NCBI GenBank assembly: GCA_028283765.1 | Contig: JAPWJY010000007.1 | Location: 1-64,000 of the forward strand | Direction: 5' to 3' | Source: Parvibaculaceae bacterium | Lineage (GTDB): Bacteria; Pseudomonadota; Alphaproteobacteria; Parvibaculales; Parvibaculaceae | DNA: 64,000 bases | Part shown: in pieces, positions 1 through 64,000 of the stretch | Position numbering within the stretch: the stretch's first letter is position 1 | Layout: the number at the start of each line of letters is the position of its first letter | Program-made: the position numbers and the translations under genes | Notes under the pieces: model-generated | The model's database searches: none | What the model saw: the letters and a program-made list of their open reading frames with translations, nothing else | What the model was told of the DNA's origin: nothing

Positions 1-734
1 TCAAGGTGCGGGGCCCGCTCAATATCGCGCGGCCCGTGCAGGGCTGGCCGGTGATCGTCCAGGCCGGCGCATCGGAGGCCGGACGCCAGCTCGCGGCGGA
101 AACGGCGGAGATGATTTTCGCCGCCGGCGGCAGCCTTGAGGCGGCGCGCTCCTTCTATGCCGACGTGAAGGGGCGGATGAAGGCGCTGGGCCGCAACCCG
201 GACCATCTGAAAGTGCTTCCCGGCGCTTTCGTGGTGGTGGGCGATACGGTGGAGGAGGCGCGCGCCAAGCGGCTGAAGCTCGACAGTCTCGTCCATTATG
301 ACAGCGCCATCGCCTCGCTTTCCGTTTCGCTGGGCACGGATGCCTCCCGCTTCGATCCCGATGCGCCGCTGCCGGATATTCCGGAAAGCAATGCCAGCAA
401 GAGCGCGCGGGAGCGGCTGATCGAATCCTCGCGCCGCGACGGGTTGACCGTGCGCCAGCTTGCCCAGCGGGTCGGCGGCTTTGCGGGTTCGGCCTTTGTC
501 GGTACGCCCAGAACGATTGCCGACGAGATGGAGGAATGGCTGGAAACCGAAGCCTGCGACGGCTTCAACGTGATGTTTCCCTTTCTGCCGCAGGGTCTCG
601 ACGATTTCGTGGACCGCGTGGTGCCGGAGTTGCAGGCGCGCGGCATCTTCCGGCGCGAATATGAAGGCACGACCCTGCGGGAAAATCTGGGTCTGCCGCG
701 CCCGGAAAACCGCTTCTTTCCTTCAGCAGGCTGA
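1..734 (+). CDS. LLM-class flavin-dependent monooxygenase, C-terminal part (DszA/NtaA/SnaA-like)
   Basis: The reading frame is open from the left edge, so the N-terminal half lies outside the window; about 244 residues are visible. The segment PVIVQAGASEAGRQLAAETA near the visible start is characteristic of the FMNH2-dependent NtaA/SnaA/DszA monooxygenase family. These enzymes use reduced flavin supplied by a partner reductase to cleave C-N or C-S bonds; DszA opens dibenzothiophene sulfone to a sulfinate. The conserved tail (GFNVMFPFLP, then PELQARGIFRREYEGTTLRENL) matches the family C-terminus. DszB-like and DszC-like genes 3-4 kb downstream on the same strand favour a sulfone substrate, but this is context, not proof. 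Confidence 0.85.
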   Translation, partial: KVRGPLNIARPVQGWPVIVQAGASEAGRQLAAETAEMIFAAGGSLEAARSFYADVKGRMKALGRNPDHLKVLPGAFVVVGDTVEEARAKRLKLDSLVHYDSAIASLSVSLGTDASRFDPDAPLPDIPESNASKSARERLIESSRRDGLTVRQLAQRVGGFAGSAFVGTPRTIADEMEEWLETEACDGFNVMFPFLPQGLDDFVDRVVPELQARGIFRREYEGTTLRENLGLPRPENRFFPSAG

Positions 735-794
735 CAGGATTTGAGAGAGTATGACGCCGGGCCGTGCCTGTGCATGGTCCGGCGTCATCAGGTC

Positions 795-2384
795 TTACTC
801 CGGCAGCAACTGCGCCGAGGCGAAGTTCTCGAACGTGCCGTCGCCGCCGATGCTGTAGTCGATCAGCCGGCGGTTTCTCAGCACCCCGGGATCCGCGTTG
901 ACCAGCGGGATCAGGGGCAGGTCGGTCTGCACGATTTGTTGAAACCGCTTGTAGAATTCATAGCGCCGCGCCGGATCGGTTTCGATCTGGGCGTCCTCCA
1001 GAAGCTTGTCGACTTCCGGGTTCACATAATGGGCCACGTTTGAAAAAGCGACGCCGGGCTTGAAGTTCTTCGACCAGTAGATGCGCTGGGTGCCGATTGC
1101 CGGATCCGGTCCCGCCGAGCCGCCATAGGTGGTTATGTCGAAGTCCCGCTCGGTATATATCCGGCGGATGAAGCCGGCGAAATCGTCCCATTGCACATCG
1201 AGCGCGATGCCCACCTGGCCGAGGGCGGTCCGGATATATTCCGCCTGCCTGTAGGCCGCATCCCCGGTCGCCTGCGGACGGAAGATGGCGGAGATGCGGG
1301 TGCCTTTTGCATCCGGCTTGAAGCCAGCCGCATCCAGCAGCTCGATGGCGCGGGCCGGATTAAAGGGGTAATGGGGAACATCGTCCGTGTAAAAAGGCTT
1401 TACCTGTGACGGCAAGGGGCCGGTTCCCACAGTGCCATGGCCATAATAGACATTTTTCAGGATGAACCGGGTATCAATTGCGTGGGCTATCGCCTGACGC
1501 ACACGCACATCGCGGAAAAAGGGCTTGTCGAGATTGAAGGCGAGGCCTGAATAGAGCGAATAGCGTGGCGCGACAGGGTCCAGAACCAGCGAAGGTTCCT
1601 TCGACAACCGGTCTATGTCGCTTGGCGTCACGGCGCCAAGCTGTATCTCGCCTGTCTCAAGTGCGACGCTCTGGGCGGCCGGGTCCGGCAGCACCCTGTA
1701 AATGATCTCGTCAAGATAGGGTTTGGGCTGATCCCAGTAATTCGGATTGCGCGCCAGCGCGATATATTCGCCGCGCTTCCATTCGACGAACCGGAACGGG
1801 CCGGTGCCGATGGGCGCGACATTGTGCGGGTTCTGGAGAATATCCGTTCCCTGATAAAGATGCCGGGGCAGCACCTGCGATTCGGAAGACCCCAGCGCCG
1901 CCAGCAGATAGGGCGCGGGCTTTGACAGGTGGAAGATGGCGCTGAGAGGATCGGGCGTGTCGACCGACACCACATTGGCGAAAGTGGATCTGCCCCGGCT
2001 GTGATATTTCTTCCAGAGTTCAAGGCACGAGAAGGCGACATCCGCCGAGGTGAAGGGCGTGCCGTCGTGCCATGTCACCCCCGGGCGCAGATCGAGGCTG
2101 ATGGATAGCTGATCGGGCGAAACCTTCCATGCCGTCGCAAGCTGGGGCACAGGATTGAGGCTGGTGTCATAGGCGACCAGCCCGTCGAAAATTTTGGTGG
2201 AAACGGCCTGGGCGATGCCTTCCGTCGAAAAGCCGCTGGTGAGCAGGGTCGCCTCGGGAAACTGCCCGATGATCAACCGGCCGCCCCGCTGCGGCGGAGT
2301 GGCGGCCCTGAGGGGAGAAAAGCCCGAGGGCAGCAGCACGCTGACAAGCCCCATCTGCAATATGTGTCGACGTGTAACAGGCAT
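795..2384 (-). CDS. ABC transporter peptide/nickel-type substrate-binding protein (SBP family 5)
   Basis: About 529 residues, a normal length for DppA/OppA-like periplasmic binding proteins. The N-terminus has a short arginine pair followed by a hydrophobic stretch ending near an Ala-rich cleavage site, so export by Tat or Sec is likely. Family signatures visible are WKVSPDQLSISLDLRPGV.WHDGTPF.S.DV, the IGTGPFRFVEWKRGEYI block and VRQAIAHAID. The start at 2384 is chosen over the one at 2405 because a GGAG sequence lies just upstream. No permease or ATPase is nearby, so it either serves a distant transporter or one partly outside the window. It is divergent from the rhodanese gene and shares a palindromic intergenic region with it. 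Confidence 0.9.
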   Translation of the reverse strand: MPVTRRHILQMGLVSVLLPSGFSPLRAATPPQRGGRLIIGQFPEATLLTSGFSTEGIAQAVSTKIFDGLVAYDTSLNPVPQLATAWKVSPDQLSISLDLRPGVTWHDGTPFTSADVAFSCLELWKKYHSRGRSTFANVVSVDTPDPLSAIFHLSKPAPYLLAALGSSESQVLPRHLYQGTDILQNPHNVAPIGTGPFRFVEWKRGEYIALARNPNYWDQPKPYLDEIIYRVLPDPAAQSVALETGEIQLGAVTPSDIDRLSKEPSLVLDPVAPRYSLYSGLAFNLDKPFFRDVRVRQAIAHAIDTRFILKNVYYGHGTVGTGPLPSQVKPFYTDDVPHYPFNPARAIELLDAAGFKPDAKGTRISAIFRPQATGDAAYRQAEYIRTALGQVGIALDVQWDDFAGFIRRIYTERDFDITTYGGSAGPDPAIGTQRIYWSKNFKPGVAFSNVAHYVNPEVDKLLEDAQIETDPARRYEFYKRFQQIVQTDLPLIPLVNADPGVLRNRRLIDYSIGGDGTFENFASAQLLPE

Positions 2385-2416
2385 TCGCTGCTCCGGTTGA
2401 TACAAACCATGTCCTG

Positions 2417-2458
2417 AATTTATAGTATAGAAAGTTGATAGAGTAAGTACTATAATTT
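2417..2458. promoter_or_regulatory. Candidate operator: interrupted palindrome between divergent genes
   Basis: Two 11-bp arms, AATTTATAGTA (2417-2427) and TACTATAATTT (2448-2458), are inverted repeats matching at 10 of 11 positions with a 20-bp spacer. They lie in an AT-rich island between the binding-protein gene (minus) and the rhodanese gene (plus). This is where a dimeric regulator could control both genes. No regulator gene is seen nearby, so the protein is unknown. Confidence 0.45.
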
Positions 2459-2503
2459 GACGGGTTCATCAGGAGGGCATTCCTGCCCGAGGGAGGCGAG
2501 ACC

Positions 2504-3637
2504 ATGAGCATCCGGCATATCCACCGCGCAACGCTGCAAAAATGGCTCACCGAAGGCGCGGCCATCGCGGGAGAGGAACTGGCCCTTGTCGATGTCCGCA
2601 GCGAGTCTGCGTTCGCCAAGGGGCATCCGTTTTTCGCGACCAACGTTCCTCTGGCGCGGCTGGAAAAGGAAGCCAGGAGCTTCCTGCCGCGCAAAACGGT
2701 GAGGACCGTGCTGGTCGACGATGGCGGAAGCGATGCGGAGGAGGCCGCCGCCATTCTGGAACGTCTCGGCTATACCGACATCAACATTCTGGAGGGTGGC
2801 GTGCCCGGATGGATGGCCGGTGGGGAAAACGGCCTTCCCACCTTCGATATTCCCGGCATCATTTTCTCGCAAAGCATTCGCGACACGCGGGGCACGCCCT
2901 CGATTTCCGCTAACGAACTCAACGAGCTTTACAAGGCGGGGGCCGATGTCGTCGTGCTCGACACGCGCACGGTGGAGGAGTTCGAGAGCTATCATGTGCC
3001 GGGCGCGCGCAGCCTGCCGGGTTCGGAAATCATTCACCGGTTTCTGGATTATGTGCCGTCGCCGGAAACGTTCGTCGTGGTTTCCTGCGCGGGCCTGCCC
3101 CGGGCGATCATCGGCGCGCAGTCGCTTATCGATGCCGGCGTGCCCAACCGGGTGGCGTTCCTCGAAGATGGGACAAGCGGATGGACGCGGGCGGGGCTGG
3201 AGCTCGAATCCGGTCCGGTGGACAGGTTCGACGCGCCCAGCGGAAAGGCCGCGGCTTTCGGCGCAAGCCATGTGCAGGCGCTCGCGGACCGCGTGAACAT
3301 CGACAGGATCAGCCGCGACGAGCTTGCGGGATGGCTCGCTGACGAGACGCGGACGACATATGTGCTCGACGTCCGGCTGGCGCCGGAATTCGGCAAACGA
3401 CATTTCCCCGGCTCGGTCTCTGCACCGGGCGGCCAGTTGCTGGCGGTGTCGCATCGCAGCGTCGCCGTCAGGGGCGCGCGGCTGGTTCTGGTCGGCGACA
3501 GCGACACGGTTCTGACGACGACGGCCTACTGGCTGAAGCAGCGCGGCTGGGACGTGCGGATTCTGCCCGATGCCTTGCCGAAGGAAGCTACCCCGCCGCG
3601 TGAGGCCGTGCGTGGACTGGAGCCCGCGCACGGGTGA
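2504..3637 (+). CDS. Triple-domain rhodanese-like protein
   Basis: Three successive rhodanese homology domains are visible, at roughly residues 10-115, 125-245 and 265-365. Each shows the V(L)DVRS/VLDTR/VLDVR element followed by FxxxHxPGA-like segments. Only the middle domain has the active-site cysteine (VVVSCAGLPRA). The first has Asp and the third Gly-Asp at the equivalent place, so they are probably structural or regulatory. Rhodaneses move sulfane sulfur between donors and thiol acceptors. A strong Shine-Dalgarno stretch (GGGAGG) precedes ATG 2504. The gene ends 38 bp before the DszB-like gene and is probably co-transcribed with it, which fits sulfur handling after C-S cleavage. Confidence 0.9.
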   Translation: MSIRHIHRATLQKWLTEGAAIAGEELALVDVRSESAFAKGHPFFATNVPLARLEKEARSFLPRKTVRTVLVDDGGSDAEEAAAILERLGYTDINILEGGVPGWMAGGENGLPTFDIPGIIFSQSIRDTRGTPSISANELNELYKAGADVVVLDTRTVEEFESYHVPGARSLPGSEIIHRFLDYVPSPETFVVVSCAGLPRAIIGAQSLIDAGVPNRVAFLEDGTSGWTRAGLELESGPVDRFDAPSGKAAAFGASHVQALADRVNIDRISRDELAGWLADETRTTYVLDVRLAPEFGKRHFPGSVSAPGGQLLAVSHRSVAVRGARLVLVGDSDTVLTTTAYWLKQRGWDVRILPDALPKEATPPREAVRGLEPAHG

Positions 3638-3675
3638 GGCCGGTTGCACCCTTCTTCAAATCACAGGAAAAGATC

Positions 3676-4737
3676 ATGACCTTGCCCGATAGCGATCTGC
3701 ACGCCAGAGCTGACGTTCCGGAAATCTGGTATACGCGCTGCCCGGTGCCGACGACGTCCGGCATTGCCCAGCATTACCGCTGGATCCATCAGGCGTTCGA
3801 GCCGGACGGCATCATCGTGCAGTCGCTTCAGGATTCCGACGATCCTGCGGTGCGGCGTTCGCATTTCACCCACAGCCTGCCTGCGAGCTTCCGCGAGGGA
3901 GGGAATATTCCGGCCATCTGGGCCAGGGCCAACGGCCAGGACACGGCTGTCGTTGGCATCAGCTGGGTCGATGAGGAACAGCTTGTGCTGGTGCGCGCCG
4001 ACAGCGGCATCAAGACGCTGGCGGACCTCAGGGGACGCAGGCTCGGCATTCCCAGACACGCCGCGCAGGTTGTGGATTTCCCCCGCGCACAGGATCTGCA
4101 TGGGCTGGTCACGGCTCTGGGTCTTGGCGGCCTTGTGCCGGGGGATGTCGAGTTCGTCGATATTCCGGGGCATGATTTCGAACAGCGGGACGCCGATGGC
4201 AAGCGGCCGAAATTTCGCAATGTCACAGCGGAAGCGTTGATTGATGGCCGGGTGGACGTGATCTACGCCAAGGGCGTCTCCAGCGCCGCACTGGTGAAGG
4301 ATCTGGGGCTGTGGCCTCTGCTCGATATCAATGCCCAGCCGGACCCGTTCGTGCGCGTCAACACGGGCACGCCGCGCCCGGTGACGGTCAATCGCGATCT
4401 GGCGCTGGAGCGGCCTGATATCGTCGCCCGCTATCTGGCGACCCTGCTGAAAACCGCCGTATGGGCCAGGAGCCACTCTGCGGAGGTAGTCGCTGCCGTC
4501 GCCACTGAAACCGGCAGCACGGATGAGAATGTGCGGCGCGGCTATGGTCCCGATCTGCACCTTCATTTCGATGTGCAACTTTCGCCGCAATACACAGAAG
4601 GCCTGCGCCAGCAAAAGGCCTTCCTGCACGAATGGGGTTTCCTGAAAAGTGATTTCGATTTCGACGACTGGATCGTTGCCGAGCCGCTGCGGCTGGCCGC
4701 CGAAATCGTCGAGCGGGAAGGCACCCGGATCGGCTGA
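3676..4737 (+). CDS. DszB-like desulfinase (HPBS desulfinase / SsuA-fold family)
   Basis: 353 residues, close to the 365 of Rhodococcus DszB (2'-hydroxybiphenyl-2-sulfinate desulfinase). The N-terminal motif YTRCPVP (Cys22) matches the DszB active-site segment YSNCPVP. HFTHSLPASFREGG places His63 and Arg73 ten residues apart, the same spacing as the DszB His and Arg. The fold is that of sulfonate/taurine ABC binding proteins (TLADLRGRRLGIP), and automated annotation may call it SsuA-like. Two points argue for an enzyme: there is no signal peptide, and the catalytic Cys, His and Arg are retained. ATG 3676 is chosen because AGGA lies upstream; an in-frame GTG at 3634 overlaps the rhodanese stop. 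The substrate is unknown. Confidence 0.75.
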   Translation: MTLPDSDLHARADVPEIWYTRCPVPTTSGIAQHYRWIHQAFEPDGIIVQSLQDSDDPAVRRSHFTHSLPASFREGGNIPAIWARANGQDTAVVGISWVDEEQLVLVRADSGIKTLADLRGRRLGIPRHAAQVVDFPRAQDLHGLVTALGLGGLVPGDVEFVDIPGHDFEQRDADGKRPKFRNVTAEALIDGRVDVIYAKGVSSAALVKDLGLWPLLDINAQPDPFVRVNTGTPRPVTVNRDLALERPDIVARYLATLLKTAVWARSHSAEVVAAVATETGSTDENVRRGYGPDLHLHFDVQLSPQYTEGLRQQKAFLHEWGFLKSDFDFDDWIVAEPLRLAAEIVEREGTRIG

Positions 4738-4815
4738 AAGGGGATGACGGGGGAAACCCCGCCATCATCGTTGCACGACCGGATTTTGTTATGATTGAAC
4801 CAAGGACCGATGCTC

Positions 4816-6051
4816 ATGTCTCTCCAGTCTGCCGCCAAACTTGCCTCGCGACCGAGCCGGGAAGAAATATTGTCCCGCCTGCCGGAGATTGCGGCCGACA
4901 TTGCGAAGGGGGCGGCAAAACGTGAACTTGACCGCGAATTGCCGTTCGAGGTTTTCAGGAAGTTGCGGTTGACGGGGCTGACCTATCTGCGCGTGCCCAC
5001 GGTGCTGGGCGGGCCGGGGGGCTCGCTCTCCGATCAGGTCGAGGTCACATGTGCGCTGGCGGCGGCGGATTCCAACGTGGCGCATGCGCTGCGCGGCCAT
5101 TTTGGTTTTCTCGAATCCATGGCGCTCGATCCCCATTCGCCCTCAAGCCAGCAATATGCAGGCGAGGTGCTGAACGGAAAACTGTTCGGCGGCGCGCATA
5201 TGGAGATCAACACGCCCCGGCCCAACATGATCCGCACCCGGCTGGTCAAGGCCGGGGACAAGTTCCGGCTCACCGGCAAGAAATATTATGCAACGGGCGC
5301 GGCCTATTCCGACTATACGAGCTTCAGCGCGCTTGACGAGGAGGGCGAACTGACCGGCGTGCTGGTGCCCGCGGACCGCAAGGGCGTCGATATCCTCGAC
5401 GACTGGGACGGCATGGGCCAGCGGCTGACCGCGAGCGGTGGCGTCGACCTGAACGATGTGGAAATCCTGCCTGAGGAAGTGGGCGCGCGGCGCGGCTTTG
5501 GCGGCGGCAATCCCTTCATGCGCCGCCATCAGGCCACGCGGGCCCAGCTTCATCTTGCCGCCGTGATTTGTGGCATCGTCCGCAATGTCCAGAGCGATGC
5601 GATCAGCTATGTGCAGACCAAGGCTCGCTCCGCCAAGCACAGCGCCTCGGAAACCGCGCGGGGCGACCATTTCGTGCAGAATGTCGTGGGGGAAATCTCG
5701 GCGGCGTCCTACACCATCGACACGCTGATCTCCGATACGGCGCGAATCCTCGACGTGGCGGCGGCAGGCATCCTCGCGGGCGCGCCCAATCTCGATGAGC
5801 TGGTGCTGCGCGGCCAACTCGCCAATTCCAAGGCGCAGATCATGATCGGCAAACTGGCCGTCCGTGCCGCCGAGCAGATTTTCGACACGGGCGGAGGCTC
5901 GGCGACGTCGCGGAAATATAATTATGACCGGCACTGGCGCAACATTCGCACCATCCTCAACCATAATCCGCTGCTGCTCAAAGGCCGGGTGATCGGAGAC
6001 TATTATCTGAACGGCGTGCGCGACGATTTCGACGAAGGCCGGGTCTTCTGA
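4816..6051 (+). CDS. DszC/SfnC-like flavin monooxygenase (acyl-CoA dehydrogenase fold)
   Basis: 411 residues from ATG 4816, which has AAGGA nine bases upstream; ATG 4810 is an alternative. The length and the C-terminal motif YDRHWRNIRTILNHNP parallel DszC and its relatives (class D flavin monooxygenases), which oxidise sulfides or sulfoxides to sulfones with FMNH2 and O2. Other family marks are the N-terminal helical part with LRVPTVLGGPGGS, the central strand segment LTGKKYYATGAAYSDY and the DDWDGMGQRLTASG block. Standing behind a DszB-like gene and a DszA-like gene, it completes a dszA/B/C-like gene set. A flavin reductase (DszD) is not visible in the window. Confidence 0.8.
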   Translation: MSLQSAAKLASRPSREEILSRLPEIAADIAKGAAKRELDRELPFEVFRKLRLTGLTYLRVPTVLGGPGGSLSDQVEVTCALAAADSNVAHALRGHFGFLESMALDPHSPSSQQYAGEVLNGKLFGGAHMEINTPRPNMIRTRLVKAGDKFRLTGKKYYATGAAYSDYTSFSALDEEGELTGVLVPADRKGVDILDDWDGMGQRLTASGGVDLNDVEILPEEVGARRGFGGGNPFMRRHQATRAQLHLAAVICGIVRNVQSDAISYVQTKARSAKHSASETARGDHFVQNVVGEISAASYTIDTLISDTARILDVAAAGILAGAPNLDELVLRGQLANSKAQIMIGKLAVRAAEQIFDTGGGSATSRKYNYDRHWRNIRTILNHNPLLLKGRVIGDYYLNGVRDDFDEGRVF

Positions 6052-6091
6052 ATTTGGGATGATCTGCCGACGATACAGGCAAGCAACAAAC

Positions 6092-6129
6092 AAAAAGCCC
6101 GCCTTCCATCATGGAGAGCGGGCTTTTTT
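6092..6129. terminator. Bidirectional rho-independent terminator after the DszC-like gene
   Basis: Arms AAAAAGCCCGC (6092-6102) and GCGGGCTTTTTT (6118-6129) form a perfect GC-rich stem. T-runs on either strand let it end transcription from both directions, that is from the sulfur genes and from the tRNA-Pro gene. Confidence 0.85.
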
Positions 6130-6191
6130 GTCGTTTCTGGGGTGATTTCTAGGGCCGATCGGGTCGGGAAGGCCTAATCCCTTGTTTTACT

Positions 6192-6268
6192 TGGTCGGAG
6201 TGAGAGGATTCGAACCTCCGACCCCCTCGTCCCGAACGAGGTGCGCTACCAGGCTGCGCCACACTCCG
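6192..6268 (-). tRNA. tRNA-Pro (anticodon CGG)
   Basis: The minus strand folds into a cloverleaf: acceptor CGGAGTG/CACTCCG, a D arm containing AGCCTGGTAGCGC, anticodon stem CCTCG/CGAGG with loop TTCGGGA, and T loop TTCGAAT. The anticodon CGG reads proline CCG codons. The CCA end is encoded. Confidence 0.95.
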
Positions 6269-6425
6269 TGCCCAAGTGAGCCGGGGTTATAGCCGTCCCG
6301 GCTTGTGGCGGCAAGGGCGAAATAGGCGGCAGAGCGCGATGGCTCCCCGTTGCGGTATGGCTGCTATGTGGGTATGTTGCGCCCCTTCCAGCCAGCCTGG
6401 CCGCCCTTTTTGGGGCGTGAAGAAT

Positions 6426-6500
6426 TGGGGCGTCGCCAAGTGGTAAGGCAGCGGATTTTGATTCCGCCATGCGGAGGTTCGAATCCTCCCGCCCCAGCCA
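6426..6500 (+). tRNA. tRNA-Gln (anticodon TTG), probable ICE integration site
   Basis: Acceptor arms TGGGGCG/CGCCCCA, anticodon loop TTTTGAT, T loop TTCGAAT and an encoded CCA are all present. The anticodon TTG reads glutamine CAA. Foreign-element sequence begins directly after the CCA. The last nine bases (CCCCAGCCA) recur at 40442-40450 at the other end of the ICE, so this gene is the likely attachment site. Confidence 0.95.
6492..6500 (+). repeat. Candidate attL: 9-bp repeat at the tRNA-Gln 3' end
   Basis: CCCCAGCCA, the 3' end of tRNA-Gln, is repeated in the same orientation at 40442-40450, just outside the last ICE gene. A short direct repeat flanking an element at a tRNA 3' end is a usual footprint of site-specific integration. 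Nine bases is short, so this is a candidate only. Confidence 0.45.
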
Positions 6501-6502
6501 AC

Positions 6503-6659
6503 CTGTATGCCCTGTGGATAAATTGGTTCCGCGGGGCATTTCAGCTCCTGAGACTGCCACGGTTTCAGCAAGTAGATCAAAGGGTTGCCGATAGGCCGCG
6601 CTGATCTCGCCCTGGTGCCATTCGCAGTTCGATAGCACCAGCTTCCGGCCCCGCTGGCG
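6503..6659 (-). pseudogene. Serine recombinase remnant (C-terminal tail only)
   Basis: On the minus strand this stretch reads RGRKLVLSNCEWHQGEIS, then AAYRQPFDLLAETV. That pattern (LSN.xW..GxL..xYRQPFDLLA) is typical of the C-terminus of large serine recombinases found in alphaproteobacterial elements. No upstream recombinase sequence follows: coding potential switches strand at about 6660 to the plus-strand DUF932-like gene. In the other direction the frame runs without a stop into the antisense of tRNA-Gln, so the natural C-terminus is also missing or fused. Recognition is from motif memory, not from a search. Confidence 0.55.
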
Positions 6660-6662
6660 GGG

Positions 6663-7490
6663 ATCAACCTGCAATACGGCCTTTCCACCCACCGGGCCGA
6701 GCAGGTCAAGACGCTGGAAATCGATGACGGTCGGGTCGAGCTTCGCGCCGCCACTGGCCCCGATTATGGCCGCATCTTCGATCACGAACTGGTCGAGGCG
6801 GTGCGCCGCATCGCCGGTAACGGCACCGGCGACACGAGGTGGAAAGTGCCGGGGGTACTGGATTGGTCTACCGGCATCTACAATCCCCGCGTCGATATCA
6901 GCAAGGATACCACGACGCTCTATGCCTCCGACCGCGACGTGTTCCTGTTCCTGGTCGATGATTTGAACCCCATCGAAGCCGGTCGCCTGCCGGATGGCTC
7001 GCCCGACCTGTATTTTCGGGGCTTCTATTGCTGGAATTCCGAGGTGGGGGCCAAGACTCTGGGCCTCGCCAGCTTCTATCTGCGGGCGGTGTGCCAGAAC
7101 CGAAATTTGTGGGGCGTCGAGGATTTCCAGGAAATCACCATCCGCCATTCCAAATACGCCGCCGGTCGCTTTGCCCACGAAGCGGCCCCGGCCTTGACCC
7201 GTTTCGCCGAGTCTTCGCCACTGCCGTTCGTCAACGGCATCAAGGCCGCCTGCACCCAGATCGTCGCCCGTAGCGACGACGACCGCGCCGAGTTCCTGCG
7301 CAAGCGCGGCTTTTCCAAGGCAGAGATGTCCAAGATCATCGACACCGTGCTGGCCGAGGAGGGGCATCCGCCCGCCAGCGTGTTCGACTTCGTCCAAGGC
7401 ATTACCGCCATCGCCCGCGACAAGCCGCACCAGGATGCGCGCCTCGACCTGGAGGGCCGGGCCAAGAAGCTGCTGGATCGGGCGGCCTGA
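6663..7490 (+). pseudogene. DUF932-like ICE/plasmid protein, 5'-truncated
   Basis: The plus frame codes convincingly from about 6663 (INLQYGLSTHRAEQVKTLE) to the stop at 7490. It has no ATG before the first usable GTG at 6801, and an in-frame TAG lies at 6633. The segments LYASDRDVFLFLVDD, RGFYCWNSEVGAKTLG and ITIRHSKYAAGR resemble DUF932-type proteins carried at the left end of related elements, which are normally longer at the N-terminus. The start appears to have been deleted together with most of the neighbouring recombinase gene. A shortened protein from GTG 6801 (about 229 residues) could still be made. The molecular function of the family is unclear. Confidence 0.6.
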
Positions 7491-7657
7491 GAGTCTTAGA
7501 GCCGGAATCACGGGGGTCTGTGTTTCCGGCTTTACATTCTTGTTTGCTGACGGTTCTGATTGAGGCAATCTGGACAAGGATTGCACGCCCATATCTGTCA
7601 TTCGACGCAATCAACTCCAAACCCAAGGGGCCACTGCCATCAGAAGTGAGCGATTCT

Positions 7658-8326
7658 ATGAACTGCTATTTTCAGGGATGCAATGAAAAGGGTGTTACTA
7701 AAGAGCATATCCCGCCGCGCTCTTTTTTCCCGGACGGAGAGAAGGAACAGCTCCTGACCGTTAAATCCTGCAAAAAACATAATAATGCGAAATCCAAAGA
7801 TGATCTTTACGTCTTAGCACAAATTTGTATGAACGCGTCCCCCAGCAATCGGGCACGTGAAGTTTTTCTTAGAAAAATTAAGCCACAGTTGGAATTCAAT
7901 AACAGTGCCCTTCGCAAGCGATTGGCTGGTGGAGCAATTCCGTTGGGCAACGGCGCAGTCAGGTACGCGGTTGAGCGTGGCCGGTTTGACGATTTTTTCA
8001 CAGCGCTGTCATGCGGCCTTATTTATAAGGTTTGCAATTCTTCTCTTCCGGAAAATTACAAAATATCTCATATCTACCACAATTTTCAGGGTAGTGCCGA
8101 TCCAGAATTGAAAGCGCTCGAAGATGAAATAGGTAGATTTTACTCTGGGGAACTTATGAAATTTATGGAGTTTGGCGCGCTAGGCACAAAAAACGAAAAA
8201 ATTTATACAGTTACGGTCTTCGGCATCCCAGAATTTCAGTCTAGCATTACGATCGTTCACATGTTTTTTGGGGTATTCAAGGTTACGTCAATGCTCACCT
8301 TGCTCGACGCCGCGCCAGTGGCGTGA
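7658..8326 (+). CDS. Putative HNH-type nuclease-like cargo protein
   Basis: 222 residues from ATG 7658; an upstream in-frame GTG is possible. The first 40 residues hold CYFQGC, then KEHIPPRSFF, then CKKHNN. This spacing of a Cys pair, an (E)H-x-P segment and a C..HN segment is reminiscent of small HNH endonucleases. The rest is not recognised. The gene is distinctly AT-richer than its neighbours, with runs such as AAAAAACG, which suggests recent acquisition separate from the ICE backbone. It sits between the left-end gene and parB, a usual cargo slot. Defence or restriction is possible but not shown. Confidence 0.45.
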   Translation: MNCYFQGCNEKGVTKEHIPPRSFFPDGEKEQLLTVKSCKKHNNAKSKDDLYVLAQICMNASPSNRAREVFLRKIKPQLEFNNSALRKRLAGGAIPLGNGAVRYAVERGRFDDFFTALSCGLIYKVCNSSLPENYKISHIYHNFQGSADPELKALEDEIGRFYSGELMKFMEFGALGTKNEKIYTVTVFGIPEFQSSITIVHMFFGVFKVTSMLTLLDAAPVA

Positions 8327-8334
8327 CCACTATG

Positions 8335-8374
8335 TCAGACTGTGCCGCAGTTTCCTGCTCGGCGCATAGTCTGA
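8335..8374. repeat. Inverted repeat upstream of parB
   Basis: TCAGACTGTGC (8335-8345) and GCATAGTCTGA (8364-8374) are inverted copies matching at 10 of 11 positions with an 18-bp spacer. They lie in the 266-bp gene-free stretch between the HNH-like gene and parB. The repeat could be a regulator site, a ParB-related site or part of a transcript hairpin. Nothing else is recognisable in this gap. Confidence 0.4.
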
Positions 8375-8592
8375 TGTCTTCGTCCCGCTTCCAAAATCGG
8401 ACCACCTTTTCACGGCCCGATGCAGCCCTTCTGGTGGCTGATGTCGGCCGCTGTACCCGGTGCGGGCGGCGGCAGTTTTCCCTATTCCAGCATGGTGCGC
8501 TGGCCCCTTCAAAAGTGAGGGGGCGGCGCTTCGCTTCGTGACGGATTTCGGTTCGAGAAAAGGCTCTCGGCGTCCGTCGCGGAGTAAAAATC

Positions 8593-10635
8593 ATGGCTTC
8601 AGCCGTTCAGAAAATCATCCTCGCGTCGTCACGCGACATTCCCTTCAACAAGCTGGTGTTGAGCCAGTCTAACGTCCGGCGGATCAAGGCCGGGGTCTCC
8701 ATCGAGGAACTGGCCGAGGACATTGCCTGGCGGGGCCTGCTTCAGGGCCTCAGCGTCCGCGCGGTCGTTGACGCCGATGGCATCGAAACCGGCATGTTCG
8801 AGATTCCCGCCGGTGGCCGGCGCTACCGGGCGCTGGAATTGCTGGTCCGGCAGAAGCGCCTGGCCAAAACCGCGCCGGTGCCCTGCGTGGTGCGGGAAGG
8901 CGGTCTGCCTGAGGAAGACAGTCTCGCCGAGAACATCCAGCGTGCCCCCTTGCATCCGCTCGACCAGTTCCGCGCCTTCCTTTCCTTGCGCGAGAAAGGC
9001 CAGTCCGAGGAAGAAATCGCCGCCGCCTTCTTCGTCTCGGTTGGCGTGGTCAAACAGCGGCTCAAGCTGGCTTCGGTGTCGCCCCGGCTGCTCGACATCT
9101 ATGCCGAGGACGGCTTGTCGTTGGACCAGTTGATGGCCTTCACCGTCTCCGCCGATCACGAGCGGCAGGAACAGGTGTACGAGCGCATTTACCAATCCTA
9201 CGACAAACAGCCCTACGTCATCCGCCGCATGTTGACCGAGGGTGCTGTGCGCGCCACCGACAAGCGGGCGCGGTTCATCGGCATCGAAGTCTATGAGGCG
9301 GCGGGCGGTACGCTGCTGCGCGACCTGTTCCAGGGCGACGAGGGCGGCTGGCTGCACGACGTGGCGCTGGTTGATCGTCTGGTGGCCGAGAAGCTGACGG
9401 CGGAGTCCGACGCCATCGCCGCCGAAGGCTGGAAATGGATCGAGGTCGCCCCCGATTTCCCCTACGGCCACACCTTCGGTCTGCGTCAATTGCGCGGCGA
9501 CCCCATCGCGATGACGCCGGAAGAAGTCGCGGCGCGTGACGCCTTGCAGGCCGAATACGACCGCCTATCGGAGGAATACGACGGCGCCGAGGAACTGCCC
9601 GACGAGGTGGACAGTCGTCTCGGGGAGATCGAAACGGCGCTCGCCGCCTTCGACGAACGGCCCCTGGCCTTCGATCCCGCCGACATCGGCCGGGCCGGGG
9701 CCTTCGTCAGCATTACCCAGGACGGCACCCTGCGGGTCGAACGCGGTTACGTCCGGCCCGAGAATGAAACGCCGGTCGCGGCAGAATCCGAAGATTCCTC
9801 ACCACCTCGCGCCATGGCGGCTGATATCGACGAGGCCGCCGACGCGATCACCGCCGATGTCCCGCAGCCCGAACCGGAGGAAGACGATGGCCTGACGCCG
9901 ATTTCCGACCGGCTGATGGCCGAATTGACCGCCCATCGCACCCTTGGTCTGCGCTATGCCTTGGGCGATCATCCCGATGTCGCCTTTCTGGCTGCCCTGC
10001 ATGCCCTGACGCTCAAGGTCTTCTACCACTACGGCACTGAAAGCTGCCTGGAACTGGATTTGAAGAGCGTCAGTTTCGGCTCGCAAGCCCCCGGCTTGAA
10101 CGACAGCGCCAGCGCCAAAGGCATCCATGATCGGCACGACGGCTGGGTGAAGTCGCTGCCGAAAGACCCCGCCGATCTGTGGGACGAGTTGCACGGCTGG
10201 GAGGGCGACCGCCGTTCCGGCCTGTTTGCCCATGTGGTCAGCCTGTCGGTCAATGCGGTCCAGGAACCGTGGAACCGTCGCCCCCACGCGCTCGCCCATG
10301 CCGACCGTCTGGCCGGCGCGGTGTCGCTCGATATGGCGGCGGCGGGCTGGAAACCGACGGTGGACAATTACCTTGGCCGCGTCACCAAGGCCCGCATCCT
10401 TCAGGCGGTGGCCGAGGCCAAGGGACAGCGCGCCGCCGACCGGATCGAACATCTGAAGAAAGGCGACATGGCCGCGGAAGCCGAAACTCTGCTGGCCGAT
10501 ACCGGCTGGCTGCCCGATCCGCTGCGCACGTCGGGCATGGTTACGGTGGACACCAGCGAAGCGGCGATCGATGAGGATTCACCACCCGAATCCGACGAAG
10601 GCGACACAGAGGCGGCCCCGGTCGCGGCCGAATAA
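8593..10635 (+). CDS. parB: ParB/RepB/Spo0J family protein
   Basis: 680 residues. The N-terminal ParB domain (about residues 15-120) contains LVLSQSNVRRI, the PAGGRRYRALE box and EEDSLAENIQRAPLHPLDQFRAF. A KorB-like helix-turn-helix follows (EEEIAAAFFVSVGVVKQRLKLA). The long C-terminal half is typical of ICE and plasmid ParB-like proteins rather than chromosomal ParB. Such proteins bind DNA for segregation or for regulation of the element. No ParA partner is visible in the element, so partition is probably incomplete and the protein may act as a regulator. It is followed by the primase-like gene after 59 bp. Confidence 0.9.
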   Translation: MASAVQKIILASSRDIPFNKLVLSQSNVRRIKAGVSIEELAEDIAWRGLLQGLSVRAVVDADGIETGMFEIPAGGRRYRALELLVRQKRLAKTAPVPCVVREGGLPEEDSLAENIQRAPLHPLDQFRAFLSLREKGQSEEEIAAAFFVSVGVVKQRLKLASVSPRLLDIYAEDGLSLDQLMAFTVSADHERQEQVYERIYQSYDKQPYVIRRMLTEGAVRATDKRARFIGIEVYEAAGGTLLRDLFQGDEGGWLHDVALVDRLVAEKLTAESDAIAAEGWKWIEVAPDFPYGHTFGLRQLRGDPIAMTPEEVAARDALQAEYDRLSEEYDGAEELPDEVDSRLGEIETALAAFDERPLAFDPADIGRAGAFVSITQDGTLRVERGYVRPENETPVAAESEDSSPPRAMAADIDEAADAITADVPQPEPEEDDGLTPISDRLMAELTAHRTLGLRYALGDHPDVAFLAALHALTLKVFYHYGTESCLELDLKSVSFGSQAPGLNDSASAKGIHDRHDGWVKSLPKDPADLWDELHGWEGDRRSGLFAHVVSLSVNAVQEPWNRRPHALAHADRLAGAVSLDMAAAGWKPTVDNYLGRVTKARILQAVAEAKGQRAADRIEHLKKGDMAAEAETLLADTGWLPDPLRTSGMVTVDTSEAAIDEDSPPESDEGDTEAAPVAAE

Positions 10636-10694
10636 TCCATCATTTCCTTGCGGCCCATCGGCGACGGTGGGCCGCCGTTTTTTGGGAGGCCATC

Positions 10695-11711
10695 ATGCCG
10701 GACACGCCGCATGATCTGGCGCGGCGTCTTGGCGAGCAGGCCGAGGCGGTGTGCCGCGCCCTGTTGCCGAAGGGTTGTCGCCAGGGCCGCTACTGGCTGT
10801 GCGGCGATGTCCTGGGCACGCCGGGACGCAGTCTTTATGTCCGCCTGTCCGGTCCCCGCGCCGGTCACTGGACCGATTCGGCGACGGGCGAATATGGCGA
10901 TCTGCTCGACCTGATCGGCCTCAATCGCCGCCTGGATTTCCGCGCCACATTGGCCGAGGCCCGCCTGATTCTCAGCCTGCCGGTGCCGTCCATTCGTCCC
11001 GCCGATCCGCCCGCGCCGCCGGGATCGTCCGAGGCCGCTCGGCGCTTGTTCGCTGCGTCGATGCCGGTTCAGGGCACCTTGGCTGAACGCTATCTGCGTG
11101 GTCGGGGGATCATCCTGCCGCCTGATCTGTCCGCCCTGCGGTTCCATCCCCGCTGCTTTTATCGCGCCCCCTCGGACCGTCAGATATGGCCCGCCATGAT
11201 CGCCGCCGTCACCGATCTGGACGGCACCTTGACCGGTGTGCATCGGACATGGCTGGACCCGAGCGGCGGCAAGGCTCCGGTCGATCAACCGCGCCGGGCC
11301 ATGGGGCATCTGCTCGGCAACGCGGTGCGATTCGGTGTGGTGCAGGACGTATTGGCGGCGACGGAAGGCATCGAAACCGCATTGGCGCTGAAGATAGTTC
11401 TGCCCCCCATGTCGATGGTCGCCGCTCTGTCCGCCGCTCACCTCGCCGCCCTGATCGTGCCACCGACGCTGGCCCGTCTCTATGTCGCCCGCGACAATGA
11501 CGCGGCTGGAGGACGTGCGGTGGAGCGGTTGCGCGACCGCTTTCAAGGCGTCTCGCTCGACATCCGCGTCCTGGAACCGAGGGCCGAGGATTTCAACGCC
11601 GACCTGCTCACCCTCGGCCCGGATCGGCTACGGGCATGGCTGGCCAGTCAGCTTGCTTCCGACGATGTTCGCCGCTTTATCGAGGTTGATGGCCTGTTCG
11701 GTGGCGGGTGA
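10695..11711 (+). CDS. Toprim-domain primase-like protein (DUF7146)
   Basis: 338 residues with a strong GGAGG before ATG 10695. The N-terminal part carries a zinc-binding-like or DUF7146 segment (RYWLCGDVL...GRSLYVRL). The C-terminal Toprim domain shows the conserved glutamate motif ATEGIETALA (about residue 220) and the DxD-type motif LYVARDNDAAG (about 260). Such proteins are found in conjugative elements and plasmids and probably prime or process the transferred strand. The location between parB and DUF2493 is the standard order in this ICE type. Confidence 0.85.
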   Translation: MPDTPHDLARRLGEQAEAVCRALLPKGCRQGRYWLCGDVLGTPGRSLYVRLSGPRAGHWTDSATGEYGDLLDLIGLNRRLDFRATLAEARLILSLPVPSIRPADPPAPPGSSEAARRLFAASMPVQGTLAERYLRGRGIILPPDLSALRFHPRCFYRAPSDRQIWPAMIAAVTDLDGTLTGVHRTWLDPSGGKAPVDQPRRAMGHLLGNAVRFGVVQDVLAATEGIETALALKIVLPPMSMVAALSAAHLAALIVPPTLARLYVARDNDAAGGRAVERLRDRFQGVSLDIRVLEPRAEDFNADLLTLGPDRLRAWLASQLASDDVRRFIEVDGLFGGG

Positions 11712-11941
11712 TTTCGCCCGCGATGGGGCGGAAAAGATGCGTTTTTGGTCAGGTCTCCGGCCTACAAGGGCCGCGCCACGGCCTTTCCTGGAGGGGGATC
11801 TGCCAGCGCCAAGCCGCTTTGCAACGGCTGTGCCGTCCTCCACTGCGTTGCGGCCTTGCAGGTGCAAATCCGCTTTTCCGCTGGCTGAGTGATCCCCAGG
11901 AAGGCCGCGACGGCGCGGCTTCGGAACCGAGAGACCCCGCC
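11712..11941 (+). other. Gene-free leader of the DUF2493 gene with hairpin potential
   Basis: The 230 bases between the primase-like stop and ATG 11942 hold no convincing coding signal, although frames stay open. Short inverted repeats are present, such as AGCCGCTTTGCAACGGCT near 11812, and purine-rich blocks. It may be a structured leader or regulatory region. Confidence 0.3.
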
Positions 11942-12889
11942 ATGACGCTTGATTTTTTTACCACCCCAGACGCGACCGATGACGTTCTCCACGCTTCGTC
12001 GCCGACCGCCTGCCTCCTCGAAGAATTGCAGCTTTACGGCTATCGTCCGCTAAGCGACGAAGCCGATCCGCGCCCCTTGCCCGAAACTGAGCGGGCCGAG
12101 CAGGAGATCGCCGGGGCCGTTGACTCGCTCGCGGCCCTCCTGACCGGAACCCGTCTGGAAGACGATCTCGACGACATTCTGTGGTCGTTTGCCAACCTGT
12201 TCCACCGCAAAATCGCCAGCCTCGACCGCACCCTTGACGACAACGAACAGGCCCAGCGCCGGTTACTTCAGGAGCAGGACGGCTCGGAAATCAAGTCCGT
12301 CGAACTGGAGCGGTTGACCGGCCTCGGCGTCTCGCTGATCGAGCGCCGCAACGCCTTCGAAGCCTTCCGCGATATTGCCACCGGGCATTACGAGCAGATC
12401 ACCGGCTCCGTCTGGCATCCGCGCGTCGGATCGCAGACCAACCGCCGGACCCTCACCGCCGCGATGATCGACAGCCGCGATTTCCTCGCCGCCAAACGCC
12501 GCGCCGAGATCGAACCGCTGCTGCCCGCCGGTCCCCGCATCGCCTTCACCGGCGGCATCGACTGCAACGATCATACCCGTATCTGGGACACCCTTGACAA
12601 GGTGCGCGCCAAGCACCCCGACATGGTGCTGATCCACGGCGGCTCCCCCAAAGGCGCCGAGAAAATCGCCTCCCTGTGGGCCGATAACCGCACCGTGCCG
12701 CAGATCGTTTTCAAGCCCGACTGGAACCGCCACAAGAACGCGGCACCGTTCAAGCGCAACGACGCCATGCTCGACGTGCTGCCCATCGGCGTCATCGCTT
12801 TCCCTGGTTCCGGCATCACGCAGAACCTCGCCGACAAAGCGCGCGGCATGGGCATCCCGGTGTGGAAATTCGGTGATGGCGGCGCGTAA
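11942..12889 (+). CDS. DUF2493 (SLOG-like) protein
   Basis: 315 residues from ATG 11942. The C-terminal domain (about residues 190-310) has RIAFTGGIDCNDHTRIWDTLD, then MVLIHGGSPKGAEKIASLWA and VFKPDWNRHKNAAPFKRNDAML. This is the DUF2493 pattern, a Rossmann-like SLOG-superfamily fold that binds nucleotides or nucleotide derivatives. The N-terminal half is helical and acidic. It is a standing member of the ICE backbone. The true role is unknown; sensing of a nucleotide ligand is inference from the fold. Confidence 0.85.
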   Translation: MTLDFFTTPDATDDVLHASSPTACLLEELQLYGYRPLSDEADPRPLPETERAEQEIAGAVDSLAALLTGTRLEDDLDDILWSFANLFHRKIASLDRTLDDNEQAQRRLLQEQDGSEIKSVELERLTGLGVSLIERRNAFEAFRDIATGHYEQITGSVWHPRVGSQTNRRTLTAAMIDSRDFLAAKRRAEIEPLLPAGPRIAFTGGIDCNDHTRIWDTLDKVRAKHPDMVLIHGGSPKGAEKIASLWADNRTVPQIVFKPDWNRHKNAAPFKRNDAMLDVLPIGVIAFPGSGITQNLADKARGMGIPVWKFGDGGA

Positions 12890-12940
12890 TGCGCCGTGCC
12901 GCAACATTGGCGACACTTTACGCGGATAGAATCCTCAAAT

Positions 12941-14167
12941 TCATTCAGGAAGCGGCTCAGTAGTGACGAGATCTCGCAGCTTTTCCAGTCGCCGCGCGAT
13001 GTGCTTATCGCTGACCGCCGCCTTTATCAACCGATCTTTCGTTGCCTCTTCAAAATCTGCAACGACGAATGTCCCCATTTGTCGAAAGTAACCTTCGATA
13101 CGTGGTGCTGCGACGTTGCTGTAGAACACGGGGCGATTGACGCCCATGCCGTAGCCGCCCGGTTCACCGAGGAAGCAGCGCACCATCCACCGCACAAATT
13201 TCGGCCGTATCTCCGTCGGAGTAGCTTCAAGCCCTCCCACATCCTCGAAATCGTCGAGAAGCTTTCCATGCTGATCGGACCGATCCCACCGATGTCCCAA
13301 CTTCTCAAATTGAGAATAGACATCCTCAAAGAACTGCTTCACCTTCGACTGCTTGAGATAGGGTGTAACACCTGCCGCATTTGCGACCTTCATGTCAGCC
13401 AGATCGGCAGGGCGGCTCTTCAAAATCTCTTGCATGTGCTGCCCAACCTGAGCGCGCGTTGACTTTCGCATAGGCGCGGACAAAAGGCGTAAAGCCTCAA
13501 TGGCATTCTGTCTCACGATATCCGGCTTCTTCCCGTCGCGAGTCACGCTGATCAAGAATTTCATGATCTCAAGCTGTCGTTTATCTGGCGCATTTGTAAA
13601 ATCCTGAACAAGCTCAGTCGATAATGTCACGCGCTTCGGCGTTTCGATGATGTCCTTAATGTCAGTGACGCGGACCGGTGAGATAGGATCTCTGGAGAGC
13701 ACGATTTCGATACATGTGCGGAATACATAGACACAATCCTCGATGCCTGCCTCGTACTGATCGTCCTCATGCTCCAAGTCTTTTCTAATGTCATATGCAC
13801 GTTTCAGCCGACGCCACTCCGGTCGATTGATCAATCCCATATGATAGGCGAGATCAAGGGTATGCGTCGTTGAGTACTCTTGGACATCCTCGGCTTTCGA
13901 CACCGTTGGCAACTTATTCATGCCTGCGGCCTCTTGTGCGACATCAAGACCAGCAATCACGATCTTTTCACGTAAATCGTGGATGGCGGCGTTGAGGAGG
14001 CGTTGGCAAGCACTGCTAGGATCGACTGGCAGCAGTGTCTTGACCCTTGTGATCAGCGACTTCGCCTGCCACTCCGCCCGAATTTCCCCCAAAAGAACAT
14101 CAACACCCGAGGCGATCACCATCTGCGCGGACGTCGTCGGTATAACCTCGTATTTCGATTTACTCAT
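12941..14167 (-). CDS. Uncharacterised cargo protein with HEPN-like motif
   Basis: 408 residues from ATG 14167, which has GGAGG five bases upstream. It lies opposite to all flanking ICE genes and has lower GC. Around residues 115-160 a helical stretch contains R-K-D-L-E-H (Arg128, His133) followed by an acidic-aromatic helix (DDQYEAGIEDCVYVFRTCIE). This matches the R-x4-6-H signature of HEPN-domain RNases, common in abortive-infection and toxin proteins. The C-terminal 200 residues are not recognised. A position within the ICE backbone and an isolated promoter are typical of defence cargo, but toxicity or RNase activity is inference. No antitoxin-like partner gene adjoins it. Confidence 0.5.
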   Translation of the reverse strand: MSKSKYEVIPTTSAQMVIASGVDVLLGEIRAEWQAKSLITRVKTLLPVDPSSACQRLLNAAIHDLREKIVIAGLDVAQEAAGMNKLPTVSKAEDVQEYSTTHTLDLAYHMGLINRPEWRRLKRAYDIRKDLEHEDDQYEAGIEDCVYVFRTCIEIVLSRDPISPVRVTDIKDIIETPKRVTLSTELVQDFTNAPDKRQLEIMKFLISVTRDGKKPDIVRQNAIEALRLLSAPMRKSTRAQVGQHMQEILKSRPADLADMKVANAAGVTPYLKQSKVKQFFEDVYSQFEKLGHRWDRSDQHGKLLDDFEDVGGLEATPTEIRPKFVRWMVRCFLGEPGGYGMGVNRPVFYSNVAAPRIEGYFRQMGTFVVADFEEATKDRLIKAAVSDKHIARRLEKLRDLVTTEPLPE

Positions 14168-15130
14168 TGCCACCTCCAACTTAGCGTCGCTCGCCGATGC
14201 GTAACGTGTCTACTTGCGTACTCGTGTCAGGATTTCCTTAATTTGTTTCTGGAGCCAATCCTACATTGGCCTTGCATAGGGTCACTACAAAAACTGGCGC
14301 CCGCGCGGGGGTAAATCCCGCGCGCCGGGCCGTCGTAAACCGAGCCCGCTTGCGGTCTCGGCCCTTCGGCTTCCGTCCCTGGCGCTTCCGCCCGTTTCAC
14401 GGTCGGGGTGCCGGTTCATCGCGCTTTCCATCATGATTGCGTCGTCAGATGTGTGGTGCCGAGGGGTTGATCGGCAGTGAAATTCAGTCGGCCCGGCTCC
14501 CAGTGCATACCGTTAGCCGCTCTTTCCATCGGCGTCATCCTGGACATCGGCACGCTTGCGGCAGGGCTGAAGCGCGGCGTCGTTCTGTACTGATCCCGGT
14601 GGTTCGTCCCGTCATGGCGGTCAGGACGACCGGCGTAAATCATCAACGCGGCGATGCCGATGGGGCGCAGTGCCGGCGCCGCTTCTGTTCTTCTCTCCGT
14701 TGACGGGTTTGGCGATCTGGACGGCGATATCGGTCCTGAAAAAGCCGGTGATGGCATCGTCCGTGGCAGTGAGCGGCGCGGCCGACTGGCCATTCGTTTC
14801 CTTGGTTTGCCAGTCTATCGCATCAGTCACCATCCCTGCATGTCCCTGATCGCGTAAAGCCCGCGCCGGGCCGTTCAACCCGCCGTTCGGAAAAATTTCC
14901 CCTGTCGCTAGCGCGCCATTCCTCGCGGTCGCTGCGCTCCAAATTTTCCCGCTCGGGCGGGTGCTCCACGATGTTTCGCCCCATTCCCTTTCCATTCGGC
15001 GGCCAATGGCCGCCTATTTTTTATGAGCGCGCAAGGGCGCGCGGGGGGTGAACAGATCCGGCCTGACGGTCTTTTCGCTGGTGACATCGCAGGGATGGTC
15101 CCTGGCGACGAACAGCGAAGGAAACTCATC
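14168..15130. other. About 960-bp region without a confident gene
   Basis: Between the HEPN-like gene start and the DUF736 gene no frame combines a good start, a Shine-Dalgarno site and a recognisable protein. Open minus-strand frames at 14431-14793 and 14621-14995 overlap each other and look like decayed coding sequence. The first 100 bases should hold the promoter of the HEPN-like gene. A strong GC hairpin (CCCGCGCGGGGG and CCCGCGCG) lies near 14299-14322. The end (15000-15130) is the leader of the DUF736 gene. An origin of transfer or a structured RNA here cannot be excluded. Confidence 0.4.
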
Positions 15131-15469
15131 ATGGCTATCACCCTCGGCACCTTCACCAAGATGGACGACGGCGTTTTCACCGGAGTCATCAAGACCCTCA
15201 ACATCACCGCCAACCTTACCATCGTCCCGGTGACGAAACAGTCCGAACAGGCCCCCGATTACCGCGTCTATGCCGGCAACGGCCAGCGGTACGAAGTCGG
15301 CGCCGGTTGGAGCCAGGTCGCCAAGACCAGCGGCGAAACCTACCTCAACCTCAAGATCGGCGCCCCCGAATTCGGCCCCAACTGGCTGCGCGCCCGCCTG
15401 GTCAAGCTGGAATCGCCGGAGCCGGACGGCCCCACCCATCTGGCCCTGTGGGAGCCGAAAGACCGCTGA
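15131..15469 (+). CDS. DUF736 family protein (copy 1)
   Basis: 112 residues starting MAITLGTFTKMDDGVFTGVI, with the DUF736 hallmarks KTLNITANLTIVPV, APDYRVYAGNGQRYEVGAGW and LRARLVKLESPEPDGPTHLALWEP. DUF736 proteins are small beta-rich proteins of proteobacterial ICEs and plasmids with no assigned activity. The gene stands alone behind a long leader and ends at a strong terminator, so it is its own transcription unit. A second, shorter DUF736 paralogue is at 38362-38679. Confidence 0.9.
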   Translation: MAITLGTFTKMDDGVFTGVIKTLNITANLTIVPVTKQSEQAPDYRVYAGNGQRYEVGAGWSQVAKTSGETYLNLKIGAPEFGPNWLRARLVKLESPEPDGPTHLALWEPKDR

Positions 15470-15487
15470 ATTCCCCGCCTCCCAAGA

Positions 15488-15514
15488 CCCCGCCGGACAG
15501 CCCATCCGGCGGGG
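15488..15514 (+). terminator. Rho-independent terminator of the DUF736 gene
   Basis: A perfect 10-bp stem CCCCGCCGGA/TCCGGCGGGG with a 7-base loop is followed by CTTTCT, 18 bases after the DUF736 stop. The 289 bases after it up to the next gene hold no recognised gene. Confidence 0.8.
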
Positions 15515-15803
15515 CTTTCTCATGCTGTCATCGCGCTGAACCGGCGTAATTGATGCGGAGTCGGCGCGGGCGCGCCGACAGGCTTTCCGTCTCGAAAGTC
15601 CCAGTGTGCCATCCGGCAGGGCGATCCCGTCAAGGATCGCGGGCACCCTCCAAAATTCTCCGTTCCGCGGGCTCCACTCCCGAATTTTGGCTCCTCCCGC
15701 GCCCGCTTGCGCGGCGGCTTCGCCGTCCTTGACCGGCTCTACCCGGATGACGGGGGAACCCGTTCTCGACCGAGAGAACAGTTCAATCGCAGGAGGTTTC
15801 ACC

Positions 15804-16013
15804 ATGTCCATCCAGTTCGACCATGCCCAAGATATCCGCATCGCGTATCGCGGCCATCTCTATGCCGAAGATGAGCTGCGTGAAGAAATCTGGCTCGTCA
15901 CCATCGAACTCCGCAACGGTCTGCCGAAGCGCGAGCGCATCGACGCCGAATGGCAGATCGCACAATGCGAGACGCTTCTCGATCGCTTGCGGAAGAGGCG
16001 CGCGGGGGCCTGA
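15804..16013 (+). CDS. Small conserved ICE protein, unknown function
   Basis: 69 residues starting MSIQFDHAQDIRIAYRGHLY. A perfect AGGAGG at 15791-15796 sits seven bases before the ATG, which decides the start. The sequence is acidic and ends in a basic helix (LLDRLRKRRAGA). No domain is recognised. It precedes the excisionase-like HTH gene by about 140 bp and may belong to the same unit. It is believable as a gene because of the ribosome binding site and coding-like composition. Confidence 0.6.
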   Translation: MSIQFDHAQDIRIAYRGHLYAEDELREEIWLVTIELRNGLPKRERIDAEWQIAQCETLLDRLRKRRAGA

Positions 16014-16156
16014 CCCCCGCTTTTTTTGAGTCGCCATTCTGTCGTGAACAGGGGGCTCGATTTCGATCCCCCCCGTTTATCGAGCGTCCCCGCACACGCT
16101 CGCCGCCGCCATCCTTTGACCAATCCAGACGATTTTCGCCAAAGGACTTGAAACGG

Positions 16157-16393
16157 ATGACGGACGATAACACACGGGCCGCCGAGGCCCGTAAGGGCTC
16201 GCCTTTTCTCTCGACCAGAGAAGCCGCCTATTACCTCGGCCTTTCCTTCCGCACCCTCGAAAAGATGCGTTTCACTGGCAACGGGCCACGCTTTCGCAAA
16301 CACGGTCGCTATGTCCGCTATCACATCGCCGATCTCGATGCATGGTCGGAAGGACGGCGGCATCACTCGACGTCGGAAACGGAGGAGCGGTGA
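16157..16393 (+). CDS. Helix-turn-helix (MerR/excisionase-like) DNA-binding protein
   Basis: 78 residues. The core FLSTREAAYYLGLSFRTLEKMR, followed by GNGPRFRKHGRYVRYHIADLDAW, is the winged-helix pattern of the AlpA/excisionase/MerR-type HTH_17 family. These small proteins act as excisionases or as regulators of transfer operons. The stop overlaps the ATG of traF (TGATG), so the two are translationally coupled. It may therefore regulate the traF-transglycosylase unit or, if an integrase were present, direct excision. Confidence 0.85.
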   Translation: MTDDNTRAAEARKGSPFLSTREAAYYLGLSFRTLEKMRFTGNGPRFRKHGRYVRYHIADLDAWSEGRRHHSTSETEER

Positions 16394-16890
16394 TGCGAAA
16401 GAGAGTCGTATCCATCACCGCCGCCATCGGCATCACCGCCGTCGGGTTCGCTGGCCTCCCGCGGCCAACACCAGTCATTGTCTGGAACGCCTCGGCAAGC
16501 GCTCCCATCGGTCTCTATCGTGTCGTTCCCGGCACGCCGCAACGCGGTGATCTGGTCCTGGTCCGCACACCGCGATCCATCGAGACGCTCGCCGGTACCC
16601 GCCACTATCTGCCTGCCGGTGTGCTTCTGGTCAAACATATCGCCGCCGGTGGTGGCGACCGAGTCTGCGCCGCCGGGGGGACGATTTTCATCAATGGCCA
16701 GCCTGTCGTCCGTCAGCTTGACGCCGATCGTGCGGGCCGGCTCTTGCCGCGTTGGACCGGCTGCCGGGCATTGGCACAGGGCGAAGTGTTCCTGCTGAAC
16801 ATGCCGGAGGAGTCCTTCGATAGCCGCTATTTCGGGCCGGTGCCGACCGCCAATATCATCGGGAGGCTCGTCGCCCTATGGACCGAATGA
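16393..16890 (+). CDS. traF: TraF, conjugative signal-peptidase-like protease (S26)
   Basis: 165 residues. An N-terminal membrane anchor (about 5-22) is followed by NASASAPIGLYRV, holding the nucleophilic Ser, and by LLVKHIAAGGGDRVC, holding the general-base Lys. This is the Ser/Lys dyad of S26 peptidases of the RP4 TraF type. In RP4, TraF cyclises the TrbC pilin after processing. Here trbC lies 13 kb downstream in the same element. The stop overlaps the start of the transglycosylase gene by 13 bases, indicating coupled translation. Confidence 0.9.
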   Translation: MRKRVVSITAAIGITAVGFAGLPRPTPVIVWNASASAPIGLYRVVPGTPQRGDLVLVRTPRSIETLAGTRHYLPAGVLLVKHIAAGGGDRVCAAGGTIFINGQPVVRQLDADRAGRLLPRWTGCRALAQGEVFLLNMPEESFDSRYFGPVPTANIIGRLVALWTE

Positions 16891-17507
16891 GCCTCGTCTT
16901 CCTGGCCGCGACCAGCGCCTTGATCGCCCCCGCCCACGCGGATTCTCTCGACCAATGGCAGGGACAGATTGCCGAAGCCTCGCAGCGTTTCGCAATTCCA
17001 GCCGCCTGGATACGCTCCGTCATCAATGCCGAAAGCGGTGGCGAAGCCAAGGCCGTTTCGCAAAAAGGGGCTATGGGATTGATGCAGCTCATGCCGGAAA
17101 CTTGGGCGGAGATGCGGGCCAGATACGCCCTCGGCGACGATCCCTTCGATCCGCGCGCCAACATTCTCGCCGGCACCGCCTATCTCAAAATGATGCACGA
17201 CCGCTTCGGTTATCCAGCCCTGTTCGCCGCCTATAACGCTGGGGCCGCCCGATATGAACAGTCCGTGCGTACTGGCAAATCGCTGCCTGCCGAGACCTTG
17301 GCCTACATCGCCGAGGTGGAAAAGACGCTGTCCGGCGTGCCTGACTCCACGCTGGGGAATCCCACGATGCCGATGCAAATTGTCTCGGGAACACGGCTGT
17401 TTTTTACGCTTTCCCGCGCAGAAGATGGCGCTCGCGGCGATGCAAACGCGGGTCCATCCAACGGCCTCTTCATCCCTCTTTCAACACCGAAATCCGACGG
17501 AAATTGA
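16878..17507 (+). CDS. Lytic transglycosylase (TrbN/VirB1-like)
   Basis: 209 residues with a signal peptide (MDRMSLVFLAATSALIAPAHA). The SLT domain shows the catalytic Glu in SVINAESGGEAKAVS, then GAMGLMQLMPETW and ALFAAYNAGAARY. It opens the peptidoglycan locally for assembly of the mating pore. It forms one unit with the upstream HTH and traF genes. Downstream genes usual in this ICE type (DUF2840, parA) are not found; an IS110-family element follows instead. Confidence 0.9.
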   Translation: MDRMSLVFLAATSALIAPAHADSLDQWQGQIAEASQRFAIPAAWIRSVINAESGGEAKAVSQKGAMGLMQLMPETWAEMRARYALGDDPFDPRANILAGTAYLKMMHDRFGYPALFAAYNAGAARYEQSVRTGKSLPAETLAYIAEVEKTLSGVPDSTLGNPTMPMQIVSGTRLFFTLSRAEDGARGDANAGPSNGLFIPLSTPKSDGN

Positions 17508-17747
17508 ACGCGCACAGACCATTGTGTCCGGTCTTGGCGCTGCCGGGTTTCTTTCCCTTTCGATAAGGACAGCGCAGATGAGCGTAGGTGGTCGCAGAGC
17601 GGATCACGAATTCGGTTTAGTGCCGGTGTAATCGGGCATGACGCAGCGCCGGCCGCGCCGAAACGTACCCGCAAGCCGTCATTGGCCGGCACACTGCCCG
17701 TCACCGGCGCCGATCCTCGGCCGCCGAAGCGACGGAGGGCGGCGGCG

Positions 17748-18830
17748 ATGGCTCACTTTGCAGGACTGGACGTGTCGATCGAGGAGACGGCGGTGTGCGT
17801 CGTCGATGAAGAGGGGACGGTGCTGATGCAATGTTCCGTCGCGACCGAACCGGAGGCCATCGCCAAGGTGCTCTTGCCGTTCGCGGCAACGCTGAAGCGC
17901 GCCGGCCACGAGGCCGGGTCGCTGTCGCCCTGGCTGCATCCGGAATTGAAGGCGCAGGGCATTCCGGTGGTCTGCCTGGAGACGCGCCAGGTGCGCGCGG
18001 CGATGTCGGCCCAGCGCAACAAGACCGACGCCACCGACGCGCTGGGCCTCGCGCATCTGATGCGCACGGGCTGGTTCCGCCAGGCTCATGTGAAGACCGA
18101 GGGCGCCTACCGGCTGAAGCTGCTCTTGACCCATCGCCGCAACCTGAAGCGCAAGTTCCTCGACCTGGAGAACGCCATCCGCCACTCGCTGAAGAGCTTC
18201 GGCGTGAAGCTCGGCAAGGTGAGCCGCGGCGCCATGGAGCAGGCCGTCCGCGACGCCTGCGCCGACGATCCGCTGACCGCCGAGCTGATGGACTGCATGC
18301 TGACGGCGCGCGCGGCGCTGTGGAAACAGTACCTCAAGCTGCACAACCTGGTGGTCCGGCTGGTGGCGCGCGACGAGTTGTGCCGGCGCTTCATGGCGAT
18401 CCCCGGCGTGGGGCCGGTGACCGCGCTAACCTTCAGCACGGCGATCGACGATCCGAGGCGGTTCCGGCGCTCGCGCGACGTCGCCGCCTATTTCGGCCTG
18501 ACGTCCAGGCGCTGGCAGTCGGGCACGTCGATCGACGTGCAGGGCCGCATCAGCAAGCAAGGCGATCCGGAGGTCCGGCGCGCGCTCTACGAGGCGGCCA
18601 GCGCCATGCTGACGCGCTACAAGGGCAAGACGGCGCTCAAGAGCTGGGGCCAGAAGATCGCCAAGCGCTGCCACAAGAAGGCGGTGGTGGCGATGGCCCG
18701 CAAGCTCGTCGTCGTCATGCACGCGATGTGGCGCGACGGCACGGTCTATGCCGATCGGCCGCTCGCCGACGGTTCGTCCGGCGCCGCGCCGACGGCGAAG
18801 GATATCAGGCTTCTGGGCGCTTTCGCATGA
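17748..18830 (+). CDS. IS110-family transposase
   Basis: 360 residues from ATG 17748. The N-terminal DEDD RuvC-like domain shows FAGLDVSIEETAV (first Asp) and NKTDATDALGLAHLM (later Asp pair). The C-terminal Tnp2 domain shows MAIPGVGPVTALTFSTAIDDP, AYFGLTSRRWQSG and EVRRALYEAA. IS110/IS1111 enzymes lack terminal inverted repeats and use a bridge (seeker) RNA encoded in a non-coding end to choose the target. About 240 bp upstream and about 530 bp downstream are gene-free and probably hold the element ends and this RNA. The insertion separates the transglycosylase and relaxase genes. Confidence 0.9.
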   Translation: MAHFAGLDVSIEETAVCVVDEEGTVLMQCSVATEPEAIAKVLLPFAATLKRAGHEAGSLSPWLHPELKAQGIPVVCLETRQVRAAMSAQRNKTDATDALGLAHLMRTGWFRQAHVKTEGAYRLKLLLTHRRNLKRKFLDLENAIRHSLKSFGVKLGKVSRGAMEQAVRDACADDPLTAELMDCMLTARAALWKQYLKLHNLVVRLVARDELCRRFMAIPGVGPVTALTFSTAIDDPRRFRRSRDVAAYFGLTSRRWQSGTSIDVQGRISKQGDPEVRRALYEAASAMLTRYKGKTALKSWGQKIAKRCHKKAVVAMARKLVVVMHAMWRDGTVYADRPLADGSSGAAPTAKDIRLLGAFA

Positions 18831-19362
18831 CCCGCGGCGAGCCCATCAACCCCATGCTGGCGCGCGGCTGAGCGCCCAATGAGATCCGCCCCGGCGGATA
18901 AGGACTGATGCAGACCATGGACGACGGGAAGCACGATATCTTGCCTGTGGCCGGAGCGATCCTGGACCACGCTCGAATGCCTGTGATGCTGCCCCGCCAA
19001 TCCGATGCCGACATGCGCCGCGACGGATCGACGACCGCCAAGACGGTCCCAATCCCGCCGTCGATGAGCGCGGAAGAGTGCACGGCGCATCAGGACTCGC
19101 TGACCGGAGACGGATCGACCGGCTGGCTCGGCAATGAGCGCGCCGTATCGCAGAACAGCGCAAGTCCGGATACAATGGAGAACAGGAGACGAAAATGGCC
19201 GAGAAGAGGAAAGAGACCCCGATTAAGAGGGCAAGATAAAAGACGGCCTCCTGGCCGTCCGTACATCCTTGTCTGCACATCCTTTTATCCGGAGGCTGCC
19301 GCTCCCGTCGGAGGCTCTCTTCCGCAACGTGTTGATTTTCTTGAGTCTCGGAGGAGACAGCC
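18831..19362 (+). other. Gene-free flank of the IS110-family transposase; candidate bridge-RNA end
   Basis: About 530 bases with no convincing gene. A 13-codon frame at 19195-19236 with a good ribosome site is the only mini-ORF. A hairpin ACGGCC/GGCCGT lies at 19242-19257 and a GGAGGCT repeat around 19290-19315. In IS1111-group elements the long 3' non-coding end encodes the guide RNA; in IS110-group elements it is the 5' end. The longer downstream flank favours the former, but the IS ends could not be fixed. The last 30 bases hold the ribosome site (GGAGGAGA) of the relaxase gene. Confidence 0.35.
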
Positions 19363-19671
19363 ATGACCGACGACGAGTTCGAGCCACGGCTCGGCAAGAT
19401 CCGCTCACGAGGGCAAAAGGGAACCAAGAGCTTCGGTCATCTTCTGCTGGCGGCGATCAATCGCGCGGGCGGCAAACAGATGCGCAAACCGGGCGCCAGC
19501 TTGCGCCGCATCGGCCGTGGTGGAGCGGCGGGCGCGATCCTGGGCAACCGCGATCATTATGCCGCGCTTCGCCAGCGTCGGGTGATCGTCAAGGCTCGCA
19601 TCGTTAAACTGGCCAGCAAAGGCATGAACGGCGCACGGGCGCATCTGCGCTATATCCAGCGCACGGCGTGA
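19363..19671 (+). pseudogene. Relaxase N-terminal fragment (frameshifted)
   Basis: 102 codons starting MTDDEFEPRLGKIRSRG, which is the normal start of VirD2-like DUF3363 relaxases. The frame ends at TGA 19669, directly after the catalytic-Tyr motif RAHLRYIQR. Relatives continue D-G-V-T-R; here one G is missing after CAGCGC (19657-19662), which shifts the frame. The rest of the protein continues at 19668 in the +2 register. As written, this piece carries the nucleophilic Tyr (Tyr97) without the metal-binding histidines. Confidence 0.8.
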
Positions 19672-21332
19672 CCCGCGAAGGGGAACGGGGACAGCTCTAT
19701 GATGCCGGACAGGACCGGGCGGACGGCAAAGCGTTCCTGGAACGGGCAGAGGGCGACCGCCACCAGTTCCGTTTCATCGTCGCCCCGGAGGACGGCATCG
19801 AATACGACGATTTGAAGCCGCTCACCCGGCGTTTGATGGCGCAGATGGAAGAGGATCTCGGCACGCACCTCGATTGGGTGGCGGTGGACCATTTCAACAC
19901 CGGCCACCCGCACAGCCATATCATCGTTCGCGGCAAGGCTGATGACGGGCACGATCTGGTCATTGCCCGCGATTACATCGCCACCGGCATCCGTGAGCGC
20001 GCCGCCGAGCTGGTTGGCCTCGATCTCGGCCCACGCACCGACCGCGCTATCGAAGACCGGTTGCGCGCCGAGATGGACCAGGAGCGTCTGACCAGTCTTG
20101 ACCGGCACTTGTTGCGCTTGGCTGATGACGATCATCGTGTCGCTCCGGCCAGCCGGGATGCCGTCCGTCAGACATTGCTAACCGGTCGCCTCAAGCGGCT
20201 GGAGCGCTTGGGGCTCGCCGAGGAACTGCGGTCCGGTCAATGGCGCTTGGCTGATGACATCGAAGAGACGCTGCGCCGCATGGGCGAACGCGGCGACATC
20301 ATCAAGACCCTGCATCGCGAGACGGCGGAAAAGAACATCGCCCGTTCTCCCGCCGATTACTGGGTCCATGATCCCGCCGACCGGAACACGACACCCGTCG
20401 TCGGACGTGTGGTGGCGCGCGGGCTTTCCGACGAGTTGAACGATCGCCACTACCTGATCGTCGATGGCGCCGATGGCCGCGCCCATTACATCGACATCGG
20501 CCGGGGCGAGGCGACCGAACCGACGCCCGAGGGCATCATCGTGCGGGTGACTGCGAAAGGCACCGAGCCGCGTCCGATGGATCATACCGTCGCCGAAGTG
20601 GCGTCCCTGAACGGCGGGCGCTACACCATCGACCTGCACTTGAGACACGATCCCCCGGCCACGGAAGATTTCGCCGAAACCCATGTGCGGCGGCTGGAAG
20701 CGATCCGCCGCGCGACCGGCGGCGTGACGCGCGAACCGGATGGCGCCTGGATCATCGCCCCCGATCATCTGGACCGCGTGGCCGACTATGAACGCCGACG
20801 GGCCAAATCCGCGCCGGTCATCGTCGAAAAACTCTCGCACCTCACGCTCGACCAGCAGATCGGTTCGGACGGTGCGACCTGGCTGGACCGCGAACTGGTT
20901 TCCGGGACAACGGAGCCCACCCGCGATTCCGGCTTCGGCCATGAGGTACGCGAGGGAATGAACCGCCGTCGGCAATGGCTGATCGAACAGGGTTTGGCGC
21001 AGGAAGAACAGGACCGCACGATCTACCGCGCCAACATGCTGGCCATCTTGCGCCGGCACGAACTGACCCGGGGTGCCGGGCAACTCTCGGATCAGCTCGG
21101 CCTCGCCTATGCCGAAACCCGATCCGGGGACGTAGTGGAAGGCCGTCTCGTTCGCGCCATCGAACTCGCCAGCGGAAAATTCGCCATCGTCGAGAACGCC
21201 CGCGAGTTCACCCTGGTGCCCTGGCGGCCGGTGCTGGAACCGCACATCGGCAAGACGGTCTCCGGCATTATGCGTGGTGACGGCATTTCCTGGACCATCG
21301 GGCGGGGACGGGGTGGGCCGAGCATTTCGTGA
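19668..21332 (+). CDS. Relaxase main part (VirD2-like, DUF3363), lacking the Tyr motif
   Basis: 554 residues beginning at GTG 19668, which overlaps the stop of the preceding fragment (GTGA). Near residue 80, DWVAVDHFNTGHPHSHIIVRG carries the histidine triad that binds the metal of relaxases. The C-terminal region is the DUF3363 part. The relaxase nicks oriT, becomes bound to the 5' end and is carried to the recipient. Split from its Tyr motif, it would be active only if the overlap lets ribosomes slip or if both pieces associate. A sequencing error of one base is the other simple explanation. Confidence 0.8.
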   Translation: MTREGERGQLYDAGQDRADGKAFLERAEGDRHQFRFIVAPEDGIEYDDLKPLTRRLMAQMEEDLGTHLDWVAVDHFNTGHPHSHIIVRGKADDGHDLVIARDYIATGIRERAAELVGLDLGPRTDRAIEDRLRAEMDQERLTSLDRHLLRLADDDHRVAPASRDAVRQTLLTGRLKRLERLGLAEELRSGQWRLADDIEETLRRMGERGDIIKTLHRETAEKNIARSPADYWVHDPADRNTTPVVGRVVARGLSDELNDRHYLIVDGADGRAHYIDIGRGEATEPTPEGIIVRVTAKGTEPRPMDHTVAEVASLNGGRYTIDLHLRHDPPATEDFAETHVRRLEAIRRATGGVTREPDGAWIIAPDHLDRVADYERRRAKSAPVIVEKLSHLTLDQQIGSDGATWLDRELVSGTTEPTRDSGFGHEVREGMNRRRQWLIEQGLAQEEQDRTIYRANMLAILRRHELTRGAGQLSDQLGLAYAETRSGDVVEGRLVRAIELASGKFAIVENAREFTLVPWRPVLEPHIGKTVSGIMRGDGISWTIGRGRGGPSIS

Positions 21333-21474
21333 AGACGCCCGGTCCCCGGCTTGCTTCATTCTGATTTCAAAGCGCGTCGAGACCATAGCTTAACGCCATC
21401 GACAATTTGTGGTATATGGCTCTGATATCTCGCGGACAGGCAGCATACCGTGCGGCCTGGAGATTTTCTTTATC

Positions 21475-22764
21475 GTGGAGGGAGTTATCGCCGCATATCG
21501 CTTTGTCCACGCGGCGGACGTTCATCTTGATTCGCCGCTACGCTCGCTTGCTTTGCGCGATTCTGACTTGGCGTCGCTGGTCGGCAACGCCACGCGGCGA
21601 GCGTTTGTCCGCATTATCGACCTGTGCCTTGATGAGCAGGTCGATGCGCTTTTGCTGGCTGGCGACATCTATGATGGCGATCAAACTTCGATGAAGACGG
21701 CTCGCTTCCTGTCAGAGCAGCTCCGGCGGCTCTCCGAAGCAGGTATCCGGACCTTCATCATCCGCGGCAATCACGACGCTTCATCCCGCATCACCAAAGA
21801 ACTGGTTTTCCCGGACTCGGTGAAGGTGTTTGGGGGGCGGGCCGAAGTTGTGGCCGTGGAACGGGAGACCGGAGATTTTCCCGTTGTCATCCACGGCCTG
21901 AGCTTCACCCAACCGCAAGCGCCAGAAAGTCTGATCGGAAAGTACAAAGCCCCTGTTTCCGATGCGGTGAATATCGGGATCATGCATACGAGTTTGGCCG
22001 GCGCTCCAGGGCACGATGTTTATGCGCCGTGCAGTCTTGCCGACATCCAGAAGACAGGGTTCCAGTATTGGGCGCTCGGTCATGTTCACAAGCGTATGGT
22101 TGCGGAAGGACCGTGCACGGTTGTTATGCCAGGCATACCCCAGGGCCGCGACATCAATGAGGCCGGAGCAAAATCAGCGACGTTGGTGACCATCCTGGAT
22201 GATCGCACAGTTCAGATCGAGGAGTGCGTCACCAGCCTCGCGCAGTTTGAGCGGATCGGTATCGATGTAAACGGGATCGAGGATTGGCGGAGTCTCGTGG
22301 GCCGCGTCAGCCATTTCCTCGAAGCGGCCCGTCAGGAAATTTCTTCAGACCATTTGGTGGCTCGTCTCCATCTGACCGGGACCACACCGCTGGCTTGGCG
22401 TATCCGACGAGACATCGATCTCTTAACGACAGAGGCTCAAGAGCGGGCGTCAGTTATCGGTGCCTGCTGGGTCGAAAAACTGGAAACATCCTGTCAGCCG
22501 GCCCACGCCATCGCTGCTGAAAACTCATCCGATCCCCTCCTGGAATTGCGAGGTTTAATCGAGAGAGAAGTGATCGGTGCCGATGCGTTCCAGGCAGACC
22601 TGGCCACTGCGGCTGATGAGTTGCGCAAAAAGCTCCCGGCGGAATGCCGCGACATCTTCGGCGCCGATGAGGCGACATCCCGGGACAATCTCGCGCTTCT
22701 GGCGCGTGATGGGATGGAAGACGCACTCGCTCGTCTCCATGCGGACCAAAAGGACGAGCACTGA
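21475..22764 (+). CDS. SbcD/YhaO-like metallophosphoesterase (DNA exonuclease subunit)
   Basis: About 429 residues from GTG 21475; the start is uncertain and the frame is open back to 21409. The calcineurin-like nuclease motifs are all present in order: VHAADVHLD, ALLLAGDIYDG, IIRGNHDA and YWALGHVHKR. The C-terminal 170 residues are a capping or partner-binding region. The stop overlaps the ATG of the large ATPase (TGATG), as in sbcDC and yhaON operons. A Mre11/Rad50-type complex that cuts DNA ends or hairpins is expected. Its place between relaxase and traG is unusual for this ICE type and marks it as inserted cargo. Confidence 0.85.
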   Translation: MEGVIAAYRFVHAADVHLDSPLRSLALRDSDLASLVGNATRRAFVRIIDLCLDEQVDALLLAGDIYDGDQTSMKTARFLSEQLRRLSEAGIRTFIIRGNHDASSRITKELVFPDSVKVFGGRAEVVAVERETGDFPVVIHGLSFTQPQAPESLIGKYKAPVSDAVNIGIMHTSLAGAPGHDVYAPCSLADIQKTGFQYWALGHVHKRMVAEGPCTVVMPGIPQGRDINEAGAKSATLVTILDDRTVQIEECVTSLAQFERIGIDVNGIEDWRSLVGRVSHFLEAARQEISSDHLVARLHLTGTTPLAWRIRRDIDLLTTEAQERASVIGACWVEKLETSCQPAHAIAAENSSDPLLELRGLIEREVIGADAFQADLATAADELRKKLPAECRDIFGADEATSRDNLALLARDGMEDALARLHADQKDEH

Positions 22765-25700
22765 TGCGCCTGAAACGCCTCGACCTCACCCGCTATGGTA
22801 AATTCACGGACCATCATGTCGATTTCGGTGAGCCTGTGGCTGGGGCACCGGACCTTCACATCGTCTACGGTCCGAACGAAGCAGGCAAGTCCACTCTGTT
22901 CGCCGCTTGGTTGGACCTGCTTTACGGCATCGGGATGCAGAGCCCCTTCAATTTCCTGCATCCTTATTCGTCTATGCGAATCGGCGGAGCACTGGAATTT
23001 TCCGGCGGCGCGCGGGAATTCGCGCGCATCAAGCGGCCACAAAACAGTCTGCTCGATGCACACGATCAGGCGATTGGTGAAAATGCGATCCTCGGTGAGC
23101 TGGGCGGCATTGATCGGGAAGCCTATCGCACGATGTTCTCGCTCGACGACGACAGCTTAGAGGAAGGTGGCGAGAGTATCCTGAAGGCCAGGGGCGATCT
23201 CGGCCAACTCCTTTTCTCGGGCAGTAGCGGTCTCGCCGACCTCAGTCGCAAGATCGCGGATTTGCACTCCGAGGCGGACGGATTTTACAAATCCCACGCG
23301 CGATCGGGACAACTGCACGATTTGCAGAAAGAACTCGACCGTCTCAAGCAAGAACGAGCACAGATTGACACGCAGGCATCGAAATACGCGGAATTGTCGG
23401 AGGCCGCCAAGCGCGCCAAAGCCCGCCATGATGAGACAACGGTGCGACGCGGTCAGAGTCAGGCGCGCAAGGACGAAATCCAACGCCTTTTGAATGCCAG
23501 ACCACGCCTTGCAAAGTTGCGCTCTCTCCGCGAGCAACTTGCTCCCCTGGAAGGGCTTCCTGACGCACCGGCCGGATGGGCGGAGACACTGCCGACTTTG
23601 CGCGAAGAGGAAATCAAACTCGAAACGCAGATCGCCGCAAACGCGGATGAGGTGGAACGCTCGACGTCTGCGGTTGAAGCAATTGGCGTAGACCAAGTCG
23701 GATTGAGCCTGGCCGGGAAGTTGGATGACGCCGACTCATTGCGCGCCCGGTATCTGACCGCTGAGAAGGACGTACCGGATCGTCGGCAGAAATTGCATGA
23801 CCTGGATCACGCTATCGCTTTCCAACTGCGGCAAATCGAACGGGAAGGAGAAGCAAATCCAGGGTCGCTGATCCTACCCGCGTCCACAGTCGAGCGCTTG
23901 CGCGAGTTGATCGAGTCCCGTTCGGGCATTGAGACAGCGGTAAGCCAAGCGGAGGAAGAGTGGACCGAAGCGCGGCATCGTTTGCAGGCGACTGAGGACA
24001 AGCTCGCCGATGCCGCCGATCCGTCGTCTCCGGCTGGCGACAGAGGAAATCTCCTTGAGAACCTCAAGCTGGCACTCGCCGCGCTGCGCCAAAGCGACCA
24101 TGCCGCCCGGAGAAGGCTCGCTGACCGCGCATATCTTGAGGGGCGGTCTGCGCTGGATGATTGTCTCGCTGCGCTGGTTCCGTGGCATGGCGACGAGGAC
24201 CAACTGGTCGCTATGATTGTTCCCGCGCTTGAAACCATCCAGCGATGGAAGACGGCATGGGACGCCAGTCAAAAGCGGGTTGATCAGCACCACGGCGAGA
24301 TGGCCCGACTGCAAAGCGAGTGTGTACGCCTGTCGGCGCAACGCGACGCTACGACCAGTGTAACGGGATTGGTCACCGATCAGGATGCTGTCGCTATCCG
24401 GGCTGAGCGAGATCATGCTTGGGCGGAGCATCGAAGCCGCCTTGATGCGACATCGGCGGACCGGTTTGAAGATGTGTTACGCCGCGACGATGGCGTTGTT
24501 GCCCAACGGTTCGGGCACATGGTGGAACTCGCGCAACTTCATGAAACGTCCAGGGCCTTGAAGATCGCGCAATCCGACTTTGCCCGCGCCGAGGAGTTGC
24601 ATGCCCAATCTCTCGCCGATTCTGAGACTTTGGCGAGGGAAATCGCAAAGGCGATAAGCGAACTGTCGCCCTTGCTACCGTCCGATTGGACATTGCCGCA
24701 GATCGAAGGCTGGCTTGCACGCCGGGACAAGGCGCTGGAAGCGCGTGCCAGCGTTCGGACTGCGGAGAGGGATTTGCAGCAGGCGCAGGATGACGCCACC
24801 GTTCTGGGACAGCGCCTCACCGCTACACTGCGTACCTTGAACATTCCTGTGGCGGCGGATGCCGACGAAACGTCGCTCATCGCGGCAGCTCAGGCGTCTG
24901 TCGATAGCGAGGCGGAATATCGGCGCCATCAGCAGACTTTGGAAGAACGGCAGCGCGATGCCGCTGCCCGGAAGCGCGCCTTCGAGCGGGCCGAAACCGG
25001 AAAGCAGCAATGGGACGCAGCTTGGAAAGAGATTGGCGGGGCCTGTTGGCTTGGTGAGAGCGGCGCTATGCCGTCCATTGCCGCCGTGCGCGGCATTCTT
25101 GCGGTGACTTCTGAACTGGCATCCACGTTGAAGGAACGAACGATGCTTGCCGATCGCATCGCCAAGATGGAGAAGGATCAGCGAGAATTCCAAGATTTCG
25201 TGATCTCCTTGGCAGATGCGGCAGGTATCGCTCAAGCAGACGCCTCCGCCGTAATGGATCTGCTCCGCCAAATTGAAGAGCGGGCCAGGAAAGCCGATGC
25301 AGACCGTACCCGTAAAACCGAGGAAATGGAGCGGCTCGAAGCCGCCCGCGCCATTTCACGGGAACTGGCCGAACAGAAGGTTGTTCACGATCGGCGCAAG
25401 CAGGAAATGACCTCGTATTTTGGAGTTGTCACTCTGGCCGAGGTTGCGACAAAGCTCGGCCAGATCGTCTTGAGGAACAGTGCGCAGCGAGAGCTGGCCG
25501 AGGTGGCGCAAGAAATTCTCACGGCATTACGGTCCACCAGCTTGGCCGAAGCCGAAGCGATGCTCGATTCCGCCGATCAGGCGGCCTTGGGAACAGAACT
25601 CGCTGAAATCACCGCGCAGGCGGAAACCCTGGAGCAGGAGTGGCGCGATTCCTACGCCACCTACAAGGACGCCGAAAAACAGATCGATGCCATCGGCGGT

Positions 25701-26273
25701 GACGCCAGTGTCGCGGAAATCGAGGAGAAAAGGCGTACCATTCTGGTTGAAATCGAAGAGCGCGCTCGACGTTACATGCGATTGCGCGCTGGTGCGATGG
25801 TTACGGAGAGGGCGTTACGCCTTTATCGGGAACAACACCGCAGTTCCATGATGGCGCACGCTTCCGAGGCGCTCCGTGTCATCAGCCGCGGCGCCTACAC
25901 CCAATTAACGACGCAGCCGGACAAGGACAGCGAAGTTCTGGTCGCGATTGCGGCGGACAAGGGTTCCAAACTGGTAACGGAGATGTCGAAGGGAACGCGC
26001 TTTCAGCTCTACCTCGCACTGCGCGTCGCTGGTTATTTCGAGTTCGCCAAAACCCGAAGCCCGGTTCCGTTCATCGCCGACGACATCATGGAAACGTTTG
26101 ACGACTTCCGCGCTGAGGAAGCCTTCCGGCTGTTCTCGCAAATGGCGGAGGCTGGCCAAGTAATCTATCTCACTCACCATCGGCATCTCTGCGAAATCGC
26201 CCGCGAGGTTTGCCCGACCGTGAAGGTTCATGATCTGTCCGGCCTCGTCACGCCTGAGCGTGAAACCGCGTAA
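22764..26273 (+). CDS. SbcC/YhaN-like SMC-type ATPase
   Basis: 1169 residues. Walker A (IVYGPNEAGKST) lies near residue 35, preceded by MRLKRLDLTRYGKFTDH, the AAA_27/YhaN-type start. A central part of roughly 750 residues is rich in heptads and charged residues, as expected for coiled coils. The C-terminal head has the signature-like MSKGTRFQLYLALRVA, the Walker B segment PFIADDIMETFDD and the switch His in YLTHHRHL. It probably forms a Rad50/Mre11-like machine with the preceding nuclease. In a conjugative element it could act in defence against other DNA, in processing of incoming DNA or in repair; this is undetermined. Confidence 0.85.
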   Translation: MRLKRLDLTRYGKFTDHHVDFGEPVAGAPDLHIVYGPNEAGKSTLFAAWLDLLYGIGMQSPFNFLHPYSSMRIGGALEFSGGAREFARIKRPQNSLLDAHDQAIGENAILGELGGIDREAYRTMFSLDDDSLEEGGESILKARGDLGQLLFSGSSGLADLSRKIADLHSEADGFYKSHARSGQLHDLQKELDRLKQERAQIDTQASKYAELSEAAKRAKARHDETTVRRGQSQARKDEIQRLLNARPRLAKLRSLREQLAPLEGLPDAPAGWAETLPTLREEEIKLETQIAANADEVERSTSAVEAIGVDQVGLSLAGKLDDADSLRARYLTAEKDVPDRRQKLHDLDHAIAFQLRQIEREGEANPGSLILPASTVERLRELIESRSGIETAVSQAEEEWTEARHRLQATEDKLADAADPSSPAGDRGNLLENLKLALAALRQSDHAARRRLADRAYLEGRSALDDCLAALVPWHGDEDQLVAMIVPALETIQRWKTAWDASQKRVDQHHGEMARLQSECVRLSAQRDATTSVTGLVTDQDAVAIRAERDHAWAEHRSRLDATSADRFEDVLRRDDGVVAQRFGHMVELAQLHETSRALKIAQSDFARAEELHAQSLADSETLAREIAKAISELSPLLPSDWTLPQIEGWLARRDKALEARASVRTAERDLQQAQDDATVLGQRLTATLRTLNIPVAADADETSLIAAAQASVDSEAEYRRHQQTLEERQRDAAARKRAFERAETGKQQWDAAWKEIGGACWLGESGAMPSIAAVRGILAVTSELASTLKERTMLADRIAKMEKDQREFQDFVISLADAAGIAQADASAVMDLLRQIEERARKADADRTRKTEEMERLEAARAISRELAEQKVVHDRRKQEMTSYFGVVTLAEVATKLGQIVLRNSAQRELAEVAQEILTALRSTSLAEAEAMLDSADQAALGTELAEITAQAETLEQEWRDSYATYKDAEKQIDAIGGDASVAEIEEKRRTILVEIEERARRYMRLRAGAMVTERALRLYREQHRSSMMAHASEALRVISRGAYTQLTTQPDKDSEVLVAIAADKGSKLVTEMSKGTRFQLYLALRVAGYFEFAKTRSPVPFIADDIMETFDDFRAEEAFRLFSQMAEAGQVIYLTHHRHLCEIAREVCPTVKVHDLSGLVTPERETA

Positions 26274-26417
26274 CGCGTATGAATTGCTTCAAAAGCCAAT
26301 CGTCAGAAGATACTCGCCTGATCGTCATCAGCACTGATAGCAGTTTAAGATCGTTTTTTCTGATGGGCAGATTGTAAGTGCCGCGCTTAGCGGCAGGATG
26401 AACAGATAGCGCATTCC

Positions 26418-26440
26418 AGCGTATATAAAGGCCATAAGCG
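26418..26440 (+). repeat. Upstream element of traG (copy 1 of a repeated site)
   Basis: The core ATAAAGGCCATAAG is embedded in a block of about 50 bases that recurs with strong similarity at 28566-28588, upstream of the ribbon-helix-helix/trbB operon. Both copies lie 50-80 bases before a transfer operon, which suggests a shared promoter or operator. Confidence 0.55.
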
Positions 26441-26497
26441 TTTCCGTCTTTCCACGCGATGCTCGTTCCGTTTGTCCCCTGTAACGGAACGGTGCCC

Positions 26498-28534
26498 ATG
26501 ACCCCTACCAAGCTTTTGATCGGTCAGATCATCATCGTCTTCGCCATGACCATCACCGGCGTGTGGTCGGCGACGGAGTGGTGCGCGTCCATGCTCGGCT
26601 TTCAACCGCAACTCGGGCCGCCGTGGTTCGTGCTGTTCGGTTGGCCGGTCTACGAGCCATGGGCGTTGTTCCCGTGGTGGTATCATTACGATGCCTATGC
26701 GCCGCAAATCTTCGATACGGCGGGGATGCTGGCGGGCGCCAGCGGGTTCATGGGATGCGCCACCGCCATCGTCGGCTCGCTTTGGCGGGCGCGGCAGACC
26801 CGGCTGGTGACCACCTATGGCTCGTCACGCTGGGCTTTGAAGCGCGAAGTTGAAAGGGCCGGGCTGTTCCGGGCGGCGGGGGTGTTTCTCGGGCGATATG
26901 GCGACGAGTATCTCCGCCATGATGGGCCTGAGCATGTCATGGCGTTCGCACCAACGCGCTCGGGTAAGGGCGTTGGGCTAGTGGTGCCGACGCTGCTGTC
27001 GTGGACCGGCTCGGCGGTGATTCATGACATCAAGGGCGAGAACTGGCAGTTGACGGCGGGGTGGCGAGCGAAGTTCTCGCACTGCCTGCTGTTCAATCCC
27101 ACCGATCCGCGTTCCGCCCGCTACAATCCGCTGCTGGAAGTGCGCAAGGGGCCGGACGAGGTGCGTGACGTTCAAAACATCGCCGACATCCTGGTGGACC
27201 CGGAAGGGGCGCTGGAACGGCGCAGTCACTGGGAAAAGACCAGCCATTCGCTGCTGGTCGGCGCCATCCTGCATGTGCTGTACGCCGAGGAGGAGAAGAC
27301 CCTGGCGCGGGTGGCGACGTTCCTGTCCGATCCGCAGCGCAGCTTTGCCCATACCCTGCGGCGGATGATGGCGACTAATCATCTCGGCACGCCGGATCAT
27401 CCGCAAGTTCACCCGGTGGTGGCCTCCGCCGCGCGCGAGGTGCTGAACAAGTCGGAGAACGAACGCTCCGGCGTGCTGTCCACCGCCATGTCGTTCCTGG
27501 GTCTCTATCGCGATCCCACGGTGGCGCAGACCACGTCGGCCTGCGATTGGCGTATCGCCGATCTGATGGATGCCGAGCACCCGGTGTCGCTCTATCTGGT
27601 GATTCCGCCCTCCGACATTTCACGGACCAAACCGCTGGTGCGGTTGGTGCTGAACCAGATCGGGCGGCGGTTGACCGAGCGGCTGGAAGGCGATCCCAAG
27701 AAAACCCGCAAACACCAGCTTTTGATGATGCTGGACGAGTTCCCGGCTCTGGGGCGGCTGGATTTCTTCGAGACGGCGTTGGCCTTCATGGCCGGGTACG
27801 GCATTCGCGCCTATCTGATCGCTCAATCCTTGAATCAGATTTCCAAAGCCTATGGCGAGAACAACGCCATCCTCGACAATTGCCATGTCCGCATCGCCTT
27901 TTCCTCCAACGACGAGCGAACGGCCAAGCGGATTTCCGACGCGCTGGGGACAGCGACAGAATTGCGCGCCCAACGCAATTACGCCGGACACCGGCTGGCC
28001 CCATGGCTGTCGCATGTGATGGTGTCCCGGCAAGAGACGGCCCGTCCGCTGCTGACCCCCGGCGAGGTGATGCAGTTGCCGCCTGCCGATGAGCTGGTAC
28101 TGGTCTCCGGCCTGTTGCCGATCCGGGCCAAGAAACTGCGCTACTACGAGGACCGGAATTTCACTGGGCGGGTCTTGAGCGCGCCTTCATTGGCGACCGG
28201 CGGCTACGCCGACAAGCCGCAGCCGCGCGCCGATGATTGGAGCGGCCAGGTGCGGGACATCGATGACCGTCTGATGCCACCCGACGAGGATGGCGTAAAG
28301 CGCACTGCGATGGGTGATGAAGGCGGTCTTCAGCAGCAGCGCCATCCCAGCCTCGGGCAGGATGCGCCGACCGGCACCCCTGAGCCGAACCAGGGCGAAT
28401 TGTTCACCTCGCCTGACGAGGACAACGACACCGTAGCCGACGCCCAAGTCATGGATAGGATTTCGACTGCGGCGCGGGTCTATGGCGTCGATGAAGGCAT
28501 GAAGCACGACCAGGACATCGTGCCGGGATTCTAA
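26498..28534 (+). CDS. traG: TraG/VirD4 coupling protein
   Basis: 678 residues from ATG 26498. Two N-terminal membrane segments (about 8-28 and 70-95) are followed by Walker A (APTRSGKGVGLVVPTLL) near residue 150 and Walker B (LLMMLDEFPALG) near 410. It is the ATPase that links the relaxase-DNA complex to the mating pore. The C-terminal 80 residues are acidic and variable. It stands alone between the SbcDC-like pair and the trb operon, preceded by the repeated upstream element. Confidence 0.95.
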   Translation: MTPTKLLIGQIIIVFAMTITGVWSATEWCASMLGFQPQLGPPWFVLFGWPVYEPWALFPWWYHYDAYAPQIFDTAGMLAGASGFMGCATAIVGSLWRARQTRLVTTYGSSRWALKREVERAGLFRAAGVFLGRYGDEYLRHDGPEHVMAFAPTRSGKGVGLVVPTLLSWTGSAVIHDIKGENWQLTAGWRAKFSHCLLFNPTDPRSARYNPLLEVRKGPDEVRDVQNIADILVDPEGALERRSHWEKTSHSLLVGAILHVLYAEEEKTLARVATFLSDPQRSFAHTLRRMMATNHLGTPDHPQVHPVVASAAREVLNKSENERSGVLSTAMSFLGLYRDPTVAQTTSACDWRIADLMDAEHPVSLYLVIPPSDISRTKPLVRLVLNQIGRRLTERLEGDPKKTRKHQLLMMLDEFPALGRLDFFETALAFMAGYGIRAYLIAQSLNQISKAYGENNAILDNCHVRIAFSSNDERTAKRISDALGTATELRAQRNYAGHRLAPWLSHVMVSRQETARPLLTPGEVMQLPPADELVLVSGLLPIRAKKLRYYEDRNFTGRVLSAPSLATGGYADKPQPRADDWSGQVRDIDDRLMPPDEDGVKRTAMGDEGGLQQQRHPSLGQDAPTGTPEPNQGELFTSPDEDNDTVADAQVMDRISTAARVYGVDEGMKHDQDIVPGF

Positions 28535-28565
28535 AAACTGTCGTTTCCGCAAGTGGTCGTTGATG

Positions 28566-28588
28566 AGCGTACATAACGGCCATAAGGG
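28566..28588 (+). repeat. Upstream element of the trb operon (copy 2 of a repeated site)
   Basis: The core ATAACGGCCATAAG differs by one base from the copy at 26418-26440. Flanking bases on both sides also match (GCGTA..., then TTCCG... and GATG.TCGTT). It lies about 50 bases before the ribbon-helix-helix gene that opens the trb operon. Confidence 0.55.
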
Positions 28589-28637
28589 ATTCCGCGCCTT
28601 TCACGGATGATCGTTTCCAAGCGTTTGGGACGATCTC

Positions 28638-29039
28638 ATAAAACACGACAAAATACGCCACCAATTCCTGCTCGATCCGGCCTTGAGCGAAAAGCTCGAC
28701 AAGCTGAGCCGTGGTCCGGGCGTGACCAAATCCGAGATCGTCGCCAAGGCGGTCGCGGCCTTCATCGACCGGCGCGGTGAGACCGAACTCGACCAGCGAT
28801 ACGGCAAGCGTCTCGACCGGATATCGCGCGATCTCGAACGCGCGCGGCGCGACATCGAGATGATCCTCGAAAGCCTCGCACTTTTCATCCGCTTCACCAT
28901 CACGCTCAACGCCCATACGCCGGTACCGGACAAGGCCACCCAGGCGGTGGCCGAGGCACGGTTCCAGAACTTCGTCGAACAGGTCGGCCGCCAGATCGCC
29001 GGTGGCAAGCACGCTTTCGGCGAAAGGGGTGAGCCATGA
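28638..29039 (+). CDS. Ribbon-helix-helix (CopG-like) regulator of the trb operon
   Basis: About 133 residues if started at the ATA of 28638, giving an N-terminus KHDKIRHQFLLDPALSEKLD. That matches this family, whose members start with an ATG at this very place. A GGGA lies eight bases upstream. No ATG, GTG or TTG exists upstream in frame before a stop at 28608. The next usable start is TTG 28683, which would delete the first strand of the DNA-binding domain. The rest (VTKSEIVAKAVAAFIDRRG) is the helix pair, followed by a helical tail. It overlaps trbB by four bases and is the likely autoregulator of the operon. Confidence 0.7.
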   Translation: MKHDKIRHQFLLDPALSEKLDKLSRGPGVTKSEIVAKAVAAFIDRRGETELDQRYGKRLDRISRDLERARRDIEMILESLALFIRFTITLNAHTPVPDKATQAVAEARFQNFVEQVGRQIAGGKHAFGERGEP

Positions 29040-30001
29040 CCGACACGGCCAACCAACGTCGCCACGCCATGCTGAAGACGGCCATGGGACCGGCCATCGC
29101 CCAAGCCTTGGCCGACCCCGCGATCATCGAGGTGATGGTCAATCCCGATGGGAGCCTGTGGATTGATCGGCTGGGCGAGGGACGCTTTTCCGCTGACGTG
29201 CGCATCCATGCGTCCGAGGTGGAGCGGATCATCCGGCTGGTCGCGTCCCATGTGCGCACCGAAGTCCATGCCGACAATCCCATCGTCAGTGCGGAGCTGC
29301 CCTCCGGTGAACGCTTCGAGGGACTATTGCCGCCGGTGACGAAAGGGCCGTGCTTCGCCATCCGCAAACCGGCGGCCAGGATCTTCACACTCGCCGATTA
29401 TGTCCGCGAACGGATCATGCTGCCCGTTCAGGCTGACACCCTGCGCCAGGCTGTGCGTGAGCGGCGCAATATCCTGATCGCCGGTGGCACGTCGTCGGGC
29501 AAGACCACGCTGGCCAACGCGCTGCTGGCGGAAATCGCCGGCAGCGGCGAACGGGTGATCCTGATCGAGGATACGAGCGAGCTGCAATGCGCCGCCAGGG
29601 ATTGCGTGGCGCTTCGCACCAAACCGGGAATCGTCACGCTGGCCGATCTCGTCCGCTCGACGCTCCGTCTGAGGCCCGACCGGATCATTGTCGGCGAGGT
29701 GCGCGGGGCCGAAGCGCTCGACATGCTGAAAGCCTGGAACACCGGCCATCCCGGCGGCATCGCCACCGTCCACGCCAACTCGGCCCGCTCGGCGCTCTAT
29801 CGCGTCGAGCACCTCGTTCAGGAGGGCGTCGCCACCGTGCCCCGCCGCCTGATCGCCGAGGCTATCGACATCATCGTCTTCATTGCCGGTCGCGGTGCCA
29901 ACCGCCGCGTCGAAACCATCGCCGAAATCGCCGGCCTCGACGAAGGCGGCGATTACGCCGTCACCACCCTCGATACCAACAGACCTGAACCGACCACCTG
30001 A
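29036..30001 (+). CDS. trbB: TrbB, VirB11-like conjugation ATPase
   Basis: 321 residues. Walker A is IAGGTSSGKTTLANALL near residue 145, followed by an Asp box (VILIEDTSELQC), Walker B (RPDRIIVGEVRGAEALDML) and the His box (GHPGGIATVHANS). VirB11-type hexameric ATPases power pilus assembly and substrate transfer at the inner membrane. The gene starts within the stop of the ribbon-helix-helix gene (ATGA) and opens the canonical trbBCDEJLFGI order. Confidence 0.95.
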   Translation: MTDTANQRRHAMLKTAMGPAIAQALADPAIIEVMVNPDGSLWIDRLGEGRFSADVRIHASEVERIIRLVASHVRTEVHADNPIVSAELPSGERFEGLLPPVTKGPCFAIRKPAARIFTLADYVRERIMLPVQADTLRQAVRERRNILIAGGTSSGKTTLANALLAEIAGSGERVILIEDTSELQCAARDCVALRTKPGIVTLADLVRSTLRLRPDRIIVGEVRGAEALDMLKAWNTGHPGGIATVHANSARSALYRVEHLVQEGVATVPRRLIAEAIDIIVFIAGRGANRRVETIAEIAGLDEGGDYAVTTLDTNRPEPTT

Positions 30002-30012
30002 AAGGACCAGTC

Positions 30013-30321
30013 ATGCGCAAGACGCTGCCATGTATCTCAACTGCCGCCGTCACGTTACTGCTCACGGCCCCGGCCTATGCGGCGGGCACGGGCATGCCGT
30101 GGGAACAGCCGCTCCAGCAGATCCTCGATTCCGTCCAGGGGCCGGTGGCCAAGATCATCGCGGTGATGATCATCATCACCACCGGCTTGACCTTGGCCTT
30201 TGGCGAAACCTCGGGCGGCTTCCGCCGCCTGATCCAGATCGTCTTCGGTCTGTCCATCGCCTTTGCCGCGTCGAGTTTCTTCCTGTCGTTCTTCTCGTTC
30301 GGCGGCGGAGCGCTGGTGTAA
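30013..30321 (+). CDS. trbC: TrbC, pilin (VirB2-like)
   Basis: 102 residues: a signal peptide ending AYAAG, then two hydrophobic segments (about 45-65 and 75-95) as in VirB2/TrbC pilins. It is the probable substrate of the TraF protease in this element. It overlaps trbD by one base (TAATG). Confidence 0.9.
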   Translation: MRKTLPCISTAAVTLLLTAPAYAAGTGMPWEQPLQQILDSVQGPVAKIIAVMIIITTGLTLAFGETSGGFRRLIQIVFGLSIAFAASSFFLSFFSFGGGALV

Positions 30322-30590
30322 TGCAGAGCAGCCAGCACATCGCGGGCTTTGAAGTTCCCCTGCACCGGGCACTGACCGAACCGATCCTACTCGGCGGAGC
30401 GCCGCGCGCCGTCGCCATTCTGAACGGCACTCTGGCGGCGGCCATCGGCCTTGGCCTTCAGCAATGGGTCGCCGGCATCGGCCTGTTCGCTGTCGGCCAT
30501 ACCCTGGCGGTGTTCGCGGCCAAACGCGATCCCGATTTCCTCGCCGTCCTGATCCGCCATCTTCGCCAACGGGGGTGGTGGCGATGCTGA
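30321..30590 (+). CDS. trbD: TrbD, VirB3-like protein
   Basis: 89 residues with the family start VPLHRALTEPILLGGAPR, followed by a central hydrophobic hairpin (LNGTLAAAIGLGL and IGLFAVGHTLAVFAA). It is an inner-membrane component associated with TrbE. It overlaps the trbE start by seven bases. Confidence 0.92.
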   Translation: MQSSQHIAGFEVPLHRALTEPILLGGAPRAVAILNGTLAAAIGLGLQQWVAGIGLFAVGHTLAVFAAKRDPDFLAVLIRHLRQRGWWRC

Positions 30591-33040
30591 ATTTCACCGA
30601 ATACCGCAATCGCGCCGACCGTCTCGCCGATCATCTCCCTTGGGCAGCGCTGATCGCCCCCAATCACGGTCAGGGGGGCATCGTTCTCAACAAGGACGGG
30701 TCGTTCCAGCGCACCTTCCGCTTTCGCGGTCCCGACCTGGAAAGCGCGACGGAAGCCGAACTGGTCGCGATGAGTGCCCGCGCCAACAACGCGCTGCGCC
30801 GTCTGGGGTCTGGCTGGGCGCTGTTCTTCGATGCCGAGCGCATCGAGGCACTGCACTACCCGAAGAGCGGCTTCCCCGATGCCGCATCGTGGCTGGTGGA
30901 CGAAGAACGACGCGCTGCCTTCGAGGGCAAGGTGGCCCACTTTGAAAGCCGGTATCATCTGACGCTGGTCTATTTGCCGCCACTCGACGCTCAGGCGCGC
31001 ACCGAAAACGCGCTGCTTGAACGCGACCGGAAGGGGGAAGGAGACCACGGGCACCGTGACTGGCACCGGGAACTGGCCGGCTTTGGGCAAGAGACCGAGC
31101 GGGTGCTGGATCTGTTGTCCGGCTTCCTGCCCGAGATCCGGGCGCTGGACGATGCCGAGACGCTGACCTTTCTGCACGGGACCATTTCCACCAAGCGCCA
31201 TCCGGTCGCCGTGCCGGAAACGCCGATGTACCTCGACGGCGTGCTGGTCGATACGCCTCTTCTGGGCGGGCTGGAGCCGATGTTGGGTGAGCGGCATCTG
31301 CGTGCGCTCACCATCCTGGGCTTTCCCGGCACCACCCGGCCCGGCATCCTCGATACGCTGAACCATCAGGATTTCGCCTATCGCTGGGTAACGCGCTTCG
31401 TTCCGCTCGACAAGAATGCGGCGACCAAGGTGCTGACCCGTCTGCGGCGGCAGTGGTTCGCCAAGCGCAAGTCGATCACAGCGATCCTGCGCGAGGTGAT
31501 GTATAACGAGCCGGTCCAGCTCCTCGATACGGATGCCGACAACAAGGTCGCCGATGCTGATCTGGCGCTTCAGGCGCTCGGTGGCGATCACGTCGGCTTC
31601 GGATATCTGACCGCCACCATCATCGTATCTGACGAAGACGCACGGGTAGCCGATGACAAGGCGCGAGCGGTCGAGCGCATCGTCAATGGATTGGGCTTCA
31701 CCTGCATCCGGGAGAGCGCCAACGCGGTGGAAGCCTGGCTCGGTTCATTGCCGGGGCACGTCTACGCCAACGTCCGCCAGCCGCTGGTCCATACCCTCAA
31801 CCTCGCCCATCTGATGCCGCTGTCGTCCGTCTGGGCCGGGCCGTCGCGCAATGCCCACCTGGACGGCCCGCCGTTGCTCTATGCTGAGACATCCGGTTCG
31901 ACGCCATTTCGTCTCTCCACCCATGTCGGGGATGTCGGCCACATGCTGATCGTCGGCCCGACCGGGGCCGGCAAGTCGGTGTTGCTGGCGCTGCTCGCCA
32001 TGCAGTTCCGGCGCTATGCCGGGGCGCAAGTCACGATCTTCGACAAGGGCAATTCCGCCCGCGCCACCATCCTCGCCATGGGCGGCCAGCATCATGCGCT
32101 GGGGGCTGCCGGTTCATTAGCATTCCAGCCGCTGCGCGACATCGACGCTCCCATAACGCTGGCCTGGGCAAGCGAATGGATCGGCGCGCTTCTCGCCCAT
32201 GAAAAGGTTGCCGTCACCCCGGAGGTGAAGGAGGCGGTGTGGTCGGCGCTGTTGAATCTCGCCCGAGCGCCGGAAGACGAACGCACCCTGACCGGCTTGT
32301 CCGTTCTCATCCAGTCCAACGCGCTGAAGGCGGCGCTCCAGCCCTATACCCTTGACGGTCCCTTCGGTCGTCTGCTCGATGCCGCCGCCGATCCGCTGGC
32401 GCTGTCCGATGTGCAGTGCTTCGAGACCGAAGAGCTGATGCACCAACCCGGCGTGGTCGCCCCGGTGCTGACTTATCTGTTCCACCGCCTGGAGGAACGT
32501 TTCGACGGGCGACCGACCTTGCTGATCCTCGACGAAGCATGGGTATTCCTCGACCACCCGCTGTTCGCCGCCCGCATCCGCGAATGGCTGAAGGTGTTGC
32601 GCAAGAAGAATGTCGCCGTGGTCTTCGCCACGCAGTCGCTGGCCGATATCGCCGATTCCGCCATTGCCCCCGCCATCATCGAAAGCTGCCCGCAACGGAT
32701 CTTCCTGCCCAATGACAGGGCCATCGAACCGCAAGCGCGTGCGGCCTATGAGCGTTTCGGTCTCAACGAGCGGCAGATCGAACTGATCGCCCGGGCGTCT
32801 CCGAAGCGACACTACTACCTGCAATCGCGCCAGGGCAACCGCCTGTTCGAGTTGGGTTTGGGGCCGGTGGCTCTGGCCCTGTGCGGCGCGTCCTCTCCCG
32901 CCGACCAGACCCTCATCGACAGCCTTCTCGACGATGCTGCGATGCCCTTCGCCACCGCATTCCTTCATGCGCGTGGTCTCGATTGGGCGGCGGCCCTGCT
33001 CAACGACTTTCCTTCCTCATTCCCGGAGCCCTCATCATGA
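30584..33040 (+). CDS. trbE: TrbE, VirB4-like conjugation ATPase
   Basis: 818 residues from ATG 30584. The N-terminal CagE/TrbE/VirB domain (about 170-390) precedes Walker A (IVGPTGAGKSVLLALLA) near residue 460 and Walker B (LLILDEAWVFLDHP) near 650. It is the largest ATPase of the type IV secretion system, needed for pilus biogenesis and DNA transfer. An upstream in-frame start at 30464 would overlap trbD and is unlikely. It ends within the ATG of trbJ (ATGA). Confidence 0.95.
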   Translation: MLNFTEYRNRADRLADHLPWAALIAPNHGQGGIVLNKDGSFQRTFRFRGPDLESATEAELVAMSARANNALRRLGSGWALFFDAERIEALHYPKSGFPDAASWLVDEERRAAFEGKVAHFESRYHLTLVYLPPLDAQARTENALLERDRKGEGDHGHRDWHRELAGFGQETERVLDLLSGFLPEIRALDDAETLTFLHGTISTKRHPVAVPETPMYLDGVLVDTPLLGGLEPMLGERHLRALTILGFPGTTRPGILDTLNHQDFAYRWVTRFVPLDKNAATKVLTRLRRQWFAKRKSITAILREVMYNEPVQLLDTDADNKVADADLALQALGGDHVGFGYLTATIIVSDEDARVADDKARAVERIVNGLGFTCIRESANAVEAWLGSLPGHVYANVRQPLVHTLNLAHLMPLSSVWAGPSRNAHLDGPPLLYAETSGSTPFRLSTHVGDVGHMLIVGPTGAGKSVLLALLAMQFRRYAGAQVTIFDKGNSARATILAMGGQHHALGAAGSLAFQPLRDIDAPITLAWASEWIGALLAHEKVAVTPEVKEAVWSALLNLARAPEDERTLTGLSVLIQSNALKAALQPYTLDGPFGRLLDAAADPLALSDVQCFETEELMHQPGVVAPVLTYLFHRLEERFDGRPTLLILDEAWVFLDHPLFAARIREWLKVLRKKNVAVVFATQSLADIADSAIAPAIIESCPQRIFLPNDRAIEPQARAAYERFGLNERQIELIARASPKRHYYLQSRQGNRLFELGLGPVALALCGASSPADQTLIDSLLDDAAMPFATAFLHARGLDWAAALLNDFPSSFPEPSS

Positions 33041-33756
33041 ACCGCAAAGCACTGCTTTCCCTTGGCTTCGCCATCACGCTCGGCACAGCAACGCTGGCCG
33101 ATAGAGCCGTCGCCCAATGGGTCGTCTTCGATCCCTCCAATTATGCCCAGAACGTCATGACAGCCGCGCGGGCGCTGGAGCAAATCAACAACCAGATCCG
33201 CTCGCTCCAGAACGAAACCACCATGTTGCAGAACATGGCCCGCAATCTGGAAAGTCTGAACTATTCCTCGTTGCCGCAGATCACCGGCACGCTCACCCAG
33301 ATCAGTGGGTTGATGAACCAAGCCTCCGGCCTGAGTTTCAACCTCACCCAGCTCGAAGGCCAATGGCAGCAGCAATACCCGTCATCCTATGACGCCACCG
33401 TATCCTCTAGCACCGTCGCGAGCGCGGCGCGCCAGTGTTGGCAGAATGCCATGGCCGCGTTCCAGCAGACCATGCAGGTGCAATCGCAGATCGTTGCCAA
33501 CGTTCAATCCGACCAAAACGCCTTAAGCGATCTCGTCACCCAGAGCCAGGGCGCGGCGGGGGCGTTGCAGGCGCAACAGGCCACAAATCAGCTCGTCGCG
33601 CTGTCCACCAAGCAGCAGATGCAGATCCAAAATCTGATGGCGGCGCAATACCGCGCGGAGGCCGAAGACGCCGCGCGCAAGGCCCAGACCGAAGCGGCGG
33701 CTCGCGCCACCACCACGCGGTTCCTGGGGTCCGCTACGGCCTATTCCGGCAACTGA
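33037..33756 (+). CDS. trbJ: TrbJ, VirB5-like pilus-tip protein
   Basis: 239 residues with a signal peptide (MNRKALLSLGFAITLGTATLADRAVA) and a helical, Gln- and Asn-rich body (QWVVFDPSNYAQNVMTAARALEQINNQI), which is the hallmark of P-type TrbJ. It is predicted periplasmic or pilus-associated. The usual small entry-exclusion gene trbK would come next, but only 21 bases separate it from trbL. Confidence 0.93.
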   Translation: MNRKALLSLGFAITLGTATLADRAVAQWVVFDPSNYAQNVMTAARALEQINNQIRSLQNETTMLQNMARNLESLNYSSLPQITGTLTQISGLMNQASGLSFNLTQLEGQWQQQYPSSYDATVSSSTVASAARQCWQNAMAAFQQTMQVQSQIVANVQSDQNALSDLVTQSQGAAGALQAQQATNQLVALSTKQQMQIQNLMAAQYRAEAEDAARKAQTEAAARATTTRFLGSATAYSGN

Positions 33757-33777
33757 TCCACGGGTGAGGCGCGGGCG

Positions 33778-35133
33778 ATGAGCGATCTGTCCATCATCGA
33801 CACCTTCATGAATACCTTCAGCAGCTACATCGACAGTGGCTTCGGGTTGCTGGGCGGCGATGTCGCTTTCCTGTCTACCACCCTGATCGGCATCGATGTC
33901 ACTCTCGCCGGGTTGTTCTGGGCGCTCGGCGGTGAAGACAATGTTCTCGCCCGTCTGATCCGCAAGGTGCTTTACGTCGGCGCCTTCGCCTACATCATCG
34001 AAAATTTCCAGCGCCTGTCCGCCATCGTCTACGGCTCTTTCGCTGGATTGGGCCTCAAGGCGTCGGGCAGCGCAGTTGCCGCCGCCGATCTCCTGAAGCC
34101 CGGCAAGATCGCCGCGGTCGGCTATCAGGCGGCGCATCCGCTGCTCGATCAAGTCGGCAATCTGGTCGGCTTTCCCGACATCTTCTCCAATGCCCTGACC
34201 GTCTTCGTGCTGCTGGTCGCGTGGTTCCTCGTGATCATCGCCTTTTTCATCCTGGCGATTCAGCTCTTCATCACCGTGCTGGAATTCAAGCTGACGACCC
34301 TGGCCGGTTTCGTGCTGGTGCCGTTCGCGCTGTGGAACAAGACCGCGTTTCTGGCGGAGCGGGTGCTCGGCAACGTGATTTCGTCGGGCATCAAGGTGAT
34401 GGTGCTGGCCGTCATCGTCGGCATCGCTTCGACGCTGTTTTCCACCTTTACCACGGGTCTGTCAGGCCAGGATGCCGATCTCGCCGCCGCTATGTCGGAG
34501 GTGCTGGGCGCCTTGACGCTGCTCGGTCTCGGTATTTTCGGTCCCGGCATCGCCGCCGGTTTGGTCTCCGGGGCGCCGCAATTGGGCGCTGGCGCGGCTT
34601 TGGGAACGGCGGGGGCCGCCGTTGGCGCGGCCCTGCTGACCGGTGGTGCCGCTCTCGCGGCTGGACGGATGGGGATCGGTGGCGGCCTTGCCGCAATCCG
34701 CGCCGGTACGGCGATGGGTTCAGCGGCGACTTCCGCCTATCAATTGGGACAGGCGACATCCGGTGCATCCGGAATGGCGGGTGTCGGCGCCGGTCTTGGC
34801 GGTGTTGCCCGTGCCGCCGGTGGATCGGTGATGCAGGGGGCTCGCTCCGTCGCCGGTCGTGCCGCCTCAAGTCTCAAATCCAGCGCCGATGCCGGACGCC
34901 GGGCCGCTTGGGAAGCGACCGGCGGCACACCGACGGCTTCCATGAAGGACGCCGCCGCATCGACGGGCGGGTCATCCAATTCAGCGTCAGCTCCGTCCGC
35001 GCCGCAATGGGCTCAACGCCTTCGCTCCGAGCAGCAAGCCCGTGCCCATCGCCACTCGGTCGAACAGGCCGTCAAGGACGGCGATCGGCCCGGGGCCGGA
35101 GCCAACCCGTCTCTCGATGACAAGGAGGTTTAA
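33778..35133 (+). CDS. trbL: TrbL, VirB6-like inner-membrane channel protein
   Basis: 451 residues with about six hydrophobic segments between residues 20 and 300 (for instance VFVLLVAWFLVIIAFFILAI). A Gly/Ala/Ser-rich C-terminal tail of about 120 residues follows, typical of TrbL. The conserved block IQLFITVLEFKLTTLAGFVL is present. It is an integral inner-membrane part of the mating channel. It lies between trbJ and trbF with gaps of 21 and 3 bases. Confidence 0.94.
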   Translation: MSDLSIIDTFMNTFSSYIDSGFGLLGGDVAFLSTTLIGIDVTLAGLFWALGGEDNVLARLIRKVLYVGAFAYIIENFQRLSAIVYGSFAGLGLKASGSAVAAADLLKPGKIAAVGYQAAHPLLDQVGNLVGFPDIFSNALTVFVLLVAWFLVIIAFFILAIQLFITVLEFKLTTLAGFVLVPFALWNKTAFLAERVLGNVISSGIKVMVLAVIVGIASTLFSTFTTGLSGQDADLAAAMSEVLGALTLLGLGIFGPGIAAGLVSGAPQLGAGAALGTAGAAVGAALLTGGAALAAGRMGIGGGLAAIRAGTAMGSAATSAYQLGQATSGASGMAGVGAGLGGVARAAGGSVMQGARSVAGRAASSLKSSADAGRRAAWEATGGTPTASMKDAAASTGGSSNSASAPSAPQWAQRLRSEQQARAHRHSVEQAVKDGDRPGAGANPSLDDKEV

Positions 35134-35136
35134 CCC

Positions 35137-35871
35137 ATGCAGTTCCGCCGATCGCTTCAACGCTACGGGCAAACGCCCGAACCCGTCACCCCTTACCAAA
35201 AGGCCGAACAGCTCTGGGACGATCGCATCGGTTCGGCCCGGGTCCAGGCCAGGAACTGGCGGCTCATGGCCTTCGGTTGCTTCGCGCTGTCGGCGGGTCT
35301 GTCTGCTGCGCTGGCTTGGCAATCCATGCAGAGCCGCGTGGTCCCTTACGTCGTCGAAGTCAACAAATTCGGCGAAGTTCATGCGGTGGCACCCGCCATC
35401 CAGAACTATCAACCGACCGACGCGCAAATCGCTTGGTTCCTGGCCCGCTTCATCACCAACGTCCGCGCGGTTTCGACCGATCCGGTGCTGGTGCGCAAGG
35501 ATTGGCTGGCAGCCTACGATTTCGCCACCGACCGAGCCGCCCTTTTTCTCAACGATTACGCCCGCCAGACCGATCCCTTCGGCCAGATCGGCACCCGCAG
35601 TGTCTCGGTACAGATGACCAGCGTCGTCCGCGCCTCCGACAGCTCGTTCCAGGTCAAATGGACCGAACAGGTGTTCGAGCGCGGCAGCCTTGCCTCGACG
35701 TCCCGCTGGACCGCCATCCTCGGCATCGTGCTTCAGCCCCCGCGCACGGCGGAGCAACTCCGCAAGAACCCGCTCGGGTTGTTCGTCAACGCCATCGACT
35801 GGTCGCGGGAATTCGAGGCAACCACGCCCGCTACTTCACCCTCCGATCCGAAAAAGGATGTCGTCCCATGA
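35137..35871 (+). CDS. trbF: TrbF, VirB8-like protein
   Basis: 244 residues. It starts FRRSLQRYGQTPEPVTPYQKA, followed by a single membrane segment (about 45-65) and a periplasmic NTF2-like domain with WTEQVFERG and RWTAILGIVLQPPRTAEQLRKNPLG. It nucleates assembly of the inner-membrane complex. Its stop overlaps the trbG start (ATGA). Confidence 0.94.
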   Translation: MQFRRSLQRYGQTPEPVTPYQKAEQLWDDRIGSARVQARNWRLMAFGCFALSAGLSAALAWQSMQSRVVPYVVEVNKFGEVHAVAPAIQNYQPTDAQIAWFLARFITNVRAVSTDPVLVRKDWLAAYDFATDRAALFLNDYARQTDPFGQIGTRSVSVQMTSVVRASDSSFQVKWTEQVFERGSLASTSRWTAILGIVLQPPRTAEQLRKNPLGLFVNAIDWSREFEATTPATSPSDPKKDVVP

Positions 35872-36851
35872 AACCTTTATTCTCCCTGCTCCTTGCCTCC
35901 GTTTCCGCGCTCTCGCTGGCCGCTTGCGCCACGACCGATCCGCCGCCACGAATTGCCTATGACGCGGCGGATTTCACGCAAGCCGCCGTCGAGCCCGAGG
36001 CGCCGAAGCCGGTCAAAATCGTCGAGGTGCCAAAGGTGCTGCCGCTGCCGGGCCAGCTTCAACCTCTTCCCGGCAAGGTCAAGCCCGACACGCGCCCGCC
36101 AACCCAGCGGGTGGAGGACGCCAACAGGGCCGCGACAGAGGAGCCGACCAAATACGGCTACATCAACGCCATCCAGGTCTATCCCTTTGCCGATGGCGCG
36201 CTCTATAGCCTCTATGCTGCGCCGGAACGGGTAAGCGACATCACCCTCGAACCCGGCGAGAAACTGATTGCGGTGTCCGCCGGCGACACTGTGCGTTGGG
36301 TGATCGGCAACACCGTCAGTGGGGCGGGCGAAAGCCAACAGGTCCATGTGTTGGTGAAACCGTTCGCACCGGGCATCAAGACCAATCTCATCATCACCAC
36401 CGACCGGCGCACCTATCATCTGCAATTGGAGAGTACGGAGAAGACTGCGATGGCGGCGGTGTCCTGGACCTATCCGCAGGAGCAGCTCTTGACATTTCAT
36501 CGCCAGAACGCTGAAGCCGACGCGGTCCAGCCGGTCGCTTCCAATCTGGCGCTCGATCATATCCGCTTCCGCTATGCCGTCACCGGTGACGATCCGCCAT
36601 GGAAGCCGCTGCGGGCCTTCGACGATGGCAGCAAGGTCTACATCGAATTCCCCCGCCGGATCGATCAGGGCGAGGCGCCACCGCTGTTCATCGTCGGCGC
36701 CGATGGCGGCAATCAGCTCGTCAATTACCGCATGCGCGGAAACTACTACATCGTCGATCGCCTGTTCGCCGCCGCCGAACTGCGCCTCGGCACCAAGCCG
36801 CAACAGGTGGTGCGTATCACCCGGACGGATGGCACGGGGACCGGACCATGA
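35868..36851 (+). CDS. trbG: TrbG, VirB9/CagX-like protein
   Basis: 327 residues from ATG 35868. The signal peptide ends in a lipobox-like LSLAAC, so it may be a lipoprotein. The CagX domain shows ALYSLYAAPERVSDITLEPGE near residue 105, RTYHLQLEST and a C-terminal ADGGNQLVNYRMRGNYYIVDR block that contacts VirB7/VirB10 partners. It forms the outer-membrane core complex with TrbI, whose ATG it overlaps. Confidence 0.95.
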   Translation: MKPLFSLLLASVSALSLAACATTDPPPRIAYDAADFTQAAVEPEAPKPVKIVEVPKVLPLPGQLQPLPGKVKPDTRPPTQRVEDANRAATEEPTKYGYINAIQVYPFADGALYSLYAAPERVSDITLEPGEKLIAVSAGDTVRWVIGNTVSGAGESQQVHVLVKPFAPGIKTNLIITTDRRTYHLQLESTEKTAMAAVSWTYPQEQLLTFHRQNAEADAVQPVASNLALDHIRFRYAVTGDDPPWKPLRAFDDGSKVYIEFPRRIDQGEAPPLFIVGADGGNQLVNYRMRGNYYIVDRLFAAAELRLGTKPQQVVRITRTDGTGTGP

Positions 36852-38011
36852 CGGAGAAGCAGACCACCGACCGTCTCGATCTGCGCGCCGGCCCGCGTCC
36901 CCGCATCGTGCGTTTCCGGCGCGGCGTGGTGATCGGTGCCACCGCGCTGGCCTCCGGCGTGCTGATCGGCGTCACCATGATTGCCCTGCACGGGCCGATA
37001 TCGCGCGGCCCATCGGAACATCCAGAACTGTACGACACCGGCAAAAAGCCCACCGCCGATGGTCTTGCCGCCTTACCGGGGGACTATTCGCAATTGAAGC
37101 AGCAGATCCCGGTGTTGGGGCCGCCGCTGCCCGGCGATCTCGGAATGGCCATCGTCGCCCATCAACGGGAAAGCGGAGCCAATCCTTCAGCCGAGGAACA
37201 GCGTCTGGCGAGCCAAGCCTTGCACGCGCGTGAATCCGGCGTGTTGTTCCGTGTCGATAACCGGCCGGAAGCCACCACCACCGAACCATCGAAGTCGGCC
37301 ACGGCGGCGACATCGCAACCCCAAAACGACCGGCTGACGCTCGACCCCGAGCGCGATCAAAACGACCAGCAGCGCAAACTCGACTTCGTGCATCAGCGGG
37401 ACGCGACTGGCATCTACAACCCCCACGCCCTGCAAACGCCGGCCTCACCTTATGAGGTGATGGCGGGGAGCATTATCGCCGCCAGTCTCATCACCGGGGT
37501 CAATTCCGATCTACCGGGGCTCGTCGTAGCCCAGGTGACCGAGAACGTCTACGACACCGCGACCGGACGGATTCTTCTCATCCCGCAAGGCACTCGGCTG
37601 ATCGGCGCCTATGACAGCGTCGTCGCCTTTGGCCAATCCTGCGCCCTCTTGGTCTGGCAGCGGCTCATCCTGCCGGACGGTTCCTCCATCCAGATCGACA
37701 ATCTGCCCGCGACCGATGCCGCCGGTTATACCGGCCTTGAAGACGAGGTGGACTATCACACCTGGACATTGCTCAAAGGCGTCGCTCTTTCGACGTTACT
37801 CGGGGTGGGCTCCCAGGTCGGGACAACCGCCAACCAGAACGACCTCATCCAGGCGCTGCGGCAATCCACCCTGCAAACCACCAATCAGGCCGGACAACGG
37901 ATTGTAGAGAAGGATCTCAACATCCAGCCGACCATCACCATCCGCCCCGGCTGGCCGATCCGCATCATCGTCCACAAGGATTTGATCCTCAAAGCCTATC
38001 AAGGAAATTGA
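36848..38011 (+). CDS. trbI: TrbI, VirB10-like protein
   Basis: 387 residues. A short cytoplasmic N-terminus, one membrane segment (about 20-45) and a Pro- and Gln-rich linker precede the beta-barrel domain. That domain carries the family signatures YEVMAGSIIAASLITGVNSDLPG, ILLIPQGTRLIGAYDS and PGWPIRIIVHKDLIL. It bridges both membranes. It is the last of the pore genes and is followed by DUF2274 after three bases. Confidence 0.95.
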   Translation: MTEKQTTDRLDLRAGPRPRIVRFRRGVVIGATALASGVLIGVTMIALHGPISRGPSEHPELYDTGKKPTADGLAALPGDYSQLKQQIPVLGPPLPGDLGMAIVAHQRESGANPSAEEQRLASQALHARESGVLFRVDNRPEATTTEPSKSATAATSQPQNDRLTLDPERDQNDQQRKLDFVHQRDATGIYNPHALQTPASPYEVMAGSIIAASLITGVNSDLPGLVVAQVTENVYDTATGRILLIPQGTRLIGAYDSVVAFGQSCALLVWQRLILPDGSSIQIDNLPATDAAGYTGLEDEVDYHTWTLLKGVALSTLLGVGSQVGTTANQNDLIQALRQSTLQTTNQAGQRIVEKDLNIQPTITIRPGWPIRIIVHKDLILKAYQGN

Positions 38012-38013
38012 CC

Positions 38014-38361
38014 ATGCTGAAACTCGCCAAGCTGCCGGATCGCACACCGGCCAAGATCACCATTACCGTCAGTGCCGAATTGAATCAGGCACTACACCGC
38101 TACGCCGCGCTTTACCGCGACACCTATGGCGAAGCGGAATCCGTCATCGAACTCATCCCCTTCATGCTGGATGCCTTCCTCGACAGCGACCGCGATTTCG
38201 CCAAGGCGCGGAAGGAAGGCGAACTGGAAACGGAAGTGGACCCGCCGCCTCTTCGCGGCCGCGGCGCTCGAAAGGCCGGGGCACGATCCAACGCGAACGT
38301 CGCGGCAGGATTGCCAGCAATGTCCCCCACATCATCCGTACCCCAAAGACAGGAGGAGTAG
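38014..38361 (+). CDS. DUF2274 protein
   Basis: 115 residues beginning MLKLAKLPDRTPAKITITVS, the DUF2274 signature. The N-terminal 75 residues (TVSAELNQALHRYAALY, then ESVIELIPFMLDAFLDSDRDF) look like a ribbon-helix-helix-type DNA-binding fold. The rest is disordered. It regularly follows trbI in this ICE type and may regulate transfer; no function is proven. Confidence 0.88.
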   Translation: MLKLAKLPDRTPAKITITVSAELNQALHRYAALYRDTYGEAESVIELIPFMLDAFLDSDRDFAKARKEGELETEVDPPPLRGRGARKAGARSNANVAAGLPAMSPTSSVPQRQEE

Positions 38362-38679
38362 ATGCAGATTGGCAATTTCACCTTATCGAAGGATGGCGGC
38401 TGGAGCGGCTCCGTCCGCACGCTCACCATCGACGCCAAGATCCGGCTTGTTCCTAATGACGACCGCAGCAGCGACAATGCGCCCGCCTTCCGGATTCTCG
38501 CCGGCACCACCCGCATCGGCGACGCCTGGGAAGCCCGCACTGGCGGAGATAATCCCAAGACTTACTGGCGCTTGCGTCTCGACGATCCCGCCCTGTCCGA
38601 ACCTCTCACCGCCGCCTTGTTCTCCGCCGAGGATAGCAGCACGGCCCATCTGGTGTGGAACCGGAGGCGGGAGGGGTGA
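38362..38679 (+). CDS. DUF736 family protein (copy 2)
   Basis: 105 residues starting MQIGNFTLSKDGGWSGSVRT, with the DUF736 pattern TIDAKIRLVPND, NAPAFRILAG and TYWRLRLDDPALSEPLTAALF. It follows DUF2274 with no gap and belongs to the end of the trb operon. It is a diverged paralogue of the copy at 15131-15469. The function is unknown. Confidence 0.88.
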   Translation: MQIGNFTLSKDGGWSGSVRTLTIDAKIRLVPNDDRSSDNAPAFRILAGTTRIGDAWEARTGGDNPKTYWRLRLDDPALSEPLTAALFSAEDSSTAHLVWNRRREG

Positions 38680-38735
38680 ACAAAGCCATTTATGATCGCC
38701 GGTCCGATTGCGCCGCGAAAGCAGGTGTGATACAA

Positions 38736-38767
38736 ATACTCGGCACTTTTCAGTTATTGCCGAGTAT
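38736..38767. promoter_or_regulatory. AbiE operator: perfect inverted repeat
   Basis: ATACTCGGCA (38736-38745) and TGCCGAGTAT (38758-38767) are perfect inverted 10-bp arms with a 12-bp spacer, eight bases before the AbiEi start. AbiEi-type antitoxins are known to bind inverted repeats in their own promoter and repress it, so this is the likely autoregulatory site. Confidence 0.75.
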
Positions 38768-38774
38768 ACGGAAC

Positions 38775-39419
38775 ATGCCGGTCACTGCCAACGAAATGCG
38801 GCCACGGGAAGCGCCGCCAAGAGAATCACTGAAGGACCGCGCGCTCACCCTAGCCAAGGAGCGCGGCATTGCGCGTTCGCGTGACTTTGATGCGGCGGGC
38901 GTCCCGCGCGCCACGCTGCGGCGGCTACAAGACCAGGGCCTTCTCGTGCGCATGGGCCGTGGCCTCTACCAGCTTGCCGACATGGAAAGCTCCCCGTCCC
39001 ATAGCCTTGCCGAGGCGGCCCGGGCCGTGCCCCATGGCACTATCTGCCTGCTGTCCGCGCTTCGCTTCCATGACCTCACCACGCAACTGCCCCATCAGGT
39101 TTGGCTGCTGATCGGCCACAAGAAATGGGCGCCGAAGAATCCTCCGGTGTCGCTGCGCATCATGCGCGCTACAGGCGAGGCCCTGACGGCAGGCGTGGAA
39201 ATTCATGTCATCGAGCAGGTGGAGGTGCCCATCACCAACCCGGCCAAGACCGTCGCCGACTGTTTCAAATATCGCGGCCAGGTCGGCCTCGATGTCGCCA
39301 TCGAAGCGCTCAGGGACTGTATCCGCACCCGCCGCGCCACCGCCGATGACCTCTGGCGGTTTGCCGCTATCGACCGCGTGCAGAATGTCATGCGGCCCTA
39401 TATGGAGGCGATTCTGTGA
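38775..39419 (+). CDS. abiEi: AbiEi-type antitoxin (type IV TA)
   Basis: 214 residues from ATG 38775; an upstream in-frame start at 38655 would run through the operator and is unlikely. An N-terminal winged helix (ALTLAKERGIARSRDFDAAGVPRATLRRLQDQGLLVRMGRGLYQL) is followed by the AbiEi C-terminal domain (HGTICLLSALRFHDLTTQLPHQVWLLI, with ITNPAKTVADCFKY). It represses its own promoter and neutralises AbiEii. Its stop overlaps the GTG of the toxin gene. Confidence 0.93.
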   Translation: MPVTANEMRPREAPPRESLKDRALTLAKERGIARSRDFDAAGVPRATLRRLQDQGLLVRMGRGLYQLADMESSPSHSLAEAARAVPHGTICLLSALRFHDLTTQLPHQVWLLIGHKKWAPKNPPVSLRIMRATGEALTAGVEIHVIEQVEVPITNPAKTVADCFKYRGQVGLDVAIEALRDCIRTRRATADDLWRFAAIDRVQNVMRPYMEAIL

Positions 39420-40336
39420 CCGCCAAACCGCCGCTCAAGAACGTCGGCGCTTCCGTCAGGGCGCGTCTCACCCGCATCGCCCGAGAGCGCAAGGAAGACG
39501 TCCAGCTCGCGCTTACCCGCTACGCTATCGAACGGTTCCTCTACCGGCTCGGCCAGTCCGCCCATCGGGACCGTTTCGTCCTCAAAGGCGCGATGCTGTT
39601 CAGCCTGTGGACGCCCACGCCCTATCGGGCGACCGGCGACCTTGATCTTCTGGGTTATGGCGATGCCGCTCCGGAACGGATTGCGAGCGCCTTCCGGGAT
39701 ATCTGCATGATCGACGTCGCGGCTGACGGCGTTGTGTTCAAGCCCGAAACCTTGCGGGCTGAACCGGCCAGGGCCGAAGACGAATATAGCGGCGTGCGGG
39801 CCGCGATGATTGCCGAGATGGCTGGTGCGCGTTTGCCCATCCAGATCGATGTCGGCTTCGGCGATGCCGTGACCCCGGCCGCGCGCGAAATCGATTATCC
39901 GTCGCTGCTCGACATGCCGACACCCCGGCTTCTGGCCTATCCGCCCGAAACGGTGGTGGCCGAGAAATTCCAGGCGCTGGTCGCGCTCGGTATGCTCAAC
40001 AGCCGCATGAAAGATTTCTTCGATCTTTGGGCGATCGGAGAGACCTTTTCCTTCGACGGCTCCGTCCTCGCCGAAGCGGTTCGGGCGACCTTCGCGCGCC
40101 GCGACACGGCCCTGCCACGGCAAACGCCCATCGCTTTGACTGCGGCCTTTGCCGAGGTCGCCGCGAAGCAAGCCCAGTGGCGTGGATTTCTGCGTCGCAC
40201 GGCGCTGTCCATGGCGCCGGAACCCTTCGCCGACATCCAGACCAAGGTGGCGGCGTTCGTTCTGCCGCCAACAACGGCGCTCGCCGATGGTTCCGCCTTC
40301 ACCGGAAAATGGGAACCGGGCGGCCCCTGGCGATAG
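39416..40336 (+). CDS. abiEii: AbiEii-type nucleotidyltransferase toxin
   Basis: 306 residues from GTG 39416, overlapping the antitoxin stop (GTGA). The nucleotidyltransferase motifs are FVLKGAMLFSLW, then RATGDLDLLGYG (catalytic Asp pair), IQIDVGFGD and the helix PETVVAEKFQALVALGMLNSRMKDFFDLW. AbiEii/MenT-type toxins modify tRNA or other nucleotide targets, stopping growth during phage infection, and stabilise the element that carries them. It is the last gene before the inferred right end of the ICE. Confidence 0.93.
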   Translation: MTAKPPLKNVGASVRARLTRIARERKEDVQLALTRYAIERFLYRLGQSAHRDRFVLKGAMLFSLWTPTPYRATGDLDLLGYGDAAPERIASAFRDICMIDVAADGVVFKPETLRAEPARAEDEYSGVRAAMIAEMAGARLPIQIDVGFGDAVTPAAREIDYPSLLDMPTPRLLAYPPETVVAEKFQALVALGMLNSRMKDFFDLWAIGETFSFDGSVLAEAVRATFARRDTALPRQTPIALTAAFAEVAAKQAQWRGFLRRTALSMAPEPFADIQTKVAAFVLPPTTALADGSAFTGKWEPGGPWR

Positions 40337-40441
40337 CACTCCCATCTACGCGCTCGCGCCAACCAGCACGCCCACCTCTCTCATCAGCACACCGATTTCA
40401 GGAGCCGGAGCCAGCCAAAAAGTTCTATAAGCTTCCAGGAA

Positions 40442-40450
40442 CCCCAGCCA
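40442..40450 (+). repeat. Candidate attR: copy of the tRNA-Gln 3' end
   Basis: CCCCAGCCA here repeats the last nine bases of tRNA-Gln (6492-6500) in the same orientation, 106 bases after the AbiEii stop and just before the host esterase remnant. It marks the probable right boundary of the ICE. Confidence 0.45.
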
Positions 40451-40481
40451 GCTACCTGACATGGATATGTTGCCCCGGCTG

Positions 40482-41445
40482 TTATGGGTTACCCGGCGAT
40501 GGCCGGGTTTTTCTTGCGGTTGAGAACCGGAGGATGGCGGAGAACACGGCCATGAAGGCCGACATATGGTTCTCGCCTGCGAGCAGCCGATGTTCGACGG
40601 ACAGTCCCGGAATATCGAGGCTGGCAAGATATTCAGCCATGTATTGCGTATCGGCGGACATCTTTTCGCTGATTTCAGGCTTGCCTGGAGATTCATCATC
40701 TCCCACGGCGAGGAACACGTCTGCCTCAAGATCATGGGGCAGGTTTCGGGCCATCGCCTGGACGTCCTTTATCAGCCGGCTGTCGTCCCACCACAACGAG
40801 GGGCTGACGGCGGCATATCTGCTGAATGACCGGGGGCCGCGTCAGCAGCGCGTAAAGCGTGAAAAAGCCACCGAACGAGGCGCCGCACAATATCTGGCGA
40901 CCGGTATTTATCGGATAGCGAGCCGCTAGGCTGGTGCGCAGGGGGCCGCTCAGAAAATCGAGGAAATCGTCGGCGCCGCCCGGCTGATGCCATGGCGCGC
41001 CCTGCATGAAACGGTCGCCAAGTTTTCGGGATTTATGTGCGGGCAGATAGTCATAGGCGCGGCGGCCCATATCGAAGGGCGCAGCGCCGGGATAGCCGAC
41101 CGCCACGATCATCAGCGGCTCAATCCGCGCTTCTTCATGGAATTTCGCCTGAAACCGCAATGCATCTGCCGCGCCGGCGATGCAGGCATTGCCGTCGAGA
41201 AGGTAAAGCACCGGATAGCCCTCGGGCGGAGGTGAAGCCGCAGGCAATACGACGAATATCTCATAGCCGCCGGCGGGGCCGGTCGTGTTGTACTGCTGGA
41301 CGTCGGTGACAAGATAGCCATTGCCAACATCTTGCAGCATCCCCTCCTTGCGCCGGATCGCACGGTGATGGATCAACCGCCGCTTCCGGCCAGACATGAC
41401 CGAACGGACAATCAGGCGGAATATTTGATGGGCCATGTGGAACAT
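40482..41445 (-). pseudogene. Siderophore-esterase-like alpha/beta hydrolase, frameshifted
   Basis: Two overlapping minus-strand frames (41445-40732 and 40796-40482) together form one esterase of the PF00756 (BesA/IroE/Fes-like) type. The first carries YPVLYLLDGNAC and the Ser elbow CGASFGGFFTL. The second carries LWWDDSRLI and the His segment AGENHMS. Removing one C from the five-C run (plus strand G5 at 40832-40836) restores TRPRSFSRYAAVSPSLWW across the break. The gene is thus broken by a 1-base insertion, or there is a homopolymer sequencing error. Start codon uncertain. The C-terminal codons run through the hairpin next to the ICE end. Confidence 0.75.
40491..40512 (+). terminator. Terminator at the right ICE junction
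   Basis: ACCCGGC (40491-40497), loop GATG, then GCCGGGT (40502-40508) followed by a T-run. On the plus strand it would stop transcription leaving the ICE. It overlaps the last codons of the esterase remnant on the minus strand. Confidence 0.6.
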
Positions 41446-41595
41446 CGGTTCTTACATTGGTATTGGCGGGTTTCCGGCGACAGCCTGTCAGCCAGGCGTT
41501 TTGTTCTGAGACTGACGCACAAGAATTATCTTATTAATAATTATTTGCAAATGTAGGGGCGGCTTCACCTCCGGGTTGGATCAGGGAAATGGCGC

Positions 41596-42699
41596 TCATC
41601 GTTCGGGCGACCCTTGCGAGGTTACCTCTTGAACGCTTCGCTTCGAGGCATCCCGCCGCCATCTGTGCCTTGCCTTCGAGAGGGCGCTCGCATCGCCGAA
41701 ACCCAGAAGCTCGGCGATCTCGCTCTGACTGCGGTGTCCGGATTTTTTGAGTTCAGCATCGACTTCCTGGCGCACGAGGTCGACGAGGCCGGAAAAGGTC
41801 AATCCGTAGCCGGCGAGACGCCGCTGTAACGTCCTGGTGCCCAGACGGCATTGCTGCCCCACCATTTCGACGTTCACTCTCCCCGTGCTGAGGCCACGGC
41901 GAATTGCCCATCGAATGCGTCCTAAATCATCGCCCGGCGGCGGTAGGCCTTCCAGCTCCTGTTCGACATATTGAGTAAGGATCAGCAGAAGCTTTGGATC
42001 GGCGCCCTGGATGGGCTGAGCTAGGTTCAGGGCTTCGTAGCGCAGCGCGTTGTCCCTGTCGCCATAAGCGACGTGGCAGCCGAAATGCTCTGTCAGTCTG
42101 CGTTCTACCTCCTTGTCGGCGTGCTGGACCCTGACCTCTACCGGGCGGAGCGCGCGCCCCGCGAGCCGCTGGGCCACGGCATGAAAGATAGCGAGCGTGC
42201 ATTCGGTGTCGTGACGCCGGAAATGCTCTTCCAGTCCTTGTACGTCATATCGGATTTCGAAATATCCATCGGCCGTGATTTTCCAGTCGAACGCATCGCC
42301 TTGCTGCTGGTAATCGATGAAGCGCTGTGCGAGCGCCATCGCGTCGCCGAGGGTTGAGGAATTGAGCAGCAGATATCCATAAGCGCCGAGATCGCTCGCC
42401 TGGAATCGCGCGCCTAATTTGAGGCCGAATGAATCATCGCCGCTTGCCTCTGCCGCCCATGTGAGGAATCTCGCAAGCTGCTTGAGAGGAACGCGTGAGC
42501 CGGTGGGCTGCGGGGCGAGGGGCGGCAGGCTGATCGTCTCGAAAAAGTGCTCGGGCCGGAGACCCATTTCAATTGCCAGTCCAATGGCCCGGTCGAAAAC
42601 TATTCCAAAAATAAGTGCTTGGGCGCCATTGGCTTCGGGAGAGGTGCCGCCAGGCGTTTTCAATTTCTGACGTGTCGCCATAGGACTGGTTCTTGTCAT
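41596..42699 (-). CDS. AraC-family transcriptional regulator (OruR/ArgR-like)
   Basis: 367 residues; a second start at 42681 is possible. The N-terminal PF12625-type ligand domain (about 35-220) contains RFLTWAAEASGDDSFGLKLGARF. The C-terminal AraC HTH (about 265-355) shows VNVEMVGQQCRLGTRTLQRRLAGYG and a second helix-turn-helix with HRSQSEIAELLGFGDASALSKARHRW. It is divergent from the FAD oxidase gene, with about 100 bases between the coding regions, and is its probable regulator. The ligand domain class often responds to amino acids or fatty-acid-like molecules. Confidence 0.9.
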   Translation of the reverse strand: MTRTSPMATRQKLKTPGGTSPEANGAQALIFGIVFDRAIGLAIEMGLRPEHFFETISLPPLAPQPTGSRVPLKQLARFLTWAAEASGDDSFGLKLGARFQASDLGAYGYLLLNSSTLGDAMALAQRFIDYQQQGDAFDWKITADGYFEIRYDVQGLEEHFRRHDTECTLAIFHAVAQRLAGRALRPVEVRVQHADKEVERRLTEHFGCHVAYGDRDNALRYEALNLAQPIQGADPKLLLILTQYVEQELEGLPPPGDDLGRIRWAIRRGLSTGRVNVEMVGQQCRLGTRTLQRRLAGYGLTFSGLVDLVRQEVDAELKKSGHRSQSEIAELLGFGDASALSKARHRWRRDASKRSVQEVTSQGSPER

Positions 42700-42802
42700 T
42701 TAAAGACATGGGCGGCTTGATCCTTAACGCTAGGCTGAACTTTGTTCAATGGCGGTGATGCGTGATCAGCCGGGCGCTGCCAGACAGGATGAGGGAAATT
42801 CC

Positions 42803-44158
42803 ATGCCTATCGACGACTCTGCTACGCCCTTTCTCGATATCAGCCCTTATGTGAAACCGCCTTCCGATCTGCAGCCGGCTTTGTCGTCGAACATTCAGGC
42901 AGATGTTGTCATTGTCGGTGGCGGCTATACAGGCCTCTCCACCGCGCTCGCCCTTCACGAACGCGGCATCTCCGCCGTGGTTCTTGAGCGCGATTTCTGC
43001 GGCTATGGGGCGAGCGGGAGAAATGCCGGTCATCTGACGCCAACGATCTGCAAGGATCTGCCGACCGCTATGATGTTGTTCGGCCGGGAGACGGCCGCCA
43101 GGCTCGCTGGTTTCGCGGATTTCTGCGTCGAGAGCGCAGAACAGTTGATACAAACCTGCGGTATCGATTGCGACTACAACCGCAGCGGTAACATCATGGC
43201 AGTCATCCACCCCGCGCAGGAGAAGCGGCTGCGCAAGGCGACGCAGGCTGCTGTTTCCCTGGGCGCGAAGATGTCTTTCATCGAGGCAGGTGAGATGCGG
43301 GAGCGCGGTGTGCCGCATGCATTTCTTTGTGGTGCGATGGAAGAGGCAGGCGGCACTCTCCATACCGGCAAGTTCGTTCTCGGTCTTCGCAAGGCGGCGC
43401 TTGCGCGCGGCATTCGCATCTATGAGCAAACGGCGGTCGAGCGCGTGGAGGAGGCAAAGCCCATTCGCGTCATTACAGCCGGCGGCACAGTCAGTGCAGA
43501 CAGGATCGTCATGGCATCAAATGCCTATACGCCCGAGATCGCGCGTCCCGGCGATCACGTGGCTCCTCTCTACATCACGTTATTCGAAACAGCCCCGCTT
43601 TCGGACGTTCAGCTCGACACAATAGGCGGGTGGAGAGGACGCGAAGGCATCTACACCGCGCATGAAAGCATGGAGAGCTATCGCCTGACCGCCCAGCGCA
43701 CGATCATCGGCGGTTCGAAGGACGTGCAATATTTCTATGATTGCGCTCCGCACAATCATGGAGGTAACGGCGATGCACGCAAGATGAGCGTGATCCGCGC
43801 TTTCCGGGAGCGTTTCTCCACTCTCGCCGAGGTTCCCATTGCTCATGCCTGGGCGGGCTGGTGCGGCTTCACGCTCAACTTCATGCCTCTCGTCGGGCGC
43901 GCAAGCGACAATCCTGCTTATCACTACGCCGTCGGTTATAACGGCCATGGTATCGCTCAGGCTACAACAATGGGCACGTTACTTGCCGATCTGCTGCAAG
44001 GCAGGGCAAATCCATGGCATGAGCTTATATGTAGAAAGCCTGGATACATGCCGTCAAAACCGCTGAGATATTTGAGCGCCAAGGCGCTCCTCGCCTTGCT
44101 CAATGGCATCGACCGGCGCATGGATGGCAAAGTGCGACAAGGAAATTTCAGCCGGTAA
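42803..44158 (+). CDS. FAD-dependent amine oxidase (PuuB/OrdL-like, DAO family)
   Basis: 451 residues from ATG 42803, preceded by GAGGGA. The Rossmann motif ADVVIVGGGYTGLSTALALHERG is near residue 35, followed by GYGASGRNAGH, the same arrangement as in gamma-glutamylputrescine oxidase PuuB. It ends with the flavin-binding GYNGHGIAQATTMG block. It oxidises a primary or secondary amine to an aldehyde with release of ammonia or amine. With the PuuA-like ligase about 0.9 kb downstream it suggests a glutamylated-amine pathway. No aldehyde dehydrogenase (PuuC) is visible nearby. Confidence 0.85.
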   Translation: MPIDDSATPFLDISPYVKPPSDLQPALSSNIQADVVIVGGGYTGLSTALALHERGISAVVLERDFCGYGASGRNAGHLTPTICKDLPTAMMLFGRETAARLAGFADFCVESAEQLIQTCGIDCDYNRSGNIMAVIHPAQEKRLRKATQAAVSLGAKMSFIEAGEMRERGVPHAFLCGAMEEAGGTLHTGKFVLGLRKAALARGIRIYEQTAVERVEEAKPIRVITAGGTVSADRIVMASNAYTPEIARPGDHVAPLYITLFETAPLSDVQLDTIGGWRGREGIYTAHESMESYRLTAQRTIIGGSKDVQYFYDCAPHNHGGNGDARKMSVIRAFRERFSTLAEVPIAHAWAGWCGFTLNFMPLVGRASDNPAYHYAVGYNGHGIAQATTMGTLLADLLQGRANPWHELICRKPGYMPSKPLRYLSAKALLALLNGIDRRMDGKVRQGNFSR

Positions 44159-44239
44159 TTCATATCAGCTGTTGGGTCTCTTTCCGGATACTGGTTGGGA
44201 TGGCGGTGGTTCGAGGGATAGCAACAGCCTCTTTTCGCC

Positions 44240-44881
44240 TCATCCGATTTCGGCGAGGAATTCATCGGTGGTGATCTGGCGGCAATAACCCTTGATGGCC
44301 TTCAGTGAATTGTGTTGCCGCTCCGCGCTCATGGTGGCGCAGGCGTCCGTCACAAGCGTGACGAGATAGCCAAGGTCACAGGCGTCGCGGACGGCGCTTT
44401 CCACGCACTGGTCGGTCAGGAAGCCGCTGAGGATCAGGTATCTGGTTCCCAGATTGCGGAGCAGGTAATCGATGTTGGTGGAGATGAACACGCTGGAAGA
44501 TGTTTTCGGCAACACGATCTCGTCATCGCCGGGGGCAATGGCATCAAGCACCTTGCCGTCCCATGAACCTGCGGGAACATTGAAGCCGGTGATCTTGTAA
44601 TCAAGGCTGCGATCCCGTCCATCCTTGGTCAGGCTGCAAATCACCGTATACATCACTTCGATCCCGGCCTTGCGGCAGCCCGCCTGAAGGCGTTGCATCG
44701 CTGGAATGGTGCGGTTCTCGATTTCCTCGAAGAAGGGGCCATACTGGGCCTCGAATGCCTCCGGCGTCACCCCCTTGAATTCGCCCCCTTCGCGATGGGC
44801 GGCAAAGTTCTGAACATCGATAAAGAGAAGGGTGGCATGGGGCGGCTCGACGGGAACGTCGCGGCTCAGGGATTGGCTCAT
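44240..44881 (-). CDS. Isochorismatase-family cysteine hydrolase
   Basis: 213 residues from ATG 44881, with GGAG just upstream. The catalytic triad is visible: Asp22 (LLFIDVQNF), Lys126 (EIVLPKTSS) and Cys159 (LTDQCVESAVRDA). This family includes nicotinamidase, N-carbamoylsarcosine amidase and biuret hydrolase. In a cluster of amine genes a small amide or carbamoyl substrate is more likely than isochorismate. It is transcribed opposite to its neighbours and divergent from the glutamine-synthetase-like gene, with about 160 bases between the starts that must hold both promoters. Confidence 0.9.
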   Translation of the reverse strand: MSQSLSRDVPVEPPHATLLFIDVQNFAAHREGGEFKGVTPEAFEAQYGPFFEEIENRTIPAMQRLQAGCRKAGIEVMYTVICSLTKDGRDRSLDYKITGFNVPAGSWDGKVLDAIAPGDDEIVLPKTSSSVFISTNIDYLLRNLGTRYLILSGFLTDQCVESAVRDACDLGYLVTLVTDACATMSAERQHNSLKAIKGYCRQITTDEFLAEIG

Positions 44882-45043
44882 CGGTACTCCTTTACTGGAA
44901 CATGCAATCAACAGCCGGCGCGCTCCGGCTTCACCGGCCCGGCCGGGCGGCGTCTTTCTGCTATATATCAAAACTGGACAGGCCTTAGTATGGCAAGGGA
45001 ACTTTCTCCGAAGATTGTTGTGGGCATGAAGAGGTCTGGCGCG

Positions 45044-46393
45044 ATGCGTATTCTGTCGCAAACCGAAATCGAGGCGATGAGGGAAGGGCTTGAGGCCGGG
45101 GGCGTGAAGCTGCTCCTCACCTCCATCGTCGATTCCGCTGGTGTCATTCGCGGCAAGCAGGTGCCGGTTGCGCGCCTGAAAAGCGTCCACCATGCCGGCC
45201 TTGGCGCATCCAGCACCTGGGGCGTTTTCTGCATAGACAATGAAGTCGCATGGACCCCGGCCTTCACGGCCATCGGCGATGAACGGCTGAGGGCGGATTT
45301 GAGCGCACTGGTCGAACTGGAAGGCGGTCTGGCCTGGGCGCCTGCCGAAGTGTTCGGTCAGGATGGCGAATCAACGCCCTGGTGCTCGCGGGCTTTCCTG
45401 CGCAAGCAGCAGGCCGGGCTGGGAGCGCTGGGCCTCGATATGCTCGCAGGGGGCGAGCTTGAGTTTTCCCTGATCCCCGCGCAGGGGCCGTTGCGGGAGG
45501 ACTGGCAGTCTTACGGCGTCGGGCCGGAGCTTGACGTTCAGGGTTTCCTGTTCGATGTCGAGGCGGCGTTCGGCAATGCCGGTCTGGGGCTTGAACAGCT
45601 TCATGCCGAATATGGCGCGCACCAGTATGAGCTGTCGCTCTCCCCGGCGCGGCCATTGCAGGCGGCCGACAAGCTGGCGCTGGCGAAGATATTGCTGGGC
45701 CGGGCGGCCCGCCGCCACGGGCTGCGCGTCTCCTTTTCCCCGGTTCCGTTTGCGAACGGGGTGGGCAATGGCGCGCATCTGCATTTCTCGTTTACGCGGG
45801 ATGGCCAGCCGCTTTTTTCAGGGCACGAGGGACCGCACGGTATTTCGCGCGAAGGCGGCGCCATCATTGCCGGCGTCGTCTCCGGTCTGCCCGAGCTTGT
45901 GGGCTTGCTTGCGCCCTCCCTGCTTTCTCCGATGAGATTGCAGCCCGGCCACTGGTCGGGCGCTTATGCGTGCTGGGGCATGGAGAACCGGGAGGCGGCG
46001 GTGCGCTTCTGCGCCGCCACGAGCGGCAATCCGCATGGCGCCAACATGGAGGTCAAATGTATCGACGGCTCGGCCAATCCCTACATTGCGGCAGGTGCGG
46101 TTCTGACAATGGCGCTTGAAGGGCTCGCCCGGGACATGCCTCTCCCCGATGAGGTGGGGAACGATCCGGTTAAAATGTCCCACGAGGAGCGCGCCGCCCT
46201 CGGCATCCGCCAGCTTCCTCCGACGCAGGGAGAAATGCTGGAGGCGCTGGAGAAGTCGTCTCTGGCCAGGGGCGCGCTGGGCGACATGCTGCTCGATGCG
46301 CTTGTCGCTGTCCGCCGTCATGAGATGCGGGCATATGGCAGCACGCCGCTGGAAGACGTGACCCGGAAATTCCGCTTTGCCTGGTCGGTCTGA
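45044..46393 (+). CDS. Glutamine synthetase-like ligase (PuuA/GlnA-III type)
   Basis: 449 residues from ATG 45044, chosen for the GAAGAGG nine bases upstream; in-frame ATGs at 44990 and 45026 are alternatives. The N-terminal beta-grasp (VDSAGVIRGKQVPVARL) and catalytic domain (EYGAHQYELSLSPARPLQAADKL, then GVGNGAHLHFSF and SGNPHGANMEVKC) match gamma-glutamyl-amine ligases. It would join glutamate to an amine using ATP. It is close to a PuuB-like oxidase and a RidA protein. The exact amine is unknown; GlnA-like assimilation of ammonia is less likely given the context. Confidence 0.88.
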   Translation: MRILSQTEIEAMREGLEAGGVKLLLTSIVDSAGVIRGKQVPVARLKSVHHAGLGASSTWGVFCIDNEVAWTPAFTAIGDERLRADLSALVELEGGLAWAPAEVFGQDGESTPWCSRAFLRKQQAGLGALGLDMLAGGELEFSLIPAQGPLREDWQSYGVGPELDVQGFLFDVEAAFGNAGLGLEQLHAEYGAHQYELSLSPARPLQAADKLALAKILLGRAARRHGLRVSFSPVPFANGVGNGAHLHFSFTRDGQPLFSGHEGPHGISREGGAIIAGVVSGLPELVGLLAPSLLSPMRLQPGHWSGAYACWGMENREAAVRFCAATSGNPHGANMEVKCIDGSANPYIAAGAVLTMALEGLARDMPLPDEVGNDPVKMSHEERAALGIRQLPPTQGEMLEALEKSSLARGALGDMLLDALVAVRRHEMRAYGSTPLEDVTRKFRFAWSV

Positions 46394-46411
46394 GCGCGAG
46401 GATGATGGCGC

Positions 46412-46999
46412 TCAAGACTGGTCGTGAAGTCCCTGCGTAAGGGCGGGTCCGATTGCAAGGTTGCTGAAAGTGACCTCAAGGCCCGCCCGCTCAGGCGTGC
46501 AGCACATCGGCCCCACCAGATAGCGGTCCGCTACCGGAAAAGGCGAGAGGCGGAGCAGGTGCCAGAGGGTGCGGTCTTGTGAAATCCGGACCTGCAAGGC
46601 ACCCTTCGCGACCGTGACCCTGAGCCAGAAGTCGGTGTAATCGAGGTTGATCTGGCTGACCGACCAGTCCGATTGCTCCCGGGTCACCACGGCGCCCGGG
46701 CAGATCACGCCGTCATTATATTCGACGCCCGCCTTGCACCAGACCGTCTCGTCGATCCGGACCAGAAGCCCGGCCTGATCGTAGAGTTGCTGGAAATGTC
46801 CCCGCAGGCGGACTTCTGCCGTGAAATCCCCTGCCGTCTCAAAGCCCAGAAAATGCCCGCTATCCCGGCGAAAACCATAATAGGTGTCGCGCCAGAAATC
46901 GGTGTTGGCGTCTGTCGTGATGGTGAGTTCGCCCTCGGAAAGGCGCGACGTTGCAGGCTTGTTCAGCCATGTGCCCGTCTGAAAATCTTGCTGTTTCAT
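46412..46999 (-). CDS. DUF1349 (concanavalin-like) protein
   Basis: 195 residues from ATG 46999. The segments TDFWRDTYYGFRRDSGHFLG, LYDQAGLLVRIDETVWCKAGVEYNDG and SDWSV are the DUF1349 pattern, a jelly-roll fold seen in YesU-like and regulation-of-enolase proteins. No signal peptide is seen, so it is cytoplasmic. It lies back-to-back with the first PhyH gene, with about 120 bases between the starts. The function is not known; carbohydrate or small-ligand binding is only a guess from the fold. Confidence 0.85.
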   Translation of the reverse strand: MKQQDFQTGTWLNKPATSRLSEGELTITTDANTDFWRDTYYGFRRDSGHFLGFETAGDFTAEVRLRGHFQQLYDQAGLLVRIDETVWCKAGVEYNDGVICPGAVVTREQSDWSVSQINLDYTDFWLRVTVAKGALQVRISQDRTLWHLLRLSPFPVADRYLVGPMCCTPERAGLEVTFSNLAIGPALTQGLHDQS

Positions 47000-47123
47000 G
47001 GTTCGGTCTCCGGGCGGGATACTAGAGGCAGCCATGGTGGAGGCAAGTCCATCGGAAGGTGGATTTCCTCCTGCCCGCGCCAGCCTGAAACTCGACACGG
47101 TTTTCCAACAGGAGGTGCATGTC

Positions 47124-48014
47124 ATGGAAGCTGTTCATCTGCCGTCAAACAGCACGGTGGAGGATGTTACGGCGGCGCTGCGTGAGCACGGCTATTGTAT
47201 CGTCGATGAGCTGGTGCCGGCGTCGCTCATGGATAGCATTGCCGATGAAATGGGGCCTTATGTCGAGGCGTCGCCGTTCGGTATCGACAATATGCTGGGC
47301 AAGCTGACCAAGCGGACGGGCGCGATGATCGCGCGTTCGCCGGCCGCGCGGGATCTGGTGATGAACCCGCTCGCCATTGCGGTCGCCGGCAAGTGGCTTG
47401 AGAAGGCCACGACCATGCGCCTTCATCTGACCCAGATCATCAGCGTGTTTCCGGGGTCTCCCGCCCAGCCCCTGCATCGCGATGAGCTGGCCTGGGATTT
47501 CTTCAAGTTCCCGCTCGATTATGAGGTTCAGTGCAACATTCTGTGGGCCTTCACCGACTTCACCATCGAGAATGGCGCAACCCATGTCGTGCCCGGAAGC
47601 CATCTCGTTGAGGGTGATCAGAAATATCCCCGCGACCAGAGCATTCAGGCCGCGATGAAGCGGGGGTCGGCCCTGTTCTATACCGGCAAGATCTATCATG
47701 GCGCGGGTGAAAACCGCTCGGACAAGGTCCGGCAGGCGATCAACATCACCTATGCCGTCGGCTGGGTGCGTCAGGAAGAAAACCAGTATCTCTCCACGCC
47801 GCTGGAAATTGCGCAGACCCTGCCCGAAGACCTTTTGAAGGTGATGGGCTATCAGCTCGGTTGCTTCGCTCTGGGCTATGTGGGCGATGCGGAAGATCCG
47901 ATGTGGGTGCTGCACAGGCCCGAGGAGCGCACGAGCTTCGGCATCGAGCATATGGAGAAGACCGCCGGGAAACAGGATTCGGCCAGCAGCTTCCTTGAGG
48001 AAGTCGGCCAGTAA
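47124..48014 (+). CDS. Phytanoyl-CoA dioxygenase family Fe(II)/2-oxoglutarate oxygenase (paralogue 1)
   Basis: 296 residues from ATG 47124, with AGGAGG a few bases upstream. The iron ligands are visible as His118 and Asp120 (PLHRDELAWDFF) and His192 (KIYHGAGENRSD); Arg203 is placed to bind 2-oxoglutarate. The family hydroxylates small molecules such as phytanoyl-CoA, ectoine or alkaloid-like compounds. The product is very similar along its whole length to that of the gene at 57032-57937. It is followed after 28 bases by ridA, with which it is probably co-transcribed. Confidence 0.9.
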   Translation: MEAVHLPSNSTVEDVTAALREHGYCIVDELVPASLMDSIADEMGPYVEASPFGIDNMLGKLTKRTGAMIARSPAARDLVMNPLAIAVAGKWLEKATTMRLHLTQIISVFPGSPAQPLHRDELAWDFFKFPLDYEVQCNILWAFTDFTIENGATHVVPGSHLVEGDQKYPRDQSIQAAMKRGSALFYTGKIYHGAGENRSDKVRQAINITYAVGWVRQEENQYLSTPLEIAQTLPEDLLKVMGYQLGCFALGYVGDAEDPMWVLHRPEERTSFGIEHMEKTAGKQDSASSFLEEVGQ

Positions 48015-48042
48015 CGAGAGTGATTAACAGGAAAGATCCGGA

Positions 48043-48453
48043 ATGCTGAAGACAAGTTCTCCCGAAATCGATTACTTCGCGCCTGAAGTCTTTTCGACCC
48101 TCGCCTTCTCGCAGATCGCGCGGGCAGGCGATACGGTCTATCTTTCCGGCGTCGCGCCCCTCAAGGGAGGACTGACGGATATGGTACTCGTCGGCGAAGG
48201 AGACATGGCCTCACAGGTGGCTTTCGTGCTCCGGGTGATCGACGATTGCCTCAAGTCCGAAGGATTGACCCGCAAGAATCTGGCGAGCTGGACTTTCTAC
48301 ACGACCGACATTGCGGGCTTCATGACGGCTCTTGAGGCTGTCATCGGGCCGTGGCTCGGCGATCATCATCCGTGCAGCACCACCATCGCCGTCAGCGGTT
48401 TCGTCCATCCTGCCCAGCTCGTGGAGATCACGGCCATTGCCGTGACCTCCTGA
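48043..48453 (+). CDS. RidA/YjgF family deaminase
   Basis: 136 residues with FSTLAFSQIARAGDTVYLSGVAPLKGG, then QVAFVLRVIDDCLKSEG and the C-terminal VEITAIAV. RidA proteins hydrolyse reactive enamine or imine intermediates. Such intermediates are produced by PLP enzymes and amine oxidases like those encoded next door. The usual arginine near the C-terminus that anchors a carboxylate (in RVCVEV-type segments) is not obvious here, so it may be a specialised subfamily member. Confidence 0.88.
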   Translation: MLKTSSPEIDYFAPEVFSTLAFSQIARAGDTVYLSGVAPLKGGLTDMVLVGEGDMASQVAFVLRVIDDCLKSEGLTRKNLASWTFYTTDIAGFMTALEAVIGPWLGDHHPCSTTIAVSGFVHPAQLVEITAIAVTS

Positions 48454-48461
48454 GTGGGAGC

Positions 48462-49514
48462 CTAGGGGAGAAGCTTGCGGCGCCTGAGTTCCGCGAACAT
48501 GTCCCGGAACATCGTCTCGCTATCGACGATATCCTGAAAACCGGCCTGCCTGATTTTTGTGGTGCTGGAGACGACGTCAAAATCGCAGCGAAAGACGAAG
48601 TCTCCAAATCCCCAGGCGACGATCTGCTCGAATTTTCCGGGCACAAGGCCGTGCTTGCTGACGATCTTGTCCCAGACCGGCCCCTTGTCCTTCATCATCT
48701 CGGTCAGGTTGATAGTCTGGGGCATACCTGCTTCGAGGCCGAAGCTCGCGGCCAGCGCGGGCCACATCCGGTTCCACCGGAAAACATCTCCATTGGTCAA
48801 ATTATAGGCTTCCCCCGCAGGCGCCTTTTCCACGGCCCAGACGGAGGCGCGGGCGAGCTGGCCCGCGTCGGTCACCTGCGCCAGCCGGTTGTAGCACTCA
48901 TGGGTGCCCGGAAAGCGCATGGGCAGGCCAAGCTCGCGGCAGATGGCGGCATAGACGCCAAGCACCATCAGGAAATTCATGGGGCTGCCGACGGCAAAGC
49001 CGCAGACGACGTCAGGCCGCAGCACCACGTAGTCCCAGTTCTTTCCCTTCGCGGCAGCCTTTAGCCAGTCCTCCTGATTGTAATAGAAGTTGGGCGGCAT
49101 GTGCCGGGCGTCGTCCTCAAGCGCGGGCGTCGGGAAAGCGCCCAGATGGACGCCGTAATATTTCGCCCCTTCATAAAGGACGACCCGCTCCAGAGAGGGG
49201 GAGGCGGTTTCGACGGCCGTCACCAGATTGCGCAGCATCGCCGTATTGGCTTCAACCTGGGCTGCTGGATCTGCATGTTCCTGATAGGCGGCGTGGAAAA
49301 CGTAATCGATGGGGCCAAGCGTCCGGATCGTTTCGAGCGTCGAGGCCGGATCGAGCAGGTCGATCGAGACGAAACGGGCGGGTGTCTCGAAATCGGGGGC
49401 CCGTCTCGACAGGGCGATCACGTCCCAGTCCCCCGTGGCGGTCAGGTGATCGACCAGATTGCGGCCGATCACCCCTAGGCCACCGGAGACGACTGCGGTC
49501 TTGCGGCGTGTCAT
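48462..49514 (-). CDS. PRISE-type SDR (progesterone 5-beta-reductase/iridoid-synthase-like enone reductase)
   Basis: 350 residues from ATG 49514. The nucleotide-binding motif GGLGVIGRNL is near residue 11. The PRISE hallmark NFYYNQED lies at residues 142-149, and the EGAKYYGVH segment puts a Lys (118) where the catalytic Lys of the family lies; Tyr145 would be the second catalytic residue. PRISE enzymes reduce activated C=C bonds of enones with NADPH. Databases may call it NAD-dependent epimerase. It ends nine bases from ridA, transcribed convergently, and is followed upstream by the aminotransferase gene on the same strand, with a 25-base gap. Confidence 0.85.
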   Translation of the reverse strand: MTRRKTAVVSGGLGVIGRNLVDHLTATGDWDVIALSRRAPDFETPARFVSIDLLDPASTLETIRTLGPIDYVFHAAYQEHADPAAQVEANTAMLRNLVTAVETASPSLERVVLYEGAKYYGVHLGAFPTPALEDDARHMPPNFYYNQEDWLKAAAKGKNWDYVVLRPDVVCGFAVGSPMNFLMVLGVYAAICRELGLPMRFPGTHECYNRLAQVTDAGQLARASVWAVEKAPAGEAYNLTNGDVFRWNRMWPALAASFGLEAGMPQTINLTEMMKDKGPVWDKIVSKHGLVPGKFEQIVAWGFGDFVFRCDFDVVSSTTKIRQAGFQDIVDSETMFRDMFAELRRRKLLP

Positions 49515-49539
49515 TTTCTCTGCATCTCCATTGCCGCCT

Positions 49540-50928
49540 TCAGGCGGCGGCCGCGAGACCGAACCGGGCGGCGGCTTCATTGATAGATTCGACGGTAGCA
49601 GAAACCGTCCTGTCGAAGTCCTCGCGCGTGGCGATGAGGGCAGGCGCCACCTCCATGGAGGTGCCGGCCGCGCCGACGAGGATACCGCGCTGCTTGATGC
49701 CGTTGACGATCGCGGTGACCATTTCCGGGTTCGGCAAGGCCTTGGTGGCGCGGTCCGAAGTGAAATCGATCGCGTGCCAGTGCCCGAGCCCGCGGATCTG
49801 GCCGACCACCGGGTTGTCACCGAGGGCAGCCTTGAGTTCGGACTGGAAATAGACGCCGTTATCGAGCGCCTTTTCGATCAGGCCGCCCCGCTTCTTGATG
49901 GCGATGGTGGCCAGCGCCGCCGCCGCGCTGGCGGCATGGCCGCTGTAGGTGTGGACATGGCGGAAATGCGGGATGGCGTCGGCGATCTCGGCCGTCGTCA
50001 TGGCGGCGCCCATGGGGGCGTAACCGGCGGTCATGGCTTTCGCCATGGTCAGAATGTCGGGCTCGATGCCGAAATGCTCCGCCGCGAACCAGGTGCCGGT
50101 CCGGCCAAAGCCGCAGATCACCTCGTCCATGATCAGCAGCACGCCATATTTGGTGCAGATGTCGCGCACCCGCTGCCAGTAGGCCTTGCTGGGCACCTGA
50201 GCGCCATTGGCCTGCATTATCGGCTCGCCGATGAAGGCGGCGACCAGTTCCGGCCCCTCGTGCAGGATCTGCTGCTCCAGATAGTCGGCGCAGAAGGTGA
50301 AATAATCCTCTTCGCTCATGCCGAACGGGTTGCGGTAGCACTGGGGGTTCGGGATGAAGCTCACGCCCGGCAGGCGTGGATCGGGCGACTGGGCGACGGT
50401 CAGGTGGTTGGTCAGCGACATCGCCCCGGCGGTCGCGCCATGATAGGCGTTCCAGCGGGAAATGATCTTGTAGGCGTGGGGCTTGCGGCCGCTGCCCTGC
50501 TGGTAATGCTTGGCGATCTTGATGGCCGATTCGACCGATTCCGAGCCGCCGCTGGTGAAGAAGGCCCGCGACAGGGCGCCCGGCGCCAGTTCGGTCAGGG
50601 TCTGGGCCAGTTCCACCATGGGCCCGGTAACGATGTCGACGGTGCCCGCATAATGCATCTTGCAGGCCTGGTCATAATAGGCCCGGGCGATTTCCTCATT
50701 GCCGTAGCCCAGCGAATTGGGCCGGGTATAGGCGCCGACCATGTCGGTGTAGGAACGTTCGGCCCCGTCGGTGATGGTCAGTCCCGACCCGCTGGCGACG
50801 ACGCGCGGGCCGTTTTCTTCAACAACCGCCTTGTCGATAATCGAAAAAATGCAGTGATCGACGGCCAAGGTGGATATATCGTTCTTGAGCAAGGTCAGCA
50901 CTCCTTGACGGCTGCGGCCGACAAACAT
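49540..50928 (-). CDS. Class III PLP-dependent aminotransferase (omega-transaminase type)
   Basis: 462 residues from ATG 50928; ATGs at 50943 and 50991 are in frame and none has a strong ribosome site. Family motifs are FFTSGGSESVESAIKIAKHY, WNAYHGATAGAMSLT, LIMDEVICGFGRTG and the PLP lysine in DILTMAKAMTAGYAPMGA. It transfers an amino group from an omega-amine or beta-amino acid to a keto acceptor such as pyruvate. It forms a two-gene unit with the PRISE reductase. With the kinase and ligase genes of the locus it indicates breakdown of an amine. Confidence 0.9.
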   Translation of the reverse strand: MFVGRSRQGVLTLLKNDISTLAVDHCIFSIIDKAVVEENGPRVVASGSGLTITDGAERSYTDMVGAYTRPNSLGYGNEEIARAYYDQACKMHYAGTVDIVTGPMVELAQTLTELAPGALSRAFFTSGGSESVESAIKIAKHYQQGSGRKPHAYKIISRWNAYHGATAGAMSLTNHLTVAQSPDPRLPGVSFIPNPQCYRNPFGMSEEDYFTFCADYLEQQILHEGPELVAAFIGEPIMQANGAQVPSKAYWQRVRDICTKYGVLLIMDEVICGFGRTGTWFAAEHFGIEPDILTMAKAMTAGYAPMGAAMTTAEIADAIPHFRHVHTYSGHAASAAAALATIAIKKRGGLIEKALDNGVYFQSELKAALGDNPVVGQIRGLGHWHAIDFTSDRATKALPNPEMVTAIVNGIKQRGILVGAAGTSMEVAPALIATREDFDRTVSATVESINEAAARFGLAAAA

Positions 50929-51201
50929 GTCTCGACAGGTCATACGGCCGTCTGGATGGGGGTTGTCCCGGCAATCGGCACCTCGGAACAAGGCGCTTCC
51001 GACAACATGGTCGCAAGCCTAACCAGAGGGCCGGGCCCGGACTAATCCTCCTTTTGATGGAGTTACGTGCTGAAAATACGGTCATAGTCTTTGTGATCGA
51101 AAAACGGGGCAGGCAGACTCCGGACTTTCAGGGAGAAAATCGCGACGGATTGAATGAACCATGCCGGTTCGTGTTGATGAGTGTTGCTTGGAGGATGCCT
51201 A

Positions 51202-52017
51202 GTGAACGCGTTAGCCGATCTTGCCGAAAGACCGACGGACTGGGCGGGGCCCGCTTCGGTTTCAAGTAAAGCCGAGGCCGGAGATGAGTCCGAGGCCATC
51301 GTTATCGAGGGACTAAGCAAGAAGTTCGGCGGCGTCTACGCCGTCCAGAACGTATCGCTCCATTGCCGGGTCGGTGAGGTCGTCGGCCTGATCGGTCCCA
51401 ATGGCGCCGGTAAAACGACATTGATGAACCTCATTTCAGGGGTTCTGACGCCTGACAGCGGCACGGTTCATCTGTCGGGGAAGCAGTTGAGTGGCGGTTC
51501 GCCCGAAAGCTGCGCGCGTGGCGGCATCGCCCGCACATTTCAGAACATCCGGCTCTTCAAGCGCCTGACCGTCCGCCAGAACATCGAGGTGGCGCAGGTT
51601 ACGTCCAAGAACAACCGGGATGGGCGCAAGGTTCACGACATCGACGAGATTTTGAGTCTGCTCGATCTTCATTCGATGGCGGAGCTTAAGGCGGGAACGC
51701 TGCCCTACGGTCATCAGCGCCGCGTCGAGATTGCCCGCGCGCTGGCCCTCTCCCCCCATGTCGTGCTTCTCGATGAGCCGGCCGCCGGCATGAACGAGCA
51801 GGAGTCGAAGGTTCTGATCGGCTCGGTGCAGGCCATCCGCGACCGCTTCGGTTGCGGCGTCATCGTCATTGACCATGACCTGCGCTTCATCATGGAGGTG
51901 AGCGAGCGGATTTACGTGATGCATCTTGGCGAAGTCATCGTCAGCGGTCTCCCCCATGATGTCCGTCACGATGAACGGGTTATCGAAGTTTACCTCGGCC
52001 GCAAGGCCTCGAAATAA
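51202..52017 (+). CDS. livG: LivG-like ABC transporter ATPase
   Basis: 271 residues from GTG 51202, with GGAGG seven bases upstream, which decides against the GTG at 51181. Walker A is LIGPNGAGKTTLMNLISG near residue 65, the LivG mark GGIARTFQNIRLF follows, then the signature LPYGHQRRVEIARALAL and Walker B VVLLDEPAAGMN. It is the first gene of a five-gene importer operon. The order ATPase, binding protein, ATPase, permease, permease differs from the E. coli liv operon. Confidence 0.93.
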   Translation: MNALADLAERPTDWAGPASVSSKAEAGDESEAIVIEGLSKKFGGVYAVQNVSLHCRVGEVVGLIGPNGAGKTTLMNLISGVLTPDSGTVHLSGKQLSGGSPESCARGGIARTFQNIRLFKRLTVRQNIEVAQVTSKNNRDGRKVHDIDEILSLLDLHSMAELKAGTLPYGHQRRVEIARALALSPHVVLLDEPAAGMNEQESKVLIGSVQAIRDRFGCGVIVIDHDLRFIMEVSERIYVMHLGEVIVSGLPHDVRHDERVIEVYLGRKASK

Positions 52018-52062
52018 CGCTGCCACGTGCGTGGTTGTCATCAAGTGGAGTTGAAAACAGGG

Positions 52063-53223
52063 ATGATGAAGAAAATCTGGGCTCTGGCGGCTGTAGCAGG
52101 GGTGATGAGCACGACGCTCGCCCCGATGGCGGCCTATGCGGCGGATGACGATATTGTCATCGGCTATGCAGCGGCGATGACGGGCATGTATGCCCCCTAC
52201 GACAGTGTCGATGGGGCGAAATGCGAGGTGGACCGCCTCAATGATGCGGGTGGCGTGCTCGGCAAGAAGCTTCGCCTGGAAGCCCGCGATATGAAGAGCG
52301 ACGCGGCCGTGGCCGCGACCGCAGGTCAGGAACTGATCGATCTGAAGGCGACGGCCATCCTCTCCCCGCCGTCGGACGATACCTCCATCCCCATCGCCAT
52401 GCTGGCCCAGCCCCTCGGCATCCCGGTGCTCTCGGTCGCCTCGACCCAGGCCCAGTTCCCGCAGGCCGCGCCTGACAACGGCTATCTGATCCCTTACAGC
52501 GACAACATGTCGGCTGCTCTTGCCGCTCAATACGCGATCAAGAAGGGCTACAAGACCGCTGTGCTGATGATAACGCACGATGTCGGCAGCTATGGCCTGA
52601 TGACGCCTGAATATTTCGGGCAGGCCTTTGAAAAGCTGGGCGGCAAGGTCCTCAAGCGGATCAACTATAATACCGGCCTTTCCGACTACCGCGCCCAGCT
52701 CGCCGAAGTTGAAGCGATGAACCCCAAGCCTGACGTGATCTTTGGCGGCTTCATCGTTCCCGATGGCGGGGTCTTCCCCCGGCAGTTCAAGTCGGCCGGC
52801 GTGACCATTCCTTTCATGGGCACGGATGGCTTTGACGATGCTGGCATCCTGAAGATCGCAGGCGATGCGGCGGACGAGATCACCTTCGTGACGCACGGCT
52901 TCCCGGCCGAGGGCACCACGCTGAAGGAATTCTATGCCGACTGCGAGAAGCGCGGTTATCACATGCAGAACGTCTTCTTCGGTCTTGCGGGTGAAGCTGT
53001 TCTGGTCGTGAAGACGGCGATCGAGAATGCCGGTTCGGCAGAGCCCGAGAAGGTGAATGCTGCGCTCAAGGAGATCAAGAACCTCAAGGGCATCACGACC
53101 TCGTCGATTACCTACAAGGACCGTGGCGGTATCCCGCTCAAGGAAATGTCGGTTGTCCACGTCGTCAACGGCAAGTTCGAACTCGTCGAATCCGGTATTC
53201 CCGCCTACATTCCGGCACCCTGA
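52063..53223 (+). CDS. livK: LivK-like ABC substrate-binding protein
   Basis: 386 residues with a signal peptide ending APMAAYAAD. The mature part starts DDIVIGYAAAMTGMYAPYDSVDGAKCEVDRLN, the Peripla_BP_6 pattern of branched-chain amino acid and amide binding proteins. The family binds amino acids, amides, aromatic acids and urea-like compounds, so the ligand is open. Its stop overlaps the livF start (TGATG). Confidence 0.93.
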   Translation: MMKKIWALAAVAGVMSTTLAPMAAYAADDDIVIGYAAAMTGMYAPYDSVDGAKCEVDRLNDAGGVLGKKLRLEARDMKSDAAVAATAGQELIDLKATAILSPPSDDTSIPIAMLAQPLGIPVLSVASTQAQFPQAAPDNGYLIPYSDNMSAALAAQYAIKKGYKTAVLMITHDVGSYGLMTPEYFGQAFEKLGGKVLKRINYNTGLSDYRAQLAEVEAMNPKPDVIFGGFIVPDGGVFPRQFKSAGVTIPFMGTDGFDDAGILKIAGDAADEITFVTHGFPAEGTTLKEFYADCEKRGYHMQNVFFGLAGEAVLVVKTAIENAGSAEPEKVNAALKEIKNLKGITTSSITYKDRGGIPLKEMSVVHVVNGKFELVESGIPAYIPAP

Positions 53224-53939
53224 TGCTTCAACTCAAAAACATTGTCGTTCAATATGGTGTCGTGAAGGCTGTGCGTGATGTCAGCCTTCACGTCGGCAAG
53301 GGAGAGATCGTCTCCCTGCTTGGCCCCAATGGCGCGGGCAAGACCAGCCTGGTGTCCGCCGCCGTCGGCATCCTGCCGAAGGCGGCTGGCACGGTGACCT
53401 TCGAAGGCCGGAACATTACACGCTGCGCCGTTGAACAGGTGGTCACCTTCGGCCTCACATTGACACCGGAAGGACGGCGCGTTTTCGCCGACCTTTCGGT
53501 CGCGGAAAACCTGCATCTGGGAGCGGCCACGCGCAAGGACCGGGCAGAGGTGGCGGAAGATATCGACCGTTACCTGAAAATGTTTCCGATCCTCTCCGAG
53601 CGCTTTCACCAGACCGCCAAGACCTTGTCCGGCGGTGAACAGCAGATGCTCGCCATCGCCCGCTCCCTGATGTCGCGGCCGAAGCTTCTCATGCTGGACG
53701 AGCCGTCTCTTGGCCTCGCTCCCCGGATCGTCGATCGTATTTTCGAGCTGATGATCGAGTTGAAGAAGACAGGTCTCACCATGCTCGTGGTGGAACAGAA
53801 CGCCACGGAGGCGCTTCGTATCTCCGACAGAGGCTACATCATGGCGGGCGGCACGCTCGTCTATGAAGGGGAGGCGGCAGCACTGGCCGAATCCGAGGAT
53901 CTGATGGAACACTATCTGGGTGGCGGCGTTGCCGCCTGA
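53223..53939 (+). CDS. livF: LivF-like ABC transporter ATPase
   Basis: 238 residues. Walker A LLGPNGAGKTSLVSAAVG, the LivF-type GLTLTPEGRRVFADLSVAEN, signature LSGGEQQMLAIARSLM and Walker B LLMLDEPSLGLAPRIV are all canonical. It energises the LivH/LivM channel with LivG. Confidence 0.94.
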   Translation: MLQLKNIVVQYGVVKAVRDVSLHVGKGEIVSLLGPNGAGKTSLVSAAVGILPKAAGTVTFEGRNITRCAVEQVVTFGLTLTPEGRRVFADLSVAENLHLGAATRKDRAEVAEDIDRYLKMFPILSERFHQTAKTLSGGEQQMLAIARSLMSRPKLLMLDEPSLGLAPRIVDRIFELMIELKKTGLTMLVVEQNATEALRISDRGYIMAGGTLVYEGEAAALAESEDLMEHYLGGGVAA

Positions 53940-53957
53940 GTACCAAGGAGACCACCC

Positions 53958-54857
53958 GTGGAGTATTTTCTTCAGCAGGTCATTAACGCGTTGAGCGTCG
54001 GGAGCGAGTATGCGCTCCTTGCTCTTGGCCTTGCCATCGTTTTCAGCATCATCGGCCTTGTCAATTTCGCCCATGGCGAACTGATCACGCTGGCCGGTTA
54101 CATGATGTTCTTCGCCGCTGCGACCTTCGTCCACAATCCGTTGTTCCTTTTGCCGATTGGCGTGGCGGGCGCGGTTCTGGGGGCTATCGTCTTCGAGCGG
54201 GTGGCGTTCAGGTCGATACGTAACGCCTCGGCGAATACGGGCATTCTGACCGCGTTCGGCGTCAGTATCATCATGCAGAACGCGTTCGTGATCTTCATCG
54301 CGACGAGACCCAAGGCGGTCCAGACGCCTGAGTGGCTTTCCAGCGTCATGACCATTGGCACCTTCAGCCTTCCGGTTCTACAGGTTGTCGAAACGCTGGT
54401 GACGGCGGTTGCGATCGGTATTCTGCTCATTGTCCTCAAGCGGACGACCATCGGCATGGCCATGCGCGCGGCGGCGAAGGATTTTACCGCGGTCCGGCTC
54501 ATGGGCATCAAGGCGAACATGGTCATCCAGGCTGCGTTCGTCGTCTCGGGGTTCCTTGCCGGGCTTGCCGCAGTCTTCATCATCAGCCGCCGGGGTGCGA
54601 TCGATCCCTTCATGGGCTCGGTTCCGGTTCTCAAGGCGTTCGTCGCCTGCGTGCTGGGGGGCTTCGGGTCGCTTGAAGGAGCTGTGCTCGGCGGGTTTGC
54701 GCTCGGCATATTCGAGGTTCTGCTCCAGGCATTCCTGCCGGATGACATCACGCCTTTCCGTGACGCCATCGTCTTTACCGCTATCTGTGCCGTTCTCGTC
54801 GGGTTCCCCGACGGGTTGCTCGGCCGCCGCGTCGAACTGGGAGACAAGGAAGCATGA
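53958..54857 (+). CDS. livH: LivH-like ABC transporter permease
   Basis: 299 residues from GTG 53958, preceded by AAGGAG. It starts EYFLQQVINALSVGSEYALLALG and has about eight membrane segments with FAHGELITLAGYM and the EAA-like cytoplasmic region MGIKANMVIQAAFVVSGFLAGLA. It overlaps livM by four bases. Confidence 0.93.
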   Translation: MEYFLQQVINALSVGSEYALLALGLAIVFSIIGLVNFAHGELITLAGYMMFFAAATFVHNPLFLLPIGVAGAVLGAIVFERVAFRSIRNASANTGILTAFGVSIIMQNAFVIFIATRPKAVQTPEWLSSVMTIGTFSLPVLQVVETLVTAVAIGILLIVLKRTTIGMAMRAAAKDFTAVRLMGIKANMVIQAAFVVSGFLAGLAAVFIISRRGAIDPFMGSVPVLKAFVACVLGGFGSLEGAVLGGFALGIFEVLLQAFLPDDITPFRDAIVFTAICAVLVGFPDGLLGRRVELGDKEA

Positions 54858-55930
54858 ACAGGTTGCGTCAGTCTCTGATCAATTCCCTCTTTCCCGCGCT
54901 CCTCGTTCTGGTCTGCATAACGGTCGTTCACTTCTTTGCCGAACCGTTTCAGGTTCGCGTTGCCTATGTCTTCTTCATGAATCTGACGATTGCCATCGGC
55001 CTTCAGATATTCATGGGCAATACCGGCATCGTGAGTTTCGGGCATATCAGCTTCATGGGGATCGGTTCTTACGCCGTCGCCATCCTGACCATTCCGCTGG
55101 CGATGAAGCGGATTCTCATTCCAGATGCGCCGTTTGGCCTTGCCTATGTGCATCTGTCCATTTTCCCGGCTTGTGTGGTTGCCATTGCGTTTACGGTTCT
55201 GATCGCGACCCTGTTCGGGTTCGTGCTGAAACGCCTGACCGGCAATGCCGCTGAAATCCTGACGCTCGCCCTGCTGGTGATCACGCACGTTGTCTTTATT
55301 GCCTGGATCGATCTGTTCCGTGGGCCGCGTGCTCTCTATGGCATTCCCATCGTCTCCACGCTCTACTGGGCGGGTGCGGCGGCAATCGTGGCTATCGTCA
55401 TCGCCAAGGCGTTCCGGGATTCCGAAGGGGGCCTTCAGCTCCGCGCTTCCAGTGAAAATCTGCTGGCGGCCAGGGCAATGGGCGTTCCCGTTGAAAAGCT
55501 GCGGTTCCGCGCCTGGATTCTCAGCAGCGGCGTCGTGGCCATGGGCGGCATATTGCACGCCACGTTCCTGGGAACGGTTGGGCCCAACAGCTACTATTTC
55601 GACCAGACCTTCCTGATCATGGCCATGGTCATTCTGGGCGGGATGCGCAGCGTCTCCGGCGCCATCATTGGCACTGCGCTCGTTGCCGCCGGGTCGGAAC
55701 TGGCTCGAACCCTTGAAAACGGGCCGGTGATATTCGGCGAGAAATTGCCGACCATGTTCGGCCTGACAGGGTTCTTCCTTGGGGCGGTCATCGTTCTTTC
55801 CATGATCCTGCGCCGTGACGGCATCATGGGGGATGATGAATTCGAGGACGTCTTCCATCGCTGGATGCGCCGGCGTAAAGAGGAGAATTCGGGTAAGCCG
55901 TCGGCTGTGTCCACGTCCAGCGCTTCGTAA
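54854..55930 (+). CDS. livM: LivM-like ABC transporter permease
   Basis: 358 residues with multiple membrane segments. Family marks are NTGIVSFGHISFMGIGSYAVA, AARAMGVPVEKLRFRAWILSSGVVAMGG and VILGGMRSVSGAIIGTALV. It ends the operon 31 bases before a strong hairpin. Confidence 0.93.
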   Translation: MNRLRQSLINSLFPALLVLVCITVVHFFAEPFQVRVAYVFFMNLTIAIGLQIFMGNTGIVSFGHISFMGIGSYAVAILTIPLAMKRILIPDAPFGLAYVHLSIFPACVVAIAFTVLIATLFGFVLKRLTGNAAEILTLALLVITHVVFIAWIDLFRGPRALYGIPIVSTLYWAGAAAIVAIVIAKAFRDSEGGLQLRASSENLLAARAMGVPVEKLRFRAWILSSGVVAMGGILHATFLGTVGPNSYYFDQTFLIMAMVILGGMRSVSGAIIGTALVAAGSELARTLENGPVIFGEKLPTMFGLTGFFLGAVIVLSMILRRDGIMGDDEFEDVFHRWMRRRKEENSGKPSAVSTSSAS

Positions 55931-55961
55931 CGCACTGGATCTTCTTGTCATCAAATTAAAA

Positions 55962-55991
55962 CAGGGCTCCGTCATTCGTGACGGAGCCCTG
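55962..55991 (+). terminator. Strong hairpin terminator after livM
   Basis: A perfect 13-bp stem CAGGGCTCCGTCA/TGACGGAGCCCTG is closed by a TTCG tetraloop. No long T-run follows on the plus strand, and the minus strand reads TTTTAATTTG after it, so it may also stop transcription from the luxR side. Confidence 0.75.
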
Positions 55992-56094
55992 ATGTCGTTA
56001 AAGCCATTGTCTGTATAAAAATCAAGGAAATGATGATGGTGCGTTGTGCCGGAAACCTCTGAATGGGATCAGGGGCTTTCTGGGATGCCGGGCC

Positions 56095-56787
56095 TTAATG
56101 CAGGCTCATGGTCAGTCCGACGACGGAGGAGCGATTGTCCACGCCGAGTTTGTTCAGGATATTGATGACATGGGTTTTGACCGTGGCGACGCCGACGTGC
56201 ATGGCCTTTGAAATGTCATAATTTGAGGAGCCGTCGCACAGCAGGGAGACGACCTCGATTTCCCGGGGAGTCAGTTTGAACCGGTTGGTGAGGGTTGTCC
56301 GCAGACGTGTTTCCCGGACATGGGGATGCATCAGCATCGTGAACTCGAGATATTTCTGGATGGCGTCCACATCCATGTTCATCGTGTCGAGCGGGACGTC
56401 GTCGATATTCCTCAGGACGCCCAGGCCCGCGAAGGGAGCGCCATCGTTCCAGAAAACGAATTCAAGATTGTCGACGATGTTGTAGGCCCGCAGAAAATTG
56501 AGATAGGCCGCGGTCGCATCTGAATTCTGCGTCTCCTCGTGCAGCCGGGCCACCTTGCGCTCGCTCTTGGCGAGCTTGCGGACGATGAGGGGATCGAACC
56601 TCGACATGTCGGAGCTGTAGCGATCCAGAAATTCCTCGGAAACGCCACGGCTCTGGAAGTTCACCATCTCCGTATTGTCGTTGACCCAGTAGAACACGAT
56701 GGATGTGGACTGAAAGGCGCGGTGAGCGAATTCCATCATGTGGCTTATCTGCGCGTCTGGCGCGGAATTACGATGATTAAACATCAA
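56095..56787 (-). CDS. LuxR-family regulator with autoinducer-binding-like domain
   Basis: 230 residues. The N-terminal 150 residues (STSIVFYWVND, FDPLIVRKL, NLEFVFWNDG) resemble PAS- or autoinducer-binding-type domains. The C-terminal LuxR helix-turn-helix is LTPREIEVVSLLCDGSSNYDISKAMHVGVATVKTHVINILNKLG. No luxI synthase is in the window, so it is an orphan that may sense another ligand, perhaps the pathway substrate. It is divergent from the second PhyH gene across an AT-rich stretch holding a direct repeat. Confidence 0.9.
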   Translation of the reverse strand: MMFNHRNSAPDAQISHMMEFAHRAFQSTSIVFYWVNDNTEMVNFQSRGVSEEFLDRYSSDMSRFDPLIVRKLAKSERKVARLHEETQNSDATAAYLNFLRAYNIVDNLEFVFWNDGAPFAGLGVLRNIDDVPLDTMNMDVDAIQKYLEFTMLMHPHVRETRLRTTLTNRFKLTPREIEVVSLLCDGSSNYDISKAMHVGVATVKTHVINILNKLGVDNRSSVVGLTMSLH

Positions 56788-56854
56788 TCAACCTCCCAAC
56801 ATGACACCGGAGATACTTGCTGGCGGGATTGTACCTAATTCGGGGAAATAGTGA

Positions 56855-56878
56855 ATTATTTTTGCTGATTATTTTTGC
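56855..56878. repeat. Direct repeat in the luxR-PhyH2 intergenic region
   Basis: ATTATTTTTGC occurs twice (56855-56865 and 56868-56878) with a 13-base period, in a very AT-rich island of a GC-rich genome. It is about 70 bases upstream of the luxR start and 155 upstream of the PhyH gene. It is a candidate activator site or UP-like element. Confidence 0.45.
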
Positions 56879-57031
56879 ATCTTTTATATTGTTTAAATAT
56901 TAGGCAATTGCTTCCTTGTCCACCCGAAGATGGATTGCTGGGAACAGGCCCCCGCCTCAAAATTAACCATGCCGGCCTTTATCCAGATGGCGCCGGACTG
57001 GGCTGTTCACAGTGTGCAATGAGGTATTTCC

Positions 57032-57937
57032 ATGGAGCTTCTGCATCTCCCCCCGACGGCGACCCCTGAAGAGGTTGCGGCTTCGGTCAACGAGAACGGA
57101 TACGCGATCGTCGACGAGCTTGCGTCCAGTGAGCTGATGGATGCCATCAGCGCGGAAATGGCGCCTTATGTGGACAATTCGATGTATGGGCTGGACAGTT
57201 TCCTGGGCCTGACCACGAAGCGGACCGGAGCCCTGATTGCGCGTTCGGAAGCCGCGCGCAAGCTCATCATGAACCCGACGGCGCTGGGAACGGCCGGCAT
57301 CGTGTTGCAGCAGGCGTCTGCCTTCCAGTTGCACCTGACGCAGATCATCAGCGTTTATCCGGGTTCCCCCGCCCAGAAGCTGCATCAGGACGAGGTCGCC
57401 TGGGACTTTTTCCCGTTCCCGCTCGACTATCAGATCCAGTGCAACCTGTTGTGGGCGATGACCGACTACACCGAAGAGATGGGGGCTACCCGCGTCGTGC
57501 CCGGCAGTCACCTCTCGACCCGCAAGAAATACGATATTTCCGACAGCCTGCCCGCGGTCATGAAGCGCGGTTCGGCGCTCTTCTACTCCGGCAAGGTGTT
57601 CCATGGCGCGGGGGAGAACAAGTCCGACAGGCTGCGTCAGGCCATCAACATCACCTATGCCGTCGGCTGGGTCCGTCAGGAGGAAAACCAGTTCCTCTCG
57701 ACGCCGATTGAAATTGCCAAGACGCTGCCGGATGATCTGCTGAAGCTGATGGGCTACCAGCTGGGCTGCTTCTCGCTGGGCTATGTCCGCGACGGCGAGG
57801 ACCCGATGGTCGCGATCCGCGAGCCGGAGCGCCGCGAGGCTTACAATGTTGGCATTCTTGCCGAAACGGCGCTCAAGCGGCAGCCTCATCTTCAGGGCTT
57901 CCTGCGCGACATCAAAATGGCTGAAACGGATAGCTGA
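57032..57937 (+). CDS. Phytanoyl-CoA dioxygenase family Fe(II)/2-oxoglutarate oxygenase (paralogue 2)
   Basis: 301 residues, closely related to the protein at 47124-48014. It keeps the iron ligands His118, Asp120 (KLHQDEVAWDFF) and His191 (VFHGAGENKSD) and the 2-oxoglutarate Arg202. Differences concentrate at residues 48-60 and 88-100, where substrate contacts are likely. The two genes are 9 kb apart with the liv-type importer between them. This suggests duplication with division of labour, such as successive hydroxylations or two related substrates. The gene stands alone, divergent from luxR. Confidence 0.9.
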   Translation: MELLHLPPTATPEEVAASVNENGYAIVDELASSELMDAISAEMAPYVDNSMYGLDSFLGLTTKRTGALIARSEAARKLIMNPTALGTAGIVLQQASAFQLHLTQIISVYPGSPAQKLHQDEVAWDFFPFPLDYQIQCNLLWAMTDYTEEMGATRVVPGSHLSTRKKYDISDSLPAVMKRGSALFYSGKVFHGAGENKSDRLRQAINITYAVGWVRQEENQFLSTPIEIAKTLPDDLLKLMGYQLGCFSLGYVRDGEDPMVAIREPERREAYNVGILAETALKRQPHLQGFLRDIKMAETDS

Positions 57938-58071
57938 AAGCCGGTTCCCCACCGGCGGCCCCGGCAGGTTCCCTGCCTGCGGGGCCAGCTTCCGTTTCCG
58001 CGCCCGGCATCCGGTCCGGCTATCCCCTTTGCCGGCCGGGGCCGGGCGCACCTTTTTTGGGGCAGGCCCCG

Positions 58072-58827
58072 TTATTCGGGCAACACCTGCCCGCCATCGA
58101 TGACGAGGGTCTGCCCGGTGATGAACCCGGCCTCGTCGGAGGCGAAGAAGAGCGCGCCGTTGGCGATGTCGGCGACCGTGCCCAGCCGCCCCAGCGGGAT
58201 GGCGGCTTCCATCTGCTTCACATAGTCGGGGCCGTTTTCCAGCAATCCTTCCGTCATGATATTGCCCGGCATGACCGAATTGATGGTGATGCCGAAGGGT
58301 GCGAGTTCGATGGCGGCGGTGCGGGCAAAGCCGAGCTGGCCCGCCTTGCTCGCGCCATAATGGGACCAGCCGGGATAGCCGGTGATCGGCCCCGTGATGG
58401 AAGAGGTCAGGACGATCCGGCCCTTGCCCCGCGCCTTGATGGCGGGCAGGCAGGCGGACACGGTCAGAAACGTGCTGCGCAGGTTCACATTGATCACATG
58501 ATCGAAGTCCTCGGGCGTCATCACGTCGAGGGTGGCGGCCGGGAAGATGCCGGCGTTGGCGCACAGAATGTCGATGCCGCCATGAAGGTCGATGGCCGTC
58601 TGCGCCATGCTCCGGGCCTGCTCGGGCGAGGATACATCGGCGGCGATGCCCGTGGCGGTGCCGCCGGCGGCCGTGATTTCGGCTGCGACCTTTTCGGCGT
58701 CCGCCTTCGTGCGCGAGACGACGAGGACCTTGCAGCCGACCTCGCCGAACCGCAGGGCGATGCCCCGGCCAATGCCCTTGCTGCCGCCGGTGACGATGAC
58801 GGAGCGGCCCTTGAGTGACGTGAACAT
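58072..58827 (-). CDS. Short-chain dehydrogenase/reductase (FabG-like)
   Basis: 251 residues: [18 protein letters not shown] (NAD(P) binding, residue 10), CANAGIF, the catalytic Ser in [11 protein letters not shown], the Tyr-Lys pair in [11 protein letters not shown], and the C-terminal [14 protein letters not shown]. It oxidises an alcohol or reduces a ketone. A role on the hydroxylated product of the PhyH enzymes is possible. It lies 53 bases downstream of the kinase gene on the same strand and is probably in one operon with it. Confidence 0.92.
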
Positions 58828-58880
58828 GAAAGCAATCCTGTGTTGATGGCCAGTGTTGGTGAGATGGCGTTCGGGGAGGG

Positions 58881-59882
58881 TCAGGCCGCGTGGCTCAGGA
58901 AATGCTCCGCGACCTTGAGGGTGTTGTCTGTGAATTTCGTCCCTAACTGTTGGGCGATGGGGACCTCGGCGTGCGCCGCGACCCAGCCGGTGAGCAGGAT
59001 GCGCCGGGCGGCGACCAGCGTCGGCAACTCGGCGACCTCCGCCGCGCCAAGGGGGGCAACCGTGCGATAGCCCTCGACCCAGGCTTCCATCAGTTCCGGC
59101 ACGACGGGATTATCCTCAAAAAAGCTGACGGCGGTGGCGAAATCATAGAGGTACCAGCTCAGGCCACAATCGTCGAAATCGATCACATGGAGGTGAGGCG
59201 GCGCGACCAGCAGGTTCGCAAGCCGCATGTCCGCGTGGACGAGGCCAAAGCGGTCGGGGCCGCGGCCGAAGCGGTCCAGCCTCTCCCGGATCACGCGGAG
59301 CGTACGCGTCAGCAGGCGCGCGCCGTCGGGGGTCAGGCCCATGCCTTCCTCCCATGGCCCCCAGTGACGCACCCGGCCGAACATCGATTCAAAGTCCCAC
59401 ACCTTGCGGGTGAAGCCCTCGGGCCGCCGCCATTGCTGAACATGGCCGTGCATCCGGGCCGTCAGGGCGCCCAGCATGTGGAAGGAGGAAGCCAGGCCTG
59501 CGCCCTGTTCGGGCTCCCGGCCTTCTACGAACTCAAAGGCGACGGCATATCGGGGCGGCCGTCCGCCGGGGGACATCAGCCTTTGTACCAGAACGCCGTC
59601 GATGCCCGGGATGGGCTGGGGCGTTTCGATGACCCGCTCGGCGCGCAGCGCCATGATCCAGGCCAGTTCCGACTGGATTTCCTCCGGCGCATGGTAGCCG
59701 TCCCGGTGGATGCGCAGCACGAGGGCGCGTCCGTTTGCGCCGTCTTCCAGAAGATATGTCGCGTTTTCCGAAATGCTGAGAAGCCGGATGCTGGTGTCGG
59801 GCGGCAGACCCCATCTGGCCAGATTGCCCCTGACCATGGCTTCAAAGTCCCGCAGGACATCATCCGCATACTCGGCCGACAT
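58881..59882 (-). CDS. APH/CHK-fold phosphotransferase (homoserine/hydroxylysine-kinase-like)
   Basis: 333 residues of the aminoglycoside phosphotransferase fold. The Brenner motif is [15 protein letters not shown] and the metal-binding Asp is in [18 protein letters not shown]. The N-lobe shows [21 protein letters not shown], containing the ATP-binding strand. Relatives phosphorylate hydroxyls of amino alcohols or amino acids. Next to a hydroxylating PhyH enzyme and with a class III aminotransferase in the locus, a hydroxy-amine substrate is plausible. It is divergent from the spermidine-type importer, with a palindrome between them. Confidence 0.82.
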
Positions 59883-59950
59883 TCACGCCTCATTCAGGAT
59901 ATGTGGTGAGTGCAACGTAAAAACCTTCATCTTCCGCCATAATACCAGTC

Positions 59951-59976
59951 ATTTATATTGCAGTTGCAACATAAAT
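59951..59976. promoter_or_regulatory. Candidate operator: 26-bp palindrome between kinase gene and importer operon
   Basis: ATTTATATTGCA (59951-59962) and TGCAACATAAAT (59965-59976) are inverted arms matching at 11 of 12 positions around a 2-base centre. A further half-site, TGCAACGTAAAA, lies at 59911-59922, close to the kinase start. The shape fits a GntR- or LacI-type dimer controlling both directions. No such regulator gene is visible in the window. Confidence 0.5.
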
Positions 59977-60086
59977 ATGTGTAGCCTCGCATGATCGAGG
60001 TTGGAGTTCCCACAATTATGTAAGGGGATGCAAAACCGGGGCCGTAGTCAGCGTCCGTCTGGGGCGCGCTTGTCGAGGGGTTGAGC

Positions 60087-61235
60087 ATGGTTGAGTTTTC
60101 GAGGCGGACCGTCCTTCAGATGCTGGGTGCGGGCGGTGCGATGGCGGCGGCATCCACAGGGTTCGCGCGGAACGCCTTTGCCGCCGGGCGGGACAAGGAA
60201 ATGAACATCCTGTGCTGGGAGGGCTACAATTCCGCTCAGGTGCTGGACCCGTTCCGCACGGAATTCGGCGCGACGGTCAAGGCCGAGTCGCTGACCAACG
60301 ACCCGACCATGGTGAACCGGCTGCGTGCCGGTGAAACCAAGGTCTGGGACCTGATCAATCTGAACAATCCGTGGGCACGCAAGCTGATGTGGCCCGAGAA
60401 ACTGATCAAGCCGCTCGATCAGGAGGTCTTCCAGCCCTATTTCGCGAAAATGCTGCCCGAGTTCAAGGCGCCCTTCCATTGGGCCATGAGCGACGACGGC
60501 AAGGACCTGCTCGGCATGGCCCAGCGGTTCGGTCCTTATTCCTTCGTCGTCAACACCGACAAGGTCAGCCGCAAGATGGCCGAGGACGAGGGCTGGGATC
60601 TGTTCAACGACAAGGCCATCGTGGGCCGCTACGGCGTGCAGGAATCGGACGACTGGAACGTCTTTGACATGTTCCTCGTCGCGGGCATCGATCCGTTCAA
60701 GGTTCACAGCGAGGCGGAGATGGCGACGTTCCTCGCCACCGCCAAGCGCATCTACAAGGGGGCCAAGCTGATCGGCGACATGGCCTCGCTCAATCAGGCG
60801 CTGATCTCCGGGGAGATCGACCTTTATCTCACCGGCGGCACCTATTCCGTTTCGCCCGCCCGTGCCGATGGCTATCCGAACCTTCGCGGCATCACGCCTC
60901 TGCGCGGCCCGATGAACGGCAAGGGCGGCGTGATGTGGATCGAGGTCACCTCGACCGTGAACAACCCCAACCTGTCTCCGCTCGCGCCGAAGTTCCTGCA
61001 ATATGTGCAGCGGCCTGAAGTGGCGCACACCGTGGCGTTTGCGGAAGGAACCTTCAATCCCGTCTCCCAGATGGGCAATCCCGAGTGCTTCAAGCTCTTC
61101 ACCAAGGATGAGCTGGAGGCCATCCAGTGGGATTCGCTTTCAGAGGAAATGGCCCGTTCGGTCGCCTACGACATCGTGCCCGACTATGAAAAGGCGCTGG
61201 ACCTGCTCAACGCCGCCAAGCGCGAACGCGGCTGA
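60087..61235 (+). CDS. Spermidine/putrescine-type ABC substrate-binding protein
   Basis: 382 residues from ATG 60087. The N-terminus FSRRTVLQMLGAGGAMAAAS is a Tat-type signal. The mature start MNILCWEGYNSAQVLDPFRTEFGATV is the PotD/PotF pattern of SBP family 8 proteins. It is followed by potA-, potB- and potC-like genes with small gaps, so the operon encodes a complete importer. The ligand could be a polyamine, an opine or another cationic amine. Confidence 0.92.
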   Translation: MVEFSRRTVLQMLGAGGAMAAASTGFARNAFAAGRDKEMNILCWEGYNSAQVLDPFRTEFGATVKAESLTNDPTMVNRLRAGETKVWDLINLNNPWARKLMWPEKLIKPLDQEVFQPYFAKMLPEFKAPFHWAMSDDGKDLLGMAQRFGPYSFVVNTDKVSRKMAEDEGWDLFNDKAIVGRYGVQESDDWNVFDMFLVAGIDPFKVHSEAEMATFLATAKRIYKGAKLIGDMASLNQALISGEIDLYLTGGTYSVSPARADGYPNLRGITPLRGPMNGKGGVMWIEVTSTVNNPNLSPLAPKFLQYVQRPEVAHTVAFAEGTFNPVSQMGNPECFKLFTKDELEAIQWDSLSEEMARSVAYDIVPDYEKALDLLNAAKRERG

Positions 61236-61276
61236 TCTCCGCGACGGACAGCAGGCAGGAAGAGCAGGGTGTGTGA

Positions 61277-62353
61277 ATGAGTGAGACTGCGTTGATGGGC
61301 GAATCCCGCCAGAAGCTTCTGCTCGATCTTGTGGGCGTGCGAAAGACGTTCGATGGCTTCAATGCCGTCGAACGGATCGATCTTTCCGTGATGGAAGGGG
61401 AGTTCTTCACCATCGTCGGCCCCTCGGGCTCCGGCAAGACGACCCTGCTGCGAATGCTGGCGGGCATGGACCAGCCGAGCGATGGGGCGATCTACCTGCG
61501 GGGCGAAAGCCTCAACGACATGCCGGCGAACAAGAGGCCAACCTGTCTCGTGTTCCAGTCGCTGGCGCTGTTCCCGCATATGACGGTCGGCCAGAACATC
61601 GAATTCGCGTTGAAAATGCGCAAGATCGCGCCAGCCGCGCGCAAGGCGCGGGCGCTTGAACTCATGCGCGTGGTGCGCCTGCCCGAGACCTATTATTCAA
61701 AGAACGTCATGAAATGTTCCGGCGGCGAAAAGCAGCGCGTGGCGCTGGCGCGCGCGTTCGCCTACGACCCGGAAATCCTGCTGTTCGACGAACCCCTGTC
61801 GGCGCTTGATTACAAGCTGCGCAAGACGCTGGAAAAGGAGCTGAAGGATCTGCACCGGGAAACGGGCAAGACCTTCATCTACATCACTCACAGTCTTGAG
61901 GAAGCCATGGTCATGTCCGACCGCATCGGCGTGATGCGCGATGGCCGCCTCGTTCAGGTCGGCACCCCTGAGGAAATCTATACGAAGCCCTCCGACAAGT
62001 TCGTTTCGGAATTCATGGGCGAGGTCAATATCGTCCAGGTCCGGCCGGACGGGGCGGGGCGCTACAGGTCGGAAGACCTTGCGGGCAGCTTCACCGTCAA
62101 TGCGCCTCCCTCCACCGATGGTTATGTCGTGATCCGCCCCGAGTTCCTGCGCTTTCTCGCGTCGCCGTCGGATGCCGACAACCACCTTACCGGGCGCGTG
62201 CACAACGAATATTCGCTGGGTTCGCGTGTGCAATATCAGGTCCGGGTCGGCGAGCGGATGTTTCTGGTCGAGCAACCCCGCCGCCAATCCTTCGGAGGCG
62301 GCGATGTCACGATCGGCTGGGACGCCGCCGATGCCATTTTTGTGGCGGAGTGA
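61277..62353 (+). CDS. potA: PotA-like ABC transporter ATPase
   Basis: 358 residues. Walker A VGPSGSGKTTLLRMLAGM, the Q-loop region FQSLALFPHMTVGQNIEF, signature CSGGEKQRVALARAFA, Walker B ILLFDEPLSALD and a C-terminal TOBE domain (FMGEVNIVQV, then YVVIRPEFLRF) are visible. It is the sole ATPase of this importer. Confidence 0.93.
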   Translation: MSETALMGESRQKLLLDLVGVRKTFDGFNAVERIDLSVMEGEFFTIVGPSGSGKTTLLRMLAGMDQPSDGAIYLRGESLNDMPANKRPTCLVFQSLALFPHMTVGQNIEFALKMRKIAPAARKARALELMRVVRLPETYYSKNVMKCSGGEKQRVALARAFAYDPEILLFDEPLSALDYKLRKTLEKELKDLHRETGKTFIYITHSLEEAMVMSDRIGVMRDGRLVQVGTPEEIYTKPSDKFVSEFMGEVNIVQVRPDGAGRYRSEDLAGSFTVNAPPSTDGYVVIRPEFLRFLASPSDADNHLTGRVHNEYSLGSRVQYQVRVGERMFLVEQPRRQSFGGGDVTIGWDAADAIFVAE

Positions 62354-62356
62354 GCG

Positions 62357-63271
62357 ATGAAAATCCACGCGCTTCAAATTCAGGATGCCGCCATTTCTGG
62401 CACAGCGAAAAAGAGTCGTGGGCCTTTCCTCACGCCCGGGGCCCGCTGCGCCCTTCCGGTCATCGTGTTATTGCTGCTCGGCTTTGCGGCGCCGCTCACG
62501 GCTGTCATCGCCTACTCCTTCGCTGAGCCGCATTCGTTCAATGTCTTCAGCAGCTTCACCTTCGCCAACTATGCCGAGATCTTCAATACGGAGAACACGG
62601 TATGGATGTCGTTCCTCTGGTCGCTGAGCCTTGCCGCCGTCACGGTTCTCATTCTCTCCGTCATTGCCTATCCGATCGCCTATGGCATGGTTTATGTGTT
62701 CGGGCGCTGGTCCGGACTTGTCAGCATTCTCTTCGTCTTTCCACTCTTCATTTCCGAGAATGTCCGGCTTTACGGCTGGGTGCTGTTCTTTATCAAGAAC
62801 GGCGTCTTTGACGGCACGCTCAATCTGCTGGGCGGCTCCGATGCGCCGGAGGTGCTTTATTCACCCGGCATCATCCTGTTCGGGATGATCTACACCTATC
62901 TGCCGTACATGCTTTTCCCGTTGGTGCTGGGCCTTTCCCTGCTGCCGCGCGATGTGGTCGATGCGGCAAAGGATCTGGGGGCGAGCCGCTATCAGGTCTG
63001 GCGCGAGATCGAGCTTCCCCTTGCCATGCCCGGTTTCATGATCGGCCTGCTGCTCACCTTCGTTCTTGCGGTCGGGGCCATCGCGGAATCGAAAGTGCTC
63101 GGCGGCCAGTCGGTCATCGTTCTCACCCACGATATCGAGGTGTCCTTCACCTATGCGCAGAACTGGCCGCTCGGTTCGGCGCTGGCCGTGCTCATCACCC
63201 TCATTACCGGCGGATTGACCTTGTTCATGCTGTTCAAGCTCGATCTAGACCGCGTGCTCGGCCGGAAGTGA
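62357..63271 (+). CDS. potB: PotB-like ABC transporter permease
   Basis: 304 residues with six membrane segments and the EAA-type loop DAAKDLGASRYQVWREIELPLAMPG. It starts three bases after potA and is the first permease subunit of the spermidine-type importer. Confidence 0.92.
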   Translation: MKIHALQIQDAAISGTAKKSRGPFLTPGARCALPVIVLLLLGFAAPLTAVIAYSFAEPHSFNVFSSFTFANYAEIFNTENTVWMSFLWSLSLAAVTVLILSVIAYPIAYGMVYVFGRWSGLVSILFVFPLFISENVRLYGWVLFFIKNGVFDGTLNLLGGSDAPEVLYSPGIILFGMIYTYLPYMLFPLVLGLSLLPRDVVDAAKDLGASRYQVWREIELPLAMPGFMIGLLLTFVLAVGAIAESKVLGGQSVIVLTHDIEVSFTYAQNWPLGSALAVLITLITGGLTLFMLFKLDLDRVLGRK

Positions 63272-63281
63272 GGGGCGCATC

Positions 63282-64000
63282 ATGAATCAGGAACAGGCCG
63301 CTCTTCGCACCAGAACGCTCCTTTGGGTCTGGACGATCTTCGTGATCGTCGTCGTCTATCTCCCCGTCGTCTGCAGCGCGCTCGCCTCGCTGACCAAGTC
63401 CCGCTATTTCCTGTTCCCCATCAGAAAATGGTCGTTCGACTGGTGGGACAAGACAATGGCCTCCATCGAGGTCAGCACGCTGGTCAAGACCTCGCTGATG
63501 CTGGCAGGCAGCGTCACGGTGCTGGCGACGCTGATCGGCTTTTTCGGAGCGCTGGCCTTTGCGCGCTATAACTGGAAGGGGCGCAGCCTTTTTCAGAAGG
63601 TCGTTCTTCTGCCGATCTTCTTTCCCCAGCCGGTTCTGGGGCTGGCGCTGCTGCTCTGGTTCAATGCGCTGGGTCTGCCCCTGAGCTGGCACACGGCGGT
63701 GATCGCCCATCTGGTCTGGATTGCGCCTGTCGTCACGCTCGTCATCGCCATTCAGGTCTATGGTTTCGACCCCGTGGTGGAGGAAGCAGCCTTCGATCTC
63801 GGCGCGAGCCGGCTTCAGGTGATGAAGGAGGTGACGCTTCCCATGCTCTGGCCAGGCATCTGGTCCGGCATGCTGTTCGCCTTCCTGCTGTCATGGGGCA
63901 ATTTCCCGCTCTCGCTCTATACGTCGGGTGCGGACAGCACCGTGCCGAAATGGCTATTCACCAAAATGATCGCGGGCTACACGCCCATGGTGCCGACGCT
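63282..64000 (+). CDS. potC: PotC-like ABC transporter permease (3' end outside the window)
   Basis: 239 codons are visible from ATG 63282 to the window edge. Membrane segments start at TLLWVWTIFVIVVVYLPVV, and the EAA loop is EEAAFDLGASRLQVMKEVTLPMLWPG. It is the second permease subunit. Only about the last 30 residues should be missing by comparison with the family length. Confidence 0.9.
   Translation, partial: MNQEQAALRTRTLLWVWTIFVIVVVYLPVVCSALASLTKSRYFLFPIRKWSFDWWDKTMASIEVSTLVKTSLMLAGSVTVLATLIGFFGALAFARYNWKGRSLFQKVVLLPIFFPQPVLGLALLLWFNALGLPLSWHTAVIAHLVWIAPVVTLVIAIQVYGFDPVVEEAAFDLGASRLQVMKEVTLPMLWPGIWSGMLFAFLLSWGNFPLSLYTSGADSTVPKWLFTKMIAGYTPMVPT

What the first reader, a model, noticed from the sequence alone, without database searches (positions are those of the whole stretch)
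1..6051. A dszA/B/C-like C-S cleavage gene set with a rhodanese in a Gram-negative context
DszA-type (LLM), DszB-type and DszC-type genes lie on one strand within 6 kb. The DszB-like protein keeps Cys22, His63 and Arg73, with the His-Arg spacing of 10 seen in Rhodococcus DszB, and the CPVP motif. True DszB desulfinases are known from few, mainly actinobacterial, systems. The inserted rhodanese gene suggests coupling to sulfane-sulfur handling. The substrate may be a sulfone other than dibenzothiophene.
Basis: partly seen in the sequence, partly recalled or inferred. Interest (0 to 1): 0.75.

Follow-up and report, generated by a model that had tools for sequence, protein, structure and literature searches.

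The report
Overlooked proteobacterial DszB-type sulfinate desulfinase cluster
A bacterium carries genes that probably strip sulfur out of organic sulfones, including a cousin of a sulfur-removing enzyme best known from oil-desulfurising actinobacteria; related genes turn up in many other Gram-negative bacteria, where the labelled copies we saw are called transport proteins.

Summary
The genes are real, with corrections. A minus-strand oligopeptide-type binding protein (795-2405) lies between the DszA-like gene, which is cut by the contig start, and the rhodanese-dszB-dszC-like genes. "DszA" is the general NtaA/DmoA class; the "DszC" protein falls below both the DszC and SfnB cut-offs.

The DszB reading holds. 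Rhodococcus DszB is the best solved match by sequence (profile E 9e-40) and fold (Z 33 against 26 for SsuA). Cys22, His63, Arg73 and Gly76 line up with C27, H60, R70 and G73. No signal peptide is seen. In a tree it groups with DszB, apart from 17 transport binding proteins; its 24-row clade is all Cys.

The rarity claim fails: in one species-level genome scan, 535 matching stretches encode relatives (a gene can match twice). The 78 loci kept are mainly rhizobia, Burkholderiaceae, Pseudomonas and methylotrophs. LLM monooxygenases lie nearby in 70 of 87 loci, a rhodanese relative in 14.

Most likely it is a cytoplasmic desulfinase releasing sulfite in a sulfur-scavenging route (thioether/sulfone to sulfinate to sulfite). 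Activity was not testable; the substrate is unknown, probably not dibenzothiophene. In four places on the tree the Cys became Ser, usually beside a Cys copy.

The parts
3..734 (+). NtaA/DmoA-family FMN-dependent (LLM) monooxygenase, C-terminal 243 codons only; gene cut by the contig start; proposed sulfone C-S cleavage step (DszA role)
   Evidence: TIGR03860 280.8 bits vs cut-off 279.7 on the fragment; whole ortholog in L012 578 bits; DszA among the matches but not best
795..2405 (-). periplasmic binding protein of the oligopeptide/family-5 type (SBP_bac_5), divergent from the operon; proposed uptake of the organosulfur substrate
   Evidence: PF00496 289 bits; SBP5 in 44 of 87 related loci
2504..3637 (+). 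three-domain rhodanese with a single Cys (C195); proposed handling of sulfite/sulfane sulfur
   Evidence: PF00581, three stretches; only Cys is C195 in SCAGLPR; a relative of at least 150 bits near DszB-like genes in 14 of 87 loci
3676..4737 (+). DszB-type desulfinase-like protein, 353 aa; Cys22, His63, His66, Arg73, Gly75, Gly76
   Evidence: start at ATG 3676 after AGGA
3739..3741 (+). codon of Cys22 (equivalent of DszB C27)
   Evidence: alignments
3862..3864 (+). codon of His63 (equivalent of DszB H60)
   Evidence: alignments
3892..3894 (+). codon of Arg73 of the RxGG motif (equivalent of DszB R70)
   Evidence: alignments; invariant in 114 of 114
4795..6051 (+). SfnB/DszC-like flavin monooxygenase of the acyl-CoA dehydrogenase fold; proposed thioether/sulfoxide oxidation step (DszC role)
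   Evidence: SfnB model 263 bits, DszC model 113 bits, both under cut-off; best solved matches are 8cda (probable monooxygenase), 6u76 (methanesulfinate monooxygenase) and 3x0x (DszC)

Best explanation
The cluster is a sulfur-scavenging module that works like a 4S pathway for an unidentified thioether or sulfone. An organosulfur compound is imported with the help of the family-5 binding protein (inferred). The SfnB/DszC-like flavoenzyme oxidises the sulfur to the sulfone (inferred from family). The NtaA/DmoA-family FMN monooxygenase cleaves one C-S bond to give a sulfinate (inferred from family). The DszB-type protein, in the cytoplasm, protonates the carbon that bears the sulfinate with the thiol of Cys22, with His63 and Arg73 of RxGG holding the thiolate and the sulfinate, and releases sulfite (residues shown, reaction inferred). 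The sulfite would go to an assimilatory sulfite reductase, while the rhodanese may buffer it as thiosulfate or handle sulfane sulfur (inferred). Flavin-reductase-family genes and a nitrite/sulfite-reductase-family gene are present elsewhere in the genome (shown; their roles inferred). The substrate is probably not dibenzothiophene.
For: DszB is the best solved relative by sequence. Fold: Z 33.0 over 314 residues for DszB C27S with its ligand, against 25.8 for the next family, SsuA; model pLDDT 93.6. C22/H63/R73/G76 match C27/H60/R70/G73; C27S is inactive and C27 is the proposed proton donor (PMC6100217, passages). Of 114 members with the N-terminus, C22 97, H63 103, R73 114, G75 114, G76 114; of 17 binding-protein rows none has the Cys, the His or RxGG at those columns. 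Tree: family plus DszB apart from the binding proteins (support 99); the window's 13-row clade (99) and 24-row clade (93) are all Cys. No signal peptide: the nearest ATG lies 4-22 residues before the Trp of the motif in all 113 of 117 members that have an ATG there; a strongly hydrophobic stretch (over 2.0) in 0 of 72 family upstream regions versus 26 of 43 outgroup rows. LLM monooxygenase in 70 of 87 loci, SfnB/DszC-like in 35. Five flavin-reductase matches and one nitrite/sulfite-reductase-family gene in the genome. Purifying selection.
Against: No activity is shown. DszB identity is only about 26%, and the only DszB in the tree sits on a long branch (2.05). DszB residue W155 (pocket role recalled) falls in an insertion that the family lacks, so the substrate class may differ, and the aromatic-substitution mechanism may not carry over to an aliphatic sulfinate. 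Cys is replaced by Ser in 17 of 114 members, so the protein also persists without it. Some binding-protein-like outgroup rows also begin without a hydrophobic stretch (among them low-scoring rows of L035, L036, L038 and L039), so lack of a signal peptide alone is not decisive. The Pfam NMT1 model (binding-protein-like) is just over its cut-off for the window protein (21.2 versus 20.5). 17 of 87 loci have no LLM in the stretch seen, and 19 of 87 have an SsuA-type gene nearby. LLMs are common genes, and no random-locus control was run. Side-chain geometry was not measured, as no model coordinates were found in the Python box.
Confidence: 0.72

Rival explanations
1. It is a sulfonate/sulfinate-binding protein (SsuA/TauA type) without enzyme activity, either a transport component or a cytoplasmic sensor.
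For: Same fold family; SsuA is the second-best fold match (Z 25.8); NMT1 just above its Pfam cut-off (21.0 vs 20.5) and a sub-cut-off SsuA_fam hit; annotated as ABC transporter substrate-binding protein in the plasmid rows that carry a name (60 of 91 rows listed); an SsuA-type gene near 19 of 87 members; Ser variants show that the Cys is dispensable in some members.
Against: No signal peptide; the Cys, His and RxGG are absent from the 17 outgroup rows; SsuA_fam 79 bits under the 163.5 cut-off; oligopeptide-type transporter ATPases occur near 47 of 87 members and family-5 binding proteins near 44, more often than SsuA-type genes.
Confidence: 0.1
2. It is an enzyme of the DszB family, but its main reaction is not desulfination of a sulfinate from a sulfone (for example another Cys-proton-donor C-S or C-C cleavage).
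For: Low identity to DszB; different pocket (missing W155 insertion, Y63 replaced by an almost invariant His66); other enzymes share this fold (Thi5, MqnD, 4,5-dihydroxyphthalate decarboxylase in the fold lists).
Against: Neighbours are sulfur-type flavin monooxygenases and in places rhodanese, sulfate binding protein or sulfite oxidase; the DszB catalytic Cys, His and RxGG are kept.
Confidence: 0.15
3. It is a dsz operon proper for dibenzothiophene in a Gram-negative bacterium.
For: All three kinds of gene are present.
Against: DszC-like protein 113 bits against the 850-bit DszC cut-off, while a true DszC control scores 865; DszB-like only 24-27% identical to DszB; LLM nearer to other members of its class than to DszA.
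Confidence: 0.03

Closest known systems
[quoted passage not shown] PDB 2DE2, 2DE3)
   Same: Fold, Cys-His-RxGG set, CPVP motif, gene company of an NtaA/DszA-class and an SfnB/DszC-class monooxygenase (seen here in the mycobacterial dsz set)
   Different: About 26% identity; no W155-containing insertion; Tyr63 replaced by His66; different gene order with a rhodanese and an oligopeptide-type binding protein; host not actinobacterial
bdsABC operon of Gordonia terrae C-6 (benzothiophene; PMC3868597, passages read)
   Same: Desulfinase plus two monooxygenases with low similarity to Dsz acting on a substrate other than dibenzothiophene; the paper also cites the Gram-negative benzothiophene desulfuriser Sinorhizobium sp. 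KT55
   Different: Actinobacterial; sequence not compared here
Dimethyl sulfide / dimethyl sulfone to sulfite route (SfnG, MsuD, MsuC; PMC13352529, abstract and passages read; the MsuC name is recalled)
   Same: Two-component flavin monooxygenases used to scavenge sulfur from sulfides and sulfones
   Different: That route passes through methanesulfinate and methanesulfonate, which MsuD/SsuD cleaves; here a desulfinase would release sulfite directly from the sulfinate
SsuA/TauA sulfonate-binding proteins
   Same: Fold
   Different: Typically exported, lack the Cys/His/RxGG set

Membership tests
DszB desulfinase family | best sequence and fold match is DszB | tested here: met
DszB desulfinase family | catalytic Cys27, His60, Arg70 in RxGG, Gly73 | tested here: met
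   C22, H63, R73, G76 in register
DszB desulfinase family | cytoplasmic, no signal peptide | tested here: met
   a crude hydropathy and start-codon test; in the window protein the motif Trp is residue 18
DszB desulfinase family | groups with DszB and not with transport binding proteins in a tree | tested here: met
   support 99; single DszB row on a long branch
DszB desulfinase family | pocket for 2'-hydroxybiphenyl-2-sulfinate (W155, F203; recalled) | tested here: inconclusive
   W155 lies in an insertion that the family profile lacks; F203 not reliably aligned
DszB desulfinase family | releases sulfite from an aryl sulfinate | not testable with these tools
   needs purified protein
SsuA/TauA binding proteins | exported (signal peptide) | tested here: not met
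SsuA/TauA binding proteins | TIGR01728 SsuA_fam above cut-off 163.5 | tested here: not met
   79.4 bits; a true DszB also falls below it, 65.4 bits
NMT1/THI5-like (PF09084, broad binding-protein-like family) | Pfam gathering score 20.5 | tested here: met
   21.0 bits for the 367-residue frame, 21.2 for the 353-residue protein; a fold-level family that says nothing on function
DszC dibenzothiophene monooxygenase | NF043015 above cut-off 850 | tested here: not met
   112.8 bits; control DszC 865.4
SfnB | TIGR04022 above cut-off 430.9 | tested here: not met
   263.2 bits; a true DszC scores 299.2 on the same model, so the model does not separate the two
NtaA/DmoA FMN monooxygenases | TIGR03860 above cut-off 279.7 | tested here: met
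   280.8 on the cut gene, 578.3 on the whole ortholog
dszABC operon for dibenzothiophene | contiguous dszA-dszB-dszC on one strand | tested here: not met
   a minus-strand binding protein gene and a rhodanese gene lie between; the pMyong1 control has the three genes contiguous

The most novel reading that the evidence does not exclude
A large, unassigned branch of DszB-type desulfinases is a regular part of sulfur scavenging in Proteobacteria. It acts on natural (perhaps benzothiophene-like, vinyl or alkyl) sulfinates made by neighbouring LLM monooxygenases, and it has repeatedly spawned Cys-to-Ser paralogues kept beside the Cys enzyme that may serve as non-catalytic partners or binding proteins.
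Probability: 0.5. Interest if true: 0.62.

Novelty: new variant of a known kind. Interest (0 to 1): 0.48.

Why it matters
If true, direct desulfination of sulfinates is not an oddity of oil-desulfurising actinobacteria but a common way for Gram-negative bacteria to get sulfur, and many genes called ABC transporter binding proteins would be enzymes. A gap in the model libraries may explain the labels: in NCBIfam a true DszB matched only SsuA-type models, below cut-off, and in Pfam 46 of 48 family members match the broad NMT1 model. The family also offers many new scaffolds for biodesulfurisation, whose slowest step is said to be DszB (PMC4839641, passage), and natural Cys/Ser pairs to study mechanism.

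Tried and rejected
Rejected: SsuA/TauA membership; dsz operon proper for dibenzothiophene; the rarity claim. Considered and not adopted: the Chelatococcus DszB report (PMC4839641, passages) as a precedent for this family; the DszB peptide quoted there is contained letter for letter in the Rhodococcus DszB printed. Rhodanese as a specific marker: rejected as stated, because relatives of this rhodanese occur in 44 of 397 phylum genomes at E 1e-25, 40 of them without a DszB-like gene above 300 bits. Only the close form (64% identity) was shared by 2 of 397, the window's genome and G264; in G264 it lies about 5.5 kb from a DszB-like gene.

Literature searches (open-access PMC only). "DszB-like", "PBP2_DszB" and sulfolane+sulfinate+monooxygenase gave no papers. 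No paper in these listings was seen to treat the proteobacterial branch, but I read passages of only six papers, and subscription journals were not searched. PMC6100217 says, citing its reference 12, that RXGG is conserved in homologues of DszB, so homologues were known to its authors.

Limits: the first neighbour counts lost genes hidden under longer antisense frames and were replaced. The residue counts used a similar filter, so some members were missed (one search shows extra copies in L048, L049, L055, L060, L100); one row without its N-terminus was left out of the residue counts. The 87 loci are not independent: L012 and L018 are the same contig, L024/L029 and L025/L084 lie on shared contigs, and the genus labels count the window's genus three times and lump plasmid records; L013 was dropped because it has no member. 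The 78 genome-contig loci are the best 80 hits and so lean to close relatives; the two search patterns can hit one gene twice, so the 535 stretches may be fewer genes. The tree used 70 representatives under 90% identity out of 114, by the quick method with one support value. The start-codon test takes the nearest ATG, which favours short N-termini. (11 genomes) added nothing. The absence of other folds means nothing. Neighbour counts have no random-locus control.
Full report
WHAT IS THERE. The window is the first 64 kb of a 138 kb contig (C2) of a 3.24 Mb, nine-contig genome. From left to right: the C-terminal 243 codons of an NtaA/DmoA-family FMN monooxygenase (3-734 +), a family-5 binding protein on the other strand (795-2405 -), a three-domain rhodanese (2504-3637 +), a DszB-like protein (ATG 3676-4737 +) and an SfnB/DszC-like flavoprotein (4795-6051 +). 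The syntenic relative L012 has all five genes in the same order, with the monooxygenase whole (444 aa); window 1-6130 aligns to it at 90%. dN and dS are 0.021/0.268 (LLM part), 0.035/0.392 (DszB-like) and 0.012/0.272 (SfnB/DszC-like), so these three genes are under purifying selection.

IS IT A DszB OR A BINDING PROTEIN. By sequence, the best solved match is Rhodococcus DszB (phmmer E 4e-15; profile of 48 members E 9e-40, against 1e-6 for SsuA). The AlphaFold model (pLDDT 93.6, pTM 0.91) matches DszB C27S with its ligand at Z 33.0 over 314 residues and SsuA at Z 25.8. In the model, His63 lies in a helix (57-65). PMC6100217 (passages) says DszB residues 55-62 become a helix that brings H60 into the site when substrate binds, that C27 is the likely proton donor, that C27S is inactive, that H60Q is about 17-fold less active, and that R70 belongs to a conserved RXGG motif. 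C22, H63, R73 and G76 occupy these places. In 114 family members with an N-terminus, Cys22 is kept in 97 and is Ser in the other 17; His63 is kept in 103, His66 in 113, and Arg73, Gly75 and Gly76 in all 114. Eleven of the 17 Ser rows have also lost His63, and none of the 97 Cys rows has. Among 17 transport binding proteins none has a Cys in that column. A maximum-likelihood tree of 70 representatives, one mycobacterial DszB and 17 binding proteins, built without those two columns and rooted on the binding proteins, puts DszB as sister to the family (98) and both apart from the binding proteins (99). The window sits in a 13-row clade (99) inside a 24-row clade (93), both all Cys; Ser needs four changes. 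The nearest ATG lies 4-22 residues before the motif in 113 members; the other 4 of 117 have no ATG there. None of 72 family upstream regions has a strongly hydrophobic stretch (over 2.0), against 26 of 43 outgroup rows (a crude hydropathy test, not a signal-peptide program). A few low-scoring outgroup rows also start without one, so this is support and not proof of a cytoplasmic place. The window protein is just over the cut-off of the broad Pfam model NMT1, as a fold relative would be.

HOW COMMON. The best 80 gave 78 loci, from Rhizobium, Mesorhizobium, Burkholderia, Caballeronia, Paraburkholderia, Pseudomonas, Methylophilus and others, and one Pedobacter metagenome genome. 91 plasmid records hold one, 50 of them Sinorhizobium and 22 Rhizobium; the listed rows (60 of 91) that carry a name say ABC transporter substrate-binding protein. 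In an even sample of 397 phylum genomes, 93 have some match at E 0.001, but only 8 have one above 300 bits and the next score is 85 bits. Among the window's kin the gene is patchy: 2 of 61 genomes, both of the same genus, none of the 35 from other genera of the family. The window's own genome has four members: C2, C9 (61% identical), C7 (44%) and C8 (33%, Cys to Ser).

NEIGHBOURS. Around 87 loci with a member (mostly 8 kb each side, some shorter, some overlapping), an LLM monooxygenase occurs in 70 (33 of 37 genus labels), oligopeptide-type transporter ATPases in 47, family-5 binding proteins in 44, an SfnB/DszC-like gene in 35, an SsuA-type binding protein in 19, and a rhodanese relative of at least 150 bits in 14. 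Those 14 come from five genera: the window's own, Mesorhizobium, Caballeronia, Rhizobium and an unnamed gammaproteobacterium. The annotated Sinorhizobium meliloti AK83 locus adds a second DszB-like gene, an NtaA/DmoA monooxygenase, a sulfite oxidase and a sulfate transporter. These point to sulfur supply. No control with random loci was run. The closest rhodanese among 397 genomes (64%, G264) also lies about 5.5 kb from a DszB-like gene, but more distant relatives of it are in 44 of 397 genomes, 40 of them without a DszB-like member.

HOW IT LIKELY WORKS. The 4S-like scheme (thioether to sulfone to sulfinate to sulfite) follows from the enzyme classes: SfnB/DszC-like oxidation, LLM C-S cleavage, Cys-proton desulfination. 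Residues, fold and context are shown; reactions, order and substrate are inferred. Five flavin-reductase-family matches and one gene of the nitrite/sulfite reductase family elsewhere in the genome could supply reduced flavin and use the sulfite. The SfnB/DszC-like protein keeps the histidines that line up with DszC H92 and H391 (positions recalled; alignment). The pocket differs from DszB: Tyr63 is replaced by the near-invariant His66, and W155 (pocket role recalled) lies in an insertion absent here. Dibenzothiophene is therefore unlikely. A Gordonia benzothiophene operon with low similarity to Dsz (PMC3868597, passages) and the Gram-negative benzothiophene desulfuriser Sinorhizobium KT55 cited there make a smaller thiophene sulfone one plausible substrate class; an alkyl sulfone is another. 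In Gordonia alkanivorans 135 a sulfurtransferase transcript rose 2.9-fold with dibenzothiophene (PMC11852219, passages), a weak precedent for a rhodanese in such routes.

THE SER BRANCHES. Of the 17 Ser genes, 16 have a Cys paralogue in the same locus; only the C8 copy does not. Since C27S kills DszB, these copies are probably not desulfinases, yet Arg73 and both glycines stay invariant, so they may bind the ligand. This is unexplained.

VERDICT.

Noticed in passing
L011:9051-10100 (-); L016:5224-6297 (-); L100, L101, L103; L061-L063: DszB-like copies with Cys replaced by Ser, all but the L011 copy in the same locus as a Cys copy; 11 of 17 also lost His63 while RxGG stays invariant. Possible non-catalytic partners.
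   Followed up: partly
L035:9009-10007, L036:6939-7844, L038:6933-7880, L039:6959-7843: Beside DszB-like genes of Bradyrhizobium-type loci lie further binding-protein-like genes that start without a hydrophobic stretch: a possible second cytoplasmic family of this fold.
   Followed up: no
L137:5263-14486 (G000:C7): Another likely sulfur-scavenging cluster in the same genome: SsuA/B/C-like transporter and TauD-like dioxygenase (named by eye), SfnB-like flavoprotein, LLM monooxygenase and a four-domain rhodanese.
   Followed up: partly
L010:6080-9839 and L009:1-6401: Two further DszB-like genes of the same genome, one beside an NtaA-type monooxygenase and a FAD oxidoreductase, one beside an LLM and oligopeptide-type transporter genes.
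   Followed up: partly
window 6119-6228 versus L012:1-110: A segment of about 3.6 kb (nuclease-, esterase- and TetR-like genes, named by eye) lies between the cluster and the tRNA-Pro side in the relative and is absent in the window; loss or gain not decided.
   Followed up: partly
window 8593-39000: Conjugative-element-like genes next to tRNA-Pro (6192-6268 -) and tRNA-Gln (6426-6500 +): ParB-like, DUF7146/Toprim, TraG/VirD4-type coupling protein (26459-28534), type II/IV secretion ATPase (29036-30001), IS110-type transposase (17682-18830). Ends not mapped.
   Followed up: no
window 58881-59882 (-): APH-type phosphotransferase family protein beside an ABC transporter that looks polyamine-type by eye (60081-64000); function not examined.
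   Followed up: no
window 47199-47903 and 57107-57808: A 0.7 kb direct repeat, 73% identical, not examined.
   Followed up: no

Follow-up and report, generated by a model that had tools for sequence, protein, structure and literature searches.

The split rlxS gene and its surroundings

The window analysed here is the whole stretch of 64,000 nucleotides at positions 1 to 64,000 (forward strand) of contig JAPWJY010000007.1 from a Parvibaculaceae bacterium (GCA_028283765.1). It carries a conjugation gene cluster in the order rdfS-like gene, traF, transglycosylase gene, rlxS, then traG and the trb genes, which is the ICEMlSymR7A-type order (PMC8627217). The relaxase gene rlxS lacks one base at an invariant site and consequently lies in two reading frames. 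The features of the cluster are as follows.

15950 to 16393, plus strand: RdfS-like helix-turn-helix protein (PF12728), whose place ahead of traF is conserved in relatives
16342 to 16890, plus strand: TraF signal peptidase (PF10502)
16878 to 17507, plus strand: lytic transglycosylase, msi107-like (PF01464), which adjoins rlxS in relatives too
17682 to 18830, plus strand: IS110 transposase (NF033542, 240.7 bits)
19224 to 19301, plus strand: candidate oriT, made up of GGCAAGATAAA, a hairpin, TTGTCTGCACATC, a T-rich part and GGAGGC
19363 to 19671, plus strand: 5' piece of rlxS (ORF1), 102 residues, from ATG 19363 to TGA 19669-19671
19660 to 19671, plus strand: frame-break site, at the codons of R100-D101-G102-V103, creating TGA 19669-19671
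19668 to 21332, plus strand: 3' piece of rlxS (ORF2), 554 residues, starting at GTG 19668
26459 to 28534, plus strand: TraG coupling protein, full length (NF010450, 1157 bits, positions 1-662 of 667)
29036 to 38011, plus strand: mating-pair genes trbB-C-D-E-J-L-F-G-I, each gene that was scanned matching its family

The TrbE match covers positions 1-806 of 815, and TrbD and TrbG were assigned by gene order. Apart from rlxS, the transfer cluster (the oriT-like block, traF, traG and trb) looks intact. The IS110 transposase gene separates the transglycosylase gene from the candidate oriT and rlxS, and relatives gave no match at this place.

The initial annotation had placed the stop of the first frame at 19669-19671 and the GTG of the second at 19668, and an ORF check returned the same coordinates. 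ORF1 is preceded by a strong ribosome-binding site (GGAGGAG at 19350-19356, SD energy -9.5 kcal/mol) and ends in RAHLRYIQRTA; it runs from the N-terminal region through the first core strand to the helix with Tyr97, the codon of which lies at 19651-19653. ORF2 contains the remainder of the nuclease domain, including DHFNTGHPHSH (His codons at 19890, 19905, 19911 and 19917) and the DUF3363 C-terminal region. Both Tyr97 and the HxxxxxxHxH motif are therefore kept, each in its own frame. The break falls between Arg100 (codon 19660-19662) and Asp101-Gly102-Val103, three residues past the catalytic-type Tyr97.

The NCBIfam profile of RlxS (NF041267, 654 positions) matches ORF1 over positions 1-100 with 95.9 bits and ORF2 over positions 104-654 with 900.3 bits, the latter exceeding the curated cut-off of 850 by itself. 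The profile is thus split at 100/104, and the single open frame of about 654 residues expected for RlxS is absent. ORF2 also matches PF11843 (488 bits) and, over the second half of the domain, the MobA/VirD2 nuclease family PF03432 (22.4 bits). No further stop codon lies within ORF2, and a whole-genome profile scan for a second rlxS copy returned the same two pieces only.

Integrase genes and neighbouring genes

The element had been called an ICE. The type IV secretion and coupling genes (traG and trb) agree with that label, but an integrase of its own and flanking att repeats were not found. No PF00589 tyrosine recombinase is encoded in the contig, the copies of the genome being on other contigs, and no large serine recombinase (PF07508) was found in the genome; neither tRNA-linked nor long direct repeats were found as att repeats. 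As neither a tyrosine nor a large-serine integrase was found nearby, the label is uncertain. The element could rely on a tyrosine recombinase encoded at another place in the genome. Of these recombinases, the one on contig C7 looks like XerC and adjoins priA, and the one at C3:615589 is of the P4 type. The element may also have a tripartite integrase arrangement. Another tyrosine recombinase gene, at G000:C3:8310-8809 (L144 and L145) and adjoining an IS91-type transposase gene, is itself in two frames and is a second frame-broken mobile gene of this genome.

Three further observations concern the genes around the cluster. The region 21409-26273, between rlxS and traG, encodes an Mre11/SbcD-like phosphoesterase and, after it, a large AAA_27 (SbcC-like) ATPase. 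These genes had no homologue in 12 relative stretches, some of which do not reach traG, and gave only weak PADLOC matches; the region looks like a cargo slot. An AbiEi/AbiEii toxin-antitoxin pair with strong PADLOC matches lies at 38655-40336, immediately 3' of the trb operon. On the minus strand, an ORF at 15014-15841 is divergent from the rdfS-like gene and conserved in L148, L002 and L035; it had no Pfam or NCBIfam match and is possibly a regulator of the transfer operon.

A candidate oriT ahead of rlxS

The conserved block 133 bases ahead of rlxS is intact here and is kept upstream of rlxS in dozens of relatives (for example at L002:3562, L009:3560, L040:3540 and L114:1286), with a flanking inverted repeat whose arms vary between lineages. 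Rfam gave no RNA family at this block. The oriT of ICEMlSymR7A is located between msi107 and rlxS (PMC11963761), and the matching position of the block fits its being the oriT of the RlxS family, for which we regard it as a candidate.

Comparison of the break site with relatives

RlxS loci were taken from named genomes (52), and 44 of them could be aligned at the break site. All 44 are open there, reading through YIQRDGV or a close variant, so the earlier statement that relatives continue uninterrupted through YIQRDGVTRE was borne out, with close variants included. Against the relatives, one base is missing here between the Arg100 codon and the Gly/Val codons, as the initial annotation had it. 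In a wider set of 40 family and 385 class genomes, which may overlap, every RlxS-like match spanning the break point is uninterrupted. Residues Y97, R100, D101, G102, V103, H177, H184 and H186 are invariant among 27 intact proteins. The exact split allele had no match in viral contigs, where RlxS relatives were not found either, and a plasmid search gave only two matches, at 73%.

Compared with close relatives, both pieces have a dN/dS of about 0.16-0.21, equal to the value between two intact relatives. Both pieces are constrained like intact genes, so the break is either recent or an error. Measured against the divergence from known relatives, the lesion is recent, as both pieces are otherwise undamaged; since the closest relatives are about 75% identical, its age can be dated only loosely.

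Two other rlxS genes each have a single frame break. In Aminobacter anthyllidis (L043, 3677-5661) it lies well downstream of the His motif, and on contig 269 of G033 (L058, G033:C269 1125-3274) it lies near profile position 286.

Position of the break in the predicted nuclease fold

Residues 1-300 of the intact relative L002 were modelled using AlphaFold, which predicted the core with confidence (pLDDT mostly 81-95 across residues 71-220). The sole significant PDB match of the model was 2ns6, MobA of plasmid R1162 (E 3e-4, probability 1.00); this MobA-like nuclease fold is that of the MOBP-type relaxases. Tyr97 is within the helix formed by residues 88-101, after the first core strand, and the break falls at 100/101. 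ORF1 therefore terminates with the Tyr helix, and ORF2 starts without the strand and helix bearing the Tyr. On this model, neither piece by itself should be able to act as a relaxase.

The break had been described as lying between the Tyr motif and the His triad. The two motifs are indeed in separate frames, but they share one MobA-like fold, which means that the break cuts into one catalytic domain instead of separating two.

Evaluation of the GTGA overlap and of a programmed frameshift

The initial annotation offered the GTGA overlap as a source of a two-piece relaxase, in which translation would stop at TGA 19669-19671 and restart at the GTG, and the two chains, one with the Tyr and the other with the His cluster, would form an active nuclease. 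The overlap is exact, and overlapping coupled starts are frequent in this operon (trbJ, trbG and trbI). Translational coupling calls for a restart codon with a ribosome-binding site, which was not found at GTG 19668: the SD energy there is +1.2 kcal/mol, whereas most natural coupled starts of the window and operon reach -5 or better. The GTG is also not a newly arisen start but the ancestral, conserved codon of Val103. When one-base deletions were simulated in genes of the same genome, an NTGA overlap in the right frame arose in 50 of 150 cases (about 33%), so such an overlap is readily formed by chance. The split occurs in no relative, it cuts the end of the Tyr helix within a single fold, and split relaxases were not found in the literature. 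The proposal thus found no support. That the two chains form an active nuclease is very improbable, and it would be just as surprising if the overlap were used to give a working, perhaps weak, relaxase.

A frameshift signal was looked for because FseA (msi172-msi171), from the same ICE family, needs programmed frameshifting: in ICEMlSymR7A it is made from two ORFs in this way (PMC11963761). With this precedent, a programmed -1 ribosomal frameshift immediately 5' of the stop would give a full-length RlxS with one residue altered. That residue is the invariant Asp101, which would be lost, and no slippery X XXY YYZ heptamer is present in the 64-nt overlap (19608-19671). A conserved split, also expected of programmed frameshifting, is lacking; the split occurs in a single genome, and as no relative is split here there is no conserved signal. 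We consider such a frameshift scarcely credible. PF10074, a DUF2285-type domain that FseA should contain, had no match; the control search had none either, so the result carries no weight.

Real mutation or assembly error

The main rival explanation is an assembly or sequencing error, in which case the true gene would be open and RlxS an ordinary full-length relaxase. Such an error would leave what is observed here: a one-base indel that stands alone in a gene otherwise pristine and under purifying selection, with the other transfer genes intact. The assembly is a draft, in 9 contigs. The lack of further decay in rlxS is equally expected from an error.

Genes were compared one by one with relatives in the window and four 20-kb stretches of the genome, because an intrinsic scan with a codon model was insensitive and confounded by natural gene overlaps. 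In that scan (344 kb), rlxS was the top real junction, at a sensitivity of about 25% and with natural gene overlaps looking alike. In the homology comparison, rlxS was the sole frameshift among 45 query ORFs (about 40 genes, 54 kb aligned), which is a weak bound: at 95%, as many as about 3 errors in 54 kb are still possible. A second frameshift candidate, L154, was a natural rpmH/rnpA pair and was rejected. The break site is outside any homopolymer, and three 5-base runs inside rlxS are in frame.

The lack of another frameshift and the non-homopolymeric site speak against an error, as do the other signs of immobility in the element; an error is a real possibility, though one that we doubt. On balance, the sole-frameshift and non-homopolymer evidence favours a real mutation, and we infer that the mutation is real.

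Proposed consequence of the break

The explanation that we consider the probable one is that a recent one-base loss inactivated rlxS of an ICEMlSym-type cluster, leaving an ICE-like element that is immobile or decaying. The break is young, since the dN/dS is like that of intact relatives and ORF2 has no extra stop. Translation from the good start at 19363 would end after 102 residues, and little or no second piece would be expected because the second frame is without an initiation signal. Even if the second piece were made, the nuclease domain, a single one, would be severed at the end of its active-site helix. The element would then not nick its own oriT, and it would not transfer unless RlxS were supplied in trans.

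The claim that the element cannot nick its oriT is thus well supported as far as the sequence goes, because the Tyr and His motifs are in different frames, no other RlxS was found and D101-G102-V103 is invariant. Nicking, and with it transfer, would probably be lost. The loss of rlxS also fits an element whose transfer operon carries an IS110 and in which no integrase is recognisable. Of the readings, a disabled relaxase gene is likely and a two-part relaxase unlikely.

If the mutation is real, this conjugation cluster still has intact secretion genes but can no longer initiate transfer by itself. Its decay would have started at the relaxase, which is ordinary mobile-element biology. The case also calls for caution: at a frameshift, a start/stop overlap is to be expected by chance in about one case in three, and it does not point to a designed two-part protein.

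Comparison with known systems

The RlxS protein of ICEMlSymR7A and of related ICEs and plasmids (MOBP1) shares its sequence with the protein described here except at the broken codons, and the order rdfS-traF-transglycosylase-oriT-rlxS and the upstream oriT-like block are shared as well. The known RlxS is a single ORF, whereas the frame here is interrupted at Asp101. FseA is similar in that it, too, comes from a transfer gene with two overlapping ORFs, in this same ICE family; the split and shift of FseA are functional (PMC11963761), in contrast to rlxS, in which the split is confined to a single genome and a shift signal was not found. MobA of R1162 (2ns6) has the nuclease-domain fold in common with RlxS at 15% identity, and the MobA protein is intact. 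The oriT mapped in a Tn4371-family ICE consists of a conserved core and an inverted repeat (PMC11448139), a make-up that the candidate block resembles. The rlxS genes of Aminobacter anthyllidis and G033 likewise have one frame break in an otherwise intact copy, far downstream in both, whereas the present break is at the Tyr motif; these independent breaks are consistent with ordinary loss of function.
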